Under the pieces are notes generated by a model. It was not told the DNA's origin and ran no database searches. It was given only the letters and a program-made list of their open reading frames with translations. Of a stretch of DNA of 64,000 nucleotides, positions 1-64,000 are shown one piece after another. This DNA is from Methylobacillus flagellatus KT. GTDB lineage: Bacteria > Pseudomonadota > Gammaproteobacteria > Burkholderiales > Methylophilaceae. How positions within the stretch are numbered: the stretch's first letter is position 1; each line of letters starts with the position of its first letter. A program made the translations under genes and the position numbers. The stretch spans positions 1,178,001 to 1,242,000 of the forward strand of contig NC_007947.1 in NCBI RefSeq assembly GCF_000013705.1, given 5' to 3'.

Positions 1-539
1 GTAGATACCTGTCCGGTCGCTGCAATGCCGGAAAGCAGTGCAATAATGCCGATGCCGAGGATATCCTCGACGATCAGCACGCCGAAGATCATCTGCGCGA
101 AACGCTCATGCTTCATGTTGAGCTCATCAAGGGCCTTGACGATGATAGTGGTCGACGAAATCGCCAGCATGGCACCAAGGAAGATGGAGTCCATGGAGCT
201 CCAGCCAAAGTAACTACCTATCTCATAACCCAGCCAGATCATCACGATAATTTCCACCAGGGCGGCCACCACGGCAGTCGCCCCGACGGCCCGCAATTTG
301 CGCAGACTGAACTCCAGCCCTAGCGAGAACATCAGGAATACGATGCCGAGCTCGGCCAGTATCTCGATCGTATGATTGTCGTGCACCATGGCGAACGGCG
401 GCGTGTGAGGCCCCAGGATCAGGCCGGCAAGAATATAGCCCAGTACCACGGGCTGTTTCATCCGGTGAAAGATGATGGTGACCATGCCTGCCACCAGCAT
501 GATGACAGCCAGGTCCTGGATGAAGGCGGCGGCGTGCAT
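1..539 (-). CDS. Kef-type monovalent cation:proton antiporter (CPA2), N-terminal part
   Basis: The reverse strand encodes an open frame that runs off the window edge. It starts at the ATG at 537-539 and reads as a hydrophobic antiporter N terminus with the typical CPA2 stretch GYILAGLILGPHTPPF, then LGIVFLMFSLGLEFSLRKL and an AISSTTIIVKAL segment. Proteins of this family exchange K+ or Na+ for protons across the inner membrane. About 180 residues are visible and the C terminus (possibly with RCK/TrkA domains) lies outside. The Shine-Dalgarno sequence is weak, so the exact start is uncertain. It is unrelated to the kefB gene often found in stress-tolerance islands; this copy sits in core sequence 20 kb away from the island. 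Confidence 0.85.
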   Translation of the reverse strand, partial: MHAAAFIQDLAVIMLVAGMVTIIFHRMKQPVVLGYILAGLILGPHTPPFAMVHDNHTIEILAELGIVFLMFSLGLEFSLRKLRAVGATAVVAALVEIIVMIWLGYEIGSYFGWSSMDSIFLGAMLAISSTTIIVKALDELNMKHERFAQMIFGVLIVEDILGIGIIALLSGIAATGQVS

Positions 540-681
540 AAATCGTATATGTTTTCTCTATCGTAGAAGCGCGACGGGGATAAAGGTCGGCGTCATGTTT
601 ATTGTATTGTGTGACTGGACCGTTCTATTCTATAACGATCCCGGTAGGATCGAAGGCTGGAAAGCGCCTGCTTTTCTCTGT

Positions 682-2100
682 TTATTCCTGACTCAGCGTA
701 TTGCCAAAGCCGTTCAGGTTGGCCACTTCGAAACTAGGGAAGATGGGCGTGTGCCGAGGCTCGCGCCGCGCCAGTATCTTGTGGTAGGTGCGTACGGACT
801 CCACAAACACAACTGGAGCGCCGCCGCGAGCAAAGCCATATTTGAGCGTTGAAAAATATTCTTCCTTGCTCAGGAGTGGCAGAGCCTTTTTGACATCCAC
901 CCAGCGATCAGGATTGAGCTTCAATCGCTTTGCGAGAATGCGTGCATCTTGCAAATGGGCATAACCGATATTGTAGGCCGCCAGCGCCATCCAGGTTCGG
1001 TCCGGCTCGTGCACGCTGTCCGGGATCAAGTCCTTGAGCATAAGCACATATCGTGCCCCGGCAATAATGCTCTGGCGCGCGTCCAGCCTGTCGGTAACGC
1101 CCAGCCGGTCGGCGGTATCCTCCGTCAGCATCATCATCCCCCGTACATTGGTGGGTGAAGTATTGAACCTGTCCCAATGCGACTCCTGATATGCAATCGC
1201 GGCGACCAAGCGCCAATCCAGTCCTGTCAGCTCCTGTGCCTCATAAAATAACCGCTTGTATTGAGGTAGCAAGGTCTCGGAGCGCTGCATGAAAGTGGTG
1301 ACATCCACTGGCTTGAGTCGGTCCGCGTGACCGTAATAGCGGTCGATCAGATGGTTGAGTGTGCCATCCTGGCTGATGCGGGTAAAAAATGCATTGGCCT
1401 TTTCATACAGCCATGTATCGCCTGTTTTCGGAAAGGCCCATGCGATCTCTTCAGGCTTTCCCAATGCGAGAGTTGCACCAAGATTGGGATAATAGTTCTG
1501 TACCAGTGCAATCAAATGTCCATCGGCGACGGTAAAATCCAGCTCGCCTTCGGCAACTTGAGCCATCAACTCGTCGGAGTTCGCATGCGGGGTTTCTGTC
1601 CAGCTGAGCAGGGGCTCCTGTTCCTTCAGGCGCTGCAAGCGTTCCGAATAACTGGTGCCGGAAGGAACGGCAATTTGCCTGTTGAGCAGCTCCTTGATGT
1701 TTTTTGGCGCTTTTGTCAGCTCGTTGTTGAAGACAATCTGTTGTTGCACTTTCTGGTAGGGCCGGGTGAACCTGACCAGGTGCTCTCGCGTACGGGTGAT
1801 GCTGAGATCCGCGGCGGCAAAGTGAGCTTTGTGCTTGAGCAGGGTGGGAATGACCTGGGAGATGTTATTGACGACGAGGAACTTGACACTGTATTCAGGA
1901 CCAAGCTCACGAACGAAATTGCGTACCAGGTCATGCTCCAGTCCCGCATATTGATTGTTGCCGCTGTAGTAATACGTGCTTGGGCCATTGTGGGTGACCA
2001 CAATGATTTCCTTCGTCGTGCGCGGGTCTGCAAGCGGTTTGGGCGCCTCTTTGCAAGCCATCAGCAACAGCGCCAATAAAAAGATAACCAGTAAACGCAT
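682..2100 (-). CDS. mltF: Membrane-bound lytic murein transglycosylase F (MltF-like)
   Basis: A 472-residue lipoprotein that should cleave peptidoglycan glycan strands at the outer membrane. A signal peptide ends in the lipobox LLMAC, making Cys16 the lipidation site. Residues about 30-255 form a periplasmic solute-binding (SBP_bac_3) module and about 280-440 an SLT lysozyme-like domain, with the catalytic Glu at residue 306 in the motif AYQESHWD and the later AAYNIGYAHL stretch. This two-domain order is diagnostic for MltF, and the length is normal. It is monocistronic, facing the same way as the antiporter downstream. Confidence is high. Confidence 0.93.
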   Translation of the reverse strand: MRLLVIFLLALLLMACKEAPKPLADPRTTKEIIVVTHNGPSTYYYSGNNQYAGLEHDLVRNFVRELGPEYSVKFLVVNNISQVIPTLLKHKAHFAAADLSITRTREHLVRFTRPYQKVQQQIVFNNELTKAPKNIKELLNRQIAVPSGTSYSERLQRLKEQEPLLSWTETPHANSDELMAQVAEGELDFTVADGHLIALVQNYYPNLGATLALGKPEEIAWAFPKTGDTWLYEKANAFFTRISQDGTLNHLIDRYYGHADRLKPVDVTTFMQRSETLLPQYKRLFYEAQELTGLDWRLVAAIAYQESHWDRFNTSPTNVRGMMMLTEDTADRLGVTDRLDARQSIIAGARYVLMLKDLIPDSVHEPDRTWMALAAYNIGYAHLQDARILAKRLKLNPDRWVDVKKALPLLSKEEYFSTLKYGFARGGAPVVFVESVRTYHKILARREPRHTPIFPSFEVANLNGFGNTLSQE

Positions 2101-2218
2101 CCAGCCAAGTTTCCTAAAGATTGCTGTCTTTGTCCAGTCTGAGCATCTTTTAGTTCTTGCCTGCCCATTAAAAGCACGGACATCGCTTCAATGTAGCAAT
2201 GTGTTCACAAGGCACAAA

Positions 2219-2246
2219 CAAAAAAAGCTGCGGAAAACCGCAGCCT
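2219..2246 (-). terminator. Rho-independent terminator of the PEP-CTERM gene
   Basis: On the minus strand a perfect 7-bp stem (GCTGCGG/CCGCAGC) with a TTTT loop is followed by a run of seven T. It lies just after the stop codon of the PEP-CTERM gene. Confidence 0.85.
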
Positions 2247-2267
2247 TGAATGAAACCGGATTACTGA

Positions 2268-2834
2268 TTAAGCGAACTTGCTTGCGTTCCTGCGGCTGCG
2301 GGCAGCAAATCCAACCAGACCAAGACCCAGTGCCAGCATGCCGTAGGTGGATGGCTCAGGAACTGCTGCAGTGAAAGTCAGGTTGCCACCATAAGATGCT
2401 TGCGCGGTGGGAATTGAAGTCAGGCCTGCTTCACCCTTGATAGTTAGCGTATAAGTACCAGCTGTCAAGTTAATACCCGAGAAAGTCCAAGTGTTGGTTG
2501 AGCTTGATCCTCCATCAAAGTAGTAGCTGACCGTGTTCTCTACACTAGAGCCACCGCTCAGAACAACGCTGGTCAAGTCAATACCCTGATACAGGAGTGA
2601 ACCAATGGTTAAGTAAGTTGAGCTTGCTGTTCCTGTAACATCGGTTGGTTCAGTCAGTGTGAATTGAAACACGTCTGTGAATTCACCTAAAGTGTCGAAG
2701 TCGTTACCAAAGTGGATATTGCCACCAGTAACTGGAAGCACAATTGGTTCAGCAGCGAATGCGCTGGATGCTGCAAATGTAGTCAGACCGAAGGCCAGTG
2801 CAACCGCACTTTTCTTGAATGTTGTAGCTAGCAT
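2268..2834 (-). CDS. PEP-CTERM sorting-domain protein
   Basis: A 188-residue exported protein. A Sec signal peptide ends near AFAAEP at about residue 28. The body is rich in Ser, Thr and Gly, typical of secreted surface proteins. The C terminus carries VPEPSTYGM, a hydrophobic helix (LALGLGLVGFAA) and RSRR, which is the PEP-CTERM tripartite signal processed by exosortase EpsH/XrtA in exopolysaccharide-producing Gram-negative bacteria. No exosortase gene is in this window. The molecular function of the body is not recognisable. It has its own terminator, so it is probably a single-gene unit. Confidence 0.9.
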   Translation of the reverse strand: MLATTFKKSAVALAFGLTTFAASSAFAAEPIVLPVTGGNIHFGNDFDTLGEFTDVFQFTLTEPTDVTGTASSTYLTIGSLLYQGIDLTSVVLSGGSSVENTVSYYFDGGSSSTNTWTFSGINLTAGTYTLTIKGEAGLTSIPTAQASYGGNLTFTAAVPEPSTYGMLALGLGLVGFAARSRRNASKFA

Positions 2835-3019
2835 GATAAACCCCTAAAAATATGAGAATGAAAATGAAAGGACCAAACTGTTATGGACTTATGATCAGCC
2901 CGTCCGAGACATAGTCACCGATCCTTGCAGGTCGCTCAATAGGGCAAATGGACTAAATAGTGCTTTTTGACCAGGGGGCAGTCATTAAGATGACATGTGG
3001 GGATTGGGTGGAGGGGCTG

Positions 3020-3110
3020 TGGCGGAGAGGGAGGGATTCGAACCCTCGATACGCTTTCACGTATGCCTGATTTCGAGTCAGGTACATTCAACCAGCTCTG
3101 CCACCTCTCC
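3020..3110 (-). tRNA. tRNA-Ser (anticodon CGA)
   Basis: A 91-nt type II tRNA including an encoded CCA. The acceptor stem GGAGAGG pairs with CCTCTCC. The anticodon stem CCTGA/TCAGG encloses the loop CTCGAAA, giving anticodon CGA (reads UCG). A long variable arm is present, as expected for serine tRNAs, and the T-arm reads GGTTCGAATCC. Confidence 0.97.
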
Positions 3111-3183
3111 GGTGAGCGCGGATTATAGCTTAGCGGCACTTCCAAGTAAAACCTATCATGTGTCCATGGGACGACAGGGAGGC

Positions 3184-4068
3184 CTATTGCACATTCCGTG
3201 TCCCTGCCCCGGGTTTCGGTGATAGTACCAGGATGCCGCCGGCGCAGATGATGGTGATGCCAATGACGCTGTACAGATCGGGTATGTGTCCAAAAAACAG
3301 ATAGCCGATCAGCCCGGCGAAGATCAATTGCCCATAAGTGAAAGGTGCAAGCGTTGCCGGGTTGGTATGCTTGTATGCCTCTGTCATCAGGAGATGGCTT
3401 AGCAAGGCCGATACCCCCAGGGCGAGCAGTAGCAGTGCATGATGGGCACTTGGGGTTTGCCAGAAAAAAGGCGCGATGAAAGTCAGGGCAGCGCTACCCA
3501 CCAGGCCACTCAACAGATTGGTGGTGGCTGAGCTGTCCGTGGCATTGAGTTTGCGCGTGATGAGCTGGTACAGACTGAAGGTGAATGCCGCACCTACGGC
3601 AAGTAAGCTGACGGAAGTGAACAGTGCGCCGCCGGGCCGCAACATCACCAGCACCCCCACAAAGCCGAGAGACACGGCGAACCATTGCAGTGGCCGGACG
3701 CGTTCCCCCAGCAGCGGGCCGGACAAGATGGTGACGATCAGTGGCGTCAGGTAGACGATTGCAGTGCCTTCGGCGAGGGGGATGTAGCGCAAGGCAGAAA
3801 TGAAGAGCATGTTGGTGCCTACCATGCATAGGCCTCGCAGGAGCTGCAAACCAGGATTGCGGGTCTTGAAGACGGCGAAACCGGAGCGCGGCAGCATAAC
3901 GACCAGCATGAGGCTGCTATGGATGATGTAGCGGACCCAGATGATCATGACAACGGCATAGAAACCGGCCAGATATTTTGAAAGCGCATCGCTGCCCGCA
4001 AACAGGAATATGGCGCCGCACATGCAGAGGATGCCTTGCAGCAGTTGTGGCTTGAACATTGATTGCAT
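3184..4068 (-). CDS. EamA-family (DMT superfamily) transporter
   Basis: A 294-residue membrane protein with about ten hydrophobic helices arranged as two EamA repeats (about residues 12-143 and 156-285). The motif PLAEGTAIVYLTPLIVTILSG in the first repeat and its weaker counterpart in the second are typical of drug/metabolite exporters. Substrate cannot be told from sequence. An alternative start three codons downstream (4059) is possible. The gene stands alone between tRNA-Ser and the divergent Hsp70-like gene. Confidence 0.85.
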   Translation of the reverse strand: MQSMFKPQLLQGILCMCGAIFLFAGSDALSKYLAGFYAVVMIIWVRYIIHSSLMLVVMLPRSGFAVFKTRNPGLQLLRGLCMVGTNMLFISALRYIPLAEGTAIVYLTPLIVTILSGPLLGERVRPLQWFAVSLGFVGVLVMLRPGGALFTSVSLLAVGAAFTFSLYQLITRKLNATDSSATTNLLSGLVGSAALTFIAPFFWQTPSAHHALLLLALGVSALLSHLLMTEAYKHTNPATLAPFTYGQLIFAGLIGYLFFGHIPDLYSVIGITIICAGGILVLSPKPGAGTRNVQ

Positions 4069-4305
4069 GTCAGGAGGCCTGGAAGAGTGTAGCGGGCAGC
4101 ATTCGTGATATCAGCGGCGGAGTGTATCACGGACATCGGTATGGTGAATGTCGTCTGGTGAAATTACGTTGCTGCAAGCCTCTTTCGGCATCCTTCAAGC
4201 TTTCTGAGCCGAAGTGGGGGAGGCGGTGGCCATGGGTCTCGCCAGTGGGTCGCGTATAATAGGGTTCTTTTCGAACAGCCCGTTGGGCGCCTACGGACAG
4301 TGATC

Positions 4306-5562
4306 ATGCATTGTGGAATAGATTACGGCACTTCCAATTCGTCGCTGGGAATCGTGAAGGACGGCAAGGTGGTGCAGGCCGAGCTGGAGCGGAACAGTGT
4401 TTACCTGCCTTCGGCGATCTATCGCGCATTCCCGGAGCATGAGCTCAACGATGACATAGCATCACGCAGCATACGCCAGCAATTGGGCAGTGCGCAGGGT
4501 TTGTTGTATGGCTCTGAAGCGATTGAAGCCTATGTTCGCCATCCCGGTGATGGCTTGTTCATGAAGTCGCCCAAAGTATTCTTGGGCAGCGATCTCAGCA
4601 AGGATCAGATGGATTTTTTCCAGATCGTCATTGCCAAGATGATGACGCATATCCTGGAACGGGCCAGAGAGTTCTATGGGCAGGAGTTGCGCCAGGCCGT
4701 CATCGGCAGGCCGATCCGCTATCACGGCATCCGAGGCGAGGAGGGGGACAAGCAGGCATTGGCAATCATGGAGCATGCCGCTGCAGGCGCAGGCCTGGAA
4801 GAGGTTGTCTTCATGTACGAACCGCTGGCAGCGGCGCTGGATTATGAGCAATGCCTTGATCGGGATGAAGTGCTGCTGGTGGTGGACGTGGGGGGAGGAA
4901 CGACGGATTGCTCCGTAGTCAAGGTCGGACCATCCTACCGGGACAAGCGCGAGCGTAGCGATGACCTGCTGGCATATTCTGGCAACCGCATCGGCGGGGT
5001 TGATCTTGATATCAACCTGGGCTGGCACACGATCATGCCCTTGTTCGGGCGTGGGACGGACGAGCTGCATAACAAGGCATTTGACGCGATTACAGTCAAC
5101 AGTATTCCCAGCCAGCAAGCATTCTACTCGCGCTTCGAGATGCCTGTGCACGCCCAGGCAGACACTGTGCGTGAAAGGCTGTACAGGGTATGGCTGGACA
5201 AGCTCAGCAGCCATCTCGTACGCAGCGCCGAACTGGCAAAAATTGAATTATCGCGCAGGACAAGCCATGTACTGGAGCTTGGATATGTCGAGGATGGGCT
5301 CGAAGTGCACGTTTCCCGTGAGGATTTCCGTCAGGCGATTGCCCGGTCTGCCGAGAAAATCCGGCAGGTGATCGATGATGCGCGCCAGGCTAGCGCATCC
5401 CGCCCAGACAAGATTTACCTGACCGGTGGCTCTGCCGTCTCTCCCGTCATCCAGCAGGTGATCCGCGAGGTCGTGGGCGATGCCGTGCCATTCGTTTCGG
5501 GCAACATGCATGGCAGTGTCGCTTGCGGCTTGAGTGTGTTTGCCAATCGGCATTTCGCTTAG
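4306..5562 (+). CDS. yegD: Hsp70-family protein, YegD-like
   Basis: A 418-residue actin-fold ATPase related to DnaK but lacking the peptide-binding lid, as in YegD. Phosphate-binding loops are visible: GIDYGTSNSSLG at the N terminus, VVDVGGGTTDCSVV in the middle and IYLTGGSAVSPVIQQ near the end. The client or role of YegD proteins is unknown. ATG at 4306 was chosen; a GTG two codons upstream (4300) is also possible. A perfect TATAAT lies at 4255-4260, about 50 nt upstream, without a good -35 box. Confidence 0.85.
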   Translation: MHCGIDYGTSNSSLGIVKDGKVVQAELERNSVYLPSAIYRAFPEHELNDDIASRSIRQQLGSAQGLLYGSEAIEAYVRHPGDGLFMKSPKVFLGSDLSKDQMDFFQIVIAKMMTHILERAREFYGQELRQAVIGRPIRYHGIRGEEGDKQALAIMEHAAAGAGLEEVVFMYEPLAAALDYEQCLDRDEVLLVVDVGGGTTDCSVVKVGPSYRDKRERSDDLLAYSGNRIGGVDLDINLGWHTIMPLFGRGTDELHNKAFDAITVNSIPSQQAFYSRFEMPVHAQADTVRERLYRVWLDKLSSHLVRSAELAKIELSRRTSHVLELGYVEDGLEVHVSREDFRQAIARSAEKIRQVIDDARQASASRPDKIYLTGGSAVSPVIQQVIREVVGDAVPFVSGNMHGSVACGLSVFANRHFA

Positions 5563-5611
5563 CTGGGAGTAAAAACAGAAGGGAAATGTGCGGCATGCCG
5601 GCAACGGGGGA

Positions 5612-5646
5612 ATCACAAAAGGATTGCCATGCAATCCTTTTGTGAT
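5612..5646. terminator. 35-nt perfect palindrome between convergent genes, probable bidirectional terminator
   Basis: Two 16-base arms (5612-5627 and 5631-5646) are perfect reverse complements around a 3-nt loop. Each arm ends in an A/T-rich tract, so the hairpin could stop transcripts of both convergent genes, yegD and ybiT. Confidence 0.6.
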
Positions 5647-5667
5647 GGAAGCCCTCGCTAGCGTTGA

Positions 5668-7263
5668 TTATTCGAGACCTTGGCTAGCCAGGTAATCCTC
5701 GTAGTTGCCAAGGAAGTCGACGATGCCGTCCGGCTTCACTTCCAGGATGCGCGTGGCAAGGGAGCTGACAAACTCGCGGTCGTGGCTCACGAAAATCAGC
5801 GTTCCCTTGTACTTGTCCAATGCGGTGTTGAGCGCTTCAATGGATTCCATGTCCATGTGGTTGGTTGGCTCATCCATCAACAGCACATTGGTGCGCGCCA
5901 GCATGAGCTTGCCATACAGCATGCGACCCTTTTCGCCGCCGGAAAGCACCTTGACAGACTTTTTGGTGTCCTCTCCAGAGAACAGCAGGCGCCCCAGCAT
6001 GCTGCGCACCGACTGATCGTCGTCGCCTGGCTGGGTATGCTTGGTCATCCACTCGAACAATGATTCCCCGCCGTCGAACTCATATTCGTGATCCTGGGCG
6101 TAGTAGCCGATCTTGGCTTTTTCTGCCCACTTGACGCTGCCATGGTTGGGCTGGATGTCTCCCGCGATGCAGCGCAGCAGGGTGGTTTTGCCTACGCCGT
6201 TTTCGCCGATGATGGCAATGCGCTCGCCGGCTTCCACCATGAGGTTGAAATTGCTGAACAATGGCTTGTCATAACCATGGCCAAGATTCTCGATTTCCAC
6301 CGCCTGGCGATGCAGTTTTTCTTTCTCATCGAACTCGAACCGGATGAACGGATACTGGCGGCTGGATGGCTTGAATTCCTCGATCTTGATCTTGTCGATC
6401 ATTTTCAGGCGGCTGGTTGCCTGCTTGGCCTTGGACTTGTTAGCGGAGAATCGGCGCACGAATTCCTGCAGCTCGGCCACTTTTTCCTTGGCGCGGGCAT
6501 TGTCCTTGGCCGCTTGCGCGCGTGCAGCGGTGGAGGCCTCCATGTAATCGTCATAATTGCCTGGATAGACCTTGATCGTGCCGTAGTCCATGTCGCAGGT
6601 ATGCGTACAGACCTGATTCAGGAAGTGCCGGTCGTGCGAGATGATGATCATTGTGCAATCGCGGTTGTTGAGTACGTCTTCCAACCAACGGATCGTATTG
6701 ATATCGAGGTTGTTGGTGGGTTCGTCCAGCAGCAATACGTCGGGATTGGCAAACAGGGCCTGTGCCAGCAGCACGCGCAGCTTCCATCCTGGCGCCACTG
6801 CGCTCATGAGACCATTGTGCTGATCGGTGGGGATGCCGACACCCAGCAGCAGTTCACCTGCGCGTGCCTCGGCCGTGTAGCCATCATATTCGGCAAACAC
6901 ACTTTCCAGTTCGGCAGCTTTCATGTAGTCGTCTTCGGTCGCTTCCGGGTTCATGTAGATGGCGTTCTTTTCTACATTGGCCTTCCACATTTCCTGGTGC
7001 CCCATCATAACCACGTCCAGCACGCGCTGATCCTCATAGGCAAACTGGTCCTGGCGCAGGAAGGCCATGCGTTCGTTCGCATCCAGAGCGACATTGCCAG
7101 AGGTCGGTTCCAGAACGCCGGCCAGGATTTTCATGAAGGTGGACTTGCCACAGCCGTTGGCCCCAATGAGACCGTAGCGGTTGTTGTCGCCGAACTTGAC
7201 CGAGACATTCTCGAACAAGGGCTTGGCACCGAACTGCATGGTGATATTGTTTGCGATTAACAC
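5668..7263 (-). CDS. ybiT: ABC-F family ATPase YbiT
   Basis: A 531-residue soluble protein with two ABC ATPase domains and no membrane segments, as in ribosome-associated ABC-F translation factors. Walker A motifs are GANGCGKST and GENGVGKTT, with Walker B stretches [12 protein letters not shown] and [12 protein letters not shown]. The second signature motif is LSGGEKGR, while the first is the divergent VAPGWKLR typical of the YbiT/EttA-related branch. The linker between the domains (about residues 240-300) is charged and helical. These factors sense the ATP/ADP state at the ribosomal E site. Length matches E. coli YbiT. Confidence 0.9.
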
Positions 7264-7302
7264 GTCGGTTGTATTCCTAAAGTAAAACGAATAGTCAATG
7301 AA

Positions 7303-7905
7303 TTAAAACTTGTTGCGGATGACGACCTCATTCAGCGGCAATTGGCCGCCGCGTGGGCGTGGAGGCTGAGTGCCCTTGCCAATGGCAACGAACATCACAG
7401 GCGTATGGTCGGCGGGCAGATTGAGCAGTTTGGCGACTGCGTCGAAATCAAATCCGTCCATCGGGCATGAATCGTAGCCCAGCGCCTTGGCTGCCAGCAT
7501 CAGCGTCATGGCGGCCATGCCACAGGAGCGCATGCCTTCGTCGCGCTGTACCTGCTCCTTGCCGCGATAATAATTGTCGATGGCGTTGACCAGGTAATCC
7601 TGAACAGATTGTTCTGCATTGCGCCAGTAGCGGCGCGGCTCCTTTTCCCAGGCTTTCAGGTCAGCCGTGAGCACAATCAGCAGGGAAGCATCCGTGACTT
7701 GTGCCTGGTCCCAACTGACAGCTCGCACCTGCTTGCGCAGTTCTGGGTCTTGCACCAGGACGAAGCGCCAGTTCTGGATATTAAATGCCGTGGGGGAAAG
7801 GATGGCGAGTGACATCAGTTGCTCTATCTCAGCCTCGGACATCGTGTGGCTGGGATCATATGCCTTGATCGAGCGGCGGCTCTCAATGGCTTCAATTACA
7901 TTCAT
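7303..7905 (-). CDS. Nitroreductase-family flavoprotein
   Basis: A 200-residue protein of the FMN-dependent nitroreductase fold: the N-terminal motif RRSIKAYDPSHTMS, the active-site stretch SPTAFNIQNWRF and the C-terminal glycine-rich IGKGTQPPRPR, which contact FMN in relatives. It probably reduces nitro compounds or quinones with NAD(P)H; the physiological substrate is unknown. It lies 12 nt downstream of greB on the same strand and may be cotranscribed. Confidence 0.87.
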   Translation of the reverse strand: MNVIEAIESRRSIKAYDPSHTMSEAEIEQLMSLAILSPTAFNIQNWRFVLVQDPELRKQVRAVSWDQAQVTDASLLIVLTADLKAWEKEPRRYWRNAEQSVQDYLVNAIDNYYRGKEQVQRDEGMRSCGMAAMTLMLAAKALGYDSCPMDGFDFDAVAKLLNLPADHTPVMFVAIGKGTQPPRPRGGQLPLNEVVIRNKF

Positions 7906-7917
7906 GTATCGGATTCC

Positions 7918-8415
7918 TCAATAGTGGATTGCAATAATTTCCAGTTCCAGGTTCCCTGCCGGCCGGTGCCACGTCACACTGTCGCCAATTTTCTGCCCGA
8001 TCAGTGCCTTGGCCAGCGGTGACACCCAGCTGACGCGGTTGGTGGCAATATCTGCTTCGTCTTCGCCGACGATCATGAACGTATGGCTGTTGCCATTTTC
8101 ATCCTCCACTTCAACCGTGGCTCCAAACAATACAGTGTCGGTTGGTTGTGTCGCTGGATCGACCACGATGGCAGATTCCAGCCTGGCTTGCAGGTAGCGC
8201 AAGTCGCGGTCTATCATGGCCAGCCGCTGTTGCACGGCGGGGTCATCCTTGCGCATTGTGAGCGGTTGGCGCTCTTGCTCCAGCGCACTGGCCTGTTGCT
8301 GCAACAGCTTGAAGCCATGCGGGGTGACGTAGTTCGGATGCGGGCTGAGCGGACGCTCCGGCAGATCCGTGCCAGCATGCTCCAGATCGTCCTCTTTTAC
8401 AAATCCACGACTCAT
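7918..8415 (-). CDS. greB: Transcript cleavage factor GreB
   Basis: A 165-residue GreA/GreB-family protein that stimulates RNA polymerase to cleave backtracked transcripts. It begins with MSRGFVKEDDLEHAG, which is typical of beta/gammaproteobacterial GreB, followed by an N-terminal coiled coil (about residues 25-85) and a C-terminal FKBP-like domain with GATVEVEDENG and WVSPLAKALIGQKIGD. The open frame extends 23 codons further upstream, but the family start is the ATG at 8415. Confidence 0.88.
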   Translation of the reverse strand: MSRGFVKEDDLEHAGTDLPERPLSPHPNYVTPHGFKLLQQQASALEQERQPLTMRKDDPAVQQRLAMIDRDLRYLQARLESAIVVDPATQPTDTVLFGATVEVEDENGNSHTFMIVGEDEADIATNRVSWVSPLAKALIGQKIGDSVTWHRPAGNLELEIIAIHY

Positions 8416-8602
8416 GGCGCACGACCTATAAAACCTTGAATTATAACCTAAGTGGAGAGAGCTGCAGCGCCTTATTCCTGCCATGGAATCGCTGATTGGA
8501 TTGGAGTGCTGGCAGTGTGTGTTGACGCTACAATTCTATGTGGGTGTGCGGGTGCCTGTATCGCTATCGCCAAATTCGGGAGGCGGCATCCAGCGTCATG
8601 AA

Positions 8603-8631
8603 TAAAAAACGCGACCTACACAGATCGCGTT
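8603..8631 (-). terminator. Terminator downstream of trpS
   Basis: On the minus strand a 7-bp stem (AACGCGA/TCGCGTT) is followed by a T run. It is placed about 50 nt after the trpS stop codon. Confidence 0.75.
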
Positions 8632-8679
8632 GAGGGAAGCAAGCAGCGAGATCATGCCACCAAACGATTGCACGATAGC

Positions 8680-9699
8680 TTAAAAATAATTCAACCCCAG
8701 TGCAGCCTTCACCTCGTCCATGGTCCTGGCGGCGACTTCACGCGCTTGCTCTGTGCCTTCACGCAACAACTGCAGGATGTAACCCTTGTCTTCAGCCAGC
8801 TCGGCACGACGGGTTCGGATAGGGGTCAACAGTTCCTGCAACACGGCTTCCAGGCGCTTTTTCACGACGCTGTCGGCCAGGCCGCCGCGGGTGTAGTGGG
8901 CTTTGAACTCGGCTACTGCGGCCTTGTCGGTATCGAATGCGTCCAGGTAAGTGAATGCGATATTGCCTTCCACATGGCCTGGATCCTCGATCTTGAGGTG
9001 CAGGGGGTCGGTGTAGACTTTCTTCACCGCCTTGCTGACTTCATCGGCGGAGGCCCCCAGATTGATGACATTGCCCAGGGATTTGCTCATCTTTGCCTTG
9101 CCGTCGATGCCGGGCAGGCGGCCGATTTCCGGCACCAGCGCCTTGGTCTCCACCAGGATTTCCTGCTTGGTGACCGGGTGCTTGTAGAGACGGTTGAAAC
9201 GGCGCACGATTTCGTTGGTCTGCTCTATCATCGGGATCTGGTCTTCTCCCACCGGCACCAAGGTTGCCTTGAAGGCAGTGATATCGGCTGCCTGGCTGAC
9301 AGGGTAGGTAAGAAATCCTGCGGGGATGTCGCGCTCGAAATTGCGCAGGCGGATTTCTTCCTTGACCGTAGGGTTGCGCTCCAGGCGGGCGACCGTCACT
9401 AGGTTGAGATAGTAAAAGGCGAGTTCGGTGAGCTCGGGCACTTGCGATTGAATGAAGATCGTGGACAGCTTGGGGTCGATGCCGACTGCCAGGTAATCCA
9501 GGGCCACCTCGATGACGTTGCGGTGGACCTTGTCGATGTCATCCATGTTGTCGGTGAGCGCCTGGGCGTCGGCGAGCATGATGTACTGCTTGTACTCATG
9601 CTGGTAATGCACGCGGTTGCGCAGGCTGCCGACGTAATGCCCGAGGTGTAAAGGGCCGGTCGGGCGGTCGCCTGTGAGGATAATGGGTTTTGTGCTCAT
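8680..9699 (-). CDS. trpS: Tryptophanyl-tRNA synthetase
   Basis: A 339-residue class Ic aminoacyl-tRNA synthetase that charges tRNA-Trp. The HIGH-type motif is in [14 protein letters not shown] near the N terminus and the KMSKS loop is intact ([10 protein letters not shown], about residue 195). Length is normal for bacterial TrpRS. It lies 57 nt downstream of guaA on the same strand and may be read from the gua transcript. Confidence 0.96.
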
Positions 9700-9756
9700 C
9701 GTATTGTTCTCAATTTGTCTGAAACCGGGCAGGCTGGCCGGGGAGGATATTGTCCA

Positions 9757-11337
9757 TCACTCCCACTCGATTGTGGCTGGTGGCTTGCCCGAGATGTCGT
9801 ACACCACGCGGTTGATGCCGCGCACTTCATTGATGATACGGTTGGACACCTTGCCCAGCAGGTCGTAAGGCAGCTCGGCCCAGTGCGCGGTCATGAAGTC
9901 GGTGGTGACCACAGCGCGCAGGGCGACCACATAGTCATAGGTGCGGCCATCGCCCATTACGCCCACGGATTTCACTGGCAAGAACACGGCAAAGGCTTGC
10001 GAGGTCTTGTCGTACCATGACTTGCCGTCCGCATCCTTGGTGCTGCGCAGCTCCTCAATGAAAATATGGTCGGCCTGGCGCAGCAGGTCGGCGTATTCGC
10101 GCTTGACCTCACCCAGTATGCGCACTCCGAGGCCGGGGCCGGGGAAGGGGTGGCGGTAGACCATGTCGTGCGGCAGACCGAGGGCAATGCCAAGCTCGCG
10201 GACTTCATCCTTGAACAGTTCACGCAATGGTTCGAGTAGCTTGAGTTTCAGCGTATCGGGCAGGCCACCTACGTTGTGGTGGCTCTTGATGGTATGGGCC
10301 TTCTTGGTCTTGGCGCCGGCGGACTCGATGACATCGGGGTAGATGGTGCCCTGTGCCAGCCACTTGGCTTGCGGCAGCTTGGCAGCTTCCTGCTGGAACA
10401 CTTCCACGAACTCACGGCCGATGATCTTGCGCTTGGCTTCCGGATCGTTCACACCTGAGAGGTCGCCGAGGAATTTGGCGCTGGCATCGACATGGATGAC
10501 CTTGACGCCGAGGTTCTTGCCGAAGGTTTCCATCACCTGCTCGGCTTCGTTGAGGCGCAACAGACCGTTGTCGACGAAGACGCAGGTGAGTTGGTCGCCA
10601 ATCGCGCGATGAATCAGCGCGGCAGCCACTGAGGAATCCACGCCGCCGGAAAGACCGAGGATGACTTCATCGCAGCCGACTTCCTCGCGGATGCGTTGCA
10701 CGGCGGTTTCCACATAGTCCGGCATGTTCCAGCTCTGGTCGCAACCGCAGATGTCGTGCACGAAGCGGTTGAGCAGGGCTTTGCCTTGCTTGGTATGGGT
10801 GACTTCAGGATGGAACTGTACCGCGTAGAAGCGGCGGTTTTCGTCCGCCATGCCGGCAATCGGGGTTGCGCTGTTGCTGGCAATGATCTTGAAGCCCTCG
10901 GGCAAGGCCGTGACCTTGTCGCCATGGCTCATCCAGACGTCCAGCAAGCCGTGGCCTTCTGCATTGCTTTTGTCCTGAATGCCTTTTAGCAGGGCGGAGT
11001 GTCCCTGGGCGCGGATTTCGGCGTAGCCGAACTCGCGCTTGGCGGCATTTTCCACCGAGCCGCCAAGTTGCGCTGCCATGGTCTGCATGCCATAGCAGAT
11101 GCCCAATACGGGCACACCCAGTTCGAACACGCTTTGCGGCGCACGCGGGGTTTCGTCTTCATAGACAGAGTTGGGGCCGCCGGAGAGGATCACGCCTGCT
11201 GGGTTGAACTCGCGGATGAATGCATCAGATACGTCCCATGAGTGCAGCTCACAGTAGACGTTGGCCTCACGGATGCGACGGGCGATCAGCTGGGTGTATT
11301 GGGAGCCGAAATCGAGAATCAGAATTTTTTGTTGCAT
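9757..11337 (-). CDS. guaA: GMP synthase (glutamine-hydrolysing)
   Basis: A 526-residue two-domain enzyme converting XMP, glutamine and ATP to GMP. The N-terminal class I amidotransferase domain has the nucleophile motif GICYGMQT and the His/Glu pair in FHPEVTHT. The ATP-pyrophosphatase domain carries the PP-loop LSGGVDSSV and a C-terminal dimerisation domain ending in KPPATIEWE. It is third in the guaB-SIMPL-guaA cluster, so consecutive steps IMP to XMP to GMP are clustered. Confidence 0.97.
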
Positions 11338-11404
11338 GGAAGCTCAAGCGCTGGGGATTAAGGTTGAAAGGTGACCGGCCACAAAACATCAGTTTCGTCA
11401 GGCA

Positions 11405-12130
11405 TCAGTCGGAAAGGTAATACTCCACCTTGGACACTACGCGGACTTTCTTGATATGCGCGGTGCCGGCGTCGCGGTTTTCTATGCTGAACGTGCCCTG
11501 GTTGGCACGCTTGATTTTGCCCAGTGTACTGTCGGAATCCTTGGCAAACTTGTTGGCGGCTTCGCGTGCGCTCTTGGTGGCTTCTTCGATCATGGCCGGC
11601 TTGATCTCGTTCAGTTTGCTGTAGATAAACTGGGTATTGTAACTGTCGCCTGCGATCGGAATGCCTTGCTGGCCGAGCTCGACGATCTTGATCATGGTGT
11701 CGCGCACCTTGTCAACCTGGCTGGAATACACCGTGATAGTGGAGCTGGCGGTGTAACGATATCTGGCATTGGCACTGGTATTGCCGTATTCGCGCGCCTG
11801 CTTGTCTACGACAGATGGTGCAGAGACGCTGGCCTCGTCGGCGGTGAAGCCATTATTTTTAAGAAACTCAAGCACGCTAGTGTTCTTTTCCTGAATGCTT
11901 TGGTACAGGGCGCTGAGGTCGTTGTCCGCGATGCTGAACGTAATCGGCCAGATGGCGATATCGGCTTTGACTTCGCGCTCGGAAAGGCCCTTGACCTCCA
12001 CCGTGCGTTCGAGTTGCTTGATTTGCAGGGCGCTTTGCGCCAGTTGGTAACCAAGACCGCATAGCCCTGCGAACAGCAATACACCAAGAATGGTATAAGC
12101 AGGGATGGATGCGGTCTTTTCGGTTGCCAT
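11405..12130 (-). CDS. SIMPL-domain (DUF541) protein
   Basis: A 241-residue protein with an N-terminal membrane anchor/signal (about residues 10-30) followed by a SIMPL domain. The repeats seen in this family are recognisable: LSEREVKADIAIWPITFS at the start and the closing VRVVSKVEYYLSD. Members are periplasmic or inner-membrane proteins, some linked to oxidative stress or to kinase signalling, with no defined catalytic role. It lies 14 nt downstream of guaB and 67 nt upstream of guaA, so it is embedded in the purine cluster. Confidence 0.82.
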   Translation of the reverse strand: MATEKTASIPAYTILGVLLFAGLCGLGYQLAQSALQIKQLERTVEVKGLSEREVKADIAIWPITFSIADNDLSALYQSIQEKNTSVLEFLKNNGFTADEASVSAPSVVDKQAREYGNTSANARYRYTASSTITVYSSQVDKVRDTMIKIVELGQQGIPIAGDSYNTQFIYSKLNEIKPAMIEEATKSAREAANKFAKDSDSTLGKIKRANQGTFSIENRDAGTAHIKKVRVVSKVEYYLSD

Positions 12131-12144
12131 GGCGTTCTCGCTGT

Positions 12145-13686
<1,542 letters not shown>

Positions 13687-13765
13687 TCAAGTGCAGATTT
13701 TTTCAATTGACGGCAGGGATGAAGCTGCTTAGTGTGGGACAGGATTTCGATGACTCGGGGGATTC

Positions 13766-14236
13766 ATGAATAACGTTCGGTGGCTGGCATTCGTCATGAT
13801 GGTGATATTGCCTTGGATGACGCAGGCTCAGGTATACAAGTGGAAGGATAATAACGGGGTTACGCTGTATTCCGATTCGCCCCCACCGGGCAATGTGCCT
13901 TACGAGCTGGTGGACAATGTCAAATCTACGCCTGGCACGGCAACTGCCCCAGTGGCAGGCGCCGATTCCCAGGCCGTGCGCAATGCTGCTGCCTTGCGCC
14001 GCCAGGCAGAGGCGGAGCAGGAGCGGCGCAATGAAGAAAAGAAACGGTCCGAAGAGGAAGCCAGGCGCGTCAATTGCCAGAACGCCAAGGCGAACTACCA
14101 GAATTTCAAGATAGGGGGGCGGATCTATAAAATGACGCCCGAAGGCGAACGTGAATACCTTGGGGATGAAGATATACAGCGCGGGCTGGAAGAGGCCGCC
14201 AAGGAAGTCAAGCAATACTGCACGGATGAGGGGTAG
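13766..14236 (+). CDS. DUF4124-domain periplasmic protein
   Basis: A 156-residue exported protein. The signal peptide (about residues 1-22) is followed directly by the DUF4124 motif QVYKWKDNNGVTLYSDSPPP, which is common in betaproteobacterial periplasmic proteins of unknown function. A central charged, Arg/Glu-rich helical stretch (about residues 72-105) is probably coiled coil. It is divergent from guaB with about 160 nt between. Confidence 0.8.
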   Translation: MNNVRWLAFVMMVILPWMTQAQVYKWKDNNGVTLYSDSPPPGNVPYELVDNVKSTPGTATAPVAGADSQAVRNAAALRRQAEAEQERRNEEKKRSEEEARRVNCQNAKANYQNFKIGGRIYKMTPEGEREYLGDEDIQRGLEEAAKEVKQYCTDEG

Positions 14237-14287
14237 GCTGGTAAAGCAGTGCCTTTGGCACTGCCCATCATCCGCACGAGGCGATGG

Positions 14288-14620
14288 TCAGCGCGTCCTG
14301 ACGGCGACGGAAGGTGTTTTGTGTCGTATTTTGCTTGCGCCTTGTTGCTTGACACGGTTGCGCCTCGCCATTTTCGGGTCTGCTTGCAGCGGGCGGTAGA
14401 TTTCAACCCTGTCGCCGGCCTGCAACAAGGTAGTGGCCGCCACCTGTTTTCCAAATATGCCCAGCCTGCTCGTGTCGATATCTAGGCCCTCAAAATGATC
14501 GGCAATACCTGATTGCCTTGCCGCTTCAATTGCAGTTGTGCCGGGCTCAACTTCCAGCTTCAGGATGAGCTGCCTGGAAGGAAGCGCATAGGCGACCTCA
14601 ATGGAAAACTTGGTACTCAC
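14288..14620 (-). CDS. rnfH: RnfH-family protein (UPF0125)
   Basis: A 110-residue beta-grasp protein related to ThiS/MoaD and ubiquitin. The core EVAYALPSRQLILKLEVEPGTTAIEAA and the closing GDRVEIYRPLQADPKMARRNR match the RnfH family. Its start codon overlaps the ratA stop by 4 nt (ATGA), implying translational coupling; the ratA-rnfH pair is a widely conserved operon. The molecular role is not established. The C-terminal tail after RRNR is longer than in E. coli. Confidence 0.87.
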   Translation of the reverse strand: MSTKFSIEVAYALPSRQLILKLEVEPGTTAIEAARQSGIADHFEGLDIDTSRLGIFGKQVAATTLLQAGDRVEIYRPLQADPKMARRNRVKQQGASKIRHKTPSVAVRTR

Positions 14621-15054
14621 GGCGTCTTGTGATCGCTTTCGGCGCGTCGGACGAAGGCTTCGACGAAGGTATTGGCAATGTGCCCGAAGACAGGGGCAAT
14701 CAGCTTCTCCAATATGATGCTCGAAAACTCATACTGCAGCCTGAACTGCACTTTGCAGGCGTCCTCTGCCAATGGGGTGAAATGCCAGAATCCTTCCAGG
14801 TGTTTGAACGGCCCGCTCTTGAGGCGGATATCCATGCTGGTTGGGAATGTCTTGGAATTTTCGGTAGTGAATTTCTGCTTGAGGCCATGATAGTCGATAT
14901 GGAGAGTGGCCTCGGTAATCATATCATCCTTGCGGTGCAGATCCACGCCACCACACCAGGGCAAAAAGTGCGGATAGGCTTCTACATCGTCCACCAGATT
15001 AAACATGCGTTCCGCGGATTGTCCAACCAGGACTGTTTTTTCAACCTGTGCCAT
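14617..15054 (-). CDS. ratA: RatA/COQ10-type START-domain protein
   Basis: A 145-residue START-fold protein: MAQVEKTVLVGQSAERMFNLVDDVEAYPHFLPWCGG is the family hallmark, followed by the lipid-binding-pocket strands and a C-terminal helix (ANTFVEAFVRRAE). Homologues bind ubiquinone (COQ10) or were described as RatA, reported to block 70S formation; the toxin role is disputed. It is divergent from smpB, an arrangement conserved in many proteobacteria. Confidence 0.9.
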   Translation of the reverse strand: MAQVEKTVLVGQSAERMFNLVDDVEAYPHFLPWCGGVDLHRKDDMITEATLHIDYHGLKQKFTTENSKTFPTSMDIRLKSGPFKHLEGFWHFTPLAEDACKVQFRLQYEFSSIILEKLIAPVFGHIANTFVEAFVRRAESDHKTP

Positions 15055-15082
15055 TCGTGTTGCGATCTAGAGTAAAATATCG

Positions 15083-15110
15083 ATTTTAAGTCATATTTCC
15101 CAGTTGTCAG
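15083..15110 (-). promoter_or_regulatory. Candidate promoter of ratA-rnfH
   Basis: On the minus strand CTGACA (15105-15110) and TAAAAT (15083-15088) are spaced by 16 bp and lie about 30 nt upstream of ratA. Confidence 0.45.
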
Positions 15111-15203
15111 CAAAATAGCATCAATATTGACATGCTATACCGCGCATGAATCCATGCGTGCAAGAGCTACAACATCTATCACACGACCGAAACAGCAAAC
15201 ACC

Positions 15204-15668
15204 ATGAGTATCGCCCAGAACAAAAAAGCGTTTCACGATTATTTCATCGAGGAAAAATACGAAGCCGGGATTGTGCTGGAGGGCTGGGAAGTCAAAGCGA
15301 TTCGTGAAAACCGCGTCCAGCTCAAGGAGGCGTACGTCATCATCCAGCGTGGCGAAATCTACCTGATCGGCTGTCATGTGACGCCGCTGGGCTCCGCATC
15401 TACCCATGTACGCCCGGATGCGATCCGTACGCGCAAGCTGCTGCTGCATTCCGAGCAGATCGCTAAACTCATTGGCAAGGTGGAGCGTGCTGGCTATACG
15501 CTGGTGCCACTGGACATGCATTACACCCGCGGGCGCATCAAGGTGCAGATCGGCCTGGCCAAGGGCAAGAAGCAATACGATAAGCGCCATAGCGAGAAGG
15601 AAAAGGACTGGAAGCGCGAGCAAAGCTCATTGATGAAGAAATACGTCAAGACACAGGCCGGTTCCTGA
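15204..15668 (+). CDS. smpB: SsrA-binding protein SmpB
   Basis: A 154-residue partner of tmRNA in trans-translation, which rescues stalled ribosomes. The OB-fold begins [23 protein letters not shown], has the conserved [20 protein letters not shown] and ends in a basic tail ([20 protein letters not shown]) that mimics mRNA in the decoding channel. Its RNA partner ssrA lies 5 kb downstream in the same window. A TTGACA at 15127-15132 may be part of its promoter. Confidence 0.96.
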
Positions 15669-15774
15669 TCGTGATATTTCAGAATTGTCTGACACGTATT
15701 TTGGAAATGCGCTGACATTTTATTGCTGTGCTCCTTGGTACGGTATTGCTGACTTAACTCAGCGGGACACGGCA

Positions 15775-16215
15775 ATGAACATTTTCGAAGCCTTGCGGCA
15801 AAGCCATGAGCGCCAACGCGATTTGCTGGCGCAATTGATTGAGACAAGCGGAGATACGCCGGAGCGTAAGCAGTTATTCCAGAAAATCCAGCAGGAGATT
15901 GAAGCGCATGAGCGGGCGGAAGAGCGCCATTTCTACCGTCCCATCATGATGGATGACAATGGGATAGACCCTTCGCGTCATGGCATCGCTGAACATCACG
16001 AAATCGATGAAATCTTGGAGTTGCTGAAAGAAACCGAGCTTTCCTCTCCCGCGTGGTTGGTGCATGCCAAAGAATTGCGGCATAAAGTGCTGCATCATCT
16101 GGAAGAGGAGGAACACAAATTCTTCCAGATGGCGGGAAAGATCCTCAGCCAGCAGGAAAAGCAGCAGCTTTCAGCCAAGTACCTGCGCGATTATGAAGAG
16201 GCGCTTGCGCAGTAG
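15775..16215 (+). CDS. Hemerythrin HHE-domain protein
   Basis: A 146-residue four-helix protein. His and Glu residues at the helical positions expected for a di-iron HHE site are visible: LRQSHERQRDLL, EAHERAEERHFY, AEHHEIDEIL and HHLEEEEHKFF. Such proteins bind O2 or act in iron/nitrosative stress handling. The open frame extends 30 codons upstream, but the ATG at 15775 begins the conserved MNIFEALRQSHERQ. It is probably a single gene, 106 nt after smpB. Confidence 0.85.
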   Translation: MNIFEALRQSHERQRDLLAQLIETSGDTPERKQLFQKIQQEIEAHERAEERHFYRPIMMDDNGIDPSRHGIAEHHEIDEILELLKETELSSPAWLVHAKELRHKVLHHLEEEEHKFFQMAGKILSQQEKQQLSAKYLRDYEEALAQ

Positions 16216-16222
16216 CGGTGGC

Positions 16223-16729
16223 TCACGGTTTGGTACGGCGATATTGCCAGGGTGGTATGGGCTTGGCATCCTGCCATAATCCCTGCTTGTCGCGCTTGGC
16301 CTGGTATTCTGCTTGGGCATATTTCGCGCGGTCTTCGGGTTCCTGCTCGCGCTCAAAGTGCTTATAGTGCCAGGCCATGCCTTTCTGGATTTGCTGCAGG
16401 TTGATATCCTGTCCATTGTAGATCACCTTGCCGACGATACGGCCATAATCATCCCGCTTATTCCAATCGATCGTGACCTGTTTACCGTTGATGGCGCGGT
16501 TGAGTGCCACGCGCGACTGCTTGCCATAAGCCTGGTTCTTCTCAGGCGCATCTATGCCCAACAGCCTGATCTTGTGCTGGGTATTGTTCACCATGACGGT
16601 CAAAGTATCCCCGTCCGCAATATGGATGACCTTGCCGGTCAGCGTATCGGCATGCGCATTGAAGGCCAGAAACGCGCCCGTCAGCATTGTAAGGAAGGCG
16701 TTGATGTAGCGGGGTGGTGTACTGCGCAT
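16223..16729 (-). CDS. Secreted thermonuclease-family nuclease (SNase domain)
   Basis: A 168-residue protein with a signal peptide ending AFNAHADT and a staphylococcal-nuclease domain. The conserved residues of the active site are present: Asp in DGDTL, Arg in KIRLLGIDAPE with the following Glu, and the second Arg in KRDDYGRIVGKV. It should cleave DNA and RNA outside the cytoplasm with Ca2+. The frame is open for 57 further codons upstream; the start at 16729 was chosen because it gives a clean signal peptide, although no strong ribosome-binding site is seen. Confidence 0.82.
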   Translation of the reverse strand: MRSTPPRYINAFLTMLTGAFLAFNAHADTLTGKVIHIADGDTLTVMVNNTQHKIRLLGIDAPEKNQAYGKQSRVALNRAINGKQVTIDWNKRDDYGRIVGKVIYNGQDINLQQIQKGMAWHYKHFEREQEPEDRAKYAQAEYQAKRDKQGLWQDAKPIPPWQYRRTKP

Positions 16730-16971
16730 GGTGGGTGTAGGGGAAGCTGGCATGGAGGTTGTCATAGGGCGATTATGGCGCGTAGAGCAAATCATTGTCC
16801 AGAGTCGCGCGCCTGGATGACCAAAGCATCGTGGCATTCGCATCAGCGTGTTGCTCCAGACCGTAGCGGGTGCAAAGTACCAAGGTTGGCAGCGTGGCAA
16901 TCATGATGCCCGGCATTGGGCATGCTGTGTGGCTAGCCATGTGCTGCAGCCAGGGGAACGAGTTCGGATTG

Positions 16972-16999
16972 AAAAAAAGGCCCGTAGGTCAGGGGCCCT
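16972..16999 (-). terminator. Terminator of the SDR gene
   Basis: On the minus strand a GGCCC/GGGCC stem with a 9-nt loop is followed by seven T, about 25 nt after the SDR stop codon. Confidence 0.7.
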
Positions 17000-17023
17000 T
17001 GAAGATAAAGTATTGCCTGAATA

Positions 17024-17677
17024 TCAGGCCGGGTACATGATCTCGGCCGTCCATGAGGCTTGCGGTTGGGAATGCAATTGCCAGAATTGTTCTGCAATGT
17101 CTCTGGCTTCTTTAGAGCCGGCAGAGACAAAGGTTGCGACCGTGACAGTCGCAATATGCACATTCTTCTGCTTGAAAGGCTCGAATAGCCCCAGCGTGAT
17201 TGTACGAATGCCGGCTTTGCCGATACTGAGGGATAAATAATCCGGACTTGGATATAACGCAAAACCGCCGCCTGTCATCAGGATCGTACCTTGTCCGCGG
17301 CTTTCCTGTCTGGGCTTGACCGCCTGGGTGGCAGCAAGCGCACCGCCGATATTGACGGCCAGGTCGCTGACAAAGCTATCAGCAGGTTGCTCTTCCACTG
17401 TTGCCTGGCGAAGGTTGGCGGCGTTGTAATGCAGAATATCTATGGGCCCAAGGGTATTCTCAATCTCATCGATCAAGGCGATGACACTTGTGGGGTTGCT
17501 GGCATCGACTGTGCGCACCTCAACTTGATGATTTGATTGATACAACACTTTGGCGAGCGCATTAAGCTTGTCCGCATTCCGGGCGCTGAGCACTACCCGA
17601 TAGCCTTCTTGGGCAAAACGCGCTGCGGTTTCAAACCCGATTCCAGGCCCAGTGCCAATGCTTAAAAAAGTTTTCAT
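17024..17677 (-). CDS. Short-chain dehydrogenase/reductase-like protein
   Basis: A 217-residue Rossmann-fold protein with the NAD(P) motif GTGPGIG, an NADP-type Arg after strand 2 (SARN) and the NAG-equivalent YNAANLR. The catalytic YxxxK is not intact: the Lys is in LSLSIGKAG but the position four residues before it is Leu, not Tyr. It may use a nearby Tyr (PDYLSLS) or have lost classical activity. ATG at 17677 was chosen because two upstream in-frame ATGs overlap its GGAG site. It is divergent from a LysR gene that probably regulates it. Confidence 0.8.
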   Translation of the reverse strand: MKTFLSIGTGPGIGFETAARFAQEGYRVVLSARNADKLNALAKVLYQSNHQVEVRTVDASNPTSVIALIDEIENTLGPIDILHYNAANLRQATVEEQPADSFVSDLAVNIGGALAATQAVKPRQESRGQGTILMTGGGFALYPSPDYLSLSIGKAGIRTITLGLFEPFKQKNVHIATVTVATFVSAGSKEARDIAEQFWQLHSQPQASWTAEIMYPA

Positions 17678-17735
17678 CTCCATCTCCATGTCAAATTGAA
17701 GGGATATTGTATATATGTGGAATCAGTGGATAATG

Positions 17736-17747
17736 GCTCGTTCGAGC
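17736..17747. promoter_or_regulatory. Candidate operator in the SDR/LysR intergenic region
   Basis: A perfect dyad GCTCG-TT-CGAGC lies in the short divergent intergenic region, 18 nt before the LysR start. LysR-type regulators usually bind such dyads between the divergent genes. Confidence 0.35.
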
Positions 17748-17765
17748 AAATGACAACTGTAAAAA

Positions 17766-18683
17766 ATGCATGAATTGTTAAGCCGTGTCTCGCTGGATGA
17801 GCTTGTCGCATTTGTAGCAGTGGCGGAAACCAGTAGTTTTTCCGTCGCAGCTAAGCGCATGGGCCGGGATCCCACTATCCTGTCCCGCAGGGTGAGCCAG
17901 CTGGAAAGCAGTCTCGGGGTGCGGCTGTTGACCCGCACCACCAGGCGGGTGGTGTTGACGGAAGTGGGCAATTTTTACTACCCACGCATACGTACCATTA
18001 TCGATGAGTTGGATGCGGCGAGCCTTGAGGCCAGTAATTTCGCGTCCAGCCCTCAGGGATTGTTGCGGATATCCCTGCCGTTTACATTCGGTAAGCAATG
18101 GATAGCTCCGCTTATTCCAGGCTTCATTGCACAACACCCCCGTATCAAGGTGGACGTCAGGTTCACAGACCGCCTGGTAGACCTCGTGGCCGAAGGCTAC
18201 GACATCGCGGTCAGGCTGGGCACTTCTTTGAATAGCAGTTCGCTGACTGCGAAGAAAATTGCGCCATTCCGCTACGTGTTGCTTGCCGCTCCCAAATTCA
18301 TCGCAGAGCATGGTCTCCCTGCTGGCCCTGAAGATTTGGCGCACTATCCATGCCTGGGTTTCACCAGCCTGTCGACTTGGCCTGAATGGAGATTGAAGAA
18401 CGGCGCTCAACGAAAGACGATCCGCCCAGAAGGGCCGCTGGTGACCGATAACTCAGAAGCCTTGCTCCTGGCTGCTATCCAAGGCGCAGGTATCATACTC
18501 ACTGCGGATTGGTTAGCTGCTGCAGCAATACGTGAAGGAGCATTGACCGAAGTCCTGCCTGGATGGGAGGGAGCGGGGGAAGGCGGGATTTATGCCGTCA
18601 TGCCGCCAGGGCGGCTCATTCCGACAAAAACCAGGCTCTTCGTGGATGAAATCACTGCATCAATACGCAAGGGGTTAGGCTGA
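17766..18683 (+). CDS. LysR-family transcriptional regulator
   Basis: A 305-residue regulator. The N-terminal winged HTH (about residues 9-68) reads VSLDELVAFVAVAETSSFSVAAKRMGRDPTILSRRVSQLE, and the remainder is a periplasmic-binding-like effector domain. The domain resembles the CrgA/DmlR-like group common in proteobacteria. The divergent SDR gene 88 nt away is the probable target. The effector is unknown. Confidence 0.9.
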   Translation: MHELLSRVSLDELVAFVAVAETSSFSVAAKRMGRDPTILSRRVSQLESSLGVRLLTRTTRRVVLTEVGNFYYPRIRTIIDELDAASLEASNFASSPQGLLRISLPFTFGKQWIAPLIPGFIAQHPRIKVDVRFTDRLVDLVAEGYDIAVRLGTSLNSSSLTAKKIAPFRYVLLAAPKFIAEHGLPAGPEDLAHYPCLGFTSLSTWPEWRLKNGAQRKTIRPEGPLVTDNSEALLLAAIQGAGIILTADWLAAAAIREGALTEVLPGWEGAGEGGIYAVMPPGRLIPTKTRLFVDEITASIRKGLG

Positions 18684-18929
18684 TCAAACAATCATTGATG
18701 AGCGAATACGCAGTTCTCTTCCGTAGACATCGGCCTCAAGCTTGTCTCAAGCTGTTCCACTGTAAGGGAATGTCGGACTATCTCCGATAGTGACGATACG
18801 GCTCCGAAGATAGTATTGCTTAAGCGGATTGTTATTCCTTATGGATAGGCCGGAGATGGGGGGTCCACACCATGCGCCTCATCGGATGCTGGGAACTCAA
18901 GCTATAAGCTATTGAGGAGATTGGATACG
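18684..18929. other. Intergenic region without a recognised gene
   Basis: Only the leader of the small ORF at 18930 is recognised here. A TTGAGGAGA-type ribosome-binding stretch is at 18911-18920. No longer coding frame with family resemblance is visible. Confidence 0.5.
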
Positions 18930-19037
18930 ATGACTCGGAAGAACCTGTCGAACATCCTGATTTTTATCATTCTTTTATCTGTATTCAGCGGGCTGGGGTT
19001 GTGCCTGTTCTACTCTTTGTCGATACCGGTAAAGTGA
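18930..19037 (+). CDS. Small predicted membrane protein (35 aa)
   Basis: A 35-codon frame starting at ATG 18930: basic N terminus MTRKNLSN, one hydrophobic helix (ILIFIILLSVFSGLGLCLFY) and a short tail. A GAGGAG site lies about 10 nt upstream and a strong hairpin terminator starts about 25 nt after the stop, so it has the marks of a complete single-gene unit. Function unknown. Confidence 0.5.
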   Translation: MTRKNLSNILIFIILLSVFSGLGLCLFYSLSIPVK

Positions 19038-19059
19038 CCTTGCCAGGAAATCTAGAAAT

Positions 19060-19104
19060 AAAAAAACCTGCTGTTTCAAAAAGAGATGAAAACAGGTTTT
19101 TTTA
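19060..19104. terminator. Hairpin terminator after the 35-codon ORF
   Basis: A run of A, the stem AAACCTG...CAGGTTT with an inner GTTTC/GAAAA extension, then a run of T. The A and T runs on either side suggest termination in both directions. Confidence 0.7.
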
Positions 19105-19212
19105 TTTCGTAGCAGAGCCTTAAAAGACCAGTGCGGCAGATGGAGTTGCCGGCCTCATTATTGACGGTTGAAGAATAGAGATATTTCTTTTCGGATCGGA
19201 ATACCTCTTTTA

Positions 19213-19488
19213 TCAATGTTGCTCCCGCGGCGGTTCTGGTTTAACAGGCTCTTCTGCCAATGGAACTGTCATCCATTTGCTGGGGTTGTTGTCTCCATCA
19301 GCCTGATCCTCGGCAGCACGCTGCTCTATAACGCGTGCCTGCGACTCGAGTTCGGTACGGGCTGGCTCAGGCAGTGGTGGTTCCGGTCCGATAACGCGAT
19401 AAATGCCTATGCCGGCCAGCACGGCAATGAACAAGCCTAATAGGGTCCGTTGCAGAGAACTCAAACGGCGCTTGTCTGGTGTGCTCAT
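19213..19488 (-). CDS. Hypothetical single-pass membrane protein
   Basis: A 91-residue protein, start at ATG 19488 with an AGAGGT site 7 nt upstream. A basic N terminus (STPDKRRLSSLQR) is followed by one hydrophobic helix (TLLGLFIAVLAGIGIYRVI) and a Pro/Glu-rich extracytoplasmic tail ending in EPVKPEPPREQH. No family is recognised. A long open frame on the opposite strand is its shadow. Confidence 0.6.
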   Translation of the reverse strand: MSTPDKRRLSSLQRTLLGLFIAVLAGIGIYRVIGPEPPLPEPARTELESQARVIEQRAAEDQADGDNNPSKWMTVPLAEEPVKPEPPREQH

Positions 19489-19748
19489 CTTTAGACCTCT
19501 CGTGTAAGGGGTAAAACCATACGACAATCAATATGCGCCAAGGTGCCGTCCAGCATTTCATTCGCGTTTCACATTTTCATTGATTGATGCCATATTCTTT
19601 TTCGATAGCGGTAAGCGGCCAAGAGATTTTTGCGTGCCAGAATGTAAGACAACGCCCGATAGTGAAAATGAAATTCCCTCTATATGATCCTTCTTAAAAT
19701 GATTCAACAAGTTAAGGATAAACAATGGAAAACCTAAAGGGAGACACT

Positions 19749-19850
19749 ATGCGACCAGAGCTTGAACCTTGGATTGCGCTGGGATTGGCTTTTATTGGGA
19801 CGTTGTTGATGGGTGTCATTTGTTGGATGTATCAGTTTTACCTCACTTGA
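19749..19850 (+). CDS. Small predicted membrane protein (33 aa)
   Basis: A 33-codon frame with a GGGAG site 6 nt before ATG 19749. It encodes an acidic N terminus (MRPELEPW) and a single hydrophobic helix (IALGLAFIGTLLMGVICWMY). The next small ORF starts 27 nt downstream on the same strand. No family recognised. Confidence 0.5.
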   Translation: MRPELEPWIALGLAFIGTLLMGVICWMYQFYLT

Positions 19851-19877
19851 CCTTAAGTCGTTACGTAGGAGGTTGGT

Positions 19878-19988
19878 ATGCTGAGTCGACAAGAAGTCGC
19901 CGAAATTAGCATTTGGGTGCTCATTCTGTTAATGATCAATGGCGTGGGACTATTCGTGTTTTACCAATTAATGTCCTACGCAGAGTGA
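19878..19988 (+). CDS. Small predicted membrane protein (36 aa)
   Basis: A 36-codon frame with a near-consensus TAGGAGGT site 5 nt before ATG 19878. It encodes MLSRQEVAEIS followed by a hydrophobic helix (IWVLILLMINGVGLFVFY) and a short polar tail. Its stop codon is 4 nt before the start of the next gene, which suggests translational coupling. Confidence 0.55.
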   Translation: MLSRQEVAEISIWVLILLMINGVGLFVFYQLMSYAE

Positions 19989-19992
19989 GCCT

Positions 19993-20436
19993 ATGCCCGG
20001 CGGCGTAAAATACATCAATCCCAAGGGCGAGGATTTAGAGATTTACTTTCCCGATCCCCAAGCTTATCTGCCCGTACAGCGTAAGTTGGGCCTAATCGAA
20101 TGGTTGAAGTGGGGCAAGCGTGACGAGGAAACCGCTCCCGAGCTTGCTGAGTTCCTGCAAGGAGGATGGGCTCGCAAGGATTTGCTTGATGCTGGGGAGT
20201 GGAAACAGTTAGACACAGAGATCGTGAGCCTGGCTGTGCATGCCTTTATGGAAAAGGGCGAAGACAACGCTCCACTCTGGTTTGAGGTTCCCCAGGGGCA
20301 TGCGATCCTGGCGTTGATTATTAAAGAGCACAATGAAGAACGTGTCTATGTGATCATCTCTGATCCGCCCTTGGAATATTCCTGGTTGCATGATGGATGG
20401 CCCTTGTTGGCTTCGGTAGACCAGTTGACCGGTTGA
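19993..20436 (+). CDS. Conserved hypothetical protein (147 aa)
   Basis: A 147-residue soluble protein of unknown function, translated just after the 36-codon ORF. Short stretches (WLKWGKRDEE, QGGWARKDLL, HAFMEKGE, LWFEVPQGHAILALI, YVIISDPP) recall the beta-barrel core of SOS-response-associated peptidase (SRAP)-like proteins from my memory of that family. The catalytic Cys2 is missing here (the second residue is Pro), so any DNA-crosslinking activity would be lost. The resemblance is weak and unverified. Confidence 0.6.
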   Translation: MPGGVKYINPKGEDLEIYFPDPQAYLPVQRKLGLIEWLKWGKRDEETAPELAEFLQGGWARKDLLDAGEWKQLDTEIVSLAVHAFMEKGEDNAPLWFEVPQGHAILALIIKEHNEERVYVIISDPPLEYSWLHDGWPLLASVDQLTG

Positions 20437-20788
20437 CTAAGCGGGCAAAGCGACAAAACCTGTCTTCAGTGTTCCCTGAAGGACAATGTAAGACAAAAGC
20501 CGATGTTTGCCAGTGAGAGTCACGTTTATGCTTGGTAGCGCTGGTTGGCTCAGGCGGGATATTAATGGCTTCCCCCCAGACATTTGCTCCCGGTTCATGG
20601 TTGAGCCGATCAGCAACTCCTCTACAAAGCCCCTGGCTACTTGATAATCCAGCATCAATCCCCATTTGGCAAACGTCAAGACATGACAAACACGCGCGGG
20701 AAATCTGAAGAAAGGTTATAATCCGCCTCCCGGCTCTCGTGAGAACTTTCATTCTCAAGGGGAGTCATACGATAGCTTTAAACCATCA
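20437..20788. promoter_or_regulatory. Leader region of ssrA with a candidate -10 box
   Basis: A perfect TATAAT at 20717-20722 lies 66 nt before the mature tmRNA 5' end and could be the ssrA -10 element with a processed leader. No convincing -35 is seen. An 80-codon frame on the minus strand (20437-20679) has no family resemblance and is not called as a gene. Confidence 0.35.
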
Positions 20789-21149
20789 GGGGCCGACCAG
20801 GTTTCGACGTGGGTTGCAAAGCAGCGCAGGGCATACCGAGGCCTAGTCACCTCGTAAATAAACTAGAACAAGTATAGTCGCAAACGACGAAACTTACGCT
20901 CTAGCCGCTTAATCCCGGCTGGACGCTGCACCGGAAGGCCTCTCGGCCGGGCGGGTAACCGCAGCAGCGTCATTTAGAGAGGATCGTGTTGTATTGGGTT
21001 ACTTAATACAACATTAAATCCAAGGTAACTCGCCTGCTGTTCGCTTGCTCGTTGGTGGGCATCAGGTTAAATCAAACAACACAGCTAAGTATGTAGAACT
21101 GTCTGTGGAGGGCTTGCGGACGGGGGTTCGATTCCCCCCGGCTCCACCA
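20789..21149 (+). ncRNA. ssrA: Transfer-messenger RNA (tmRNA)
   Basis: A 361-nt tmRNA including CCA. The 5' end GGGGCCGACCAGG pairs with the 3' CCCGGCTCCACCA side of the tRNA-like domain, with a T-arm GGGTTCGATTCCC. The tag reading frame starts at the resume codon GCA (20880) and encodes ANDETYALAA followed by TAA (20912). With SmpB it tags and releases products of stalled ribosomes. Its 3' end is a classic island integration site, and the island described below begins directly after it while leaving ssrA intact. Confidence 0.97.
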
Positions 21150-21155
21150 ATACCT

Positions 21156-21189
21156 AAAATCCCAACCCTTATCGGTTGGGATTTTTTTT
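21156..21189 (+). terminator. ssrA terminator
   Basis: Perfect 12-bp stem (arms at 21156-21167 and 21174-21185) followed by a T run, directly after the ssrA 3' end. Confidence 0.9.
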
Positions 21190-21402
21190 GCCCGTTCCCC
21201 CAGCGTTGGCACGGCTCCCGGGCTTGGTCTCGCGAGCGCCACCCCTGCGAAGTCGGCGCTTTCGGCCCCGCCTACGCCTCTCTGTTCTCCGTTTTCTCTG
21301 GTGGCCACGCGAGCGTTCTCGAGGCCATTTCCTTTGCTGGCGCGGGTTTAGAGGCGGTGGGTTGTGGTTGGCAACTCCTGTAGCGGTGGCGACCGAGTGC
21401 CG

Positions 21403-21606
21403 AACCGAGGGGTGTAAGCCTTCGGCCCGGGCGATCTCCGAACCACTCTTCATCTCGCCGGTGTCCACGAGGTGCTGCCAGTAGAAACCGCGTGCCACCC
21501 CCTCCAGCAGCGTCACATCGTGGACGTGGCGGTCATCGGCGGCCACGCGCCGCGCGCCCCGGCGGCGGAAGGTCAGTGGCACGAAGGTTTCCAGTGTGTC
21601 GTCCAT
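21403..21606 (-). pseudogene. Truncated third gene of the serine-recombinase module
   Basis: Starts at ATG 21606, sharing the A with the TGA that ends the recombinase frame. The first about 68 codons (MDDTLETFVPLTFRRRG, RHVHDVTLLEGVARGFYWQHL, SGSEIARAEGLHPSV) look like the small HTH-like protein that follows such recombinases, but after that point the reading frame changes to low-complexity Arg-rich sequence that continues to 21169. The gene appears cut by the island end or by a deletion. The remaining 21150-21402 holds no other recognisable gene. Confidence 0.6.
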
Positions 21607-22985
21607 CAGGCCTCGACCTCCACCAGTTCTGCGCCGATCCCTCTCGGGGCGAATTCACCGATTAGGGCGTCCCACCCCAGTTCCCGCCACTTCACCTTGA
21701 TACCCTGCACCTCGCCGACGTGGACGAGGTCGATGCGCTCGATCATCAGGTTGGCGATGCGATGGCGCTCGACCGGGAACAACTGATCCCACACGTCGTT
21801 GAGCCGTCCCATCGCCATCACCGTGGTGGCCTCGTCGACCTGTCCGCCGTTGCGCTGGATGTGGCGCACCACCGATGCGATGGATTCCGGGCTGGTCAGC
21901 ACAGTGCGGATTTGGGCCACTACTGCCGCCTCAATCTCCGGTGCAGGCAGGCGTTAGTAGCTCTTGCCCGGTGCCCCGAACCGGCTTTCCGACTTGGACA
22001 CGTAGTAGTGGTACTTGCGCCCGTTCTTGCGTGAGTAGGTCGGGTACATCCGTTCGCCCGAGGGGGCGTACAGCAGGCCGCGCAGCAAGGCGTCGGTGCG
22101 CGACCGGATCTTGGTTTCCACCGACCGGGCGTGCCCATCCCTGGCCAGCACCGCGTGAACCTTGTCCCACAGTTCCCGGTCGATGATTGGCAGGTGAGCG
22201 CCGGGGTACCAGTTCCCCTTGTGCGACAACTCGCCCAGGTAGATGCGGTTGCGCAGCAGATTGTGCAGGTACTTTTTGTCGATACGCGTGCCGTTGCGGG
22301 TCTGGCCCTCCTGCGTCGTCCAGGCCTTGTTCGTGATGCCGTCGGCGGTGAGATTGACGGCGATCTGGGTCGGAGAGCCGATGGTCAGCATCTCCTCGAA
22401 GATACGGCGCACCACCGCCGCCTCGGTTTCGTTGATGACCAGGAGGCGGTTGTCGACGTCGTAGCCCAGGGGCGGGACACCGCCCATCCACATCCCCTTG
22501 CGCTTGGCGGCGGCGATCTTGTCGCGGATGCGCTCGCCGGTTACCTCGCGCTCAAACTGGGCAAAGGACAGCAGGACGTTGAGCATCAGCCGACCCATCG
22601 AGGTGGTGGTGTTGAACTGCTGGGTGACCGACACAAAGGACACCTCGTGGCGTTCGAACACTTCGACCATCTTGGAGAAGTCGGCCAAGCTGCGCGTCAG
22701 GCGGTCGATCTTGTAGACCACCACGATGTCGATCTGGCCGCGCTCAATGTCCGCCATCAGACGTTTCAGCCCGGGCCGATCCGTGTTGCCGCCGGAGAAG
22801 CCTGGGTCGTCGTAGTCGTCGGCCACCGAGATCCAACCCTCGGATCGCTGGCTGGCGACGTAGGCGTGGCCCGCCTCCTTCTGCGCGTCGATGGAGTTGA
22901 ACTCCTGGTCAAGCCGTTCATCCGAGGACACCCGGCAGTAGACGGCGCAGCGCTTGCGAGCCTTGGTGCTGGCAATCTCGCTCAT
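21606..22985 (-). pseudogene. Serine recombinase (resolvase/invertase superfamily), interrupted by an in-frame TAA
   Basis: The frame starts at ATG 22985 and shows the catalytic N-terminal domain (CAVYCRVSSDERLDQE with the nucleophilic Ser, YKIDRLTRSLADF, FAQFEREVTGERIRDKI) and a recombinase domain (PPLGYD, zinc-ribbon region). It stops at TAA 21954-21956 after FGAPGKSY, yet the same frame continues with RLPAPEIEAAVVAQIRTVL to a TGA at 21606-21608. The frame is therefore broken by one nonsense codon, which would remove about 115 C-terminal residues. Such recombinases mobilise islands; this one is probably inactive unless the stop is suppressed or a sequencing error. Confidence 0.8.
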
Positions 22986-23431
22986 CGCGCACCTCCCTTG
23001 CTCAGGCCAAAGAACAGCGGCCCAGACCAGTGCGCGCCCGTGATGTGACGGGCCACCGCCGTCAGGCTCTTGAAATTGCGCCCCTGGTACTCGAACAGCC
23101 CCTCGGCGGTGACCGTCACCCGGTGCTCGCGTTCGCCCCATTCGCGCAGCAGGATCGTGCCCGGCGCGAAATCGAACTCGCGCGGCTTGGCCCGCAACTT
23201 GATCTTGGAGTGTTTCGCGCCGATGGCTTCCAGACGCTGCTTGATCTCGGGCGCGAGGCCACCGAAGGCTTCCTCCTGCAGCTTGTAGGCGAGACGGGAC
23301 TCGACGTGCGTGCGGTTGGGGTAGTCCGGGCGGCGCGGGAAATATCGATCCCACACCGTCCAGAGCTCGGACATCGGCAGGCAGGCCAGCTCCGCGATCC
23401 GTGCCGCGACGGATGCTTGTTTGTCGTTCAT
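22982..23431 (-). CDS. DUF2924-domain protein
   Basis: A 149-residue protein typical of recombinase modules. Conserved features: SELWTVWDRYFPRRPDYPNR, LAYKLQEEAFGG and the C-terminal YQGRNFKSLTAVARHITGAHWSGPLFFGL. Its TGA overlaps the recombinase ATG (ATGA) and its own ATG overlaps the TGA of the upstream small gene (TGATG), so the three are translationally coupled. The function is unknown; the family almost always neighbours a serine recombinase and probably assists or controls it. Confidence 0.82.
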   Translation of the reverse strand: MNDKQASVAARIAELACLPMSELWTVWDRYFPRRPDYPNRTHVESRLAYKLQEEAFGGLAPEIKQRLEAIGAKHSKIKLRAKPREFDFAPGTILLREWGEREHRVTVTAEGLFEYQGRNFKSLTAVARHITGAHWSGPLFFGLSKGGAR

Positions 23432-23622
23432 CACAACTTCTCCTCTTGATAGGGGGTTGTATGAACGCGCTGGTCGGGCAGGAAGCCAAGGCCAACTTCT
23501 CTCTGTTTTGGCTCATCCGCAGCAAGGGTGCGGACGATGGCAGCCGCAAGGATGGCGGCGATTTCGCCAGCACGGGCGCTGGCGCTCATCTCCGTGGGAG
23601 ATGCGAGTTCGAGGTTCTTCAT
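23431..23622 (-). CDS. Small hypothetical protein, first gene of the recombinase module
   Basis: A 63-residue protein starting at ATG 23622 with a CGGAG site 5 nt upstream. It contains a helical, Ala-rich core (ARAGEIAAILAAAIVRTLAADE). The stop overlaps the next start (TGATG). No family recognised; it is placed as the first gene of the three- or four-gene recombinase cluster. Confidence 0.6.
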   Translation of the reverse strand: MKNLELASPTEMSASARAGEIAAILAAAIVRTLAADEPKQREVGLGFLPDQRVHTTPYQEEKL

Positions 23623-23793
23623 GACGGCTCCGAGGAATTGCAACCGTCAGGGATAGTGAGCCTGATCTTCCGAAGCGGATGGCAACGCAGGGGTAATCGT
23701 GACCGCCAGTCATGAATCCATTGCGCGTTAACGAAACAGTTGACAGGGTGCCTCTTGACCCTTTGCCGATCCCCAGAAGTCATCAACTCCAGA

Positions 23794-24948
23794 TCAGGCG
23801 CCAGGTTGCAACTCCACGCGCACTTCCCGTGGCTTACCGGCCCGCTCGACTGACAAGACCACAACATCTCCTACCTTTCGGTCGTCAAGCCGTGCGAGCA
23901 GCTTGGCGACATCGTCGACGGGAGCGCCGTCTATGCCTGTGATACGGTCTCCCGGCACGATGCCTTCGGGGCCAACGGTGATACCGCTCAGCCCCGCCTT
24001 TTGCGCCGCTGAGCCAGGGGCGACACGGAGCACAAACACGCCTTGGGTACTGGTCAGTGCCTGCAATCGGCGGTTGAGCTGCTCGTCTACCTCGATCCCA
24101 AGCGCCGGACGGATGTATTTGCCGGTCTTGATGAGTTGTGGCACCACACGCATGACCGTGTCCACCGGCACGGCGAAGCCGATCCCAGCCGATGCACCGG
24201 AAGGGCTGTAGATCGCTGTGTTGATGCCGATCAGGCGGCCTGCCGAATCGAGCAACGGCCCACCCGAGTTGCCGGGGTTGATAGCGGCATCGGTTTGAAT
24301 CAGGTGTTCGATGGTCACTCCGCCAGATTCCCCGGGCAGCGATCGATCGAGCGCGGACACGATGCCGGTGGTGAGCGTCCAGTCCAGGCCGAAGGGGTTG
24401 CCGATAGCGAACACCTTCTGACCCACCTTGAGGTCGGCACTGGTGCCGACCGGCACGGCCGGCGGGCGCTTGAAACCGACGCCGATCTTGAGCACAGCGA
24501 TGTCGTGCGCGGGGCTCGTCCCCACCAGTGCGGCCTGGTAGTCGCGGCCGTCGGCCAGTTTGACGGTGGCTTCGGACGCGCCCTGGATGACGTGGAAGTT
24601 GGTAACGACATGACCGGCGTCATCCCAGATGAAACCCGAACCCGTTCCGCGCGGCACGGAAAAGACGTTGCGCGTCCAGACATCTCGTACCAGTTGGGAC
24701 GTCGTGATGTAGACCACCGATGCCCGGGATTTCTCGAACAGTTCGATGGTGGCCTGTTCGTCAGCGGCCAGATCGCCACGCGGCGTGACGGTGCGCTCAG
24801 CGGCTTGGCGCGGGCTGAACCAGGCCTCGATGGCGGGCAGGAACTGCCAGAACAGCATGAGTGCGGCAACGCACGCAGTGATGAAGAGCCACCGCCGGAC
24901 GAAATGATCCGGAGCTGGGCGTTGTGGGTAAGGATCGTGGTAAGCCAT
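23794..24948 (-). CDS. degP: Trypsin-like serine protease of the DegP/HtrA type
   Basis: A 384-residue membrane-anchored periplasmic protease and last gene of the stress-tolerance locus. One N-terminal helix (about residues 18-40) anchors it. The catalytic triad is intact: His119 (NFHV), Asp149 (AHDIAVLKI) and Ser228 (NPGNSGGPL). A single PDZ domain (about 270-380) follows, as in DegS/DegQ-like forms rather than the two-PDZ DegP. ATG at 24948 has an AGGAA site; the frame is open 77 codons further upstream but overlaps the protease gene before it. It degrades misfolded envelope proteins. Confidence 0.9.
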   Translation of the reverse strand: MAYHDPYPQRPAPDHFVRRWLFITACVAALMLFWQFLPAIEAWFSPRQAAERTVTPRGDLAADEQATIELFEKSRASVVYITTSQLVRDVWTRNVFSVPRGTGSGFIWDDAGHVVTNFHVIQGASEATVKLADGRDYQAALVGTSPAHDIAVLKIGVGFKRPPAVPVGTSADLKVGQKVFAIGNPFGLDWTLTTGIVSALDRSLPGESGGVTIEHLIQTDAAINPGNSGGPLLDSAGRLIGINTAIYSPSGASAGIGFAVPVDTVMRVVPQLIKTGKYIRPALGIEVDEQLNRRLQALTSTQGVFVLRVAPGSAAQKAGLSGITVGPEGIVPGDRITGIDGAPVDDVAKLLARLDDRKVGDVVVLSVERAGKPREVRVELQPGA

Positions 24949-24971
24949 GGCGGGGGTTCCTTTCGAGTGAT

Positions 24972-25937
24972 TTAGCGCCAAAGGCCGCTCAGGCCCCGGC
25001 GTGGCGGGCGCATCGGGGCGAACGACCTTGGCGCGAGATATTCCGTTTGGAACGGCAGGGCCTGCGATGGCTGAGGCGCCAACGCCATCAGGCGCGCGAT
25101 ACGATCCTCTGTCGCCGGATGCGTGCGCAACCAGGACGGTTCGGGATTCCCCCAGCCGGGCAACAACCAGGCCCGCCACGAGCGGCTCACCCGCTCGATC
25201 TTCGCCAGCGCCGAGGCGAGCCCGTGCGGATCTCCCGTCAGCTCTACTGCCATCCGGTCGGCATCGAACTCTCGCACACGTGACAGACCCAACTGTGCGA
25301 GCAGTGCCAGTTGCGGCGAAGCGGCCAACAACAGTAAGCCAATCCAGTTAATTTCTGCTGCACCGACCAGCAAGACTGGAATACTGATCAGGAGCGCGAC
25401 CTGACCCAACAACGCCAGCAGGTTCGTGAGCCGGCTGATCGAATCGGCCAAGCCCATGACACGAAGATCTTCTTGAGCGATGTGCGCGACTTCATGCGCC
25501 AGCACGGCTTGCAGTTCGCGCATACTCAGGCTGCGGAGCAGGCCATCGGTGAGGGCAATGGAGGCAAGGCGCCTGGAGCCGGTGGCAAAGGCATTGACGA
25601 TGTCGCTGGGCACATAGTACGGAACCGGCGTGTTCGGCAATCCTGCCCGAGCTGCGAGCGCTCGCAGCAACGACCAGATTGCGGGGGCTTCATCAGGGCG
25701 CAAGGGACGGGCGCCATACAGACGCAAGGTCATCGCGGAGGCGGCGACAGGTTCGATCAGCAGGGTCAATGCGCATGTTGCCAGTGCCAGCCAAAGGCCA
25801 ATCTCGCCGAACAGCAGACTGCCAGCGGCAGCCGCGATCCCCACCAGGGTCAAAACCAGCAGCGCGGTTTGAAAGCGATTGAGCCAGCGGTGCCTCGACC
25901 TGGCATTGTGTCGGCCGACTAGACCATAGGGGGTCAT
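24972..25937 (-). CDS. M48-family membrane zinc metalloprotease (HtpX-like)
   Basis: An about 321-residue membrane protease. Four hydrophobic helices are visible, two at the N terminus and two after the active site. The zinc motif HEVAH is in MRELQAVLAHEVAHIAQED, and the third ligand Glu is in SRVREFDADRMAVEL. It should cleave misfolded membrane proteins together with FtsH. The start is uncertain: ATG 25937, ATG 25964 or GTG 25973 are in frame; 25937 is the first that does not overlap psiE, though the GGAGG before it is very close. Confidence 0.85.
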   Translation of the reverse strand: MTPYGLVGRHNARSRHRWLNRFQTALLVLTLVGIAAAAGSLLFGEIGLWLALATCALTLLIEPVAASAMTLRLYGARPLRPDEAPAIWSLLRALAARAGLPNTPVPYYVPSDIVNAFATGSRRLASIALTDGLLRSLSMRELQAVLAHEVAHIAQEDLRVMGLADSISRLTNLLALLGQVALLISIPVLLVGAAEINWIGLLLLAASPQLALLAQLGLSRVREFDADRMAVELTGDPHGLASALAKIERVSRSWRAWLLPGWGNPEPSWLRTHPATEDRIARLMALAPQPSQALPFQTEYLAPRSFAPMRPPRRGLSGLWR

Positions 25938-25944
25938 GCCTCCA

Positions 25945-26415
25945 TTACTCGCTCTTGCGGTCATCGCGTTCACGCATGAGCCAATAGGTCAGACCCAAGG
26001 CCAGTACCGTCCCCGCCAGCGCGGCCACTTTGGCAGGATCAACGTCGGGTTCGAGGATGATGAACTTGCGGGCCAGTGCCAGGATCGCGATCAGAATGAT
26101 GGTCTTGACCTGGATGATGCTTTCCTTGCGCAGAGCCACTTTGACGATCGAATGCTTGAATTCCATGGCGATCAGCAGCGTCATGGTGGCACCGAACACC
26201 AGCTGGAAAACCTTATGATCCAGTGAATTCAGCGCATCCATGACGAGCAGCGTGAAGACGAGCCGAATCAACTGGATCAGCGAAATCACAATGACCAACG
26301 CGCTGACGCCCGAAAGCGTGATGGCAACGACCTGCTCGAAGCGCTCGTAAACCGTCATCAACCGCCACTGGGAGCGTATCTCGTCAAGGGCCGTGTGGCC
26401 AGATTCTTTATGCAT
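25945..26415 (-). CDS. psiE: Phosphate-starvation-inducible protein PsiE-like
   Basis: A 156-residue inner-membrane protein with four hydrophobic helices in the PsiE pattern (YERFEQVVAITLSGVSALVIVISLIQL, VFQLVFGATMTLLIAMEF, VKTIILIAILALARKFIIL, and a last helix). PsiE is a conserved member of stress-tolerance loci (psiE_GI), but its biochemical role is unknown. In described loci a kefB-type antiporter gene sits between trx and psiE; here only 75 nt separate them. Confidence 0.88.
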   Translation of the reverse strand: MHKESGHTALDEIRSQWRLMTVYERFEQVVAITLSGVSALVIVISLIQLIRLVFTLLVMDALNSLDHKVFQLVFGATMTLLIAMEFKHSIVKVALRKESIIQVKTIILIAILALARKFIILEPDVDPAKVAALAGTVLALGLTYWLMRERDDRKSE

Positions 26416-26490
26416 AAGCGTTGCGCTCTCTCTTTCAATGAAACGTTAATGGAACGGGGAGTCCGAGAAGACGACTCGATTGCACCTGAA

Positions 26491-26931
26491 TCATCGGGGC
26501 AATTGCGAAGCCACCCAGCGCATAATGTCCTGCGCGCCCATGGCGCCCGCCTGACGTGCAACCTCATGTCCCCCTCGGAACAAAATCAGGGTTGGAATGC
26601 TGCGAATACCGAACTGGGCGGCCAGGTGAGGCTCGGCCTCGGTATTTACCTTGGCCAACCTCACCTTGGGTTCAAGCAGGGAGGCTGCCTGCTCGAACTG
26701 CGGCGCCATCATCTTGCACGGTCCACACCACGGCGCCCAAAAGTCAACCAGCAGCGGCAGGTCGCTGCGCTCCAGATGACGGGCGAAGGTCGCTGTGGTC
26801 AACTCGATGGGCTCGCCCGTGAACAAGGGCTGCTGGCAGCGGCCGCAGTTGGGATGTTCCGATAGCTTCGCAGTCGGCACGCGGTTGATGGACTGGCAAT
26901 GCGGACAGACGAGGTGAAGATCATTCTTCAT
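26491..26931 (-). CDS. trxC: Thioredoxin 2-type protein with zinc ribbon
   Basis: A 146-residue thioredoxin. The N-terminal zinc ribbon uses CPHC (residues 9-12) and CGRC (29-32), and the thioredoxin fold has the active site WCGPC with Cys69 and Cys72. This two-part layout is that of TrxC, a heat- and oxidant-tolerant disulfide reductase. It is the trx_GI of the stress-tolerance locus. The start overlaps the end of the preceding gene by 11 nt, consistent with one operon. Confidence 0.93.
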   Translation of the reverse strand: MKNDLHLVCPHCQSINRVPTAKLSEHPNCGRCQQPLFTGEPIELTTATFARHLERSDLPLLVDFWAPWCGPCKMMAPQFEQAASLLEPKVRLAKVNTEAEPHLAAQFGIRSIPTLILFRGGHEVARQAGAMGAQDIMRWVASQLPR

Positions 26932-28066
26932 GGTTCGCCTCCTTGGACCACAGTGAGGCTGCCGCGCTTCGGGTCACAGACAATGCCGACCAATCAACGC
27001 CTTGGAGCCAATCGTTCCCGTTTTTGCTTACTCCGGCCTCTTCCAGATGAGCAGCGATGAACGCTTCGGCCTGCATGAGCCACCTTCGGACAGCATCTTC
27101 CTTACTAGGAATCAGCAGGATTTCAGAGACGCTGCTGGCATCCAGCCCGTCCACACGGATAAGCAGAAAAATGCGCCGCCACAAACGCGGCATGTCCTTC
27201 AGCAGGTCGAATGCAAAAGCGAACTCGCTCGACCGATCAACTAGCTCCTCCTGTTCCGCGATCGTTGCGGCATCGGGATGCTGACTGTCAGCGATGATAT
27301 CGGCCAGCCTGAGTGTGTCATCGGGCTGATAAAATTCGAAGACTTCCTCTTCCACCATGGCCTCGGCGACGTCCTGGGCATCCGCTTCGACCGGCGCGTC
27401 CAGAGAAACGAATTCGCCAAATTGCCGGCTGTTTGCCACTTCGTGATCCAGGACGGCGAACAGATGCTTCAGAAGACCGAAGTAAGCCGCTTTTTCTTCC
27501 GGCACGGATTGCCATTCCACCTCAGCTTGGACAATCGCTTCATCCACCACGTCGCGCAGCGTCGGATAATCGCGCGGTAAATCGCCGACGGCACGCAGAT
27601 AAGCCAGCTCACGCCTTGCGACAGCCTCAAGTTTCGACAGTAGAGGCATTCGGGTCACTTTGGCCTCATGGGCGGCTGACGCGGGTTTTGCGGCAATCCG
27701 CACCTTGAGCTCGCGCAAGCGCTCGCGTCGTGCTTTGCGCTTGATTTGGTCCTGAGCATGCAGCCGGTCAAAATGCTTCTTGGCCTGACGGAACATCGAC
27801 TGTACGAGTGTCTGCGCGAGGGGCGTCAGCTCGTCATGTGACGCAGTAACGCTGACAATCTTTTTGCCGGGCAGGTGCATATAGCCACTGGCCAGAAATT
27901 GCCGCTTGGTCTTGTCGCGATCAAGGACGATTTGAAGTCGCACTGAATCTTTAGTGTGTTTGTCGAGCAATGGCTTGAGGTCGCGCTCGATCACATTTCC
28001 CAAAGCTCTCTGCCATGGTTCATGAAACTCTTTGTCGATAGCTCGATAGCTATATTGCATCTGCAT
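26921..28066 (-). CDS. Predicted HPF-like/sigma-region-4-like fusion protein of the stress-tolerance locus
   Basis: A 381-residue soluble protein; ATG 28066 has AAGGAG 6 nt upstream. Residues about 1-105 alternate strands and helices in the way of ribosome hibernation factors (RaiA/HPF), including LQIVLDRDKTKRQFLASGYMHL and KKIVSVTASHDELTPLAQ, followed by a basic helix. The C terminus (about 300-370) has SEFAFAFDLLKDMP and RRIFLLIRVDGLDASSVSEIL, reminiscent of sigma-70 region 4. Both assignments come from pattern recognition. It occupies the position of the unnamed orf between hdeD and trx in known loci. A role in ribosome protection or transcription control is inferred only. Confidence 0.6.
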   Translation of the reverse strand: MQMQYSYRAIDKEFHEPWQRALGNVIERDLKPLLDKHTKDSVRLQIVLDRDKTKRQFLASGYMHLPGKKIVSVTASHDELTPLAQTLVQSMFRQAKKHFDRLHAQDQIKRKARRERLRELKVRIAAKPASAAHEAKVTRMPLLSKLEAVARRELAYLRAVGDLPRDYPTLRDVVDEAIVQAEVEWQSVPEEKAAYFGLLKHLFAVLDHEVANSRQFGEFVSLDAPVEADAQDVAEAMVEEEVFEFYQPDDTLRLADIIADSQHPDAATIAEQEELVDRSSEFAFAFDLLKDMPRLWRRIFLLIRVDGLDASSVSEILLIPSKEDAVRRWLMQAEAFIAAHLEEAGVSKNGNDWLQGVDWSALSVTRSAAASLWSKEANHEE

Positions 28067-28087
28067 GCATGACTCCTTTGATGTCAT

Positions 28088-28128
28088 TTCTATGGAGGCA
28101 CGAACCGAAAATGCTCATATCCATAGAA
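28088..28128. repeat. Inverted repeat between hdeD and the HPF-like gene
   Basis: Perfect 9-base arms TTCTATGGA (28088-28096) and TCCATAGAA (28120-28128) lie in the 79-nt intergenic region. It could be a processing hairpin or an operator. Confidence 0.4.
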
Positions 28129-28145
28129 TTTAGTTTGACCCGCTC

Positions 28146-28757
28146 TTATCCCTGGCGCGTTTTGCGAAGACGCCAACTCAAGAGCAGAAGCGTGACACCA
28201 TAGACTGCCGCATAGAAGCCCAACAGCCAGCCTGCGGCCAGGAATGACTCGACCGGACGGGAAAAAAATATCCACAAGACGATAGCGCCAAGGACAATCG
28301 AGAGCAGTCCACTGAAGGCAAGCCAGATTTCACCCTTGATTTCTTGACGCAGCCGAACGGCGGCGGATATCTCCAGCACACCGGTGAAAATCGCCCAGAA
28401 CCCCACGCTAGCCCATAAAAAAGAAGCCATGACCATCGTGGCGACCCAAGGAGCAACCAGGACGACGACGCCGGTAAGTATGCCGACAATGCCGCTGAAC
28501 AGCAGCCAGCCCCAGCGCTCTTTTTTCTGGATATGGCGCACCGCTGCAACCAAGTTGAAAGCGCCATTGACCAAGGAAAATGCGCCGAACACTAAGGTCA
28601 TGGCCAACAGAGCCGATTGTGGCATCCAGAACGCAAGGGCTGCGAAAATCAATGCCAAGACGCCGCGCAACGCAAAAATCCACCAATTTTCGGTCAATGA
28701 ACACAGTGTTTTGGTGGGCTCATCCGCACTGGAATCGGTGATGGTGTCTATATTCAT
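28146..28757 (-). CDS. hdeD: HdeD-family acid-resistance membrane protein
   Basis: A 203-residue inner-membrane protein with six predicted helices in the DUF308/HdeD pattern (NWWIFALRGVLALIFAALAFWMP, FGAFSLVNGAFNLVAAVR, GWLLFSGIVGILTGVVVLVAP and others). HdeD is linked to acid resistance in E. coli and is a standard part of stress-tolerance loci (hdeD_GI). It is preceded by TAGGAGATATAGC, a good ribosome-binding site. Confidence 0.92.
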   Translation of the reverse strand: MNIDTITDSSADEPTKTLCSLTENWWIFALRGVLALIFAALAFWMPQSALLAMTLVFGAFSLVNGAFNLVAAVRHIQKKERWGWLLFSGIVGILTGVVVLVAPWVATMVMASFLWASVGFWAIFTGVLEISAAVRLRQEIKGEIWLAFSGLLSIVLGAIVLWIFFSRPVESFLAAGWLLGFYAAVYGVTLLLLSWRLRKTRQG

Positions 28758-28811
28758 GCTATATCTCCTAAAGATCTAATGGGGTGAAAAAGCAAACATT
28801 CCTGAGCCAAG

Positions 28812-28834
28812 AGAGGGGCGCGACGCGCCCCTCT
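28812..28834. repeat. GC-rich perfect hairpin between yfdX1 and hdeD
   Basis: Eleven-base arms (28812-28822 and 28824-28834) are perfect complements around one base. No T run follows on the minus strand, so it more likely protects or processes the operon mRNA than terminates it. Confidence 0.5.
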
Positions 28835-28853
28835 TACGCCCTATCCAGCGGTT

Positions 28854-29741
28854 TCAGAACAACTTGGACAGCTTTGCCTTGATTTCATCGAGCCAGCCTT
28901 TTCCGCCGCCTCCCCCAGCCGTCTTTTGCTTGACTTTCTTGAGTTCAGCATACAGGGGCTCAAAGTCCTTCTTCTTTCCATAGCCCAGCAGTTCTGCCAT
29001 TTCCAACTGCTGCCGCGCTTCGTTCAATAATGTCGCCAGGCGCTCATTGGACGCTTCGCTCCGCTGACCATCTTCTACCAAGGGCTCGGCGCGCTTCAGG
29101 AGCAGCTTCGCACGCAGGACGGGCAGCGGAAGCACGCTGCGCTCCTCGACCAGCGTGCTGAGCGCTGACTGCAGCGCGGCTTTGGCTTCTTCGATCTTGC
29201 CCTGATCGATCAGCGGCACGACTGCCTTCACGGCTGCGGGATAGGACGCCAGAGGGATGTTGGTGACCACGATCACGATTTCACTGGCCAGCAAAGCCAG
29301 CACGTGACGTGCCTGTTGCACCTCGCCATGTTTGAGGGCATCCAGCGCCTCGTCGATCATCGCCTCAATGGTTTCCGTGTTGGCGAACAAGTCGTGCACG
29401 ATGGTGCGCACATCAACGGGGGCCAGGGCGAGCGTGGGTTCGCGCGCGACGATCAGCTCCAGCTTTCCCGTCACTTCGGCCAGCATTGCCACTGCGCGTG
29501 CAGTGTCCTTGCCGTCAAGTGCGGCCAGCGCTGATTTGGTCAGCGCCAAGGCCGAGACGGCCTCATCGAGGACTTGTTTACGTTTGTCTGCCGCCTGCGA
29601 GTCCGTTTCTTTCTGAACCTCAGGCTGTACCTCCGTGACGACGTCAGGCTTGGCCTCTGGACTGACAGGAAGGCTGCTTACCGCGGCCTGTTCGTTTATT
29701 TCTTTGGCCGTCGCATTGGGATTCGATGTTTGCTCGTTCAT
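28854..29741 (-). CDS. yfdX1: YfdX-family protein (YfdX1)
   Basis: A 295-residue protein. After a variable charged N terminus (about 1-50, without a signal peptide) comes the helical YfdX domain: LALTKSALAALDGKDTARAVAMLAEVTGKLELIVAREP, APVDVRTIVHDLF, EIVIVVTNIPLASYPAAVKAVVPLIDQGK, ending with LYAELKKVKQKTAGGGGGKGWLDEIKAKLSKLF. YfdX proteins are stress-induced and are chaperone-like in some reports. It is the intact one of two tandem paralogues here; the other is frameshifted. Confidence 0.9.
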   Translation of the reverse strand: MNEQTSNPNATAKEINEQAAVSSLPVSPEAKPDVVTEVQPEVQKETDSQAADKRKQVLDEAVSALALTKSALAALDGKDTARAVAMLAEVTGKLELIVAREPTLALAPVDVRTIVHDLFANTETIEAMIDEALDALKHGEVQQARHVLALLASEIVIVVTNIPLASYPAAVKAVVPLIDQGKIEEAKAALQSALSTLVEERSVLPLPVLRAKLLLKRAEPLVEDGQRSEASNERLATLLNEARQQLEMAELLGYGKKKDFEPLYAELKKVKQKTAGGGGGKGWLDEIKAKLSKLF

Positions 29742-29785
29742 GGTGATATGCCTCGTATGAGTTAGTGAAAATAGGCGAATCTATT

Positions 29786-29834
29786 GGGGCTGACTGCGAA
29801 CATCGCGAGACTGACCGACCGAACAGTCGGCCCC
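29786..29834. repeat. Hairpin between yfdX2 and yfdX1
   Basis: Arms GGGGCTGACTG (29786-29796) and CAGTCGGCCCC (29824-29834) pair with one G:T, enclosing 27 nt. It fills the intergenic region between the two yfdX genes. Confidence 0.45.
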
Positions 29835-29843
29835 ATCATAACC

Positions 29844-30757
29844 TCAAAACAGCTTTTGGAGGCGCGTCTTCAACTCGTCGAACCATCCCTTGCCGCTTTT
29901 GCCACCAGCCGACTTTTGCTCAATGGACTTCACCTGATCGAAGATGGGTTTGAAGTCCTCCTTCTTGCCATAACCCAGAATTTGCGCCAGCTCGATCTCC
30001 GTGCGCACGGACGACAGCAAGGTGCTGAGCTCCTCGTTCTGCTTGGCATCGCGCTTGTCGGTCTCGGCCAGCTTTTCAGCTTTTTCCATCGCGGCTTCGG
30101 CCCGTAGCATGGGCAGAGGAAAGGCGACCGAGGTCACCACCAGCGTGTTCAGTGCTCGGGCGAGTTCCGCTTTGGCGTTGTCGATCTTGCCGCTGTCGAT
30201 GAGCCGTGCGGCCGACTTGATCGCAGCCGGGTACGTTGCCATCGGCAGGTTGTCGGTTTCGATCACGATTTCGCTGGCCAGATTGGCGACGATGGGCCGG
30301 GCCTTTTGCACCTCGCCATCACCCAACAACTCCCGAGACAACTTGACCGCTTTCTTCACCGATTCCACGTTGGCGTGGATATCGTGGGTGATGACGCGTA
30401 CATCGACCGGCGCCAAAGCAAGTTTGGCGTCGCGTGCCAATACCAGTTCCAGCTTTCCGCTGGCCAGTTCCAGCGCAGCGAGCGCCTCCTTGGTCTTCTT
30501 TGCATCAAGGAGGGTCAAAGCCTCCTGGGTCTTGGTGAGCGCCGTGATGGCGTCCTGAGTGAGCTCAGCACGCTTTTTTTCGGCTTCCCGGGCGACCTGT
30601 CATCTACCTGTGGCTGCGCCGCCTTGGATGCGGCAGAGGGTGCTGCAGCACCTGGGCTAGAACCTGCCGCCGATTGGGCCAGAGCCGGTCCGCTCAGTCC
30701 GACGACGACCGCCAGGGCAAGTGCGGAGAAGGTTGATTGGGGCTGTTTGATATTCAT
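29844..30757 (-). pseudogene. yfdX2: YfdX-family protein (YfdX2), frameshifted
   Basis: The gene starts at ATG 30757 with a clear Sec signal peptide (LALAVVVGLSGPALAQS). The first frame is lost in basic nonsense after QPQVDDR, whereas the neighbouring frame from about 30597 reads VAREAEKKRAELTQDAITAL and runs as a full YfdX domain to 29844. Restoring one base near 30598 joins the two frames. The shift is not in a homopolymer. Intact YfdX2 would be the periplasmic paralogue of YfdX1; here it is a pseudogene or carries a sequencing error. Confidence 0.8.
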
Positions 30758-30779
30758 GATCTTGGGCTCCTAATTAAAG

Positions 30780-31238
30780 TTAGTTGACTGAGATTTCAAT
30801 CTGTTTCGGTTTGGCTTGCTCGGCCTTGACAAGCCGCACTTCCAGCGCGCCGTCTTTCATCGAAGCCGTCACCTTGGTCGGATCAACGTTGTCAGGCAAG
30901 ACAAAGCTGCGCACAAAGCGGCCATACGCACGTTCGATGCGGTGGAACTTCTTGCCCTGCTCCTCTTTTTCCAGTTTGCGCTCGCCGCTGATGGTGAGCA
31001 CGCCGTTTTCCGCGCTGACGCGCACGGCATCCTTGGGGACCTACGGCAGATCCAGTTTGAGGATGAATGCGTTCTCATCCTCGCTGATGTCCACCATTGG
31101 CGCCCAGTCCGCCGTGGTCATGGCTTCGTTGCCGGTACGGGCGCCCTGTCGCTGGGGTGTCCGTCCCAACATCGTCGCCAGGCGGTCTTGCAATTCATCC
31201 AGTTCCCGGAAGGGGTCCCACGGAGTCAATGCAGACAT
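30780..31238 (-). pseudogene. hsp20: Small heat shock protein Hsp20 (locus-internal copy), interrupted by an in-frame TAG
   Basis: The frame begins at ATG 31238 (AGGAG 7 nt upstream) with SALTPWDPFRELDELQDRL and the first alpha-crystallin strands (WAPMVDISEDENAFILKLDLP). A TAG at 31041-31043 follows; the same frame goes on with VPKDAVRVSAENGVLTISGERKLEKEE and SFVLPDNVDPTKVTASMKDG to 30780. In homologues the codon after LDLP usually encodes Glu, so GAG to TAG is likely. A GTG at 31025 could restart a fragment. The alpha-crystallin domain would be split, so the chaperone is probably lost. Confidence 0.82.
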
Positions 31239-31325
31239 ATCGGTTCTCCTTGAACAATGCCGACGAATTGGATGACGCACTGAACAGAGCCGTCGGTTTA
31301 CTCTGAATGGCTCTTACTACAGTTT

Positions 31326-33143
31326 TCAGTTCCGAACAAGTCCTTGAGTCAATTGACGGATATCGCTTTCGTCGAGCGTTTCCCGCGCCAGCAGCTCGCG
31401 CGCACAGCGCTCCAGCACTTCTCGGTTGATTTCGAGAATTCGGTATGCACGATCAAACACACCCATCACGATGTCGCGGATGGCCTGATCGATGCGCGCC
31501 TGGGTCGATTCGGCCACCCGGCAGCCGCCTTGGGCCAGTTCCGGTGTATCGAGAAAGCGGGGCCGCTGCGCCTCGAAGGCGATGTAGCCCAGTCCTTCGT
31601 CCATGCCAAAGCGGGTGATCATGTCGCGGGCAATGTCGGTGGCCCGTGCGAGGTCATCGGCAGCCCCGGTGGACAGCTCGCCGAACACGAGCTTCTCGGC
31701 CGCACGACCGCCCAGCAGCACGGCGATCTTGTGTTCCAGATCGGCGCGCGTCATCAGGAAGCGGTCTTCGGTGGGGCGTTGCAGCGTGTAGCCCAGCGCG
31801 CCGATGCCGCGCGGGATGATCGAGATCTTGTGCACGGGGTCGGTGCCGGGCAGCGCCAGCGCCACCAGCGCATGGCCCATCTCGTGATAGGCCACGGTTT
31901 CCCGCTCCTTGGGATTGAGCACTCGGTTCTTCTTCTCCAGGCCCGCCACGATGCGCTCGATGGCGGCGGTGAAATCCTGCAACTCCACGGCGGACGCTTT
32001 GCGCCGGGTCGCGGCCAGCGCGGCCTCGTTGACCAGGTTCGCGAGGTCTGCACCCGAAAAGCCCGTGGTCAGCGCAGCCACCTGTTCGAGATCGATATCC
32101 TGAGCCAGCGTCACCTTCTTGACGTGGACTTTCAGGATGTCCAGCCGTCCCTTCTTGTCGGGCCGGTCCACCAGCACCTGACGGTCGAAGCGACCGGCGC
32201 GCAGCAGCGCCTGGTCGAGGATTTCGGGGCGGTTGGTGGCGGCGAGGATGATCAGCCCGACCGAGCTGTCGAAGCCGTCCATCTCCGTGAGCAGCTGGTT
32301 GAGGGTCTGCTCGCGCTCGTCATGGCCGCCGATGGGGCCGCCGATGCCGCGCGCGCGGCCCAGCGCATCGAGCTCGTCGATGAAGATGATGGCCGGCGCC
32401 TGCCCGCGGGCCTGCTCGAACAGGTCGCGCACGCGCGCTGCACCCACGCCGACGAACATCTCGACGAACTCCGAGCCTGAGATGGAAAAGAACGGTACCC
32501 CGGCCTCGCCCGCCACGGCCTTGGCCAGCAGGGTCTTGCCCGTGCCGGGCGGGCCAACCAGCAACACACCTTTCGGGATGCGCGCGCCGAGGCGGCCGTA
32601 ATCCTGCGGGTTTTTCAGGAAATCGACGATCTCAACCAACTCCGCCTTGGCTTCATCGACGCCAGCGACATCGGCAAAGGTCACGCCAGTGTTCTTCTCC
32701 ATGAATACCTTGGCACGGCTCTTGCCGATGCTCAGGAAGCCACCCATGCCCTGCTTCTCGGCGAAGCGGCGGAACAGGAAGAACCAGACGCCGAAGAAGG
32801 CCACCGCCGGCAGAATCCAGGAGAGCACATCACGCAGCCAGGTGCTTTCCACCACCCGCGCATAGGGCACGTCGTACTTGGACAGCCGCTCGGCCAGGTC
32901 GGGTTCGACACGGGTGGCCACGATGGTGGTCTTGCCCCGGCTGTCCGGCGATTTCAGGCGCCCGGTGACCGTGCGGTCCGACACCAGCACTTCGGCGACG
33001 CGCCCCTCGGCCAGCGCCTTCTCGAATTCGCTGTAGGGCACGGGCTCGACGGTCTTGGCCGCCTGCCAGTAGTTCTGCAGCGTCAGCAGCAACAGGCCGG
33101 CGACGATCCAGTAGCCAATGTTCCATTGATCTTTCTTTTCCAT
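31326..33143 (-). CDS. ftsH: ATP-dependent zinc metalloprotease FtsH (island copy)
   Basis: A 605-residue membrane AAA+ protease. Two transmembrane helices (about residues 10-26 and 107-125) flank a short periplasmic domain. The AAA module has Walker A GPPGTGKT (197-204), Walker [12 protein letters not shown] and the second region of homology [21 protein letters not shown]. The protease zinc site HEMGH is at 420-424. It is shorter at the C terminus than housekeeping FtsH. ATG 33143 (AGGAA upstream) was preferred over a TTG. Island FtsH proteins supplement membrane quality control under heat. Confidence 0.95.
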
Positions 33144-33170
33144 GGGCAATGTTCCTCGCAAGTCGTGCCG

Positions 33171-34601
33171 CTAGAGAATGGGGGTGAACAGACGGGCCAC
33201 CCCGTCGCGCAAGCGGATGGCCAGCGGGCGGGCGCGCAACGCCTTCGCCGATATCTCGCCCGACGCATCACGAGCGGCATCAAAAAGGGATTCCAGCCGC
33301 GTAGACAGCGCGGTGTCGTACACCTCCACATTGAACTCGAAGTTGAGGCGCAGGCTGCGCGCATCCCAATTGGCAGAACCCAGGCAGCACCACTGGCCGT
33401 CTATCAGCATCAGCTTGCTGTGGTCGAACGGGCCAGGCCGTTCGAAGATGCGTACACCGTGCTCCAGCACCTGCCAGTAGTGGGCGCGCGCGGCCCATTG
33501 CACCGTGGGATGGTCGCCGTTTGCGGGCGTCAGCACCTCGACGCGCACGCCGCGCAACGCGGCCGTGCTCAGCGCCGCGATCATCGGCTGATCGGGCACG
33601 AAGTAAGGTGTCCAGATGCGCACCGAATGCTTCGCCGCGCTCAAAGCGCCCATGAAGGTCCAGCGCATCCTGTCCAGGGCCTCATCGGGACCGGCCTCGA
33701 TGCCGCGCGCCCAAGAGGTTCCTTGCTCATCAGCCGTTGCGGGCGGTTCGCCCCAGAAACCCTTGCTGAGCCGCTCGCCCGTGGTATCGCACCAATCATC
33801 GGTGAAGCACCGCATCAGATGCGCAACCACCGGCCCGCGCAGACGAAAGTGCAAATCGTGACAGGCCTGCTCCGGCGCATCGGGCCGCCAATACGGGCTG
33901 AAGATGTTCATGCCGCCGGTGAAACCCGTCTCGCCATCGATCACCAGCAGCTTGCGGTGATTGCGCAGATGCGCGGCATGCAGGCGCGCGGGAATCAACG
34001 TCGGGTTGAACGTCGCCGCCGGAACGCCGGCGCGTTGCAAGGCGCGGTAAGCGCTGCGGGGCCTCCAGCGGGCATAGACGTCGTCGATCAGCACCCGCAC
34101 TTGCACGCCGCGCTCATGAGCCCGGCGCAGCGCATCGACGAACTGCGCCCCGATGCCTTGGCTGTCGAAGATGTACGAAGCCAGCGCGACGCTGTGCCGC
34201 GCCGACTCGATGGCAGCGAGCATGGCCGGGTAGGCCTGCTCGCCATCGACGAGCGGCTCGATGCGGTTGCCGCTGGTCAGCGACTGGCCGGTGGCACGTC
34301 CCACCAGGTGCGCCAGGCCGGCAAACGGCGCCGATACGGCCTGGGGCATCGTAGGCGCGAGGTCCTGCTGAACAGCAGGATCTGCCCCCGGGAAGAGCCG
34401 CCGCGCGCGCCGCTGGTAGCGGTTAATACCGAACAGCAAGTACAACAGCGAACCGCCCAGCGGCAACAGAGCGATCAGCAGCACCCACAGCGTGGCCGAG
34501 CGCGGGTCACGCTTGTAGATGACCGCGTGCCCCGCTGTGGGGATAGCGACCGCCAGCGACACGAGGGTGGCTGCCCATGTCAGCACGTTGGGGTCGGACA
34601 C
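33171..34601 (-). CDS. Cardiolipin synthase-like phospholipase D protein
   Basis: A 476-residue PLD-superfamily protein. Two N-terminal helices (VLTWAATLVSLAVAIPTAGHAVIY; LWVLLIALLPLGGSLLYLLFG) anchor it, and two HKD motifs follow: HLRNHRKLLVIDGE and HSKLMLIDGQWCCLGSANWD. This is the ClsA layout, implying joining of phosphatidylglycerols into cardiolipin. The start is most likely the GTG at 34601, which has GGGGAGG 5 nt upstream; the first in-frame codon of the longer frame is a poor TTG. It lies between ftsH and clpK in the same operon. Confidence 0.88.
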   Translation of the reverse strand: MSDPNVLTWAATLVSLAVAIPTAGHAVIYKRDPRSATLWVLLIALLPLGGSLLYLLFGINRYQRRARRLFPGADPAVQQDLAPTMPQAVSAPFAGLAHLVGRATGQSLTSGNRIEPLVDGEQAYPAMLAAIESARHSVALASYIFDSQGIGAQFVDALRRAHERGVQVRVLIDDVYARWRPRSAYRALQRAGVPAATFNPTLIPARLHAAHLRNHRKLLVIDGETGFTGGMNIFSPYWRPDAPEQACHDLHFRLRGPVVAHLMRCFTDDWCDTTGERLSKGFWGEPPATADEQGTSWARGIEAGPDEALDRMRWTFMGALSAAKHSVRIWTPYFVPDQPMIAALSTAALRGVRVEVLTPANGDHPTVQWAARAHYWQVLEHGVRIFERPGPFDHSKLMLIDGQWCCLGSANWDARSLRLNFEFNVEVYDTALSTRLESLFDAARDASGEISAKALRARPLAIRLRDGVARLFTPIL

Positions 34602-34618
34602 GACAGCCTCCCCATGAC

Positions 34619-37468
34619 TCAAGATTCGCCGCCCGCTGACTTCTTCTTGCGCGCAGGCTTGCTCGCGTCGCTCGGCGGCGTCTCGGCCACGTTCGCGGCA
34701 TCGGGCTTCTCAGGCTCGGCCGGCCTCGCGGGTGGCTCCTTGCGCTCGAAAATCACCCGCTCGGCCTTGTCATCCCAGCGGGCGCTGGCGTGATCGCCCT
34801 TGCCGATGCCGCCACCCAGCATCTCGCGCGCCAGAGCAGTTTCCAGCTCGCTGCGGATCAGCCGCTTGAGCTCGCGCGCGCCGAACTCGGGCTTGTAGCC
34901 TTCCTCCGCGAAGTGATCGATCAAGGTCTGATCGAAGGTCAGCGTCACGCCCTGGCTGGCGGCGTTGCGGGCCACACGATCGAGCTGCAGGCCGACGATA
35001 TGGCGGATCTCCTCCTTGCCCAGCGCATGGAAGACGATGATCTCGTCGATGCGGTTGAGGAACTCGGGGCGGAAGTGTCCGCGCAGCACGTCCATCACCT
35101 CGGCCTTGGTCTTCTCGTATTCCTCGCCGGCGGCGCCACGGGCCTTCAGCCGACGCTGGATGATGTCCGAGCCCAAGTTCGAGGTGGCGATGATGATGGT
35201 ATTGGTGAAATCCACCACCCGGCCCTTGCCGTCGGTGAGCCGCCCGTCGTCGAACACCTGCAGCAGGATGTTGTAGACGTCGGGGTGAGCCTTCTCGATC
35301 TCGTCCAGCAGCAACACGCTGTAGGGTTTGCGCCGCACCTTCTCGGTGAGCTGGCCGCCCTCGTCGTAGCCCACATAACCCGGAGGCGCCCCCACCAGGC
35401 GTGCCACGGTATGGCGTTCCCCGTACTCGGACATGTCGATGCGCAGCAGCGCACCTTCATCGCCATAGATGGACTCGGCCAGCGCCTTGGCGAGCTCGGT
35501 CTTGCCCACGCCGGTCGGCCCAAGGAACAGGAAAGTCGCCACCGGCTTGCTGCCTTCGCGCAGGCCCGCGCGCGACAACCGCACGGCATCGGCCACCGCG
35601 CGCACCGCTTCGTCCTGGCCCACCAGGCGCTCGTGCAGCCGCTGCTCCAGATGCAGCAGCTTCTCGCGTTCTTCCACCGTCAGCTCGTTGACCGGAATGC
35701 CGGTCAGGCGCGAGACGATCTGCGCGACATGCTCGGCCTTGACTTCGGCGCTGCCCGAGGCGCGCTCGCGTTCCCATTCCTCGACGAGCTTCTTGAGTTC
35801 GGCTTCCTTGGCCTCGATGCGCTTGCCAAGTTCAGCAGCCTTGTCGTACTGCTTGCGTGCCGCCACATAGTCCTGCTCACGCCGCAGCTGGTGCAGTTCG
35901 GACTCCAGCTCTTGCACCGCCACCGGGCGCGCCGTGGCCGACAGCTTCACGCGTGCGGCCGCCTGGTCGAGCAGGTCGATGGCCTTGTCAGGCAAAAAGC
36001 GCGCGGTGATGTAGCGGTCCGACAACTCGGCGGCGGCGATGATCGCATCCTCGGTGATGCTGACCTTGTGGTGCGCCTCGAAGGTGTCGCGCAGGCCGCG
36101 CAGGATCATCATGGTCTGCGCTACCGTCGGCTCGGGCACCATCACCGGCTGGAAGCGACGCTCCAGCGCGGCGTCCTTCTCGATGTACTTCTGATACTCG
36201 TTGAGCGTGGTAGCGCCGATCAGGTTCAGTTCGCCGCGCGCCATCATCGGCTTGAACACGTTGGCCACGTCCAGCCCGCCTTCGCCGCCACCCTGGCCTG
36301 CACCGACGATGGTGTGCACCTCGTCGATGAAGAGAATCAGCTCGCCCTGGTGCTCGGTCACTTCCTTGAGCACCTTCTGCACGCGCTCCTCGAACTCGCC
36401 GCGGTACTTGGCGCCGGCCACCATGGCGTTGATGTTGAGTTCGACCAGACGCTTGTCGCGCAGCGTCTCGGGCACTTCGCCGGCGACCATGCGCTGCGCC
36501 AGCCCTTCGACGATGGCGGTCTTGCCGACGCCGGGCTCGCCGATCAGCACCGGGTTGTTCTTCTTGCGCCGGGCCAGCACTTCGATGGTCGTCTCGATCT
36601 CCTGCGCGCGGCCGATGACCGGATCGAGCTTGCCCTCGCGCGCCATCTTGGTGAGGTCGCGCGAATACTTGTCGAGTTCCGGCGTGTTGGTCGGCGTCGA
36701 GGCGCGGCCATCCTCGGCCCCTTTGCCGACCACCTTGCTTACCTGCTGGCGCAGCGCTTGCGGCGTGAGGCCGTAACGGCGCAGCAGGTTGGCCGCCAAA
36801 CCTTCGCCTTCCTCGGCGAGCCCGATCAGGAAATGCTCTGGCCCGACATAAGAGTGGCCGAGTTCGTTGGAGGCCACGAAAGCACGGCTGAGCGCGTCCT
36901 TGACCCGGGGCGACACGCCGATCTCGCCCTCGAACGGCTTATCGCCGCGCTTGGCTTCGGATTCGATCTGGCGCTTGAGGTCATCGACCTTGATCTTGAA
37001 CTGCCCCAGGATGGTCTTGACCACGTCGCTGTCGGATAGCGCCAGCAGCAGGTGTTCGGTATCGACTTCGGCGCGCCCGAACTCTGCAGCGTGTCGGGCG
37101 GCCTCCTGCAATAGGGCCTCGGACTGTTCGCTGATACGGCTGGCGAGCCCACTGCCGCGACGGCGCGAGGTGCCCGTACCGGCCGGGGCGGGTTCGCCGA
37201 ACGAGGCATCGACCACCTCGTCGGTATCGGCCGCCATGGACCGCGCGTCGTCACCGATGCGGAAGAAGTCGCTGCCAAGGAAGTCTTCGAACAGCCCGCT
37301 GCGCGAGCCGAACAAGGCTTCCAGCGGTGAGACGGTGCGCTTTTGCTGGCGCACCAGTTGGCGATAGTGATCGTCACACAACAGCATGGTGCTGTGGCGA
37401 CCATTGAGATTGGCTTCCACCCGCACCGTGGCGGGCTGGCCGCAGACTTGGCATTGTTTTCTGACCAT
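34619..37468 (-). CDS. clpK: ClpK/ClpG disaggregase (HSP100)
   Basis: A 949-residue stand-alone disaggregase and hallmark of the stress-tolerance locus. It has a distinctive N-terminal Cys-rich extension (Cys6, Cys9, Cys31, His34), a Clp N domain (about 115-250), AAA1 with Walker A GEPGVGKT (310-317), a coiled-coil M domain shorter than in ClpB (about 515-570), and AAA2 with Walker A GPTGVGKT (650-657). No ClpP-binding loop is obvious. Experiments on the family show strong heat tolerance independent of DnaK. The C terminus ends in a Lys/Ser tail. Downstream genes follow after 17 nt. Confidence 0.95.
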
Positions 37469-37563
37469 GCTGATGCTCCTTGAGAGGACTGATTTGACGA
37501 GGCGCCGAAGGTCACGGCGCCTCGACCTTCACCTGGTTTTTTCGGAGGACGAGCCGATCGGCG

Positions 37564-38133
37564 TCAGCCGTTGATCGGGATCGAGCGCCCCTGCTTGGGC
37601 GTACTGGCCTCGCGCTTTTCCATCGTGATCGTGAGCACGCCGTTCTTGAAAGCGGCCTTGATCGTGTCCTGGTTGGCATCGGCCGGCAGGTTCAGAGCGC
37701 GCTGAAAGCTGCCGTAGGAGCGCTCCACCCGGTGGAAACCACCGTCTTTGCTTTCCTGCTCCTGACGCTTTTCACCGCGCACCAGCAGCACGTCGTTGTC
37801 GAGCGTGATCTGGATGTCCTTTTCCTCTACGCCGGGAACCTCCAAAGAAATCTTGTACTGCTTGTCGGTTTCCTGGATGTCCAGCGCCGGTTTCAGCAGG
37901 CCCGGCCACTCCGACGGCCAGCGTGGCATGGCCAGCGTCGGGAAACCGAAGCCTCGAAACGCGTCGTCGAACAGGCGATCGATCTCGCGATGCAATTGCA
38001 GGATGGGACTGACGGGCCCACCCGCCACCGGCAGGTCATTGCGCTGCACCGGCAGCGAGACAGTGCTCTGTTGTTCTTCCTGCTCCTTTTTGAACCAGTT
38101 CCAGGGAGCCAATTTCTTGAAATCAATGTCCAT
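37564..38133 (-). CDS. hsp20: Small heat shock protein Hsp20 (first chaperone gene of the locus)
   Basis: A 189-residue small Hsp. The N-terminal arm (MDIDFKKLAPWNWFKKEQEE) is followed by HREIDRLFDDAFRGFG and an intact alpha-crystallin domain from about residue 80 (LDIQETDKQYKISLEVPGVEEKDIQITL ... GVLTITMEKREA), with a C-terminal anchoring motif RSIPING. ATG 38133 has GGAGG 6 nt before it. It corresponds to sHsp20 upstream of clpK in described loci and remains intact, unlike the second copy. Confidence 0.93.
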   Translation of the reverse strand: MDIDFKKLAPWNWFKKEQEEQQSTVSLPVQRNDLPVAGGPVSPILQLHREIDRLFDDAFRGFGFPTLAMPRWPSEWPGLLKPALDIQETDKQYKISLEVPGVEEKDIQITLDNDVLLVRGEKRQEQESKDGGFHRVERSYGSFQRALNLPADANQDTIKAAFKNGVLTITMEKREASTPKQGRSIPING

Positions 38134-38165
38134 GTCATACCTCCAGAAATCAATTGAAGACTCAC

Positions 38166-38447
38166 TCAATCCGTTTGCCTGCGGCTATGGATAGCGCGCC
38201 CAGGCAACACGGGATGTTTCGCTGACTTCGGCTGCTCATCTGTGCGTATCACCTCCTTCTTTCTGCCTGCTTGGATCTGATCATTGATCCATTGATCGAT
38301 TTCACTTTGACGAAACCGCCACGTCCCGCCGAGCTTGAAGGCCGGAATTTCCCCGTGCGCGGCGAGCCGGTAAAGCGTCCGCTTGCCGACCTTTAAGTAG
38401 GTAGCCAACTCGTCGAGTGTGAAGATCGCCTGCTGGCGCGCTGTCAT
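38166..38447 (-). CDS. Helix-turn-helix regulator/excisionase-type protein
   Basis: A 93-residue DNA-binding protein. The N terminus is an excisionase-family HTH (FTLDELATYLKVGKRTLYRLAAHGEIPAFKLGGTWRFRQSEIDQWI), followed by a basic tail. It is the first gene of the locus, 32 nt before hsp20, and probably regulates the operon or assists excision. ATG 38447 is preceded by an unusual run of eight G instead of a standard Shine-Dalgarno. Confidence 0.85.
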   Translation of the reverse strand: MTARQQAIFTLDELATYLKVGKRTLYRLAAHGEIPAFKLGGTWRFRQSEIDQWINDQIQAGRKKEVIRTDEQPKSAKHPVLPGRAIHSRRQTD

Positions 38448-38510
38448 ACCCCCCCCACAAGTTCCGTCTTCGTGCAGCCTCGCTCGAGGAAGTTCTTGCA
38501 AGACTTTGCA

Positions 38511-38540
38511 ATATTTTGCGCCTAACATGCAGAAAGTCAA
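38511..38540 (-). promoter_or_regulatory. Candidate promoter of the stress-tolerance operon
   Basis: On the minus strand TTGACT (38535-38540) is followed by AT-rich CAAAATATTG; spacing is 16 or 18 bp depending on the -10 chosen. It precedes the HTH gene by about 65 nt. Two TTGCAA-like direct repeats lie just downstream. Confidence 0.4.
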
Positions 38541-38674
38541 GAGCCAACACCCAGCGATTTGCTGGCCGATTGATGTGACTCAAATCTTCAAGGACGGTAT
38601 GCCAGGGCGGGCCGGTCCGGCGCAGGGGACGGTGGGTTGATCGGGACCTTGCGGGCGCCGCCCACGGCCGCAGA

Positions 38675-40027
38675 TCAAACACCGATCCTCACGTTGTAAC
38701 CGAGCGCCCGCAGCCCCTTGCTCGTCCGCATGTTCCTTGGTGGATACTCGTCTGGGCGCGCCCAGCCGACAATTTCCCCGAGGCTGCTCAGACCAATGTG
38801 TGGAATTGCCCAGTCGTCGCTGCGGATCGCGTTCCAGAGCCGGGCTGAAACACTTCCGTTGCCCCAGACGACGTAGTTCAACAGCTCAAGCACCGTCCGC
38901 CCTTCGCGAGATCGCTGCCGCCAGAGCCACTCGCCGAACTTTTCCACCTTGTCGTCGCCGGCCTGCGGTCGGTCGGGCAAGCCTAAGTGCTCGTTTTCCT
39001 GCTTGATGGCGTGGTCTCGGATCGCGTGCACCCGGGAAACGGCATCCACGAACTCCTGCTCGGTCAATTTGAGAATGCGATCGCGTGCCAGCAGCTCACG
39101 CAGCCGGGGCGACCACTCGTAAATGGTGCGTTCTTCAAACGAGTGGTCGAAGTCGGCGTCATGCCACCACTCCAGCGCGTCGCGCAGCGCCAGCTCAGGG
39201 TTCTTCGAGTTCCTGTCGAAGAACTCCTCGTAAGGATGACGGTTTCCATCCTTGACCTGCTTGTAGTAATAGGCGTGCAGGAACTGATCCGCTTGAACGC
39301 CGGGAGCCACCGACGCATCGATCCAGGCGGGCTTGGCACCCGGTGCCGCAACCCTGGACGCGATGGATCGCATCACCTGCAGCGTGTCGTTCCAGTCCTG
39401 CTCGAACTTCTGGAAGCGCTTCTCAGACGATCGCTTCGTGTCGACAAACACCAGACCGTGGTTCTTCGGCAGCAAGCGGTCCTTGTCGAACTGCTGCTCA
39501 AGTCCGTATTCGCGCTTCGACAACTCAGACCGCCGGTCCGCCAAGCGCAGCTGCTCCTGGTAGATCTCCTTGGTCAGAGGCCGGGCACGGTCATCCACTT
39601 CCTCAAAGAAGCGCTGCAGCTCACGCTCCATACCCGTTTCGACGAGTTCGTCGTGGGGCAGAAAGGTGCCCGCTTCGATGTTCGATATCCAGGCCCGGTC
39701 AGACAGGTTGGCAGACCCGATGTAGGCACCGGCATCCACCCACCAGATGATCTTGGCGTGCAGGATGTCGGGCACGAGCTTGCAGTCGTAGTTCGGGCTG
39801 GCCTTATCCAGAAACCACTTCAAAACGGCGGGATCGACAGCCACCGTGTGGTCGTAGCGGCCAAAGAACTCCAGGGGCTTCAGGTGCTGCGCGCAGGCCT
39901 CGAACAACTTCATGTTGTCGCGGCTGGCGTAAGCGACGGCCGCGCGAACGCGCGTGCAGGATTCAATCACCTCGCCCAGCAGGTTTTGTAGCAGTTGTTT
40001 GTTGAGCGGGCCGGCGATGAAGCGCAT
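38675..40027 (-). CDS. PLD-like domain protein linked to the type I R-M operon
   Basis: A 450-residue protein. The N terminus (about 1-150) resembles a phospholipase D-like nuclease domain with one HKD-type motif, [25 protein letters not shown]. The remainder is helical and charged and not assigned. ATG 40027 has AAGGA 9 nt upstream. It is last in the hsdM-hsdS-hsdR-metallopeptidase cluster, separated from the metallopeptidase by 28 nt, and is probably cotranscribed. Single-HKD proteins usually dimerise and some are restriction nucleases; activity here is inferred only. Confidence 0.7.
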
Positions 40028-40055
40028 TGCAGCAGATCCTTTTGTTATTGCATCG

Positions 40056-40414
40056 TCATCGGGCATGACCGCTCGGTTTGCGGGAGAGCCGCTCAACGGA
40101 TGCGCCATCTGCATCGCCTATCTGGCGTTGCTCGATCGTGCGCCAACCCGGGACATGTGCACTCATCAGCGCCTTGAACATCCTCCCGTGGTTCGCGTAA
40201 CGCAGATGAAGCAGTTCATGAACGATGACGTAATCCTGGAAAGGCTCATCCTGGTCGAGCAAGTCAGTGGCCAAGGTGACGGTTCCCGCCGATGAACAGG
40301 AACCCCACTTCCTGCGCATCTCCTGCACCCGAACCACGCGGGGATTCACCTTCAACTTGACCGCCCAGGCCAGTGCGCGGCGTCGCAAGTCCTGCGCCGG
40401 GTACAGGGACGATT

Positions 40415-40418
<4 letters not shown>
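40056..40418 (-). CDS. YgjP-like zinc metallopeptidase (DUF45, M48-like), short form
   Basis: A 120-residue protein with the DUF45/YgjP core: [20 protein letters not shown], then the zinc site HELLH in [20 protein letters not shown]. It is shorter than full YgjP proteins (about 230 residues) and lacks the N-terminal half. Its start overlaps the hsdR stop (ATGA), so it belongs to the R-M operon. Such peptidases recur beside type I R-M genes, but their role is unknown. Confidence 0.82.
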
Positions 40419-43353
<2,935 letters not shown>

Positions 43354-43357
<4 letters not shown>

Positions 43358-44576
43358 GCCGTGGCCTCCTCGTGTTGCGTCGAGGCCGGGGACAGCGCCG
43401 ACAGATCCAGATCCGATACGGCTATCTCGCCAGTCATCAGTTTGCGCAGCAGAGATTCGAAGAGTTCCTCCAACACTTCGCACTTCGTCTGGTGTAGGTC
43501 GATCTTTCGGTCGAGGGTATGGAGTATGGTCACGATGTCCTTGGCCTCGTCCGGATCGCTCGGGCAAGCAACCTTGAAGGTCTCCACATCGTTCAGATTC
43601 AATGTCATCGTTCCGTGCGCTGATGGAACGATCTGGCTAAGCAGCCTCTCTTTACCGGCATAGATTGCGGATCGTAAGAACTGCCCGGAGTATTCCCCAC
43701 GCGTCACCAGGGCTTTGACGTCCTGGTTGAAAGCCATCGCTCGGTTGATCACCGCGACCGGGAGGTCTTTCGCCAGACCCATACCACGAACCAGAAGAAG
43801 AACAGCGCCCTCAGGCGCAAGACGGCTTCCCGCCTCCACACCTGCAGCCGACACATGATCGATAGCGTCATCGAGTGCCGGACGCTTCAGATCCTTGCCT
43901 GACACCCAAGGGATGTCGCCATTCCAATACTCCGTCACTGACTTTCGAGGCGTTCCACCGCTCCAGATTTCGCAGAGTTCGAGGATCGTTCGCGGGCTCC
44001 AGCTTTCTGGCATCAGCCCGATCTCAGTCTCCTTTTGTGCTTCTGCTCGCAGGCCACGACTGAATAGCTCGCCCAATGTCGCGCGCTTGAGTTCTTGCAG
44101 CATGTCCAGCAGCGACGACTGCTGAACCAGCGCCGATTCGGTTTGACGCAACACGGCGGCGATCGCTTTCTGCTCTCCGTCGCTTGACGGATAAGAAATC
44201 TCCTTCTCCTTGAGGATGGTGAAGTGTCGGTTGTAGCCACGCGCGGGCAAGTCAACCGCACGGCAGGCGTAGAAAAAGAATAGCGGGTCGATGCCTGGCT
44301 TCGGGCGTAACAGTTGGGTTCCGTCCGCGCCGCGCGCAAACGGCGTATCTAGAAACTTGAATACACGCGTGTGGTCACCGAAAACGATCAACGGAAGCGG
44401 TGTGTCGATGACGGCGCTTTCGTCATCGGTCCAGCCTGCAATCGGCTCTTGCCCTTGGTCGATGACTGGGAAACGACCAGACGGCTTGTAGTCCCGGGAT
44501 TGAATCTTGGCCTTGCCTGTGACCGATACCGGGACAAGGCAATCAGCGACCGATTCGGTGGCCCACGATTCGACTG

Positions 44577-44580
<4 letters not shown>
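43354..44580 (-). CDS. hsdS: Type I restriction-modification specificity subunit S
   Basis: A 408-residue subunit with two target-recognition domains (about 1-170 and 190-360). Each is followed by a helical spacer, for example [40 protein letters not shown] and the C-terminal [39 protein letters not shown]. It sets the bipartite DNA target; the target sequence cannot be read from the protein. It overlaps hsdM (ATGA) and hsdR (ATGA) by 4 nt on each side. Confidence 0.93.
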
Positions 44581-46418
<1,838 letters not shown>

Positions 46419-46436
46419 GTCTGCTATGTTTGTTAT

Positions 46437-46461
46437 ATTCTGCTTACTTGTCAAGCAGAAT
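46437..46461. promoter_or_regulatory. Candidate operator of the R-M operon
   Basis: A perfect dyad with 9-base arms ATTCTGCTT and AAGCAGAAT around a 7-nt centre lies 18 nt before the hsdM start and overlaps a TTGACA-like -35 element. It is a plausible target of the HTH fused to HsdM and lies between hsdM and the divergent zinc-ribbon gene. Confidence 0.5.
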
Positions 46462-46505
46462 TTGGCGATGGGGTGCACCACCGCCTCCGGAATAGGAGAT
46501 CAGGC

Positions 46506-47015
46506 ATGAGCGGGAACCGATGGGACACGGCTGGCGTGCCTCACAAGGGGTGGACGTGCGTTGACGTCGTCGACTTGCGAGCCGATGGCGGTCCGGCAGA
46601 CGAAACCGATTACGCCACCTGCCAGATGTGCGGCAACGAGAAGATCCGCTACGTCCACATCATGGAGCATCCGGATCTGGACGAGCACTTCGACGTCGGG
46701 TGCGTCTGCGCCGGGAAGATGAGCGACGACTACGAGGGACCGAGGCGCCGCGAGGCAAGGCTGCGTAACCGGGCGGCGCGCCGGACCCGCTGGCTGCAGC
46801 GCAAGTGGCGGGTCTCCGCCAAGGGGAACAGCTTCCTCAACCTCGAAGGCTACAACCTGGTGGTCTATCCGACGAAGACGAAGCGCTGGGGCTTCAAGAT
46901 CGGGGACCGATTCGGTCCGAGGACATACCCGACAGCCAACGAAGCCAAGCTGGCGCTGTTCGATGACTTCTGGGCGGCGACCCAGGATGATGACCGACTG
47001 TGGTCATCTGACTGA
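46506..47015 (+). CDS. Hypothetical zinc-ribbon protein
   Basis: A 169-residue protein on the opposite strand to the R-M operon. The middle has a Cys-rich site ([34 protein letters not shown]) that could bind zinc, followed by an Arg-rich helix ([22 protein letters not shown]) and a mixed C-terminal domain. GGAG lies about 10 nt before ATG 46506. I know of no defined function for this family; it may share the R-M regulatory region. Confidence 0.65.
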
Positions 47016-47017
47016 TC

Positions 47018-47056
47018 TGCGGACGCGGGTTCAATTCCGCAAACGGGAATCGAACC
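47018..47056 (+). repeat. Degenerate ssrA 3'-end copy A (att remnant)
   Basis: Bases 47018-47038 match the ssrA T-arm region (21115-21135) at 19 of 21 positions. They are followed by an inverted copy of the core (GGGAATCGAACC, 47045-47056), so the site forms a dyad. It lies three bases after the stop of the zinc-ribbon gene. Confidence 0.65.
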
Positions 47057-47236
47057 GGCGTCCTGCACGATGCACTTGTCTGGTGACCCCGGCCGGGCAG
47101 AACTGGTAGGATTGTTGGCAGTTGGGACTGGATTCCGCACCTTTCCGCAGGAGTTCGCAGCGGTTCTAAGGCGCTGAGTTACACAGGTTTGGCGCAGGGT
47201 TCCACCCCACCGAAACTCCGCAAACTGTTCGATCCT

Positions 47237-47262
47237 GTTCGCAGGAACCCGCAGGAGTTCGA
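47237..47262 (+). repeat. 26-bp repeat, copy 1
   Basis: Matches 51144-51169 at 22 of 26 positions; each copy is followed within 20 nt by AATAGTC. It is part of the scar sequence that follows an ssrA-like remnant. The rest of 47057-47620 holds no credible gene. Confidence 0.55.
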
Positions 47263-47390
47263 AATAGTCCGCACGGCCTCACGGTAAGCTGTTGATTTTG
47301 AACAACCCGCTTGATCAGTCCGCGCTTGCGGACTGCGGACTTCCAATGAGCCGGAAATCTGGCTCACCCAGACGGCTCTCGGTACCGACA

Positions 47391-47447
47391 CGTTGCAAAC
47401 AATCGGTACTTCTCGATAACGACCCGACGAATCGGAACATCTCAGCT
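47391..47447 (+). repeat. 57-bp repeat, copy 1
   Basis: About 80-85 percent identical to 49375-49432, including the shared block CGACGAATCGGAACAT. No open frame with family resemblance covers it. Confidence 0.6.
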
Positions 47448-47620
47448 AGCCCTGATGTTGCCCCTGCTTGCTGACGCGGCTTGGTAGTTCTGGCTGCAAT
47501 ATTGCCCCCCAATCGCTGTGGAAGGTAGCTCCCTGGGCAAGTGCAATCGAGGGGGGACGCTGCGTAGGGCCGCGTGCCCCCCATCCTGCAGCGTGACCTG
47601 ATTGAGTCAAGGCCGGGTTG

Positions 47621-47923
47621 TCATGCAGGCAGTTTGGCTGCAAGCACTTCGACCTTCTCGATATTGGGCGGAGAACTGAGCAAGGTCGCGGCGTTGGCCA
47701 TCAAGGCCGCGGCGATCTGGCCGTTCAGATGTGCCTGACGACCTGCCTCATCGGCAAAGGCATCGAACACACCGAACGTCGAAGGGCCAAACTTCAATGC
47801 AAACCAGGCAGTGGTGCCGGACTCGGCGTTGGCGAGCGGCAGTGCGCTGGCCAGGAAGTCGGCAAGCGCAGCCTCCTGGCCGGGTTTAGCTTCGAGGCGA
47901 ACAAACAGGGCGAGCTTGGTCAT
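47621..47923 (-). CDS. Antibiotic biosynthesis monooxygenase (ABM)-domain protein
   Basis: A 100-residue dimeric ferredoxin-like fold of the ABM/YgiN type: MTKLALFVRLEAKPGQEAALADFLASAL, TAWFALKFGPSTFGVFDAFADEAGRQAHLNG and a closing strand KVEVLAAKLPA. Members oxidise quinols or degrade reactive compounds without cofactors. It is divergent from a GlxA-type regulator that may control it. Confidence 0.87.
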   Translation of the reverse strand: MTKLALFVRLEAKPGQEAALADFLASALPLANAESGTTAWFALKFGPSTFGVFDAFADEAGRQAHLNGQIAAALMANAATLLSSPPNIEKVEVLAAKLPA

Positions 47924-48018
47924 GCTGTATTCCTTTGGGTAAATGGAAAAGTGGGTGAAGGGATCGACGAGCCTGCAGTCTAAATCTTCATGACAGCCAT
48001 CTCTATAGGCAATAATGA

Positions 48019-48038
48019 CAACTTTGATATCATTGTTG
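48019..48038. promoter_or_regulatory. Candidate operator next to the GlxA-type regulator gene
   Basis: A dyad CAAC-TT-TGATATCA-TT-GTTG ends two bases before the chosen ATG (48041), in the 117-nt divergent region with the monooxygenase gene. It may mediate autoregulation. Confidence 0.4.
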
Positions 48039-48040
48039 CC

Positions 48041-49003
48041 ATGAAACTCCACATCCTTGTTTGTGATGGCGTGTTTGATCTGGGGCTTGCGGCGCTCACT
48101 GACACAGTGGGCTTGGCCAATGCGATGTCGGGCTCGCTGCCACAGGCTCCCGCGCACATAGAGCTCACGCTGGTGGGCGTGCGGCGTCGCATCCGAACTG
48201 CGCAAGGCTTGACGGTCCCCGTGGTCACTGCGCGTGGTGTGCCGGAACCAGACGTCGTGCTCGTGCCCGCGTTTGGTGACAAGATGCCTAACACGCTCTC
48301 GGCTCGGCTCACACGCCCCGACGTGCCCGATGCGGTCGCCATGCTACAGCAGTGGTCCACCGCTGGCGCGCACCTTGGTGCCGCCTGCTCCGGTAGTTTC
48401 TTGCTTGCAGAGAGTGGCCTGCTTGATGGGCATCGTGCGACGACGTCATGGTGGCTGGGGCCGATGTTTCGGCAGCGCTATCCGAACGTCACGCTGGACG
48501 AGTCACGCATGATCGTGAACTCGACACGCTTCACTACCGCGGGTGCCGCTTTAGCCCACGTCGACTTGGCCTTGCGCATCATCCGGGGGCGCAGTCCAGC
48601 GCTGGCGGCTCTAGTGGCACGCTATCTGCTGGTCGAGGCACGCAGTTCGCAAGCCGAGTTCGTGATTCCCGACCACCTTGCACATGCCGACCCGATGGTG
48701 GAGCGCTTCGAGTGCTGGGCCAGACGTCAGCTCGCGAAGGGGTTCTCGCTGGCCGAGGCGGCCAGCGCCGTGGGCACAAGCGAGCGCACCTTGGCGCGGC
48801 GGCTGCAAAGCGTTTTGGGCAAGACACCGCTGTCGTATTTCCAGGACCTGCGCGTGGAGCATGCCGTGCATCTCTTGCGCACCGGAAACGCGAGCGTCGA
48901 CCAAGTCGCCGCACAGGTCGGGTACTCGGATGGGGTGACCCTGCGGGCCCTGTTGCGCCGCAAGCTGGGCCGGGGTGTCAGGGAGTTGCGACGCGGTGGA
49001 TGA
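48041..49003 (+). CDS. GlxA-family AraC-type transcriptional regulator
   Basis: A 320-residue regulator. The N-terminal DJ-1/PfpI-like domain begins MKLHILVCDGVFDLGLAALTDT and has the nucleophile-elbow region HLGAACSGSFLLAESGLLDG. The C-terminal AraC HTH pair reads LAEAASAVGTSERTLARRLQSVLGKTPLSYFQDLRVEHAVHLL and VAAQVGYSDGVTLRALLRR. It probably regulates the divergent monooxygenase. ATG 48041 was chosen by family alignment; it has no clear Shine-Dalgarno site, and an in-frame ATG exists at 47990. Confidence 0.88.
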   Translation: MKLHILVCDGVFDLGLAALTDTVGLANAMSGSLPQAPAHIELTLVGVRRRIRTAQGLTVPVVTARGVPEPDVVLVPAFGDKMPNTLSARLTRPDVPDAVAMLQQWSTAGAHLGAACSGSFLLAESGLLDGHRATTSWWLGPMFRQRYPNVTLDESRMIVNSTRFTTAGAALAHVDLALRIIRGRSPALAALVARYLLVEARSSQAEFVIPDHLAHADPMVERFECWARRQLAKGFSLAEAASAVGTSERTLARRLQSVLGKTPLSYFQDLRVEHAVHLLRTGNASVDQVAAQVGYSDGVTLRALLRRKLGRGVRELRRGG

Positions 49004-49261
49004 CCAGAAGCGTTTGGTGTATGTACGGCTGGAGACCGCCGGGAAACTGACGCAGGCCAAACGGCGCATTTGGACCTGACAAACTACTGCCCGCCACGGC
49101 GCGCAAGCTCCAGTTTGACCCCGGACAAAGTTTTGCTGGCAATGTCGTGGTTGAGCAAATCAATACCTTGATTGAGCAACGCTGTGCACTGACGATTCGG
49201 CGGCTCACCGACCCCGCCGCCGACAATGATGCAGCCGCCGAGCCCACCGTTTGAACTACCG
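49004..49261. other. Intergenic region without a recognised gene
   Basis: No credible coding frame. The region leads into ssrA-like remnant B. Confidence 0.5.
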
Positions 49262-49300
49262 TGCAGACACGGGTTCGATTCAGGGTTTGGGAATTGAACC
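49262..49300 (+). repeat. Degenerate ssrA 3'-end copy B (att remnant)
   Basis: Bases 49262-49282 match the ssrA T-arm region at 17 of 21 positions. GGTTCGATTC (49272-49281) is followed by its near-inverse GAATTGAACC (49291-49300), the same dyad design as copies A and C. Confidence 0.6.
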
Positions 49301-49374
49301 GACATCCCATCGCAGACGAGTTTGATGCCCGTTTCCGGCGACTGAATCGCCCAGATGGCCGGCGGTGCCGCCGA

Positions 49375-49432
49375 CGTTGCAAATCGTCGGTACTTGTCGA
49401 TATCTACCGACGAATCGGAACATTCCTCAGCT
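49375..49432 (+). repeat. 57-bp repeat, copy 2
   Basis: Second copy of the repeat at 47391-47447. It again lies downstream of an ssrA-like remnant and overlaps the last codons of the small HTH gene on the minus strand. Confidence 0.6.
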
Positions 49433-49639
49433 GACACTGACCTGGGCCACCACGGTCTTGGTCGAGGTCGCCAGGCACGACTCCTCGTAGGCCTCAATGT
49501 CGGCCTGCCGGTAGAGCGCGCGCCCGCAGAGCTTCAGAAACTTGGGGCCGATCCCTGCGCTGCGCCAGCGTTCCAGGGTGGCCTCACTGATACACCAGCG
49601 AACAGCCAGTTGTTTTTGATTGAGGTGAGCGACTTCCAT
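49427..49639 (-). CDS. Small helix-turn-helix (excisionase/MerR-like) protein
   Basis: A 70-residue DNA-binding protein: LNQKQLAVRWCISEATLERWRSAGIGPKFLKLCGRALYRQADIEAYE is the excisionase-type HTH motif. GGAG lies 7 nt before ATG 49639. It follows the fic gene by 83 nt on the same strand. It could be an antitoxin-like or recombination-directionality partner; the sequence does not decide. Confidence 0.8.
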   Translation of the reverse strand: MEVAHLNQKQLAVRWCISEATLERWRSAGIGPKFLKLCGRALYRQADIEAYEESCLATSTKTVVAQVSVS

Positions 49640-49722
49640 CTTGGTCTCCGTCCGAACGAGTTGGCAGGAGTCCATGAAGGCGCTGTTCCGGCCGCGAGCC
49701 AAGGCAATTCCAGGAAGTGCCG

Positions 49723-50847
49723 CTACTCGGGCAGATCATTCAGCTCGTAGCTGGTGCTACGCCCGCCGGCATCCGATTTGCGCAGCACGCCCCGCGTCAG
49801 CAGATCGTTGATGTCGCGCAGTGCCGTGTCCGGCGAGCATTTGGCGATGGCCGCCCACTTGCTGCTGGTGAGCTTGCCCTCGAAACCATCGAGCAGCTTG
49901 CTCAGCAATTTCACCTGCCGCTCGTTCAACGGGGTCGTCGCCCAGCGCTGCCAGAACCGCGCTTTCGTCAGGACAGCGTCCAGCGTGTGCTGGGCCTGGT
50001 CGACGGCGCGATGAAGCGTGTCGAGGAACCAGGCAAGCCACTCGGTGACATCCATCGACCGCTTCTGCGTCCTCTCCAGGATGTCGTAGTAAGCCTTGCG
50101 TTCGCGCTGGATCTGCGCCGACAAACTGTAGAAGCGTTGCGGGCTGCCATCGGCACGCGCCAGCATCAGATCGCCAATGGCCCGGGCGATACGGCCATTG
50201 CCATCATCGAATGGATGCAGAGTGACGAACCACAGATGGCCAAGGCCTGCCTTGAGCAGTGGCGGTTCGTTTGATGTGCCATTCAGCCAGTCGAGGAAGC
50301 GGCTGGTTTCGGTCTCGAGGCGATCGGCCGGCGGTGCTTCGAAATGCACCCGCTGGCGGCCGATGGGTCCGGACACCACCTGCATCGGGCCGGTGGCATC
50401 GTCGCGCCAGCCGCCGACGTTGATCTTGGAGAGCCCAGAATAGCCGGTAGGAAACAGTGCGGCATGCCAGCCGAACAGACGCTCACGCGACACCAGTGCC
50501 TGGCAGTTGGCGGTGGCATCAAGCACCATCTCGACCACGCCTTCGACATGCCGATCGACCGGAGCGAGCGCGCCGATGTCAACGCCCAACCTGCGGGCGA
50601 TGGACGAGCGCACGGATTCAACGTTGAGCTGCTCGCCTTCGATCTCGCTGGTCTTGACTACGTCCTCGGTGAGCGCCGCGAGACTCGCTTGGTCACGCAA
50701 GGCCATGCCGACGTCAGCCAGACGCCCCATCAAGAGCCCTTGGGCACGACTGACCTCAGCCATGGGCTCGGCCAGCGCCGCCAGGTCGAAGCGCCAGTTT
50801 GGCCAGTCACCGGCCTGCCAGATGTATTTGTATTCGCCGCTATTCAT
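49723..50847 (-). CDS. Fic-family protein (class II, N-terminal inhibitory helix)
   Basis: A 374-residue Fic protein with an N-terminal DUF4172-type segment, the Fic core with the catalytic loop HPFDDGNGR (residues 211-219) and a C-terminal winged HTH (about 300-370). The inhibitory motif T66-SEI-E70-G71 should hold the active site off until displaced, as in other class II Fic proteins. The expected reaction is AMPylation of protein hydroxyls. All active-site residues are present. Downstream lies a small HTH gene; together they form the last cargo of the island. Confidence 0.9.
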   Translation of the reverse strand: MNSGEYKYIWQAGDWPNWRFDLAALAEPMAEVSRAQGLLMGRLADVGMALRDQASLAALTEDVVKTSEIEGEQLNVESVRSSIARRLGVDIGALAPVDRHVEGVVEMVLDATANCQALVSRERLFGWHAALFPTGYSGLSKINVGGWRDDATGPMQVVSGPIGRQRVHFEAPPADRLETETSRFLDWLNGTSNEPPLLKAGLGHLWFVTLHPFDDGNGRIARAIGDLMLARADGSPQRFYSLSAQIQRERKAYYDILERTQKRSMDVTEWLAWFLDTLHRAVDQAQHTLDAVLTKARFWQRWATTPLNERQVKLLSKLLDGFEGKLTSSKWAAIAKCSPDTALRDINDLLTRGVLRKSDAGGRSTSYELNDLPE

Positions 50848-50985
50848 GCGGAGATTATGGGCTGCAATCTCCGCTCGCGCAAGTCAATCGCCGCGCATTG
50901 TGCGGTGAATTTGGTCACCATTCGCCGCATGACGGATCGCCTTGCCCCAGGAATGGGTGTAAATGGGTGTGTTATTGGCTGTGGC

Positions 50986-51023
50986 AACGGACGCGGGTTC
51001 AGTTCCCGTTTCGAGAATTGAAC
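50986..51023 (+). repeat. Degenerate ssrA 3'-end copy C (att remnant)
   Basis: Bases 50986-51006 match the ssrA T-arm region at 16 of 21 positions and are followed by the inverted core GAATTGAAC (51015-51023). It marks the end of the HTH/Fic module. Confidence 0.55.
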
Positions 51024-51143
51024 TGGCCACGGAAAGCAGACGAGGTTGAGGCCGTATTCCGACTACCAATCAGTCCGAAAAACCTGCTTGATCGTCCACT
51101 GCCGAAGGGCGTACCGACTGGCTTTTCGATCGAGTTCGCACTG

Positions 51144-51169
51144 GTTCGCAGCAACCCGCAGCGCTTCGA
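51144..51169 (+). repeat. 26-bp repeat, copy 2
   Basis: Second copy of the repeat at 47237-47262 (22 of 26 identical), downstream of remnant C as the first copy is downstream of remnant A. Confidence 0.55.
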
Positions 51170-51197
51170 TTCCGTACTTTCAATAGTCGTTTGATAC

Positions 51198-51225
51198 GGG
51201 GTACCATCCCACCACCAAATACCTG
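51198..51225 (+). other. Possible outer attachment-site remnant
   Basis: The stretch CCACCACCAAATACCT resembles the ssrA end plus its flank (CTCCACCAATACCT, 21142-21155). It could be the original right junction of the island. The match is short, so this is tentative. Confidence 0.35.
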
Positions 51226-51250
51226 TTCAATGCAATTCGGAGCAGTACAC

Positions 51251-51288
51251 AAAACCCCGGTAAATCCTAGTGATTCCGGGGTTTTTTG
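51251..51288 (+). terminator. Rho-independent terminator at the right island end
   Basis: Stem AAAACCCCGG/CCGGGGTTTT with a 15-nt loop followed by a T run. No gene directly upstream needs it, so it may have served an older ssrA end or a lost gene. Confidence 0.75.
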
Positions 51289-51387
51289 TTGAATACTATT
51301 CAGTCCCATCCATTGATACCCTGCAAATTAATGGGGTAACTTTGGGGGTGGCTCACTTACCTCAATCTGGAGTTACCCCATAATGGC

Positions 51388-51669
51388 CTGAATGACGCGG
51401 CATTGCATAAAGCAAGCCTAAGGCAAAAGGGCTGTAAGCTCTATGATGAAGCGGACCCGCTCATTCAACCTACCCCTGCCGATGTAAGGGGTGTTTCAGG
51501 TGTCGAACCACGGCAAAGAAAAGCTGCTTTTCCCTGATATTTCGCTGCTTTTGGCACGCGAACGCAGGGAGTGAGGAGGCTGAAAAGCTGCTTGCCCAGA
51601 ATATTGATCTGGAGAACATCTTGAGCAGCCAAATTGCCAGTTACCGATTCAATGCCATGCTAGAGTAGC
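51388..51669 (+). pseudogene. Fossil of a DUF4102-type (P4-like) tyrosine integrase, N-terminal part
   Basis: Translated pieces in shifting frames match the N-terminal domain of P4-type integrases: LNDAALHKASLRQKGCKLYDE, then FPDISLLLARERRE and, after a frameshift, EAEKLLAQNIDLE. In intact enzymes these are the A-(K/R)-KLYDEGGL start and the YPDVSLAEARERR...ARKLLAQGIDP stretch. Stops and a deletion of about 20 codons separate the pieces, and no catalytic domain remains. Such integrases use tRNA or tmRNA 3' ends, which fits the neighbouring attachment-site remnants. Confidence 0.65.
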
Positions 51670-51806
51670 CCATCAAACTCGAGTAAACGCTCTGCCCTTC
51701 TAGGACAATGCAATGTTTCTTTATCCAACGGCGCCACGGCGAGTCAACGAGAAACCCATTCATGACCATCGGTTTTTATATGTTAGATGGTTGGTTGTGT
51801 GGATTA

Positions 51807-54014
51807 TCAATGCTGCGTGATCAACGCGTCGTCAGGTTCGCCATTTTTGTGAAACAGGTTGGCTTGACGCTTGAGCAGTGTGGTGATGTTCTGGGCGGGT
51901 AGGGGTTTGCTGAACAGGTAGCCTTGCATTATGTTGCAGCCCATTTTGTGCAGGGTTTTCATTTGTTGTAAGGTTTCCACGCCTTCTGCGATCAGATCCA
52001 GCTTGAAGCCTTTTGCAATTCCTGAAATGGCCGTGATGATGGGCACGCTTTCGTCATGGGTGTTGATGTCGCCCACGAAGGATTTATCGATCTTGATGTT
52101 GTGGATGGGGAATTGCCTCAGGTAGGACAGGGATGAGTAGCAAGTGCCGAAATCATCCAGGGCGATTCTGATGCCGTGTTTGCCCAGTGCCTTGAGTTTC
52201 GCTACTGTGTTTTCGAGATCTCTGACCAGCAGGTTTTCGGTAATCTCAATCTCAAAGAATTCTGGTTTCAGGTGATGCGACTGAATGTAGCTCAGTGTCT
52301 TGGAGACAAAGCTCTCTTCTTCCACCAGTTGCGGCGATACGTTGAGTGCAAGTCTGAAGTTCAGTAAGCCTGCGGCCTCCCACAGTTGCATCTGCTTGCA
52401 GGCTTCCCCCAGCAGCATTTCGCTGAGTGAGAAAATCAATCCTGTTTCTTCGGCAAGCGGGATGAATTCCGTGGGAGAGATGATGCCGAGCTCGGGATGA
52501 TGCCAGCGTGCAAGCGCTTCAAGGCCGATGATCTTGCGCGTTTCTACATCGACTTGGGGCTGGTAGTGCAACATGATTTGCTTTTTCTCGATCGCACGCC
52601 TGAGCTCGTTTTCCATGGAGAGCTTCTTGTGGAACATGGCATTCATGCTGGCTTCATAGTATTGATAGCCATTTTTGCCACGCCATTTGACGTGATACAT
52701 GGCGATGTCCGCGCTCTTGATCAGCGTTTCGATCGTATCACCATGGTCTGGGTATAGTGCGATGCCGATACTGGAGGAGATGAAGATTTCGCGTTCGTCC
52801 AACAGGAATGGGCGCTTGAGCTCATCCACAATTTTGGCCGCCACCAGGCTGGCGTCTTCTGGCTGTTGTAAGTCGTGCAGCAGCAGTGTGAACTCGTCTC
52901 CGCCCATGCGCGCCAGGGTATCTTGTGCGCGCAGACACCCTGAGAGTCGCTGTGCGACATGCTTGAGCAATTCGTCGCCATAAAAGTGCCCCAAGGTGTC
53001 GTTGACCCATTTGAACCGGTCTAGATCCAGGAACATGATGGCGAGTTGCTGTTGGTTGCGCTTGGCATGGTTCAAGGCCACATTGAGGCGATCTTTGAAC
53101 AGGGCGCGATTGGGTAGGCCTGTCAAGGTATCGTGATAAGCCTGGCGGGTGATGACTTCTTCCACTTTTTTTCTGTCGCTGATATCGCGGGCGACGCCAT
53201 AAGTGCCACTGAACGGAGTGCCTGATTCATGGGTGCCCCCGTAAGTCCCTGTTGCATTCAGGACGACAGTGATGAAGTTGATTTCAAAATGCCGTATGTC
53301 AGATTCCAGGTCCTTGCATTTCAAGCGCAGCTCTATGTTGCGTGTGGCACGGTTGCCGGTGCGGCGCTCATTGAATGCATACGAGGCGCGATCAAAGTCG
53401 TCGCTGTAAATGATTTCTGTATAGTGCTTGCCAATCAGGGATTCGCGCCTGTAGCCAAGAAGCGTTTCAACCCGGTGATTGATAAAGGTGAAATGGCCGC
53501 TGTCATCCAGGGTGTAAATAATGTCGGGTGAACTATTCACTAGGTAGCGGTACAGGTTTTCGGATTCCTCGAGCCTGGCATGGATGCTGCGGTTCTGCGT
53601 TTCTAGGCGCGATTTCTCGATCGCGTTTTCAATGGTATGCAGCAATTCTTCAGGTTGATAGGGCTTGCGCAAGAAGTCATAGGCACCCAGACGCATGGCC
53701 TCGATAGCGGCATTGAGAGTCTTTGTTCCACTGATGACGATGACCGGTGGAGGTGCCGAATAGGTGGCAAGCTCGGTCAGGACATCGAAGCCATTCATGT
53801 CTGGCATGGAGAGGTCGAGGAGCACGAGGTCGAACTTGATATCCATCACCAATTGCAGTGCATCTTCGCCCGAAGAGCATATTTCAGCGTTGTAGCCATG
53901 TAACTGCAGCAATTGCTGCAGGCTCTGCGCCAGGCGTTCGTTGTCGTCGACAATCAACAGAGTGGGCCTTGACATCAGTTTGTTCACGACTTGCGAAGGG
54001 TTGGAAGCAGCCAT
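51807..54014 (-). CDS. Response regulator with PAS, GGDEF and EAL domains
   Basis: A 735-residue cyclic-di-GMP signalling protein. A receiver domain (LLIVDDNERLAQSL, phosphoacceptor Asp in VLLDLSMPDMNG) is followed by a PAS domain (about 145-290), a GGDEF domain with intact RMGGDEF and an EAL domain with GLEALARWHH and metal-binding residues (DDFGTCYSSLSYLR). Both synthesis and degradation motifs look intact, so the net activity cannot be predicted. It lies 9 nt downstream of the HDOD histidine kinase gene, its probable partner. Confidence 0.92.
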   Translation of the reverse strand: MAASNPSQVVNKLMSRPTLLIVDDNERLAQSLQQLLQLHGYNAEICSSGEDALQLVMDIKFDLVLLDLSMPDMNGFDVLTELATYSAPPPVIVISGTKTLNAAIEAMRLGAYDFLRKPYQPEELLHTIENAIEKSRLETQNRSIHARLEESENLYRYLVNSSPDIIYTLDDSGHFTFINHRVETLLGYRRESLIGKHYTEIIYSDDFDRASYAFNERRTGNRATRNIELRLKCKDLESDIRHFEINFITVVLNATGTYGGTHESGTPFSGTYGVARDISDRKKVEEVITRQAYHDTLTGLPNRALFKDRLNVALNHAKRNQQQLAIMFLDLDRFKWVNDTLGHFYGDELLKHVAQRLSGCLRAQDTLARMGGDEFTLLLHDLQQPEDASLVAAKIVDELKRPFLLDEREIFISSSIGIALYPDHGDTIETLIKSADIAMYHVKWRGKNGYQYYEASMNAMFHKKLSMENELRRAIEKKQIMLHYQPQVDVETRKIIGLEALARWHHPELGIISPTEFIPLAEETGLIFSLSEMLLGEACKQMQLWEAAGLLNFRLALNVSPQLVEEESFVSKTLSYIQSHHLKPEFFEIEITENLLVRDLENTVAKLKALGKHGIRIALDDFGTCYSSLSYLRQFPIHNIKIDKSFVGDINTHDESVPIITAISGIAKGFKLDLIAEGVETLQQMKTLHKMGCNIMQGYLFSKPLPAQNITTLLKRQANLFHKNGEPDDALITQH

Positions 54015-54023
54015 TGGTTTGCC

Positions 54024-56216
54024 TTAGTTGATCAGCTTGGAGTGCGGGTTGGCTTGGATGGGCAGGCGGATATCAAAGGTCGTTCCGGTACTGGAGGTGC
54101 GGCAGGCGATACTGCCGCACAATCCTTTGACTAGATCGTGGCTGATGGAAAGCCCGATACCGCCATGTTCTCCGCCTTTGGTGCTTTCCACAGGTGTGAA
54201 TAGCTTGCTGAGCACGCTTTCAGGGATGCCTGGCCCAGTGTCGCTGATCTGGATCAGGATGCCCTGGCCTGATCCAGATTGGTTTTCCAGGAAGGTGGAA
54301 ATACTGAGTTCGCCACCTTCGGGCATGGCCTCTGCCGCGTTACGGATCAAATTGACCAGCACTTGCCGCACCTGGTAAGGGATGGTCGTGATTTTAGGCA
54401 GGTTGGGATAGAGGTTGAGCGTGACTTTTATGCCTGCAGGCTGTAGGTAGGTCTGGCGATGCAAGGCAAGAAGGTCCTGGATCAGTTGGTTGATGTCCGT
54501 ACTGGCGGCGATATGTTCCTGTTCTCCGGAATATAGGTTGCCGATCAGCGAACCAACGCGGTCGATTTCTTCGTTCACAATCGCAATGTCGCGGTTTGGT
54601 ATGCCATTCAGCAGCATTTTTTGCTCCAGAATGGCGAGGTAATTCTTGATGGTAGAAAGGGGAGTGCTGGTTTCATGAACAAAGCGCTTGAGGCGTTCTT
54701 CATGCACGGCTGCCTCAAGCTCGGGATCTGCCGGTTTTTGATCCGGCAGCAGGCGGGACGCCACGATTCTAGCAAGGGCGGCTTGCACATTCAGCTGCTG
54801 TTTGGCGATCAGGAATTCCGCCTGGTTCAGGGCGAACACCATGACGCCGACGAGGGTGTCTTTAGCAAACATGGGGAAGCAGAGCATGCCTTCCACACCA
54901 CATAGTCGCATGATTTGCTGGTCTGGCAATGAAGGCTTGAACCCGTCAAATGCCTGAAAGCTGTGACAGTACGATTTCTTGATCCAGGCAGCGGTGATAA
55001 TACTGGTGGAAGGTTTGATCGGGAACTGGAAGCTTTCGATCCAGCCTTGATCCTCTGCAATGGGTTTGCCTGAGAGGTGTTGCCTGGCTTCGTCCGGTAC
55101 GAACAGCAATACTTCCCGGGCATTGCAGAGTAACCTGGACAGTTTGGACAAGAGCTCAAAAAAGCCGTCTTGCTGACCCACCTGCAGACAGGTGGATTCC
55201 AGGTGATTGATCAAGGCGGTATCCATCACGCCCTTGACTAACTTGTTCTTGCTGAAAGGAGGTGAGGTAGCAGGAGGGGAGCTGAAGTTTTTGCTGAGTG
55301 CCTCCACCAATGCCTCAATGTCTGGCTCTTGCCTATCCCAGTCATGCTGGCTGGTATGGGCTGCGCCTACATTGATGCCGAGCGAGTCGGAAAGGATATG
55401 CACCTGCGAGATTCCCAGGCTCATGAGTTCATTGATGACGTCGCTATCTAGCTGGAACCACTTTTTTGCAACAATCAGCGCCGATTGGCGTTCCGGTCTT
55501 CGTTCTATCAGCAGCAGGTTGGCCAGGTAGACGATCTTGACCAATGCTGGCGTATGTTCCAGCTGCGTGACTGACAAGTGGTGGTACGCCACTGCATCCT
55601 CAAGGAAGGACTTGATATTCCAGTTGCGGATGATCCAGGCACCGAGCTCGCAATGGTCTATGCCGAAATGCGCAACCTCGCTTTCCAGGTAGCCAGGAAG
55701 CGAATCGTCTATGGCAAAGAATGGCGGGTACTTGTGCTTGAAGCCGGCAAGTAGGCCAAGCCTGCCGATGTTGTGCAACAGTCCTGCGACATAGGCTTCG
55801 TCGGGAGAGGCTGTTTCTGTGTGAGTGGCGAGCGATTTTGCGATCACCGCGCAGCGCAGGGAATGATACCAGTAGTGCTCAATGTCCTGGTTGCTCTGTT
55901 CATAGTAGTCATTGAACATGCGCTGGCAGATGATACTCAGCGTCAACATTTTGACCATGTCCCAGCCCAGAATGACGATGCCACTACGGATTGACAGCAC
56001 CGGATGGTGATTGCGGCGATAGGCGGCGGAATTCGCGATCTCCAGCACGCGGGCGCTGATGACAACATCCATTTCAACCAGGTTGGCTAATTGCTCCAGC
56101 CCCGAATTTTCGTCCTGCAACGTTTCCAGCAGTTTGGTGAGGACCTGCGGAACGGAAGGTAATGCGCTGATGGTGGCGTTATTCAGAACAATTTGGGCTC
56201 CTGCTGCACTGCACAT
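54024..56216 (-). CDS. HDOD-domain sensor histidine kinase
   Basis: A 730-residue soluble protein. Residues about 10-230 form an HDOD domain (SALPSVPQVLTKLLETLQDENSGLEQLANLVEMD). A GAF-like region follows (about 340-490). Then come a HisKA-type helix with the phosphorylatable His in FVHETSTPLSTIKNYLAILE and an HATPase domain with VNLIRNAAEAMPEGG, DTGPGIPES and GGIGLSIS. No membrane segment is seen, so the signal is cytoplasmic. With the adjacent response regulator it makes a two-component switch controlling cyclic-di-GMP. Confidence 0.9.
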   Translation of the reverse strand: MCSAAGAQIVLNNATISALPSVPQVLTKLLETLQDENSGLEQLANLVEMDVVISARVLEIANSAAYRRNHHPVLSIRSGIVILGWDMVKMLTLSIICQRMFNDYYEQSNQDIEHYWYHSLRCAVIAKSLATHTETASPDEAYVAGLLHNIGRLGLLAGFKHKYPPFFAIDDSLPGYLESEVAHFGIDHCELGAWIIRNWNIKSFLEDAVAYHHLSVTQLEHTPALVKIVYLANLLLIERRPERQSALIVAKKWFQLDSDVINELMSLGISQVHILSDSLGINVGAAHTSQHDWDRQEPDIEALVEALSKNFSSPPATSPPFSKNKLVKGVMDTALINHLESTCLQVGQQDGFFELLSKLSRLLCNAREVLLFVPDEARQHLSGKPIAEDQGWIESFQFPIKPSTSIITAAWIKKSYCHSFQAFDGFKPSLPDQQIMRLCGVEGMLCFPMFAKDTLVGVMVFALNQAEFLIAKQQLNVQAALARIVASRLLPDQKPADPELEAAVHEERLKRFVHETSTPLSTIKNYLAILEQKMLLNGIPNRDIAIVNEEIDRVGSLIGNLYSGEQEHIAASTDINQLIQDLLALHRQTYLQPAGIKVTLNLYPNLPKITTIPYQVRQVLVNLIRNAAEAMPEGGELSISTFLENQSGSGQGILIQISDTGPGIPESVLSKLFTPVESTKGGEHGGIGLSISHDLVKGLCGSIACRTSSTGTTFDIRLPIQANPHSKLIN

Positions 56217-56695
56217 TCTCTACATGTTCCCCAATTTAGATGTGTTGCATGGTAGGCCAGCTAGTGATTATTGGTGTTGTATATGTTGTTGTATCTAGCT
56301 TTGTTTCCGGTGTGAGCCGTTGAGACGGCGCTATAACGTAAGGCCCTATTATCATTCAAGATTCATTTTAAATGGTCGGTATCATCACTGGCAATGACTC
56401 TTAAGAAAGTACTTTAACATTGCATGCCAAGATAGGTTAATACTTTTTGTACGCAATGTCTTGGTATCTTAGGCAATAACGGCTCTCACGCCCTTTTGTT
56501 TAGGCTGGGACAGTACATTTTTCATTGTACAGCCTTGTATGACATTGCCATGACGGGCGGTGTGGCTATCCGTCAGTCAAACTCCCAGGCTATGGCAGGA
56601 ATATTTGACCTTGTCTGCGCGAGATGCCTGGCTTTAGACTCATGACGCAAGGTAGACCAACAATCCATCATCATGAATAGAATCCTGGAGTCCTC
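56217..56695. other. Intergenic region of about 480 nt
   Basis: No credible gene. It must contain the promoters of the kinase gene (minus) and the thioredoxin-like gene (plus), which has a GGAG site at 56688. A small dyad GTACA...TGTAC lies near 56510-56530. The minus-strand frame at 56573-56938 is a shadow of the thioredoxin-like gene. Confidence 0.5.
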
Positions 56696-57061
56696 ATGGC
56701 TGTGCAGCATTTGAACAAGCGTAATTTCAAGCAGACGATGGAACACAATCCATTTGTCATCGTCGATTTCTGGGCGACCTGGTGCGAGCCCTGCGTGGTG
56801 TTTAAGCCGGTGTTCGAGGCAGCTTCTGAAGCCTATCCCGATGTAGTCTTTGCCATGGTCAATGTTGATGATGAACCTGAGATCAGCAGTTACTTTCATG
56901 TGAAGCAGATCCCTGCTTTGATGGCGGTCCGAGACCAAATCTTGGTAGATGCGCAGGTCGGGAAAATGAGTCGCTCCGAGTTGGAAAATGCGATTCAGTC
57001 ATGGGCTGGCTTTGATGTGACCGATATCCGCCGCCACTTCAGTGAAAAGGCGCTGCCATAG
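56696..57061 (+). CDS. Thioredoxin-fold protein with WCEPC active site
   Basis: A 121-residue thioredoxin-like protein. The redox motif is WCEPC (VDFWATWCEPCVVF) and the cis-Pro loop is KQIPALM. The C-terminal extension (AGFDVTDIRRHFSEKA) is longer than in TrxA. The Glu inside the CxxC differs from the usual Gly-Pro, as seen in some thioredoxin-like reductases. It is convergent with a peroxiredoxin gene. Confidence 0.85.
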   Translation: MAVQHLNKRNFKQTMEHNPFVIVDFWATWCEPCVVFKPVFEAASEAYPDVVFAMVNVDDEPEISSYFHVKQIPALMAVRDQILVDAQVGKMSRSELENAIQSWAGFDVTDIRRHFSEKALP

Positions 57062-57098
57062 CCATGGGCGCCAAGAAACGCCGGGCTCCCGGTGCTGC

Positions 57099-57644
57099 TT
57101 AATGAGGCTGCGCAGTCTTGAGCTGCTTCAGGTCGTCTATGATTTCTTGGGAGTGGCGCGACGTGTCCACTTTCAGGTAAGTCTTGGCAATGTTGCCCTG
57201 AGGGTCGATCAGGAAGGTATAGCGTTTTGCGATCTTGATGATTCCCAGGTTGGTCAGTGCGCCATAACTGTCGGCTACTTTGCCATCGCTATCAGAGAGC
57301 AGGGGGAATGGTAGGCTGTATTTATCCGCAAACTTGGCATGCGACTCCGGGTCGTCTACGCTGATGCCGATCACTTTTGCACCCAATTTTTCCAGTTGAA
57401 ACAAGTCATCCCTGAAACTGCAAGCTTCTTTTGTGCACCCAGGAGTATCGTCCTTGGGGTAGAAATACAGCACTAGCCATTGGCCCGCATAATCCGTGAG
57501 CCGGTGTTGTGCTTTCTTGGCATCCAGCAGTGTGAAACCGGGGGCAGGCGAGCCTGGTTGGGGAACGGATGCGGCATGAGCCGGACGTAAGATGATGAAG
57601 GCTGCCAAGCCTATCATGAGTAGGATAGAAAGAGTTTTCAGCAT
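57099..57644 (-). CDS. BCP-type peroxiredoxin, exported
   Basis: A 181-residue peroxiredoxin of the BCP/PrxQ group. A signal peptide (LSILLMIGLAAFIILRPAHAA) directs it to the periplasm. The peroxidatic Cys70 is in DDTPGCTKEAC, with the possible resolving Cys75 five residues later as in PrxQ. The open frame extends 21 codons upstream, but ATG 57644 has CGGAG 6 nt before it and starts the signal peptide. It probably reduces peroxides in the envelope with electrons from a thioredoxin-like partner. Confidence 0.9.
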   Translation of the reverse strand: MLKTLSILLMIGLAAFIILRPAHAASVPQPGSPAPGFTLLDAKKAQHRLTDYAGQWLVLYFYPKDDTPGCTKEACSFRDDLFQLEKLGAKVIGISVDDPESHAKFADKYSLPFPLLSDSDGKVADSYGALTNLGIIKIAKRYTFLIDPQGNIAKTYLKVDTSRHSQEIIDDLKQLKTAQPH

Positions 57645-57851
57645 GATGTCTCCGGGAAGTGCGCAGGTGTTATGGGTTGACCAAGGCCAGTTTTCTGAGC
57701 AAGTCATTGAATTTGAATGGTATCGACTTAGTATAACGCGTCAAGATGAAATGATTGAGTTTTTGCGGCTCTGCGAATCCTGACAAAAAATTTATTTGGC
57801 CTCTTCCCAAATCAAAAAAATGCTGTAGAATGCCGCTCCTCAGTCAGGCAC

Positions 57852-57927
57852 GGGTGATTAGCTCAGTTGGTAGAGCGTCGCCCTTACAAGGCGAATGTCG
57901 GCGGTTCGACCCCGTCATCACCCACCA
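57852..57927 (+). tRNA. tRNA-Val (anticodon TAC)
   Basis: A 76-nt tRNA with encoded CCA. Acceptor GGGTGAT pairs with ATCACCC; the anticodon arm TCGCC-CTTACAA-GGCGA gives TAC; T-arm GGTTCGACC. Confidence 0.96.
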
Positions 57928-57986
57928 TCCCATGCCTGGTGAAAAGTAGTGAAGCCATCAGGCATGACAACCTGATGCAGGGTCAT

Positions 57987-58063
57987 GGAGCGGTAGTTCA
58001 GTTGGTTAGAATACCGGCCTGTCACGCCGGGGGTCGCGGGTTCGAGCCCCGTCCGCTCCGCCA
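57987..58063 (+). tRNA. tRNA-Asp (anticodon GTC)
   Basis: A 77-nt tRNA with encoded CCA. Acceptor GGAGCGG pairs with CCGCTCC; the anticodon loop CTGTCAC gives GTC; T-arm GGTTCGAGCC. It lies 59 nt after tRNA-Val and is probably cotranscribed with it. Confidence 0.96.
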
Positions 58064-58064
58064 G

Positions 58065-58097
58065 AAAAAGCGAACCTTCGGGTTCGCTTTTTTGTTT
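58065..58097 (+). terminator. Terminator of the tRNA-Val/tRNA-Asp unit
   Basis: An 8-bp stem AGCGAACC/GGTTCGCT with a TTCG tetraloop and a following T run, just after tRNA-Asp. Confidence 0.9.
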
Positions 58098-58183
58098 TCT
58101 TATGCGTATGCGTCATTTGACTGATATGCATGTCCGTTTGCTATGTAGCAATATGGTGCTCACCATAATGGGAGTTGCCGCCT

Positions 58184-58570
58184 ATGTATCCATATATTGT
58201 GTTATCTGCAGCCTTGTTATTGGCTCCGGCCCATGCTCTCGCCACAGAGTGGGAGTTATTGGTCAAGAAAGCTGAAGTCGACTTATCTGTCGATCTCGAT
58301 TCTTACGATGAGAAAGGCGCATATTCTTCGATACTCGCCAAGCGTGAGGTGCGAGGGAAACAGGCATTTGCCAAGCAGATGAAGCTGGAATTCGATTGCA
58401 GCAAGGAGACTTACCGCACGCTTGCCACTGTGTCCTTTGATGCTAAAGGCAAGTTGTTGAGCCAGACTGCAGGTTCCCGTGAGTTCCAGCCTTTGCTCCA
58501 TGATGAGGAAATCAGGACCATTGCGAGCCTGGTATGCCAAGTCAGGCGTATGGTGAATCCATCATCTTGA
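58184..58570 (+). CDS. Hypothetical periplasmic protein, surface-adhesin E-like
   Basis: A 128-residue exported protein: signal peptide MYPYIVLSAALLLAPAHALA, then TEWELLVKKAEVDLSVDLDSY, which resembles the start of proteins annotated as surface-adhesin E in betaproteobacteria. Two Cys (in FDCSKETY and SLVCQVRR) could form a disulfide. ATG 58184 was preferred over a TTG three codons upstream. The family likeness is weak. Confidence 0.6.
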   Translation: MYPYIVLSAALLLAPAHALATEWELLVKKAEVDLSVDLDSYDEKGAYSSILAKREVRGKQAFAKQMKLEFDCSKETYRTLATVSFDAKGKLLSQTAGSREFQPLLHDEEIRTIASLVCQVRRMVNPSS

Positions 58571-58619
58571 TAAAAGGTAGGCAAGCGGCGCCAAATTCAA
58601 TTTTATTTGTAATTATTGA

Positions 58620-58648
58620 TTGACATATCGGTAATAAGCACGTAAAAC
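58620..58648 (+). promoter_or_regulatory. Candidate promoter of the cold-shock gene
   Basis: TTGACA (58620-58625) and TAAAAC (58643-58648) are spaced by 17 bp. Transcription from here would give a leader of about 90 nt, in line with the long leaders of cold-shock mRNAs. Confidence 0.55.
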
Positions 58649-58743
58649 CCTTATTCAAGGTGTTTGAACTTTATATTTTTTACAGAATTTGAAATACAAA
58701 CTTTTGGGGCGCCTTCCCCACATTGAAATGATTGGAATAAATT

Positions 58744-58950
58744 ATGGCAACAGGTATAGTTAAGTGGTTCAACGATAGCAAGGGCTTTGGCTTCATTACT
58801 CCCGATGAAGGCGGCAGCGATTTGTTTGCACATTTCTCCGCTATCGTAAACGAAGGCGGTTACAAGAGCCTGGCAGAAAACCAGCGCGTCAGTTTTGACG
58901 TGACAGATGGCCCCAAGGGCAAGCAAGCCAGCAATATCAAGCCTGAGTAA
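58744..58950 (+). CDS. Cold-shock protein of the CspA family
   Basis: A 68-residue OB-fold nucleic-acid chaperone: [34 protein letters not shown] contains both RNP-like motifs (KGFGFI and DLFAHF). Length is typical. It melts RNA structure during cold or growth shifts. A strong terminator follows at 59009. Confidence 0.95.
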
Positions 58951-59008
58951 TGTTCTGCACATTATGGTGAACTCGCGGAGTGAATGATCATTCCCGATGA
59001 GGTTCATG

Positions 59009-59035
59009 AAATGCCCGGCATGTCCGGGCATTTTT
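59009..59035 (+). terminator. Terminator of the cold-shock gene
   Basis: Stem AATGCCCGG/CCGGGCATT around CATGT with a T run. Confidence 0.88.
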
Positions 59036-59178
59036 ACGCGCATCGATTATGTGGGGCATACCATAAAACTGCTAAAGCATCACAGTAATCATTTCCTACA
59101 TGACCAAGGCTGAGCCTCTGACAGGCAAAATCAGGTTGGTCTATTACATTCAAGCCATATCAATCCGGCCATGATGTT

Positions 59179-61245
59179 ATGAGCACTCTTAAAGAAGGCA
59201 GACCCTATCCGCGTGGAGCCCATTTTGACGGCAAAGGCACAAACTTTGCGTTGTTTTCTGATCATGCCTCCAGCGTAACGCTGTGCTTGTTCGATGCGCA
59301 GGGCGAATCGGAAACTGAGCGCGTCACCTTGAAGGAGTGCACGAATGGCGTCTGGCACGGATACCTTGAGGGTATCAAGCCAGGGCAATTATATGGATAC
59401 AGGGTGGACGGCGTCTGGGCGCCAGCAGAAGGCTTGCGTTTCAATCATAACAAGCTATTGCTCGACCCTTATGCGCGCAAGCTTTCCGGCCAGATTAAAT
59501 GGGACAACGCGCTGTTTGGCTATACCATCAGTGACGATCCGGATGCCGATCTGCACATGGACGAGCGCGACAGTGCCAAGTTCATGCCCAAGGCCATTGT
59601 TGTCAAGCCAGATGTCCTGACCAAGTCGCCCAAGCCCGATATTCGCTGGCCCAAGACCATCATCTATGAGGCCCATGTCCGCGGCCTGACCATGCAGCAT
59701 CCCTTGATCCCGAATGATATCCGTGGAACATTCGCAGCCCTCAGTGATTCTGCCATTATCAGCCATTTGCAGCGCATAGGTGTCACTGCCATCGAGTTGA
59801 TGCCGATTCACGCTTTCGCGCAGGACCGCCATCTCCTCGATCGCAACCTGTCCAATTACTGGGGTTACAACACCCTGGCGTATTTTGCACCCGAGCCGTC
59901 TTACCTGGGGTCTGGGGCACTAGAGGAAATTGCCAAGACAGTGGATGCCCTGCATGATGCGGGGATAGAGGTGATACTCGATGTGGTCTATAACCATACC
60001 TGCGAGGGCAACCATCTAGGCCCTACCTTGTGCTGGAAAGGAATAGACAACCTGAGCTATTACAAGGAGCTGCCAGGCAATCCACGCTATTACGACAACC
60101 TCACCGGCTGCGGCAATGCGCTCAATACCTCGCACCCCAAAGTGATGCAGATGATCATGGACAGCCTGCGGCTATGGGCTTCCGTCTATGGTGTCGACGG
60201 CTTCCGTTTTGACTTGGCGCTGACGCTGGGCAGAAATGAAAATGGCTTCAACCGCGACCATGCATTATTCCATGCCATGCTGCAGGATCCGATACTGACC
60301 CGTTGTAAATTGATTGCGGAGCCGTGGGATGTCGGTCCGGGCGGCTTCCAGCTCGGCTCGTTCCCGCCGGGATTTTCCGAGTGGAACGGCGACTATCGCG
60401 ATGTCACCCGCCAGTTCTGGGCAGGGAAGGAAGGCATGTTGTCGCGCTTTGCCAGCCGTTTCGCCGCGTCTAGCGACTTGTTCAACGACCAGCACCGGCG
60501 TCCGTGGTCCAGCGTGAACTTTATTACGGCGCACGACGGCTTCACCCTGCACGATCTCGTTTCCTACAACGAGAAGCATAATGAGGCCAATGGCGAGAAC
60601 AACCAGGACGGCGCCAATGACAATCATAGCTGGAACTGTGGCCATGAAGGAGAGACGGATCAGGAAGACATCCTGGCACTCAGGGCCCAGCAAAAGCGTA
60701 ATTTTCTCACTACGCTTTTTTTATCTCAAGGCATCCCGATGCTACTTGCAGGTGATGAGCTCAACAATAGCCAGCAAGGCAATAACAATGCCTATTGTCA
60801 GGACAATGAGATCGGCTGGGTCAACTGGGAGAATGCCGATGATGCCCTGATTGATTTTGTCGGTGAGCTGGCACGCCTGCGTAAGGAACATAATGCAATC
60901 TCGCGCGCCGAGTTTGTCACGGGCAAGCTGAATGAACATGGCAATTCCGATGTGGCCTGGTTCAATGTCAATGGTGAACCCATGAGCAATGAGGATTGGA
61001 ATGATCCTTGCAATAAAGCCATGGCGGTCAAATTCGTACCGCCTGATAAAACAGGGCACGCAATACTGGTCATGCTCAATGCCTCACATGTGACAGTGCC
61101 AGCCCGGATCCCGTATTGTGACAGCTACGATTGGAAACTGCTCCTGGATACCCCATTGAAACCGATTCCCAACCAGCAGGGTGAGGAACTGGTATTGGAG
61201 CCGCGCTCTATCTATGTTTATGAAGGCAGGCTAATCTCCAGATGA
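59179..61245 (+). CDS. glgX: Glycogen debranching enzyme GlgX
   Basis: A 688-residue GH13 isoamylase-type enzyme that hydrolyses alpha-1,6 branches of limit dextrin in glycogen breakdown. An N-terminal carbohydrate-binding domain (YPRGAHFDGKGTNFALFSDHA) precedes the (beta/alpha)8 barrel with DVVYNHT, the nucleophile Asp in VDGFRFDLA, the acid Glu in AEPWD and NFITAHDGF. Length matches E. coli GlgX. Other glycogen genes are not in the window. Confidence 0.95.
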   Translation: MSTLKEGRPYPRGAHFDGKGTNFALFSDHASSVTLCLFDAQGESETERVTLKECTNGVWHGYLEGIKPGQLYGYRVDGVWAPAEGLRFNHNKLLLDPYARKLSGQIKWDNALFGYTISDDPDADLHMDERDSAKFMPKAIVVKPDVLTKSPKPDIRWPKTIIYEAHVRGLTMQHPLIPNDIRGTFAALSDSAIISHLQRIGVTAIELMPIHAFAQDRHLLDRNLSNYWGYNTLAYFAPEPSYLGSGALEEIAKTVDALHDAGIEVILDVVYNHTCEGNHLGPTLCWKGIDNLSYYKELPGNPRYYDNLTGCGNALNTSHPKVMQMIMDSLRLWASVYGVDGFRFDLALTLGRNENGFNRDHALFHAMLQDPILTRCKLIAEPWDVGPGGFQLGSFPPGFSEWNGDYRDVTRQFWAGKEGMLSRFASRFAASSDLFNDQHRRPWSSVNFITAHDGFTLHDLVSYNEKHNEANGENNQDGANDNHSWNCGHEGETDQEDILALRAQQKRNFLTTLFLSQGIPMLLAGDELNNSQQGNNNAYCQDNEIGWVNWENADDALIDFVGELARLRKEHNAISRAEFVTGKLNEHGNSDVAWFNVNGEPMSNEDWNDPCNKAMAVKFVPPDKTGHAILVMLNASHVTVPARIPYCDSYDWKLLLDTPLKPIPNQQGEELVLEPRSIYVYEGRLISR

Positions 61246-61266
61246 CAGTAATCACACCACATTTAC

Positions 61267-61569
61267 TTACACAGTTTCCCTACTTTCGAGCTTGTTACAG
61301 AACATTTTGATGGAAGACTTCATGGGGTCCCCTTGCGGCCTTCGATGGTAATCTTTCCAGCATGCGGCAATCGCTGAATTGTCATAGTGAATTGTCGGGC
61401 CGGAAGAAGTGTGTGCATGCTTATACGCGGAAAACATCAGTGTAGAAAAAATAATCGCCAGTAACCAGAAGCACTTTATCCGCCTTTTCTTCTTGTATCC
61501 ACAAGATGGACAGGACATATCCAATACTCCCGCCTTTCTACCACATTTCTGGCAATAAGTAGCCGTCAT
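61267..61569 (-). CDS. Small zinc-ribbon membrane protein
   Basis: A 100-residue protein. The N terminus is a double CxxC zinc ribbon (YCQKCGRKAG, MSCPSCGYKKKRR), followed by one transmembrane helix (CFWLLAIIFSTLMFSAYKHA) and a short outer domain with two further Cys. Function unknown. It is convergent with glgX. Confidence 0.7.
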   Translation of the reverse strand: MTATYCQKCGRKAGVLDMSCPSCGYKKKRRIKCFWLLAIIFSTLMFSAYKHAHTSSGPTIHYDNSAIAACWKDYHRRPQGDPMKSSIKMFCNKLESRETV

Positions 61570-62416
61570 GAGCCAACCCCCGGTCTGAACTTTTTGAATG
61601 CTGAATGAGTGTTTTCTTCATGTTAAAAGAGTGGCATGCCAGAACACTGTAAGAAGATGTCTAATTTAAGGAGAGGAAATACTTAGCAGAGCAATAAAAA
61701 GAGGATAAATATTGAAGCAAGCACCGTCAGGACTTCGGGAGCAACTATAGCCCTAGGAAAAGACTGACATCTAAATCAGCGTAACCTTCTTCGAAATCAT
61801 CATGCCTAGTTATATGATGCCTCTACTGCCACCATAGAAAAGGAGTGCATCGTGTTTAAATTCAACCTGACTGAAATCACTATTCTATGCATTGCCATGT
61901 CGTGGCTGACATACAATTTTTTGGTTCTCTAGATAAAATTTCCCGGGCAACGCAGTAAGCTTCATGTATGGCTCTCCAAATTCTTATGCAGAGTGTGATC
62001 AGTACATGTGAGACAAGGTAATGCGTACTTGAGACTCCTATTATTGAAGGCATACTCAGTCATATGCCATCGTTACTCAGGTAAAATCATGTCAGAATTT
62101 TCCTGCAGAAGAATAGGGATGAGGCCGATAAAAAATCTGTAAATACATGGTTACAATAGTTTCGCTGATTGGCTCAGACTGAGCTGGTTCCCCCGGCAAG
62201 GATCACTTATATACGGACAATAAGGGATTGAGCTGATCAGCACTAATACGAGGAGTCAATCTCACTTTAATATCCATATTGTAATGGCAAAAAAATCGAG
62301 GAAGGATTAAGGCAGCGCCATTGTGGATTGATGGTCAGGTTTATAGATCGTCAGTATGTCAGGAAGTTTATTGACTAAGTTGTTTTGATCACTATTGCCA
62401 ACAGGATGGGATATCA
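61570..62416. other. AT-rich intergenic region of about 850 nt with one tiny ORF
   Basis: Except for the 26-codon frame at 61852, nothing with gene character is seen. Composition is more AT-rich than the core genes to the left. Confidence 0.5.
61852..61932 (+). CDS. Possible small membrane peptide (26 aa)
   Basis: Starts with GTG 61852, 7 nt after AAGGAG. It encodes FKFNLTE followed by a hydrophobic stretch (ITILCIAMSWLTYNFLVL). The strong ribosome-binding site is the main support. Confidence 0.35.
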   Translation: MFKFNLTEITILCIAMSWLTYNFLVL

Positions 62417-62743
62417 ATGAAATGGATAGTCATCGCTACAGATAAGACTAAAAAATTATTCTCGTTGAAATCTTATTCCACGGGAAAGTATTCTGTCATC
62501 GAAGCTCCGCAGAATTTAGAATTGAATTTTCACGACTCAGTATTTGGTGATTTTTCTTCAGTGGGCTTTCGTTTCATGGAGAAATCCAATGGTCAGAAAT
62601 TTTTAGTCGAGGTGAGACTGGCTAACGTAGGCATGGTGGAAGCATTGAAAACCACCCTGAGTCATGGAATTACACCCCGCTTGCAAGGGAAATCTTCCCC
62701 TGGCGTAAGCCATCCTTTATCTGGAACTGGCAATGAACCATAG
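62417..62743 (+). CDS. Hypothetical protein (108 aa)
   Basis: A soluble-looking protein starting MKWIVIATDKTKKLFSLKSY; strand-rich N terminus, disordered C terminus (LQGKSSPGVSHPLSGTGNEP). No family recognised. A GGATGGGAT stretch lies upstream of the ATG. Confidence 0.5.
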   Translation: MKWIVIATDKTKKLFSLKSYSTGKYSVIEAPQNLELNFHDSVFGDFSSVGFRFMEKSNGQKFLVEVRLANVGMVEALKTTLSHGITPRLQGKSSPGVSHPLSGTGNEP

Positions 62744-62900
62744 CCTAACTTCTGGCATGGAAGAAGTGAGATGCAGGATGAGAACTTGATGAAGCTAAGG
62801 CTAAGGATCTTATTTGCAGCGACTGCTGAAAACAATAGCGCTTAGAGACTATCAACACGCAGAATAATGATTTAAAGTTTTCAATCAATCATCTCTTTTT

Positions 62901-63338
62901 TTACTGCAGAAGAATCAATTTTGCAACTCCTCCTTTTTCATAAAACACAATTGCATTTTGTTTGTAATGTTTTCCAATTTCTTTTGCGGTATCTAGATCA
63001 ATATCGATCACAATAAAGTTCTTTTCCGGCCACTCGCCATGTGTTGACTTGGATAGGCCCTGCTTGAAGCTAATAAAGCGTTGCCTAAGTTCATTGCCAA
63101 GTTTCTCAGTATTCTGGATATTGATCATCTCATCTGTAGGGTTGCTGAGTGGATTGAATGCAGAGATGATGGCCATGGTAGTAGCTGCATGCTGTTGCAG
63201 AATATTATCCATCTCTTGACTATGGCTCCCAATCTTCATTACAAAAGAATATGAATCACATTCCACAACATAATCTGCATCGGAATAGGCTGCAATCAAC
63301 TTTTCAGGTAAAACGGTTTCTTTTAATGAATCATTCAT
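62901..63338 (-). CDS. DUF3293-domain protein
   Basis: A 145-residue protein. AIISAFNPLSNPTDEMINIQNTEKLGNELRQRF, then WPEKNFIVIDIDLDTAKEIGKHYKQNAIVFYEKGGVAKLI match the DUF3293 pattern. ATG 63338 begins the conserved part; 32 more codons are open upstream but AT-rich and unlike coding sequence. Function unknown. Confidence 0.72.
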   Translation of the reverse strand: MNDSLKETVLPEKLIAAYSDADYVVECDSYSFVMKIGSHSQEMDNILQQHAATTMAIISAFNPLSNPTDEMINIQNTEKLGNELRQRFISFKQGLSKSTHGEWPEKNFIVIDIDLDTAKEIGKHYKQNAIVFYEKGGVAKLILLQ

Positions 63339-63688
63339 CACTGCTCCAGTGTGTGTAAAGGCTGTCATTGTTCTGAAGAGATATATTGCCGAAATATAAA
63401 ATAATTTTATAAAGGCTATATTATTGACTGTCAATATGGATTATTGATCAGGTTTTTAATATGAGAAAAATGTGATTGGAAATTAAATTGATGAAGCAAA
63501 AATTTTAATGTTTATGTATTTTCTAGATCTGGCGATTAACAGTAGACTTAAACCAAGATGCTCATGGGATAAATAAATATACGAAATTTTTGATCATATA
63601 GTACGCGGTGAAGGCAACTTCATGGTATTCAATGTAAAACCCTAAAAAGAAAGGAATAAATCCTAGTAGTGGATCATGATTTTTCTCA
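63339..63688. other. AT-rich intergenic region without a recognised gene
   Basis: No credible coding frame or RNA is seen. It is the most AT-rich part of the window. Confidence 0.5.
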
Positions 63689-64000
63689 CTATTTCATGCA
63701 GTGAGCGTGTATATTATCCAGCGACATATAATTGTAAAGAAAAGAATGTATTTTATCGCTCTTACAGCAGTGAGTTGAGGGGTGTGTCATATGTGGAGAG
63801 GGTTTGATCCATTCGAATGGTTCGTCGTGCTGCTCTCGTGCGGCTGGTTGTTGGGGCAGTTTTTCTTGCTTTCGTTGATCTAAGGCAAGCTGCAAGACAT
63901 GATGGCGTTGTACTTTATACTGAGTTTTAAGCTTGGCTTTATCTCTGTCGTCTTCACGCGTCTTCAAAACGCAGACTGTGATAGTCAAGACAGCCGCTGC
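63689..64000 (-). CDS. C-terminal part of an unknown protein, cut by the window edge
   Basis: The minus-strand frame is open to the window edge. It starts with a hydrophobic stretch (AAAVLTITVCVL) and continues with a polar, Gln- and Lys-rich tail (KTQYKVQRHHVLQLALDQRKQ). The pattern suits the end of a membrane protein with a cytoplasmic tail, but no family is recognised and it could be non-coding. Confidence 0.3.
   Translation of the reverse strand, partial: AAAVLTITVCVLKTREDDRDKAKLKTQYKVQRHHVLQLALDQRKQEKLPQQPAAREQHDEPFEWIKPSPHMTHPSTHCCKSDKIHSFLYNYMSLDNIHAHCMK

Follow-up and report, generated by a model that had tools for sequence, protein, structure and literature searches.

Downstream of ssrA, the tmRNA gene of Methylobacillus flagellatus KT, three short inverted repeats resembling the T-arm of that gene stand between blocks of accessory genes, and the locus raises the question of what these dyads are and how they came to lie there. 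We analysed a window of 64,000 nucleotides, for which a preliminary description had claimed that copies of the ssrA T-arm at 47018, 49262 and 50986 are each followed by an inverted core, separate cargo modules, and are old attachment sites left by repeated integration at ssrA. The observational part of this account holds: the identities of the three arms to ssrA 21115-21135 (19/21, 17/21 and 16/21) were reproduced exactly, an inverted arm follows each of them across a spacer of 9 nt, and the sites do fall between cargo modules.

On the + strand of the window, an identity of at least 16/21 to the ssrA T-arm is reached by 21115 and the three sites alone, and the one - strand match (47046, 16/21) represents dyad 1, being its inverted arm. 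In 60 runs of a Markov-1 simulation the expectation was 0.33 hits per strand at 16 or more identities, 0.03 at 17 or more and 0 at 19 or more, so that the T-arm match of the third site, taken alone, is weak. A pattern for the full dyad, GGGTTCRRTTC-N-GAATYGAAC allowing a gap of 5-14, matched three places in the window and none in 100 shuffles, and a search of the whole genome returned three matches, all in this window. The preliminary description had proposed comparison with unrelated tRNA genes; among the genome's 42 distinct tRNA and tmRNA genes, the top match of every arm is tmRNA, although by small margins, the best unrelated tRNA reaching 17/21, 16/21 and 15/21. Generic T-arm similarity was therefore rejected as the origin of the arms. 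A literature search returned no paper that we recognised as describing a T-arm dyad.

The limits of the island are given by sister species, in which the CCACCA end of ssrA joins directly to the sequence found here at 51212. This is an empty site, and the island is thus 21150-51211. Window positions 51212-51295 match the sequence after the ssrA CCACCA at 74-78 of 84 positions in four sister genomes, 65/84 in a fifth and 30/84 in a more distant genome. At the outermost right end the junction is CCACCA, and this right core lies some 189-190 nt beyond dyad 3. Within these limits, elements are arranged in tandem:

20789..21149, + strand: ssrA (tmRNA), the target gene; CTCCACCA at its 3' end (21142-21149) forms the left core (attL)
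21150..21240: left end of the outermost element, a replacement terminator after CCACCA
21169..47015: cargo 1, comprising a DUF2924 protein, a shortened serine recombinase, genes of heat-resistance (tLST/LHR) type and type I restriction-modification
47019..47063, + strand: dyad 1, consisting of T-arm arm, 9-nt spacer and inverted arm
47020..47211, + strand: right end of element 1, type A, terminating in GGGTTCCACCCCACC
47212..47455, + strand: internal left end (LE2) of element 2, with repeats of type CCGCAGGAGTTCG
47621..49254: cargo 2, comprising a small ORF, an AraC-type regulator and a hipA-like remnant
47621-47923, - strand: small ORF of cargo 2, no Pfam hit; a homologue on plasmid NZ_CP046903 is annotated as a monooxygenase
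47990-49003, + strand: AraC-type regulator of cargo 2
ending at 49254: 3' remnant of a hipA-like gene, cargo 2, from a by-eye comparison with HipA ORFs of relatives
49264..49307, + strand: dyad 2
49427..50847, - strand: cargo 3, an AlpA-like HTH_17 protein and a Fic/DUF4172 protein
49427-49702, - strand: AlpA-like HTH_17 protein of cargo 3, score under the curated cut-off
49723-50847, - strand: Fic/DUF4172 protein of cargo 3
50988..51031, + strand: dyad 3
50988..51213, + strand: right end of element 3, type B, terminating in GGGGTACCATCCCACC
51212..51217, + strand: right core (attR) CCACCA, continuing as the sequence behind ssrA in sister genomes

The left end at 21150..21240 is 81% identical over 94 nt to that of a small relative (L026), and the last ORF of cargo 1 (46506-47015) has its stop codon 3 nt to the left of GCGGACGC at 47019. 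CCACC cores stand 156 nt to the right of dyad 1 and about 190 nt to the right of dyad 3; the core of element 2 is deleted in this window, where a deletion of some 287 bp relative to L099 truncates its right end at about 49342. Repeated integration at ssrA, as originally proposed, is thus largely borne out, in the form of elements accreted at the ssrA 3' end with an empty site in the sisters, whereas the role of old attachment sites passes from the dyads to these CCACC motifs. The array as a whole retains attL and attR, its outermost junctions being taken from the sister genomes, and ssrA is intact with a displaced 3' fragment (CCACCAA at 51212), albeit a very short one. The block shared at the window junctions, about 7 bp, is short for a tyrosine integrase. 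When 32 nt of the right ends were compared with gene 3' ends, there was no likeness to that of tmRNA; the best matches, 17/32 for element 3 and 11/32 for element 1, were both to tRNAs. The CCGCAGGAGTTCG repeats are present in some right and left ends, and we did not take them as proof because they are missing from some small relatives. Cupriavidus gilardii, Nitrosomonas europaea and Alcanivorax carry the array at 95-97% identity, and homology to it starts at dyad 1 in one record each of an Alcanivorax, a Nitrosomonas and a Stutzerimonas plasmid.

The right end is conserved well beyond this genome. A search expression showed that 89 of 130 dyads start a right end about 0.2 kb long that closes in CCCACC, at a distance of 156 nt in 36 sites and 190 nt in 24; 72 of the 89 end with CCACCA, 15 run into a second left-end type and two into other sequence. 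At the other 41 sites the expression gave no right end, some being cut, diverged or fused to other sequence. In all eight genomes where tmRNA and dyad share a contig, the dyad is on the tmRNA strand and 3-68 kb downstream; in the remaining 11 of 19 genomes the two are on separate contigs (ten) or no tmRNA scores above the cut-off (one). Several of the matches in one further search (17/300) were short or partial, and a pattern search at eight further loci found no dyad in L177, L178, L180 and L184. Cargo upstream of the dyad occurs in either orientation. At 58 of 120 sites a co-directed ORF ends no more than 400 nt away; in 30 of these 58 the stop codon is followed by GGACGC at a distance of up to 10 nt, and in 40 at up to 26 nt.

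Six relatives could be traced from target gene to right end, with a length of about 1.8-2 kb and toxin or defence genes as cargo. Their targets are tmRNA in L026, L047, L089 and L131, tRNA-Phe in L025 and tRNA-Ala in L037, and the family is therefore not limited to ssrA. Right ends vary: L026 closes in CCCCACCGAGACC, L037 in CCCCACCATCA, and L047 is without the CCCACC end. A domain scan of nine of their ORFs found Fic in L025, L026, L037 and L047, PIN with HTH_17 in L089, and HTH_17 beside two ORFs lacking a hit in L131; no recombinase domain was found among the nine, nor in the main ORFs of elements 2 and 3 of the window. Of 100 ORFs adjoining dyads, picked by script as cargo, 23 match Fic, 12 HipA, six HamC of Hachiman and six NERD-UvrD.

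Viral contigs with tmRNA-like cores have the same layout as the small elements, with an integrase gene in the position of the cargo. In those with a tyrosine integrase, the T-arm motif lies at the 3' end of int, a copy of a tmRNA-like 3' end follows 90-200 nt further on, and Pfam distinguishes two different integrase architectures. For L010-type loci, the T-arm of the tmRNA-like 3' end is 87 nt past the integrase match in 15/15 examined, and all ten viewed in sequence run on to CTCCACCA, the end of int holding an imperfect T-arm dyad. The arms at these loci pair imperfectly, and the automatic inverted-repeat test reported no dyad there. Among ten L011-type loci with 60% identity or more, seven have the T-arm at the end of int (two perfect dyads, one imperfect, four single arms) and nine the CTCCACCA core; below 60% identity, the same test found no dyad with a T-arm in integrases of this type. 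L011-type integrases of the same order are partly found at other tRNA genes, without a clear dyad. In 12 viral cores, compared as cores alone, tmRNA was the best match (25-28/32), ahead of the best tRNA by 1-5/32.

We consider it probable, therefore, that three elements have accreted one behind another at the 3' end of ssrA, each dyad forming the inner part of one right end, and that these elements are satellites without an integrase of their own, a reading suggested by the cargo gene at the position of the integrase. The three elements share one plan: a left end leads into toxin, defence or stress genes as cargo, and the right end, about 0.2 kb long, consists of the T-arm dyad, a stretch of spacer DNA and the core closing in CCACC(A). 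In layout this right end corresponds to the attP/attR region of the tyrosine-integrase viral contigs. The cargo may have taken the place of the int gene, and an integrase would then work on the elements in trans, with the dyad arms as its putative binding sites. A bolder version, which is possible if somewhat unlikely, sees the right end as the portable docking module of a large class of defence satellites without an integrase, copied from the attP of tmRNA phages with the integrase gene swapped for a toxin or anti-phage gene, and installed by incoming integrases behind tmRNA or tRNA genes in beta- and gammaproteobacteria, its dyad doubling as a point of cargo exchange, integron-like but with no integron integrase.

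That the dyad is in the first place a cargo-exchange site comparable to an integron attC, where site-specific recombination swaps cargo genes while the whole element integrates at CCACCA, seems doubtful, although several patterns agree with it. Stop codons abut the arm, as they also would had cargo replaced int. One right-end class is combined with at least seven cargo-end classes, and, of the 13 cargo-end classes with at least two members, five occur with two or more right-end classes, although one of the five (L100/L111) may be a clustering artefact. In L026, a single locus, the left arm goes with the cargo, but the spacer and the right arm go with the right end. The largest right-end class has its 9-nt spacer in both orientations: over 190 pairs the mean match was 5.09 direct, 4.57 as reverse complement, 1.85 reversed and 1.51 complemented, and for the inner five bases 2.23, 2.14, 0.93 and 0.94 respectively. 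A second right-end class is without such a flip (5.99 direct, 2.35 as reverse complement), and homologous recombination over the 20-bp arms or inversion of a hairpin loop could yield the same patterns. No tyrosine recombinase domain, moreover, was detected in the scanned island ORFs.

The original proposal, that the dyads are old attachment cores and T-arm scars of crossover at the ssrA T-arm, draws on the closeness of the arms to that T-arm and on the sharp end of homology at the left of the dyad. We judge it improbable: sister genomes place the island edge at CCACCA, about 189 nt from the dyad, which already contradicts it at the outermost right junction; most recognised cases have a tail of fixed length after the dyad, not the remainder of ssrA; and in viral contigs the motif stands beside a separate tmRNA-like core.

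If the elements are satellites, the recombinases in their vicinity deserve attention. The integrase that Islander expects inside an island was not found among the scanned ORFs, and the genome's PF00589 hits, among the matches listed (four of five), are at 0.21, 0.42, 1.39 and 2.49 Mb, outside the island. Few right ends have a recombinase gene nearby. Four recombinase queries were run with tblastn against loci up to L133, the queries' own families being set aside, and matched integrases in L079, L070 and L132, more weakly in L033 (30% identity), and serine recombinases in L014, L023 and L123. In L079 a gene for a tyrosine integrase that contains an Arm-DNA-bind_3 domain lies directly to the right of one right end; it was the sole integrase-like case among the first ORFs to the right of 41 right ends checked by eye (81 after removal of duplicates, 14 too close to a contig end). 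A serine recombinase gene with DUF2924 lies just inside the left end (21954-23573), adjoining ssrA, and could in principle have integrated the array; large serine recombinases use short cores, and homologues occur near tmRNA (L203), tRNA-Phe (L204) and tRNA-Met (L208). As the mobiliser it is nonetheless very unlikely, since 26 of the 29 other homologue loci have no tRNA or tmRNA within the examined stretch, the protein here is shortened (343 aa vs 459 aa in two homologues), and no recombinase domain turned up in the ORFs scanned from the six small relatives. Finally, a mere terminator or RNA hairpin of the cargo gene can hardly be the answer, even though dyads directly follow stop codons and dyad 1, L026 and L012 fold better as single-stranded DNA than shuffles (z -3.7, -6.8 and -3.2), because a T-run is absent, dyads 2 and 3 show no clear gain (z -1.25 and -0.05), the arms mismatch at one position in 102/120 dyads, the preceding cargo has either orientation, and no Rfam family reaches its gathering score at the dyads.

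The signature of T-arm dyad, 156 or 190 nt and CCCACC with CCACCA can serve to find and delimit small defence or toxin elements without an integrase, which methods that require one would miss, for example Islander (PMC4383910). The findings also point to a simple way for single defence genes to spread, by using the attachment region of ssrA-integrating elements, and they open the dyad's role to direct testing.

Among known systems, integron gene cassettes consist of an ORF followed by a palindromic site and form modular arrays. The array resembles them in its modularity and in the palindromic site directly after the cargo ORF; it differs in that the dyad lies inside the element with the junction elsewhere, and in that no tyrosine recombinase domain was seen in the scanned island ORFs. 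Islands downstream of tmRNA in Pseudomonas carry an IntY tyrosine integrase, AlpA and defence cargo, with no recognised transfer genes (PMC12595487). Ours likewise lie directly downstream of tmRNA, with a direct repeat closing in CTCCACCA, defence cargo and AlpA; unlike them, the small elements show no integrase, are stacked and have the T-arm dyad, and the repeat is about 7 bp rather than 14. In Dehalococcoides, islands also stand in tandem downstream of ssrA, separated by ssrA-derived repeats, and 15 without an integration module were proposed to be cis-mobilizable by accretion; these differ in a CcrB-like serine recombinase, in 20-bp repeats that are themselves att sites, and in a T-loop crossover, where our junction is the CCA end of ssrA (PMC3146451). 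CIMEs (cis-mobilizable elements) lack integration genes, keep attL and attR and occur in tandem with other elements (PMC5704250). The array shares with them the retained attL and attR and the tandem order; CIMEs are described as decayed ICEs or IMEs, whereas here a stereotyped right end is combined with many cargos across genera.

Among the 42 distinct tRNA and tmRNA genes of the genome, tmRNA is the top match of each of the three arms proposed in the preliminary description as ssrA T-arm copies, with the claimed 19, 17 and 16 of 21 bases identical to ssrA 21115-21135 and unrelated tRNAs one to two bases lower (best 17, 16 and 15 of 21). The full dyad, formed by each arm, a spacer of 9 nt at all three sites and an inverted arm, has three matches in the window and none in 100 shuffles; a search of all 2,971,517 bp of the genome returned three matches, all within the window and on one strand. 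The further suggestion, that the sites are old attachment scars, does not hold for the dyads, which are not the crossover points: dyad 3 ends at 51023, 189 nt inside the right edge of the island revealed by sister genomes. In these, the ssrA 3' end ...CTCCACCA joins directly to sequence starting at window position 51212, with 78, 75, 74 and 78 of 84 positions matching after the ssrA end in sister loci L150, L152, L153 and L154, 65 in L151 and 30 in the more distant L155. The island thus comprises 21150-51211, and its insertion point is the CCACCA terminus of ssrA. The block common to both window junctions is approximately 7 bp. Relative to L150, ssrA and its downstream sequence (20685-21150 and 51212-51805) are inverted with respect to the GGDEF/EAL gene at 51807-54014, so the ssrA region has undergone a local inversion.

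Three tandem elements lie downstream of ssrA, each consisting of a left end, cargo and a right end opened by a dyad:

Element 1 (dyad at 47018): genes of the heat-resistance type, a type I restriction-modification system, and a serine recombinase that is shortened and comes with DUF2924.
Element 2 (dyad at 49262): a small ORF whose plasmid relative is annotated as a monooxygenase, an AraC-type regulator and a hipA-like remnant.
Element 3 (dyad at 50986): a Fic protein and an AlpA-like protein.

In the Pusillimonas locus L099, element 2 has a longer right end that extends to CCCCACC, so approximately 287 bp have been lost from the window between 49342 and 49347. The block from 47018 to about 51217 recurs at 95-97% identity in Cupriavidus gilardii, Nitrosomonas europaea and Alcanivorax; homology begins at dyad 1 in the latter two and in a Stutzerimonas plasmid, where it runs at 94% identity up to 49098. 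At 21169-23573 there is a triad of a serine recombinase, a DUF2924 protein and another small ORF, the last of which extends into the left end of the element. Eight other genomes of the order encode homologues of the recombinase at 89-98% identity; the copy in the window is shorter than its homologues.

A pattern scan of 84,980 species, one genome each, recovered 112 dyad-bearing stretches. The relatives search found the dyad in 6 of 149 genomes, and BLAST with the right end as query matched 17 of 300 genomes of the order (own genome counted in both), several matches being short or partial. When aligned, dyads start a right end whose conservation runs as far as CCCACC, past which the sequence is unrelated and often resembles the terminator of a tRNA or tmRNA gene. 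On the other side of the arm, to the left, conservation ends at about position -7 or -8 (120 dyads). Our search expression recognised the right end at 89 of 130 sites; at 36 of them its stop lies 156 nt from the dyad, and at 24 it lies 190 nt away. CCACCA stands at the stop in 72 of the 89, and 15 continue into a left end of a second type. Where tmRNA and dyad share a contig (eight of 19 genomes examined), the dyad is always downstream on the same strand. In L103 (about 2680-2710) a right end of type A, the type of element 1 (element 3 has type B), meets, at CCACCAGACC, sequence matching by eye the beginning of an AbiEi gene like that of locus L014; this looks like a junction made off target or through microhomology at CCACCA. 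In L046 (7242-7715) a tRNA-Phe gene and a right end face each other on opposite strands, approximately 180 nt apart.

In 102 of 120 dyads the arms differ at one purine position, always the same one (A/C in 55, G/T in 47), the remaining pairs being A/T (12) and G/C (6); the difference largely tracks two right-end classes and may therefore be inherited. From the sequence comparisons, a role of the dyad as a site of cargo exchange would fit the finding that one right-end class is joined with seven or more cargo-end classes and that five of 13 cargo-end classes occur with more than one right end, the borders being sharp at the dyad. The spacer of the largest right-end class is present in both orientations, whereas that of the second class is not, and homologous recombination and hairpin loop inversion account equally well for the same patterns. 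In the largest class the spacer is seen as AAAC and as GTTT, in flip-like fashion.

Six loci from other genomes, of approximately 1.8-2.05 kb, span target gene to right end. Each starts with the target gene, which ends in CCACCA, followed by a left end that brings its own terminator, then by the cargo and finally by the dyad with the right end:

L026: target tmRNA; right-end last bases CCCCACCGAGACC.
L047: target tmRNA; right end without CCCACC.
L089: target tmRNA; right-end last bases CCTCCACCA.
L131: target tmRNA; right-end last bases CCCACCACCA.
L025: target tRNA-Phe; right-end last bases CCCACCACCA.
L037: target tRNA-Ala; right-end last bases CCCCACCATCA.

Nine ORFs scanned in these loci contained no recombinase domain; four loci encode Fic proteins, L089 a PIN and an HTH_17 protein, and L131 one HTH_17 protein and two ORFs without a match. 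Among 100 script-chosen cargo ORFs were 23 Fic, 12 HipA, six HamC of Hachiman and six NERD-UvrD, and further ORFs matched other defence or toxin families.

The same T-arm motif accompanies two kinds of tyrosine integrase in viral contigs. In contigs of the L010 type, the 3' end of int contains a T-arm dyad whose arms are imperfect; 87 nt past the integrase match, all 15 examined have the T-arm of a tmRNA-like 3' end, which runs on to CTCCACCA in the 10 inspected as sequence. Ten L011-type integrases of at least 60% identity carry a T-arm at the int end in seven cases (two perfect dyads, one imperfect, four single arms) and the CTCCACCA core within 200 nt in nine; 35 examined L011-type integrases below 60% identity had no T-arm dyad. 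Twelve viral cores matched tmRNA best (25-28 of 32, against 22-26 for the best tRNA); the last 32 nt of the window right ends, by comparison, bear no likeness to the end of a tmRNA, their best matches reaching 17 and 11 of 32. At 58 of 120 dyad sites a co-directed ORF ends within 400 nt, its stop codon at most 10 nt from GGACGC in 30 and at most 26 nt in 40. Compared at arm and core, the defence elements repeat the viral layout, with a cargo gene where int stands. The simplest account is that they would be satellites that retained an attP and swapped the integrase gene for cargo, and we infer that integrases would act on them in trans; no integrase acting on the defence elements was found, which speaks against this account, as do the short block common to the window junctions, the dissimilarity of the window right ends to a tmRNA end and the lack of a T-arm dyad in the 35 less similar L011-type integrases. 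At C1:1393267-1394238 in the genome that contains the window, the gene next to tRNA-Leu encodes an L011-type integrase and has an internal TAG.

Previous work describes tmRNA islands with IntY (PMC12595487), tandem ssrA islands including integrase-less members (PMC3146451), CIMEs (PMC5704250), tDNA islands (PMC4383910) and, for Methylobacillus flagellatus KT, its stress-tolerance island (PMC8290217). Set beside these, the present architecture is therefore a new variation on a known one.
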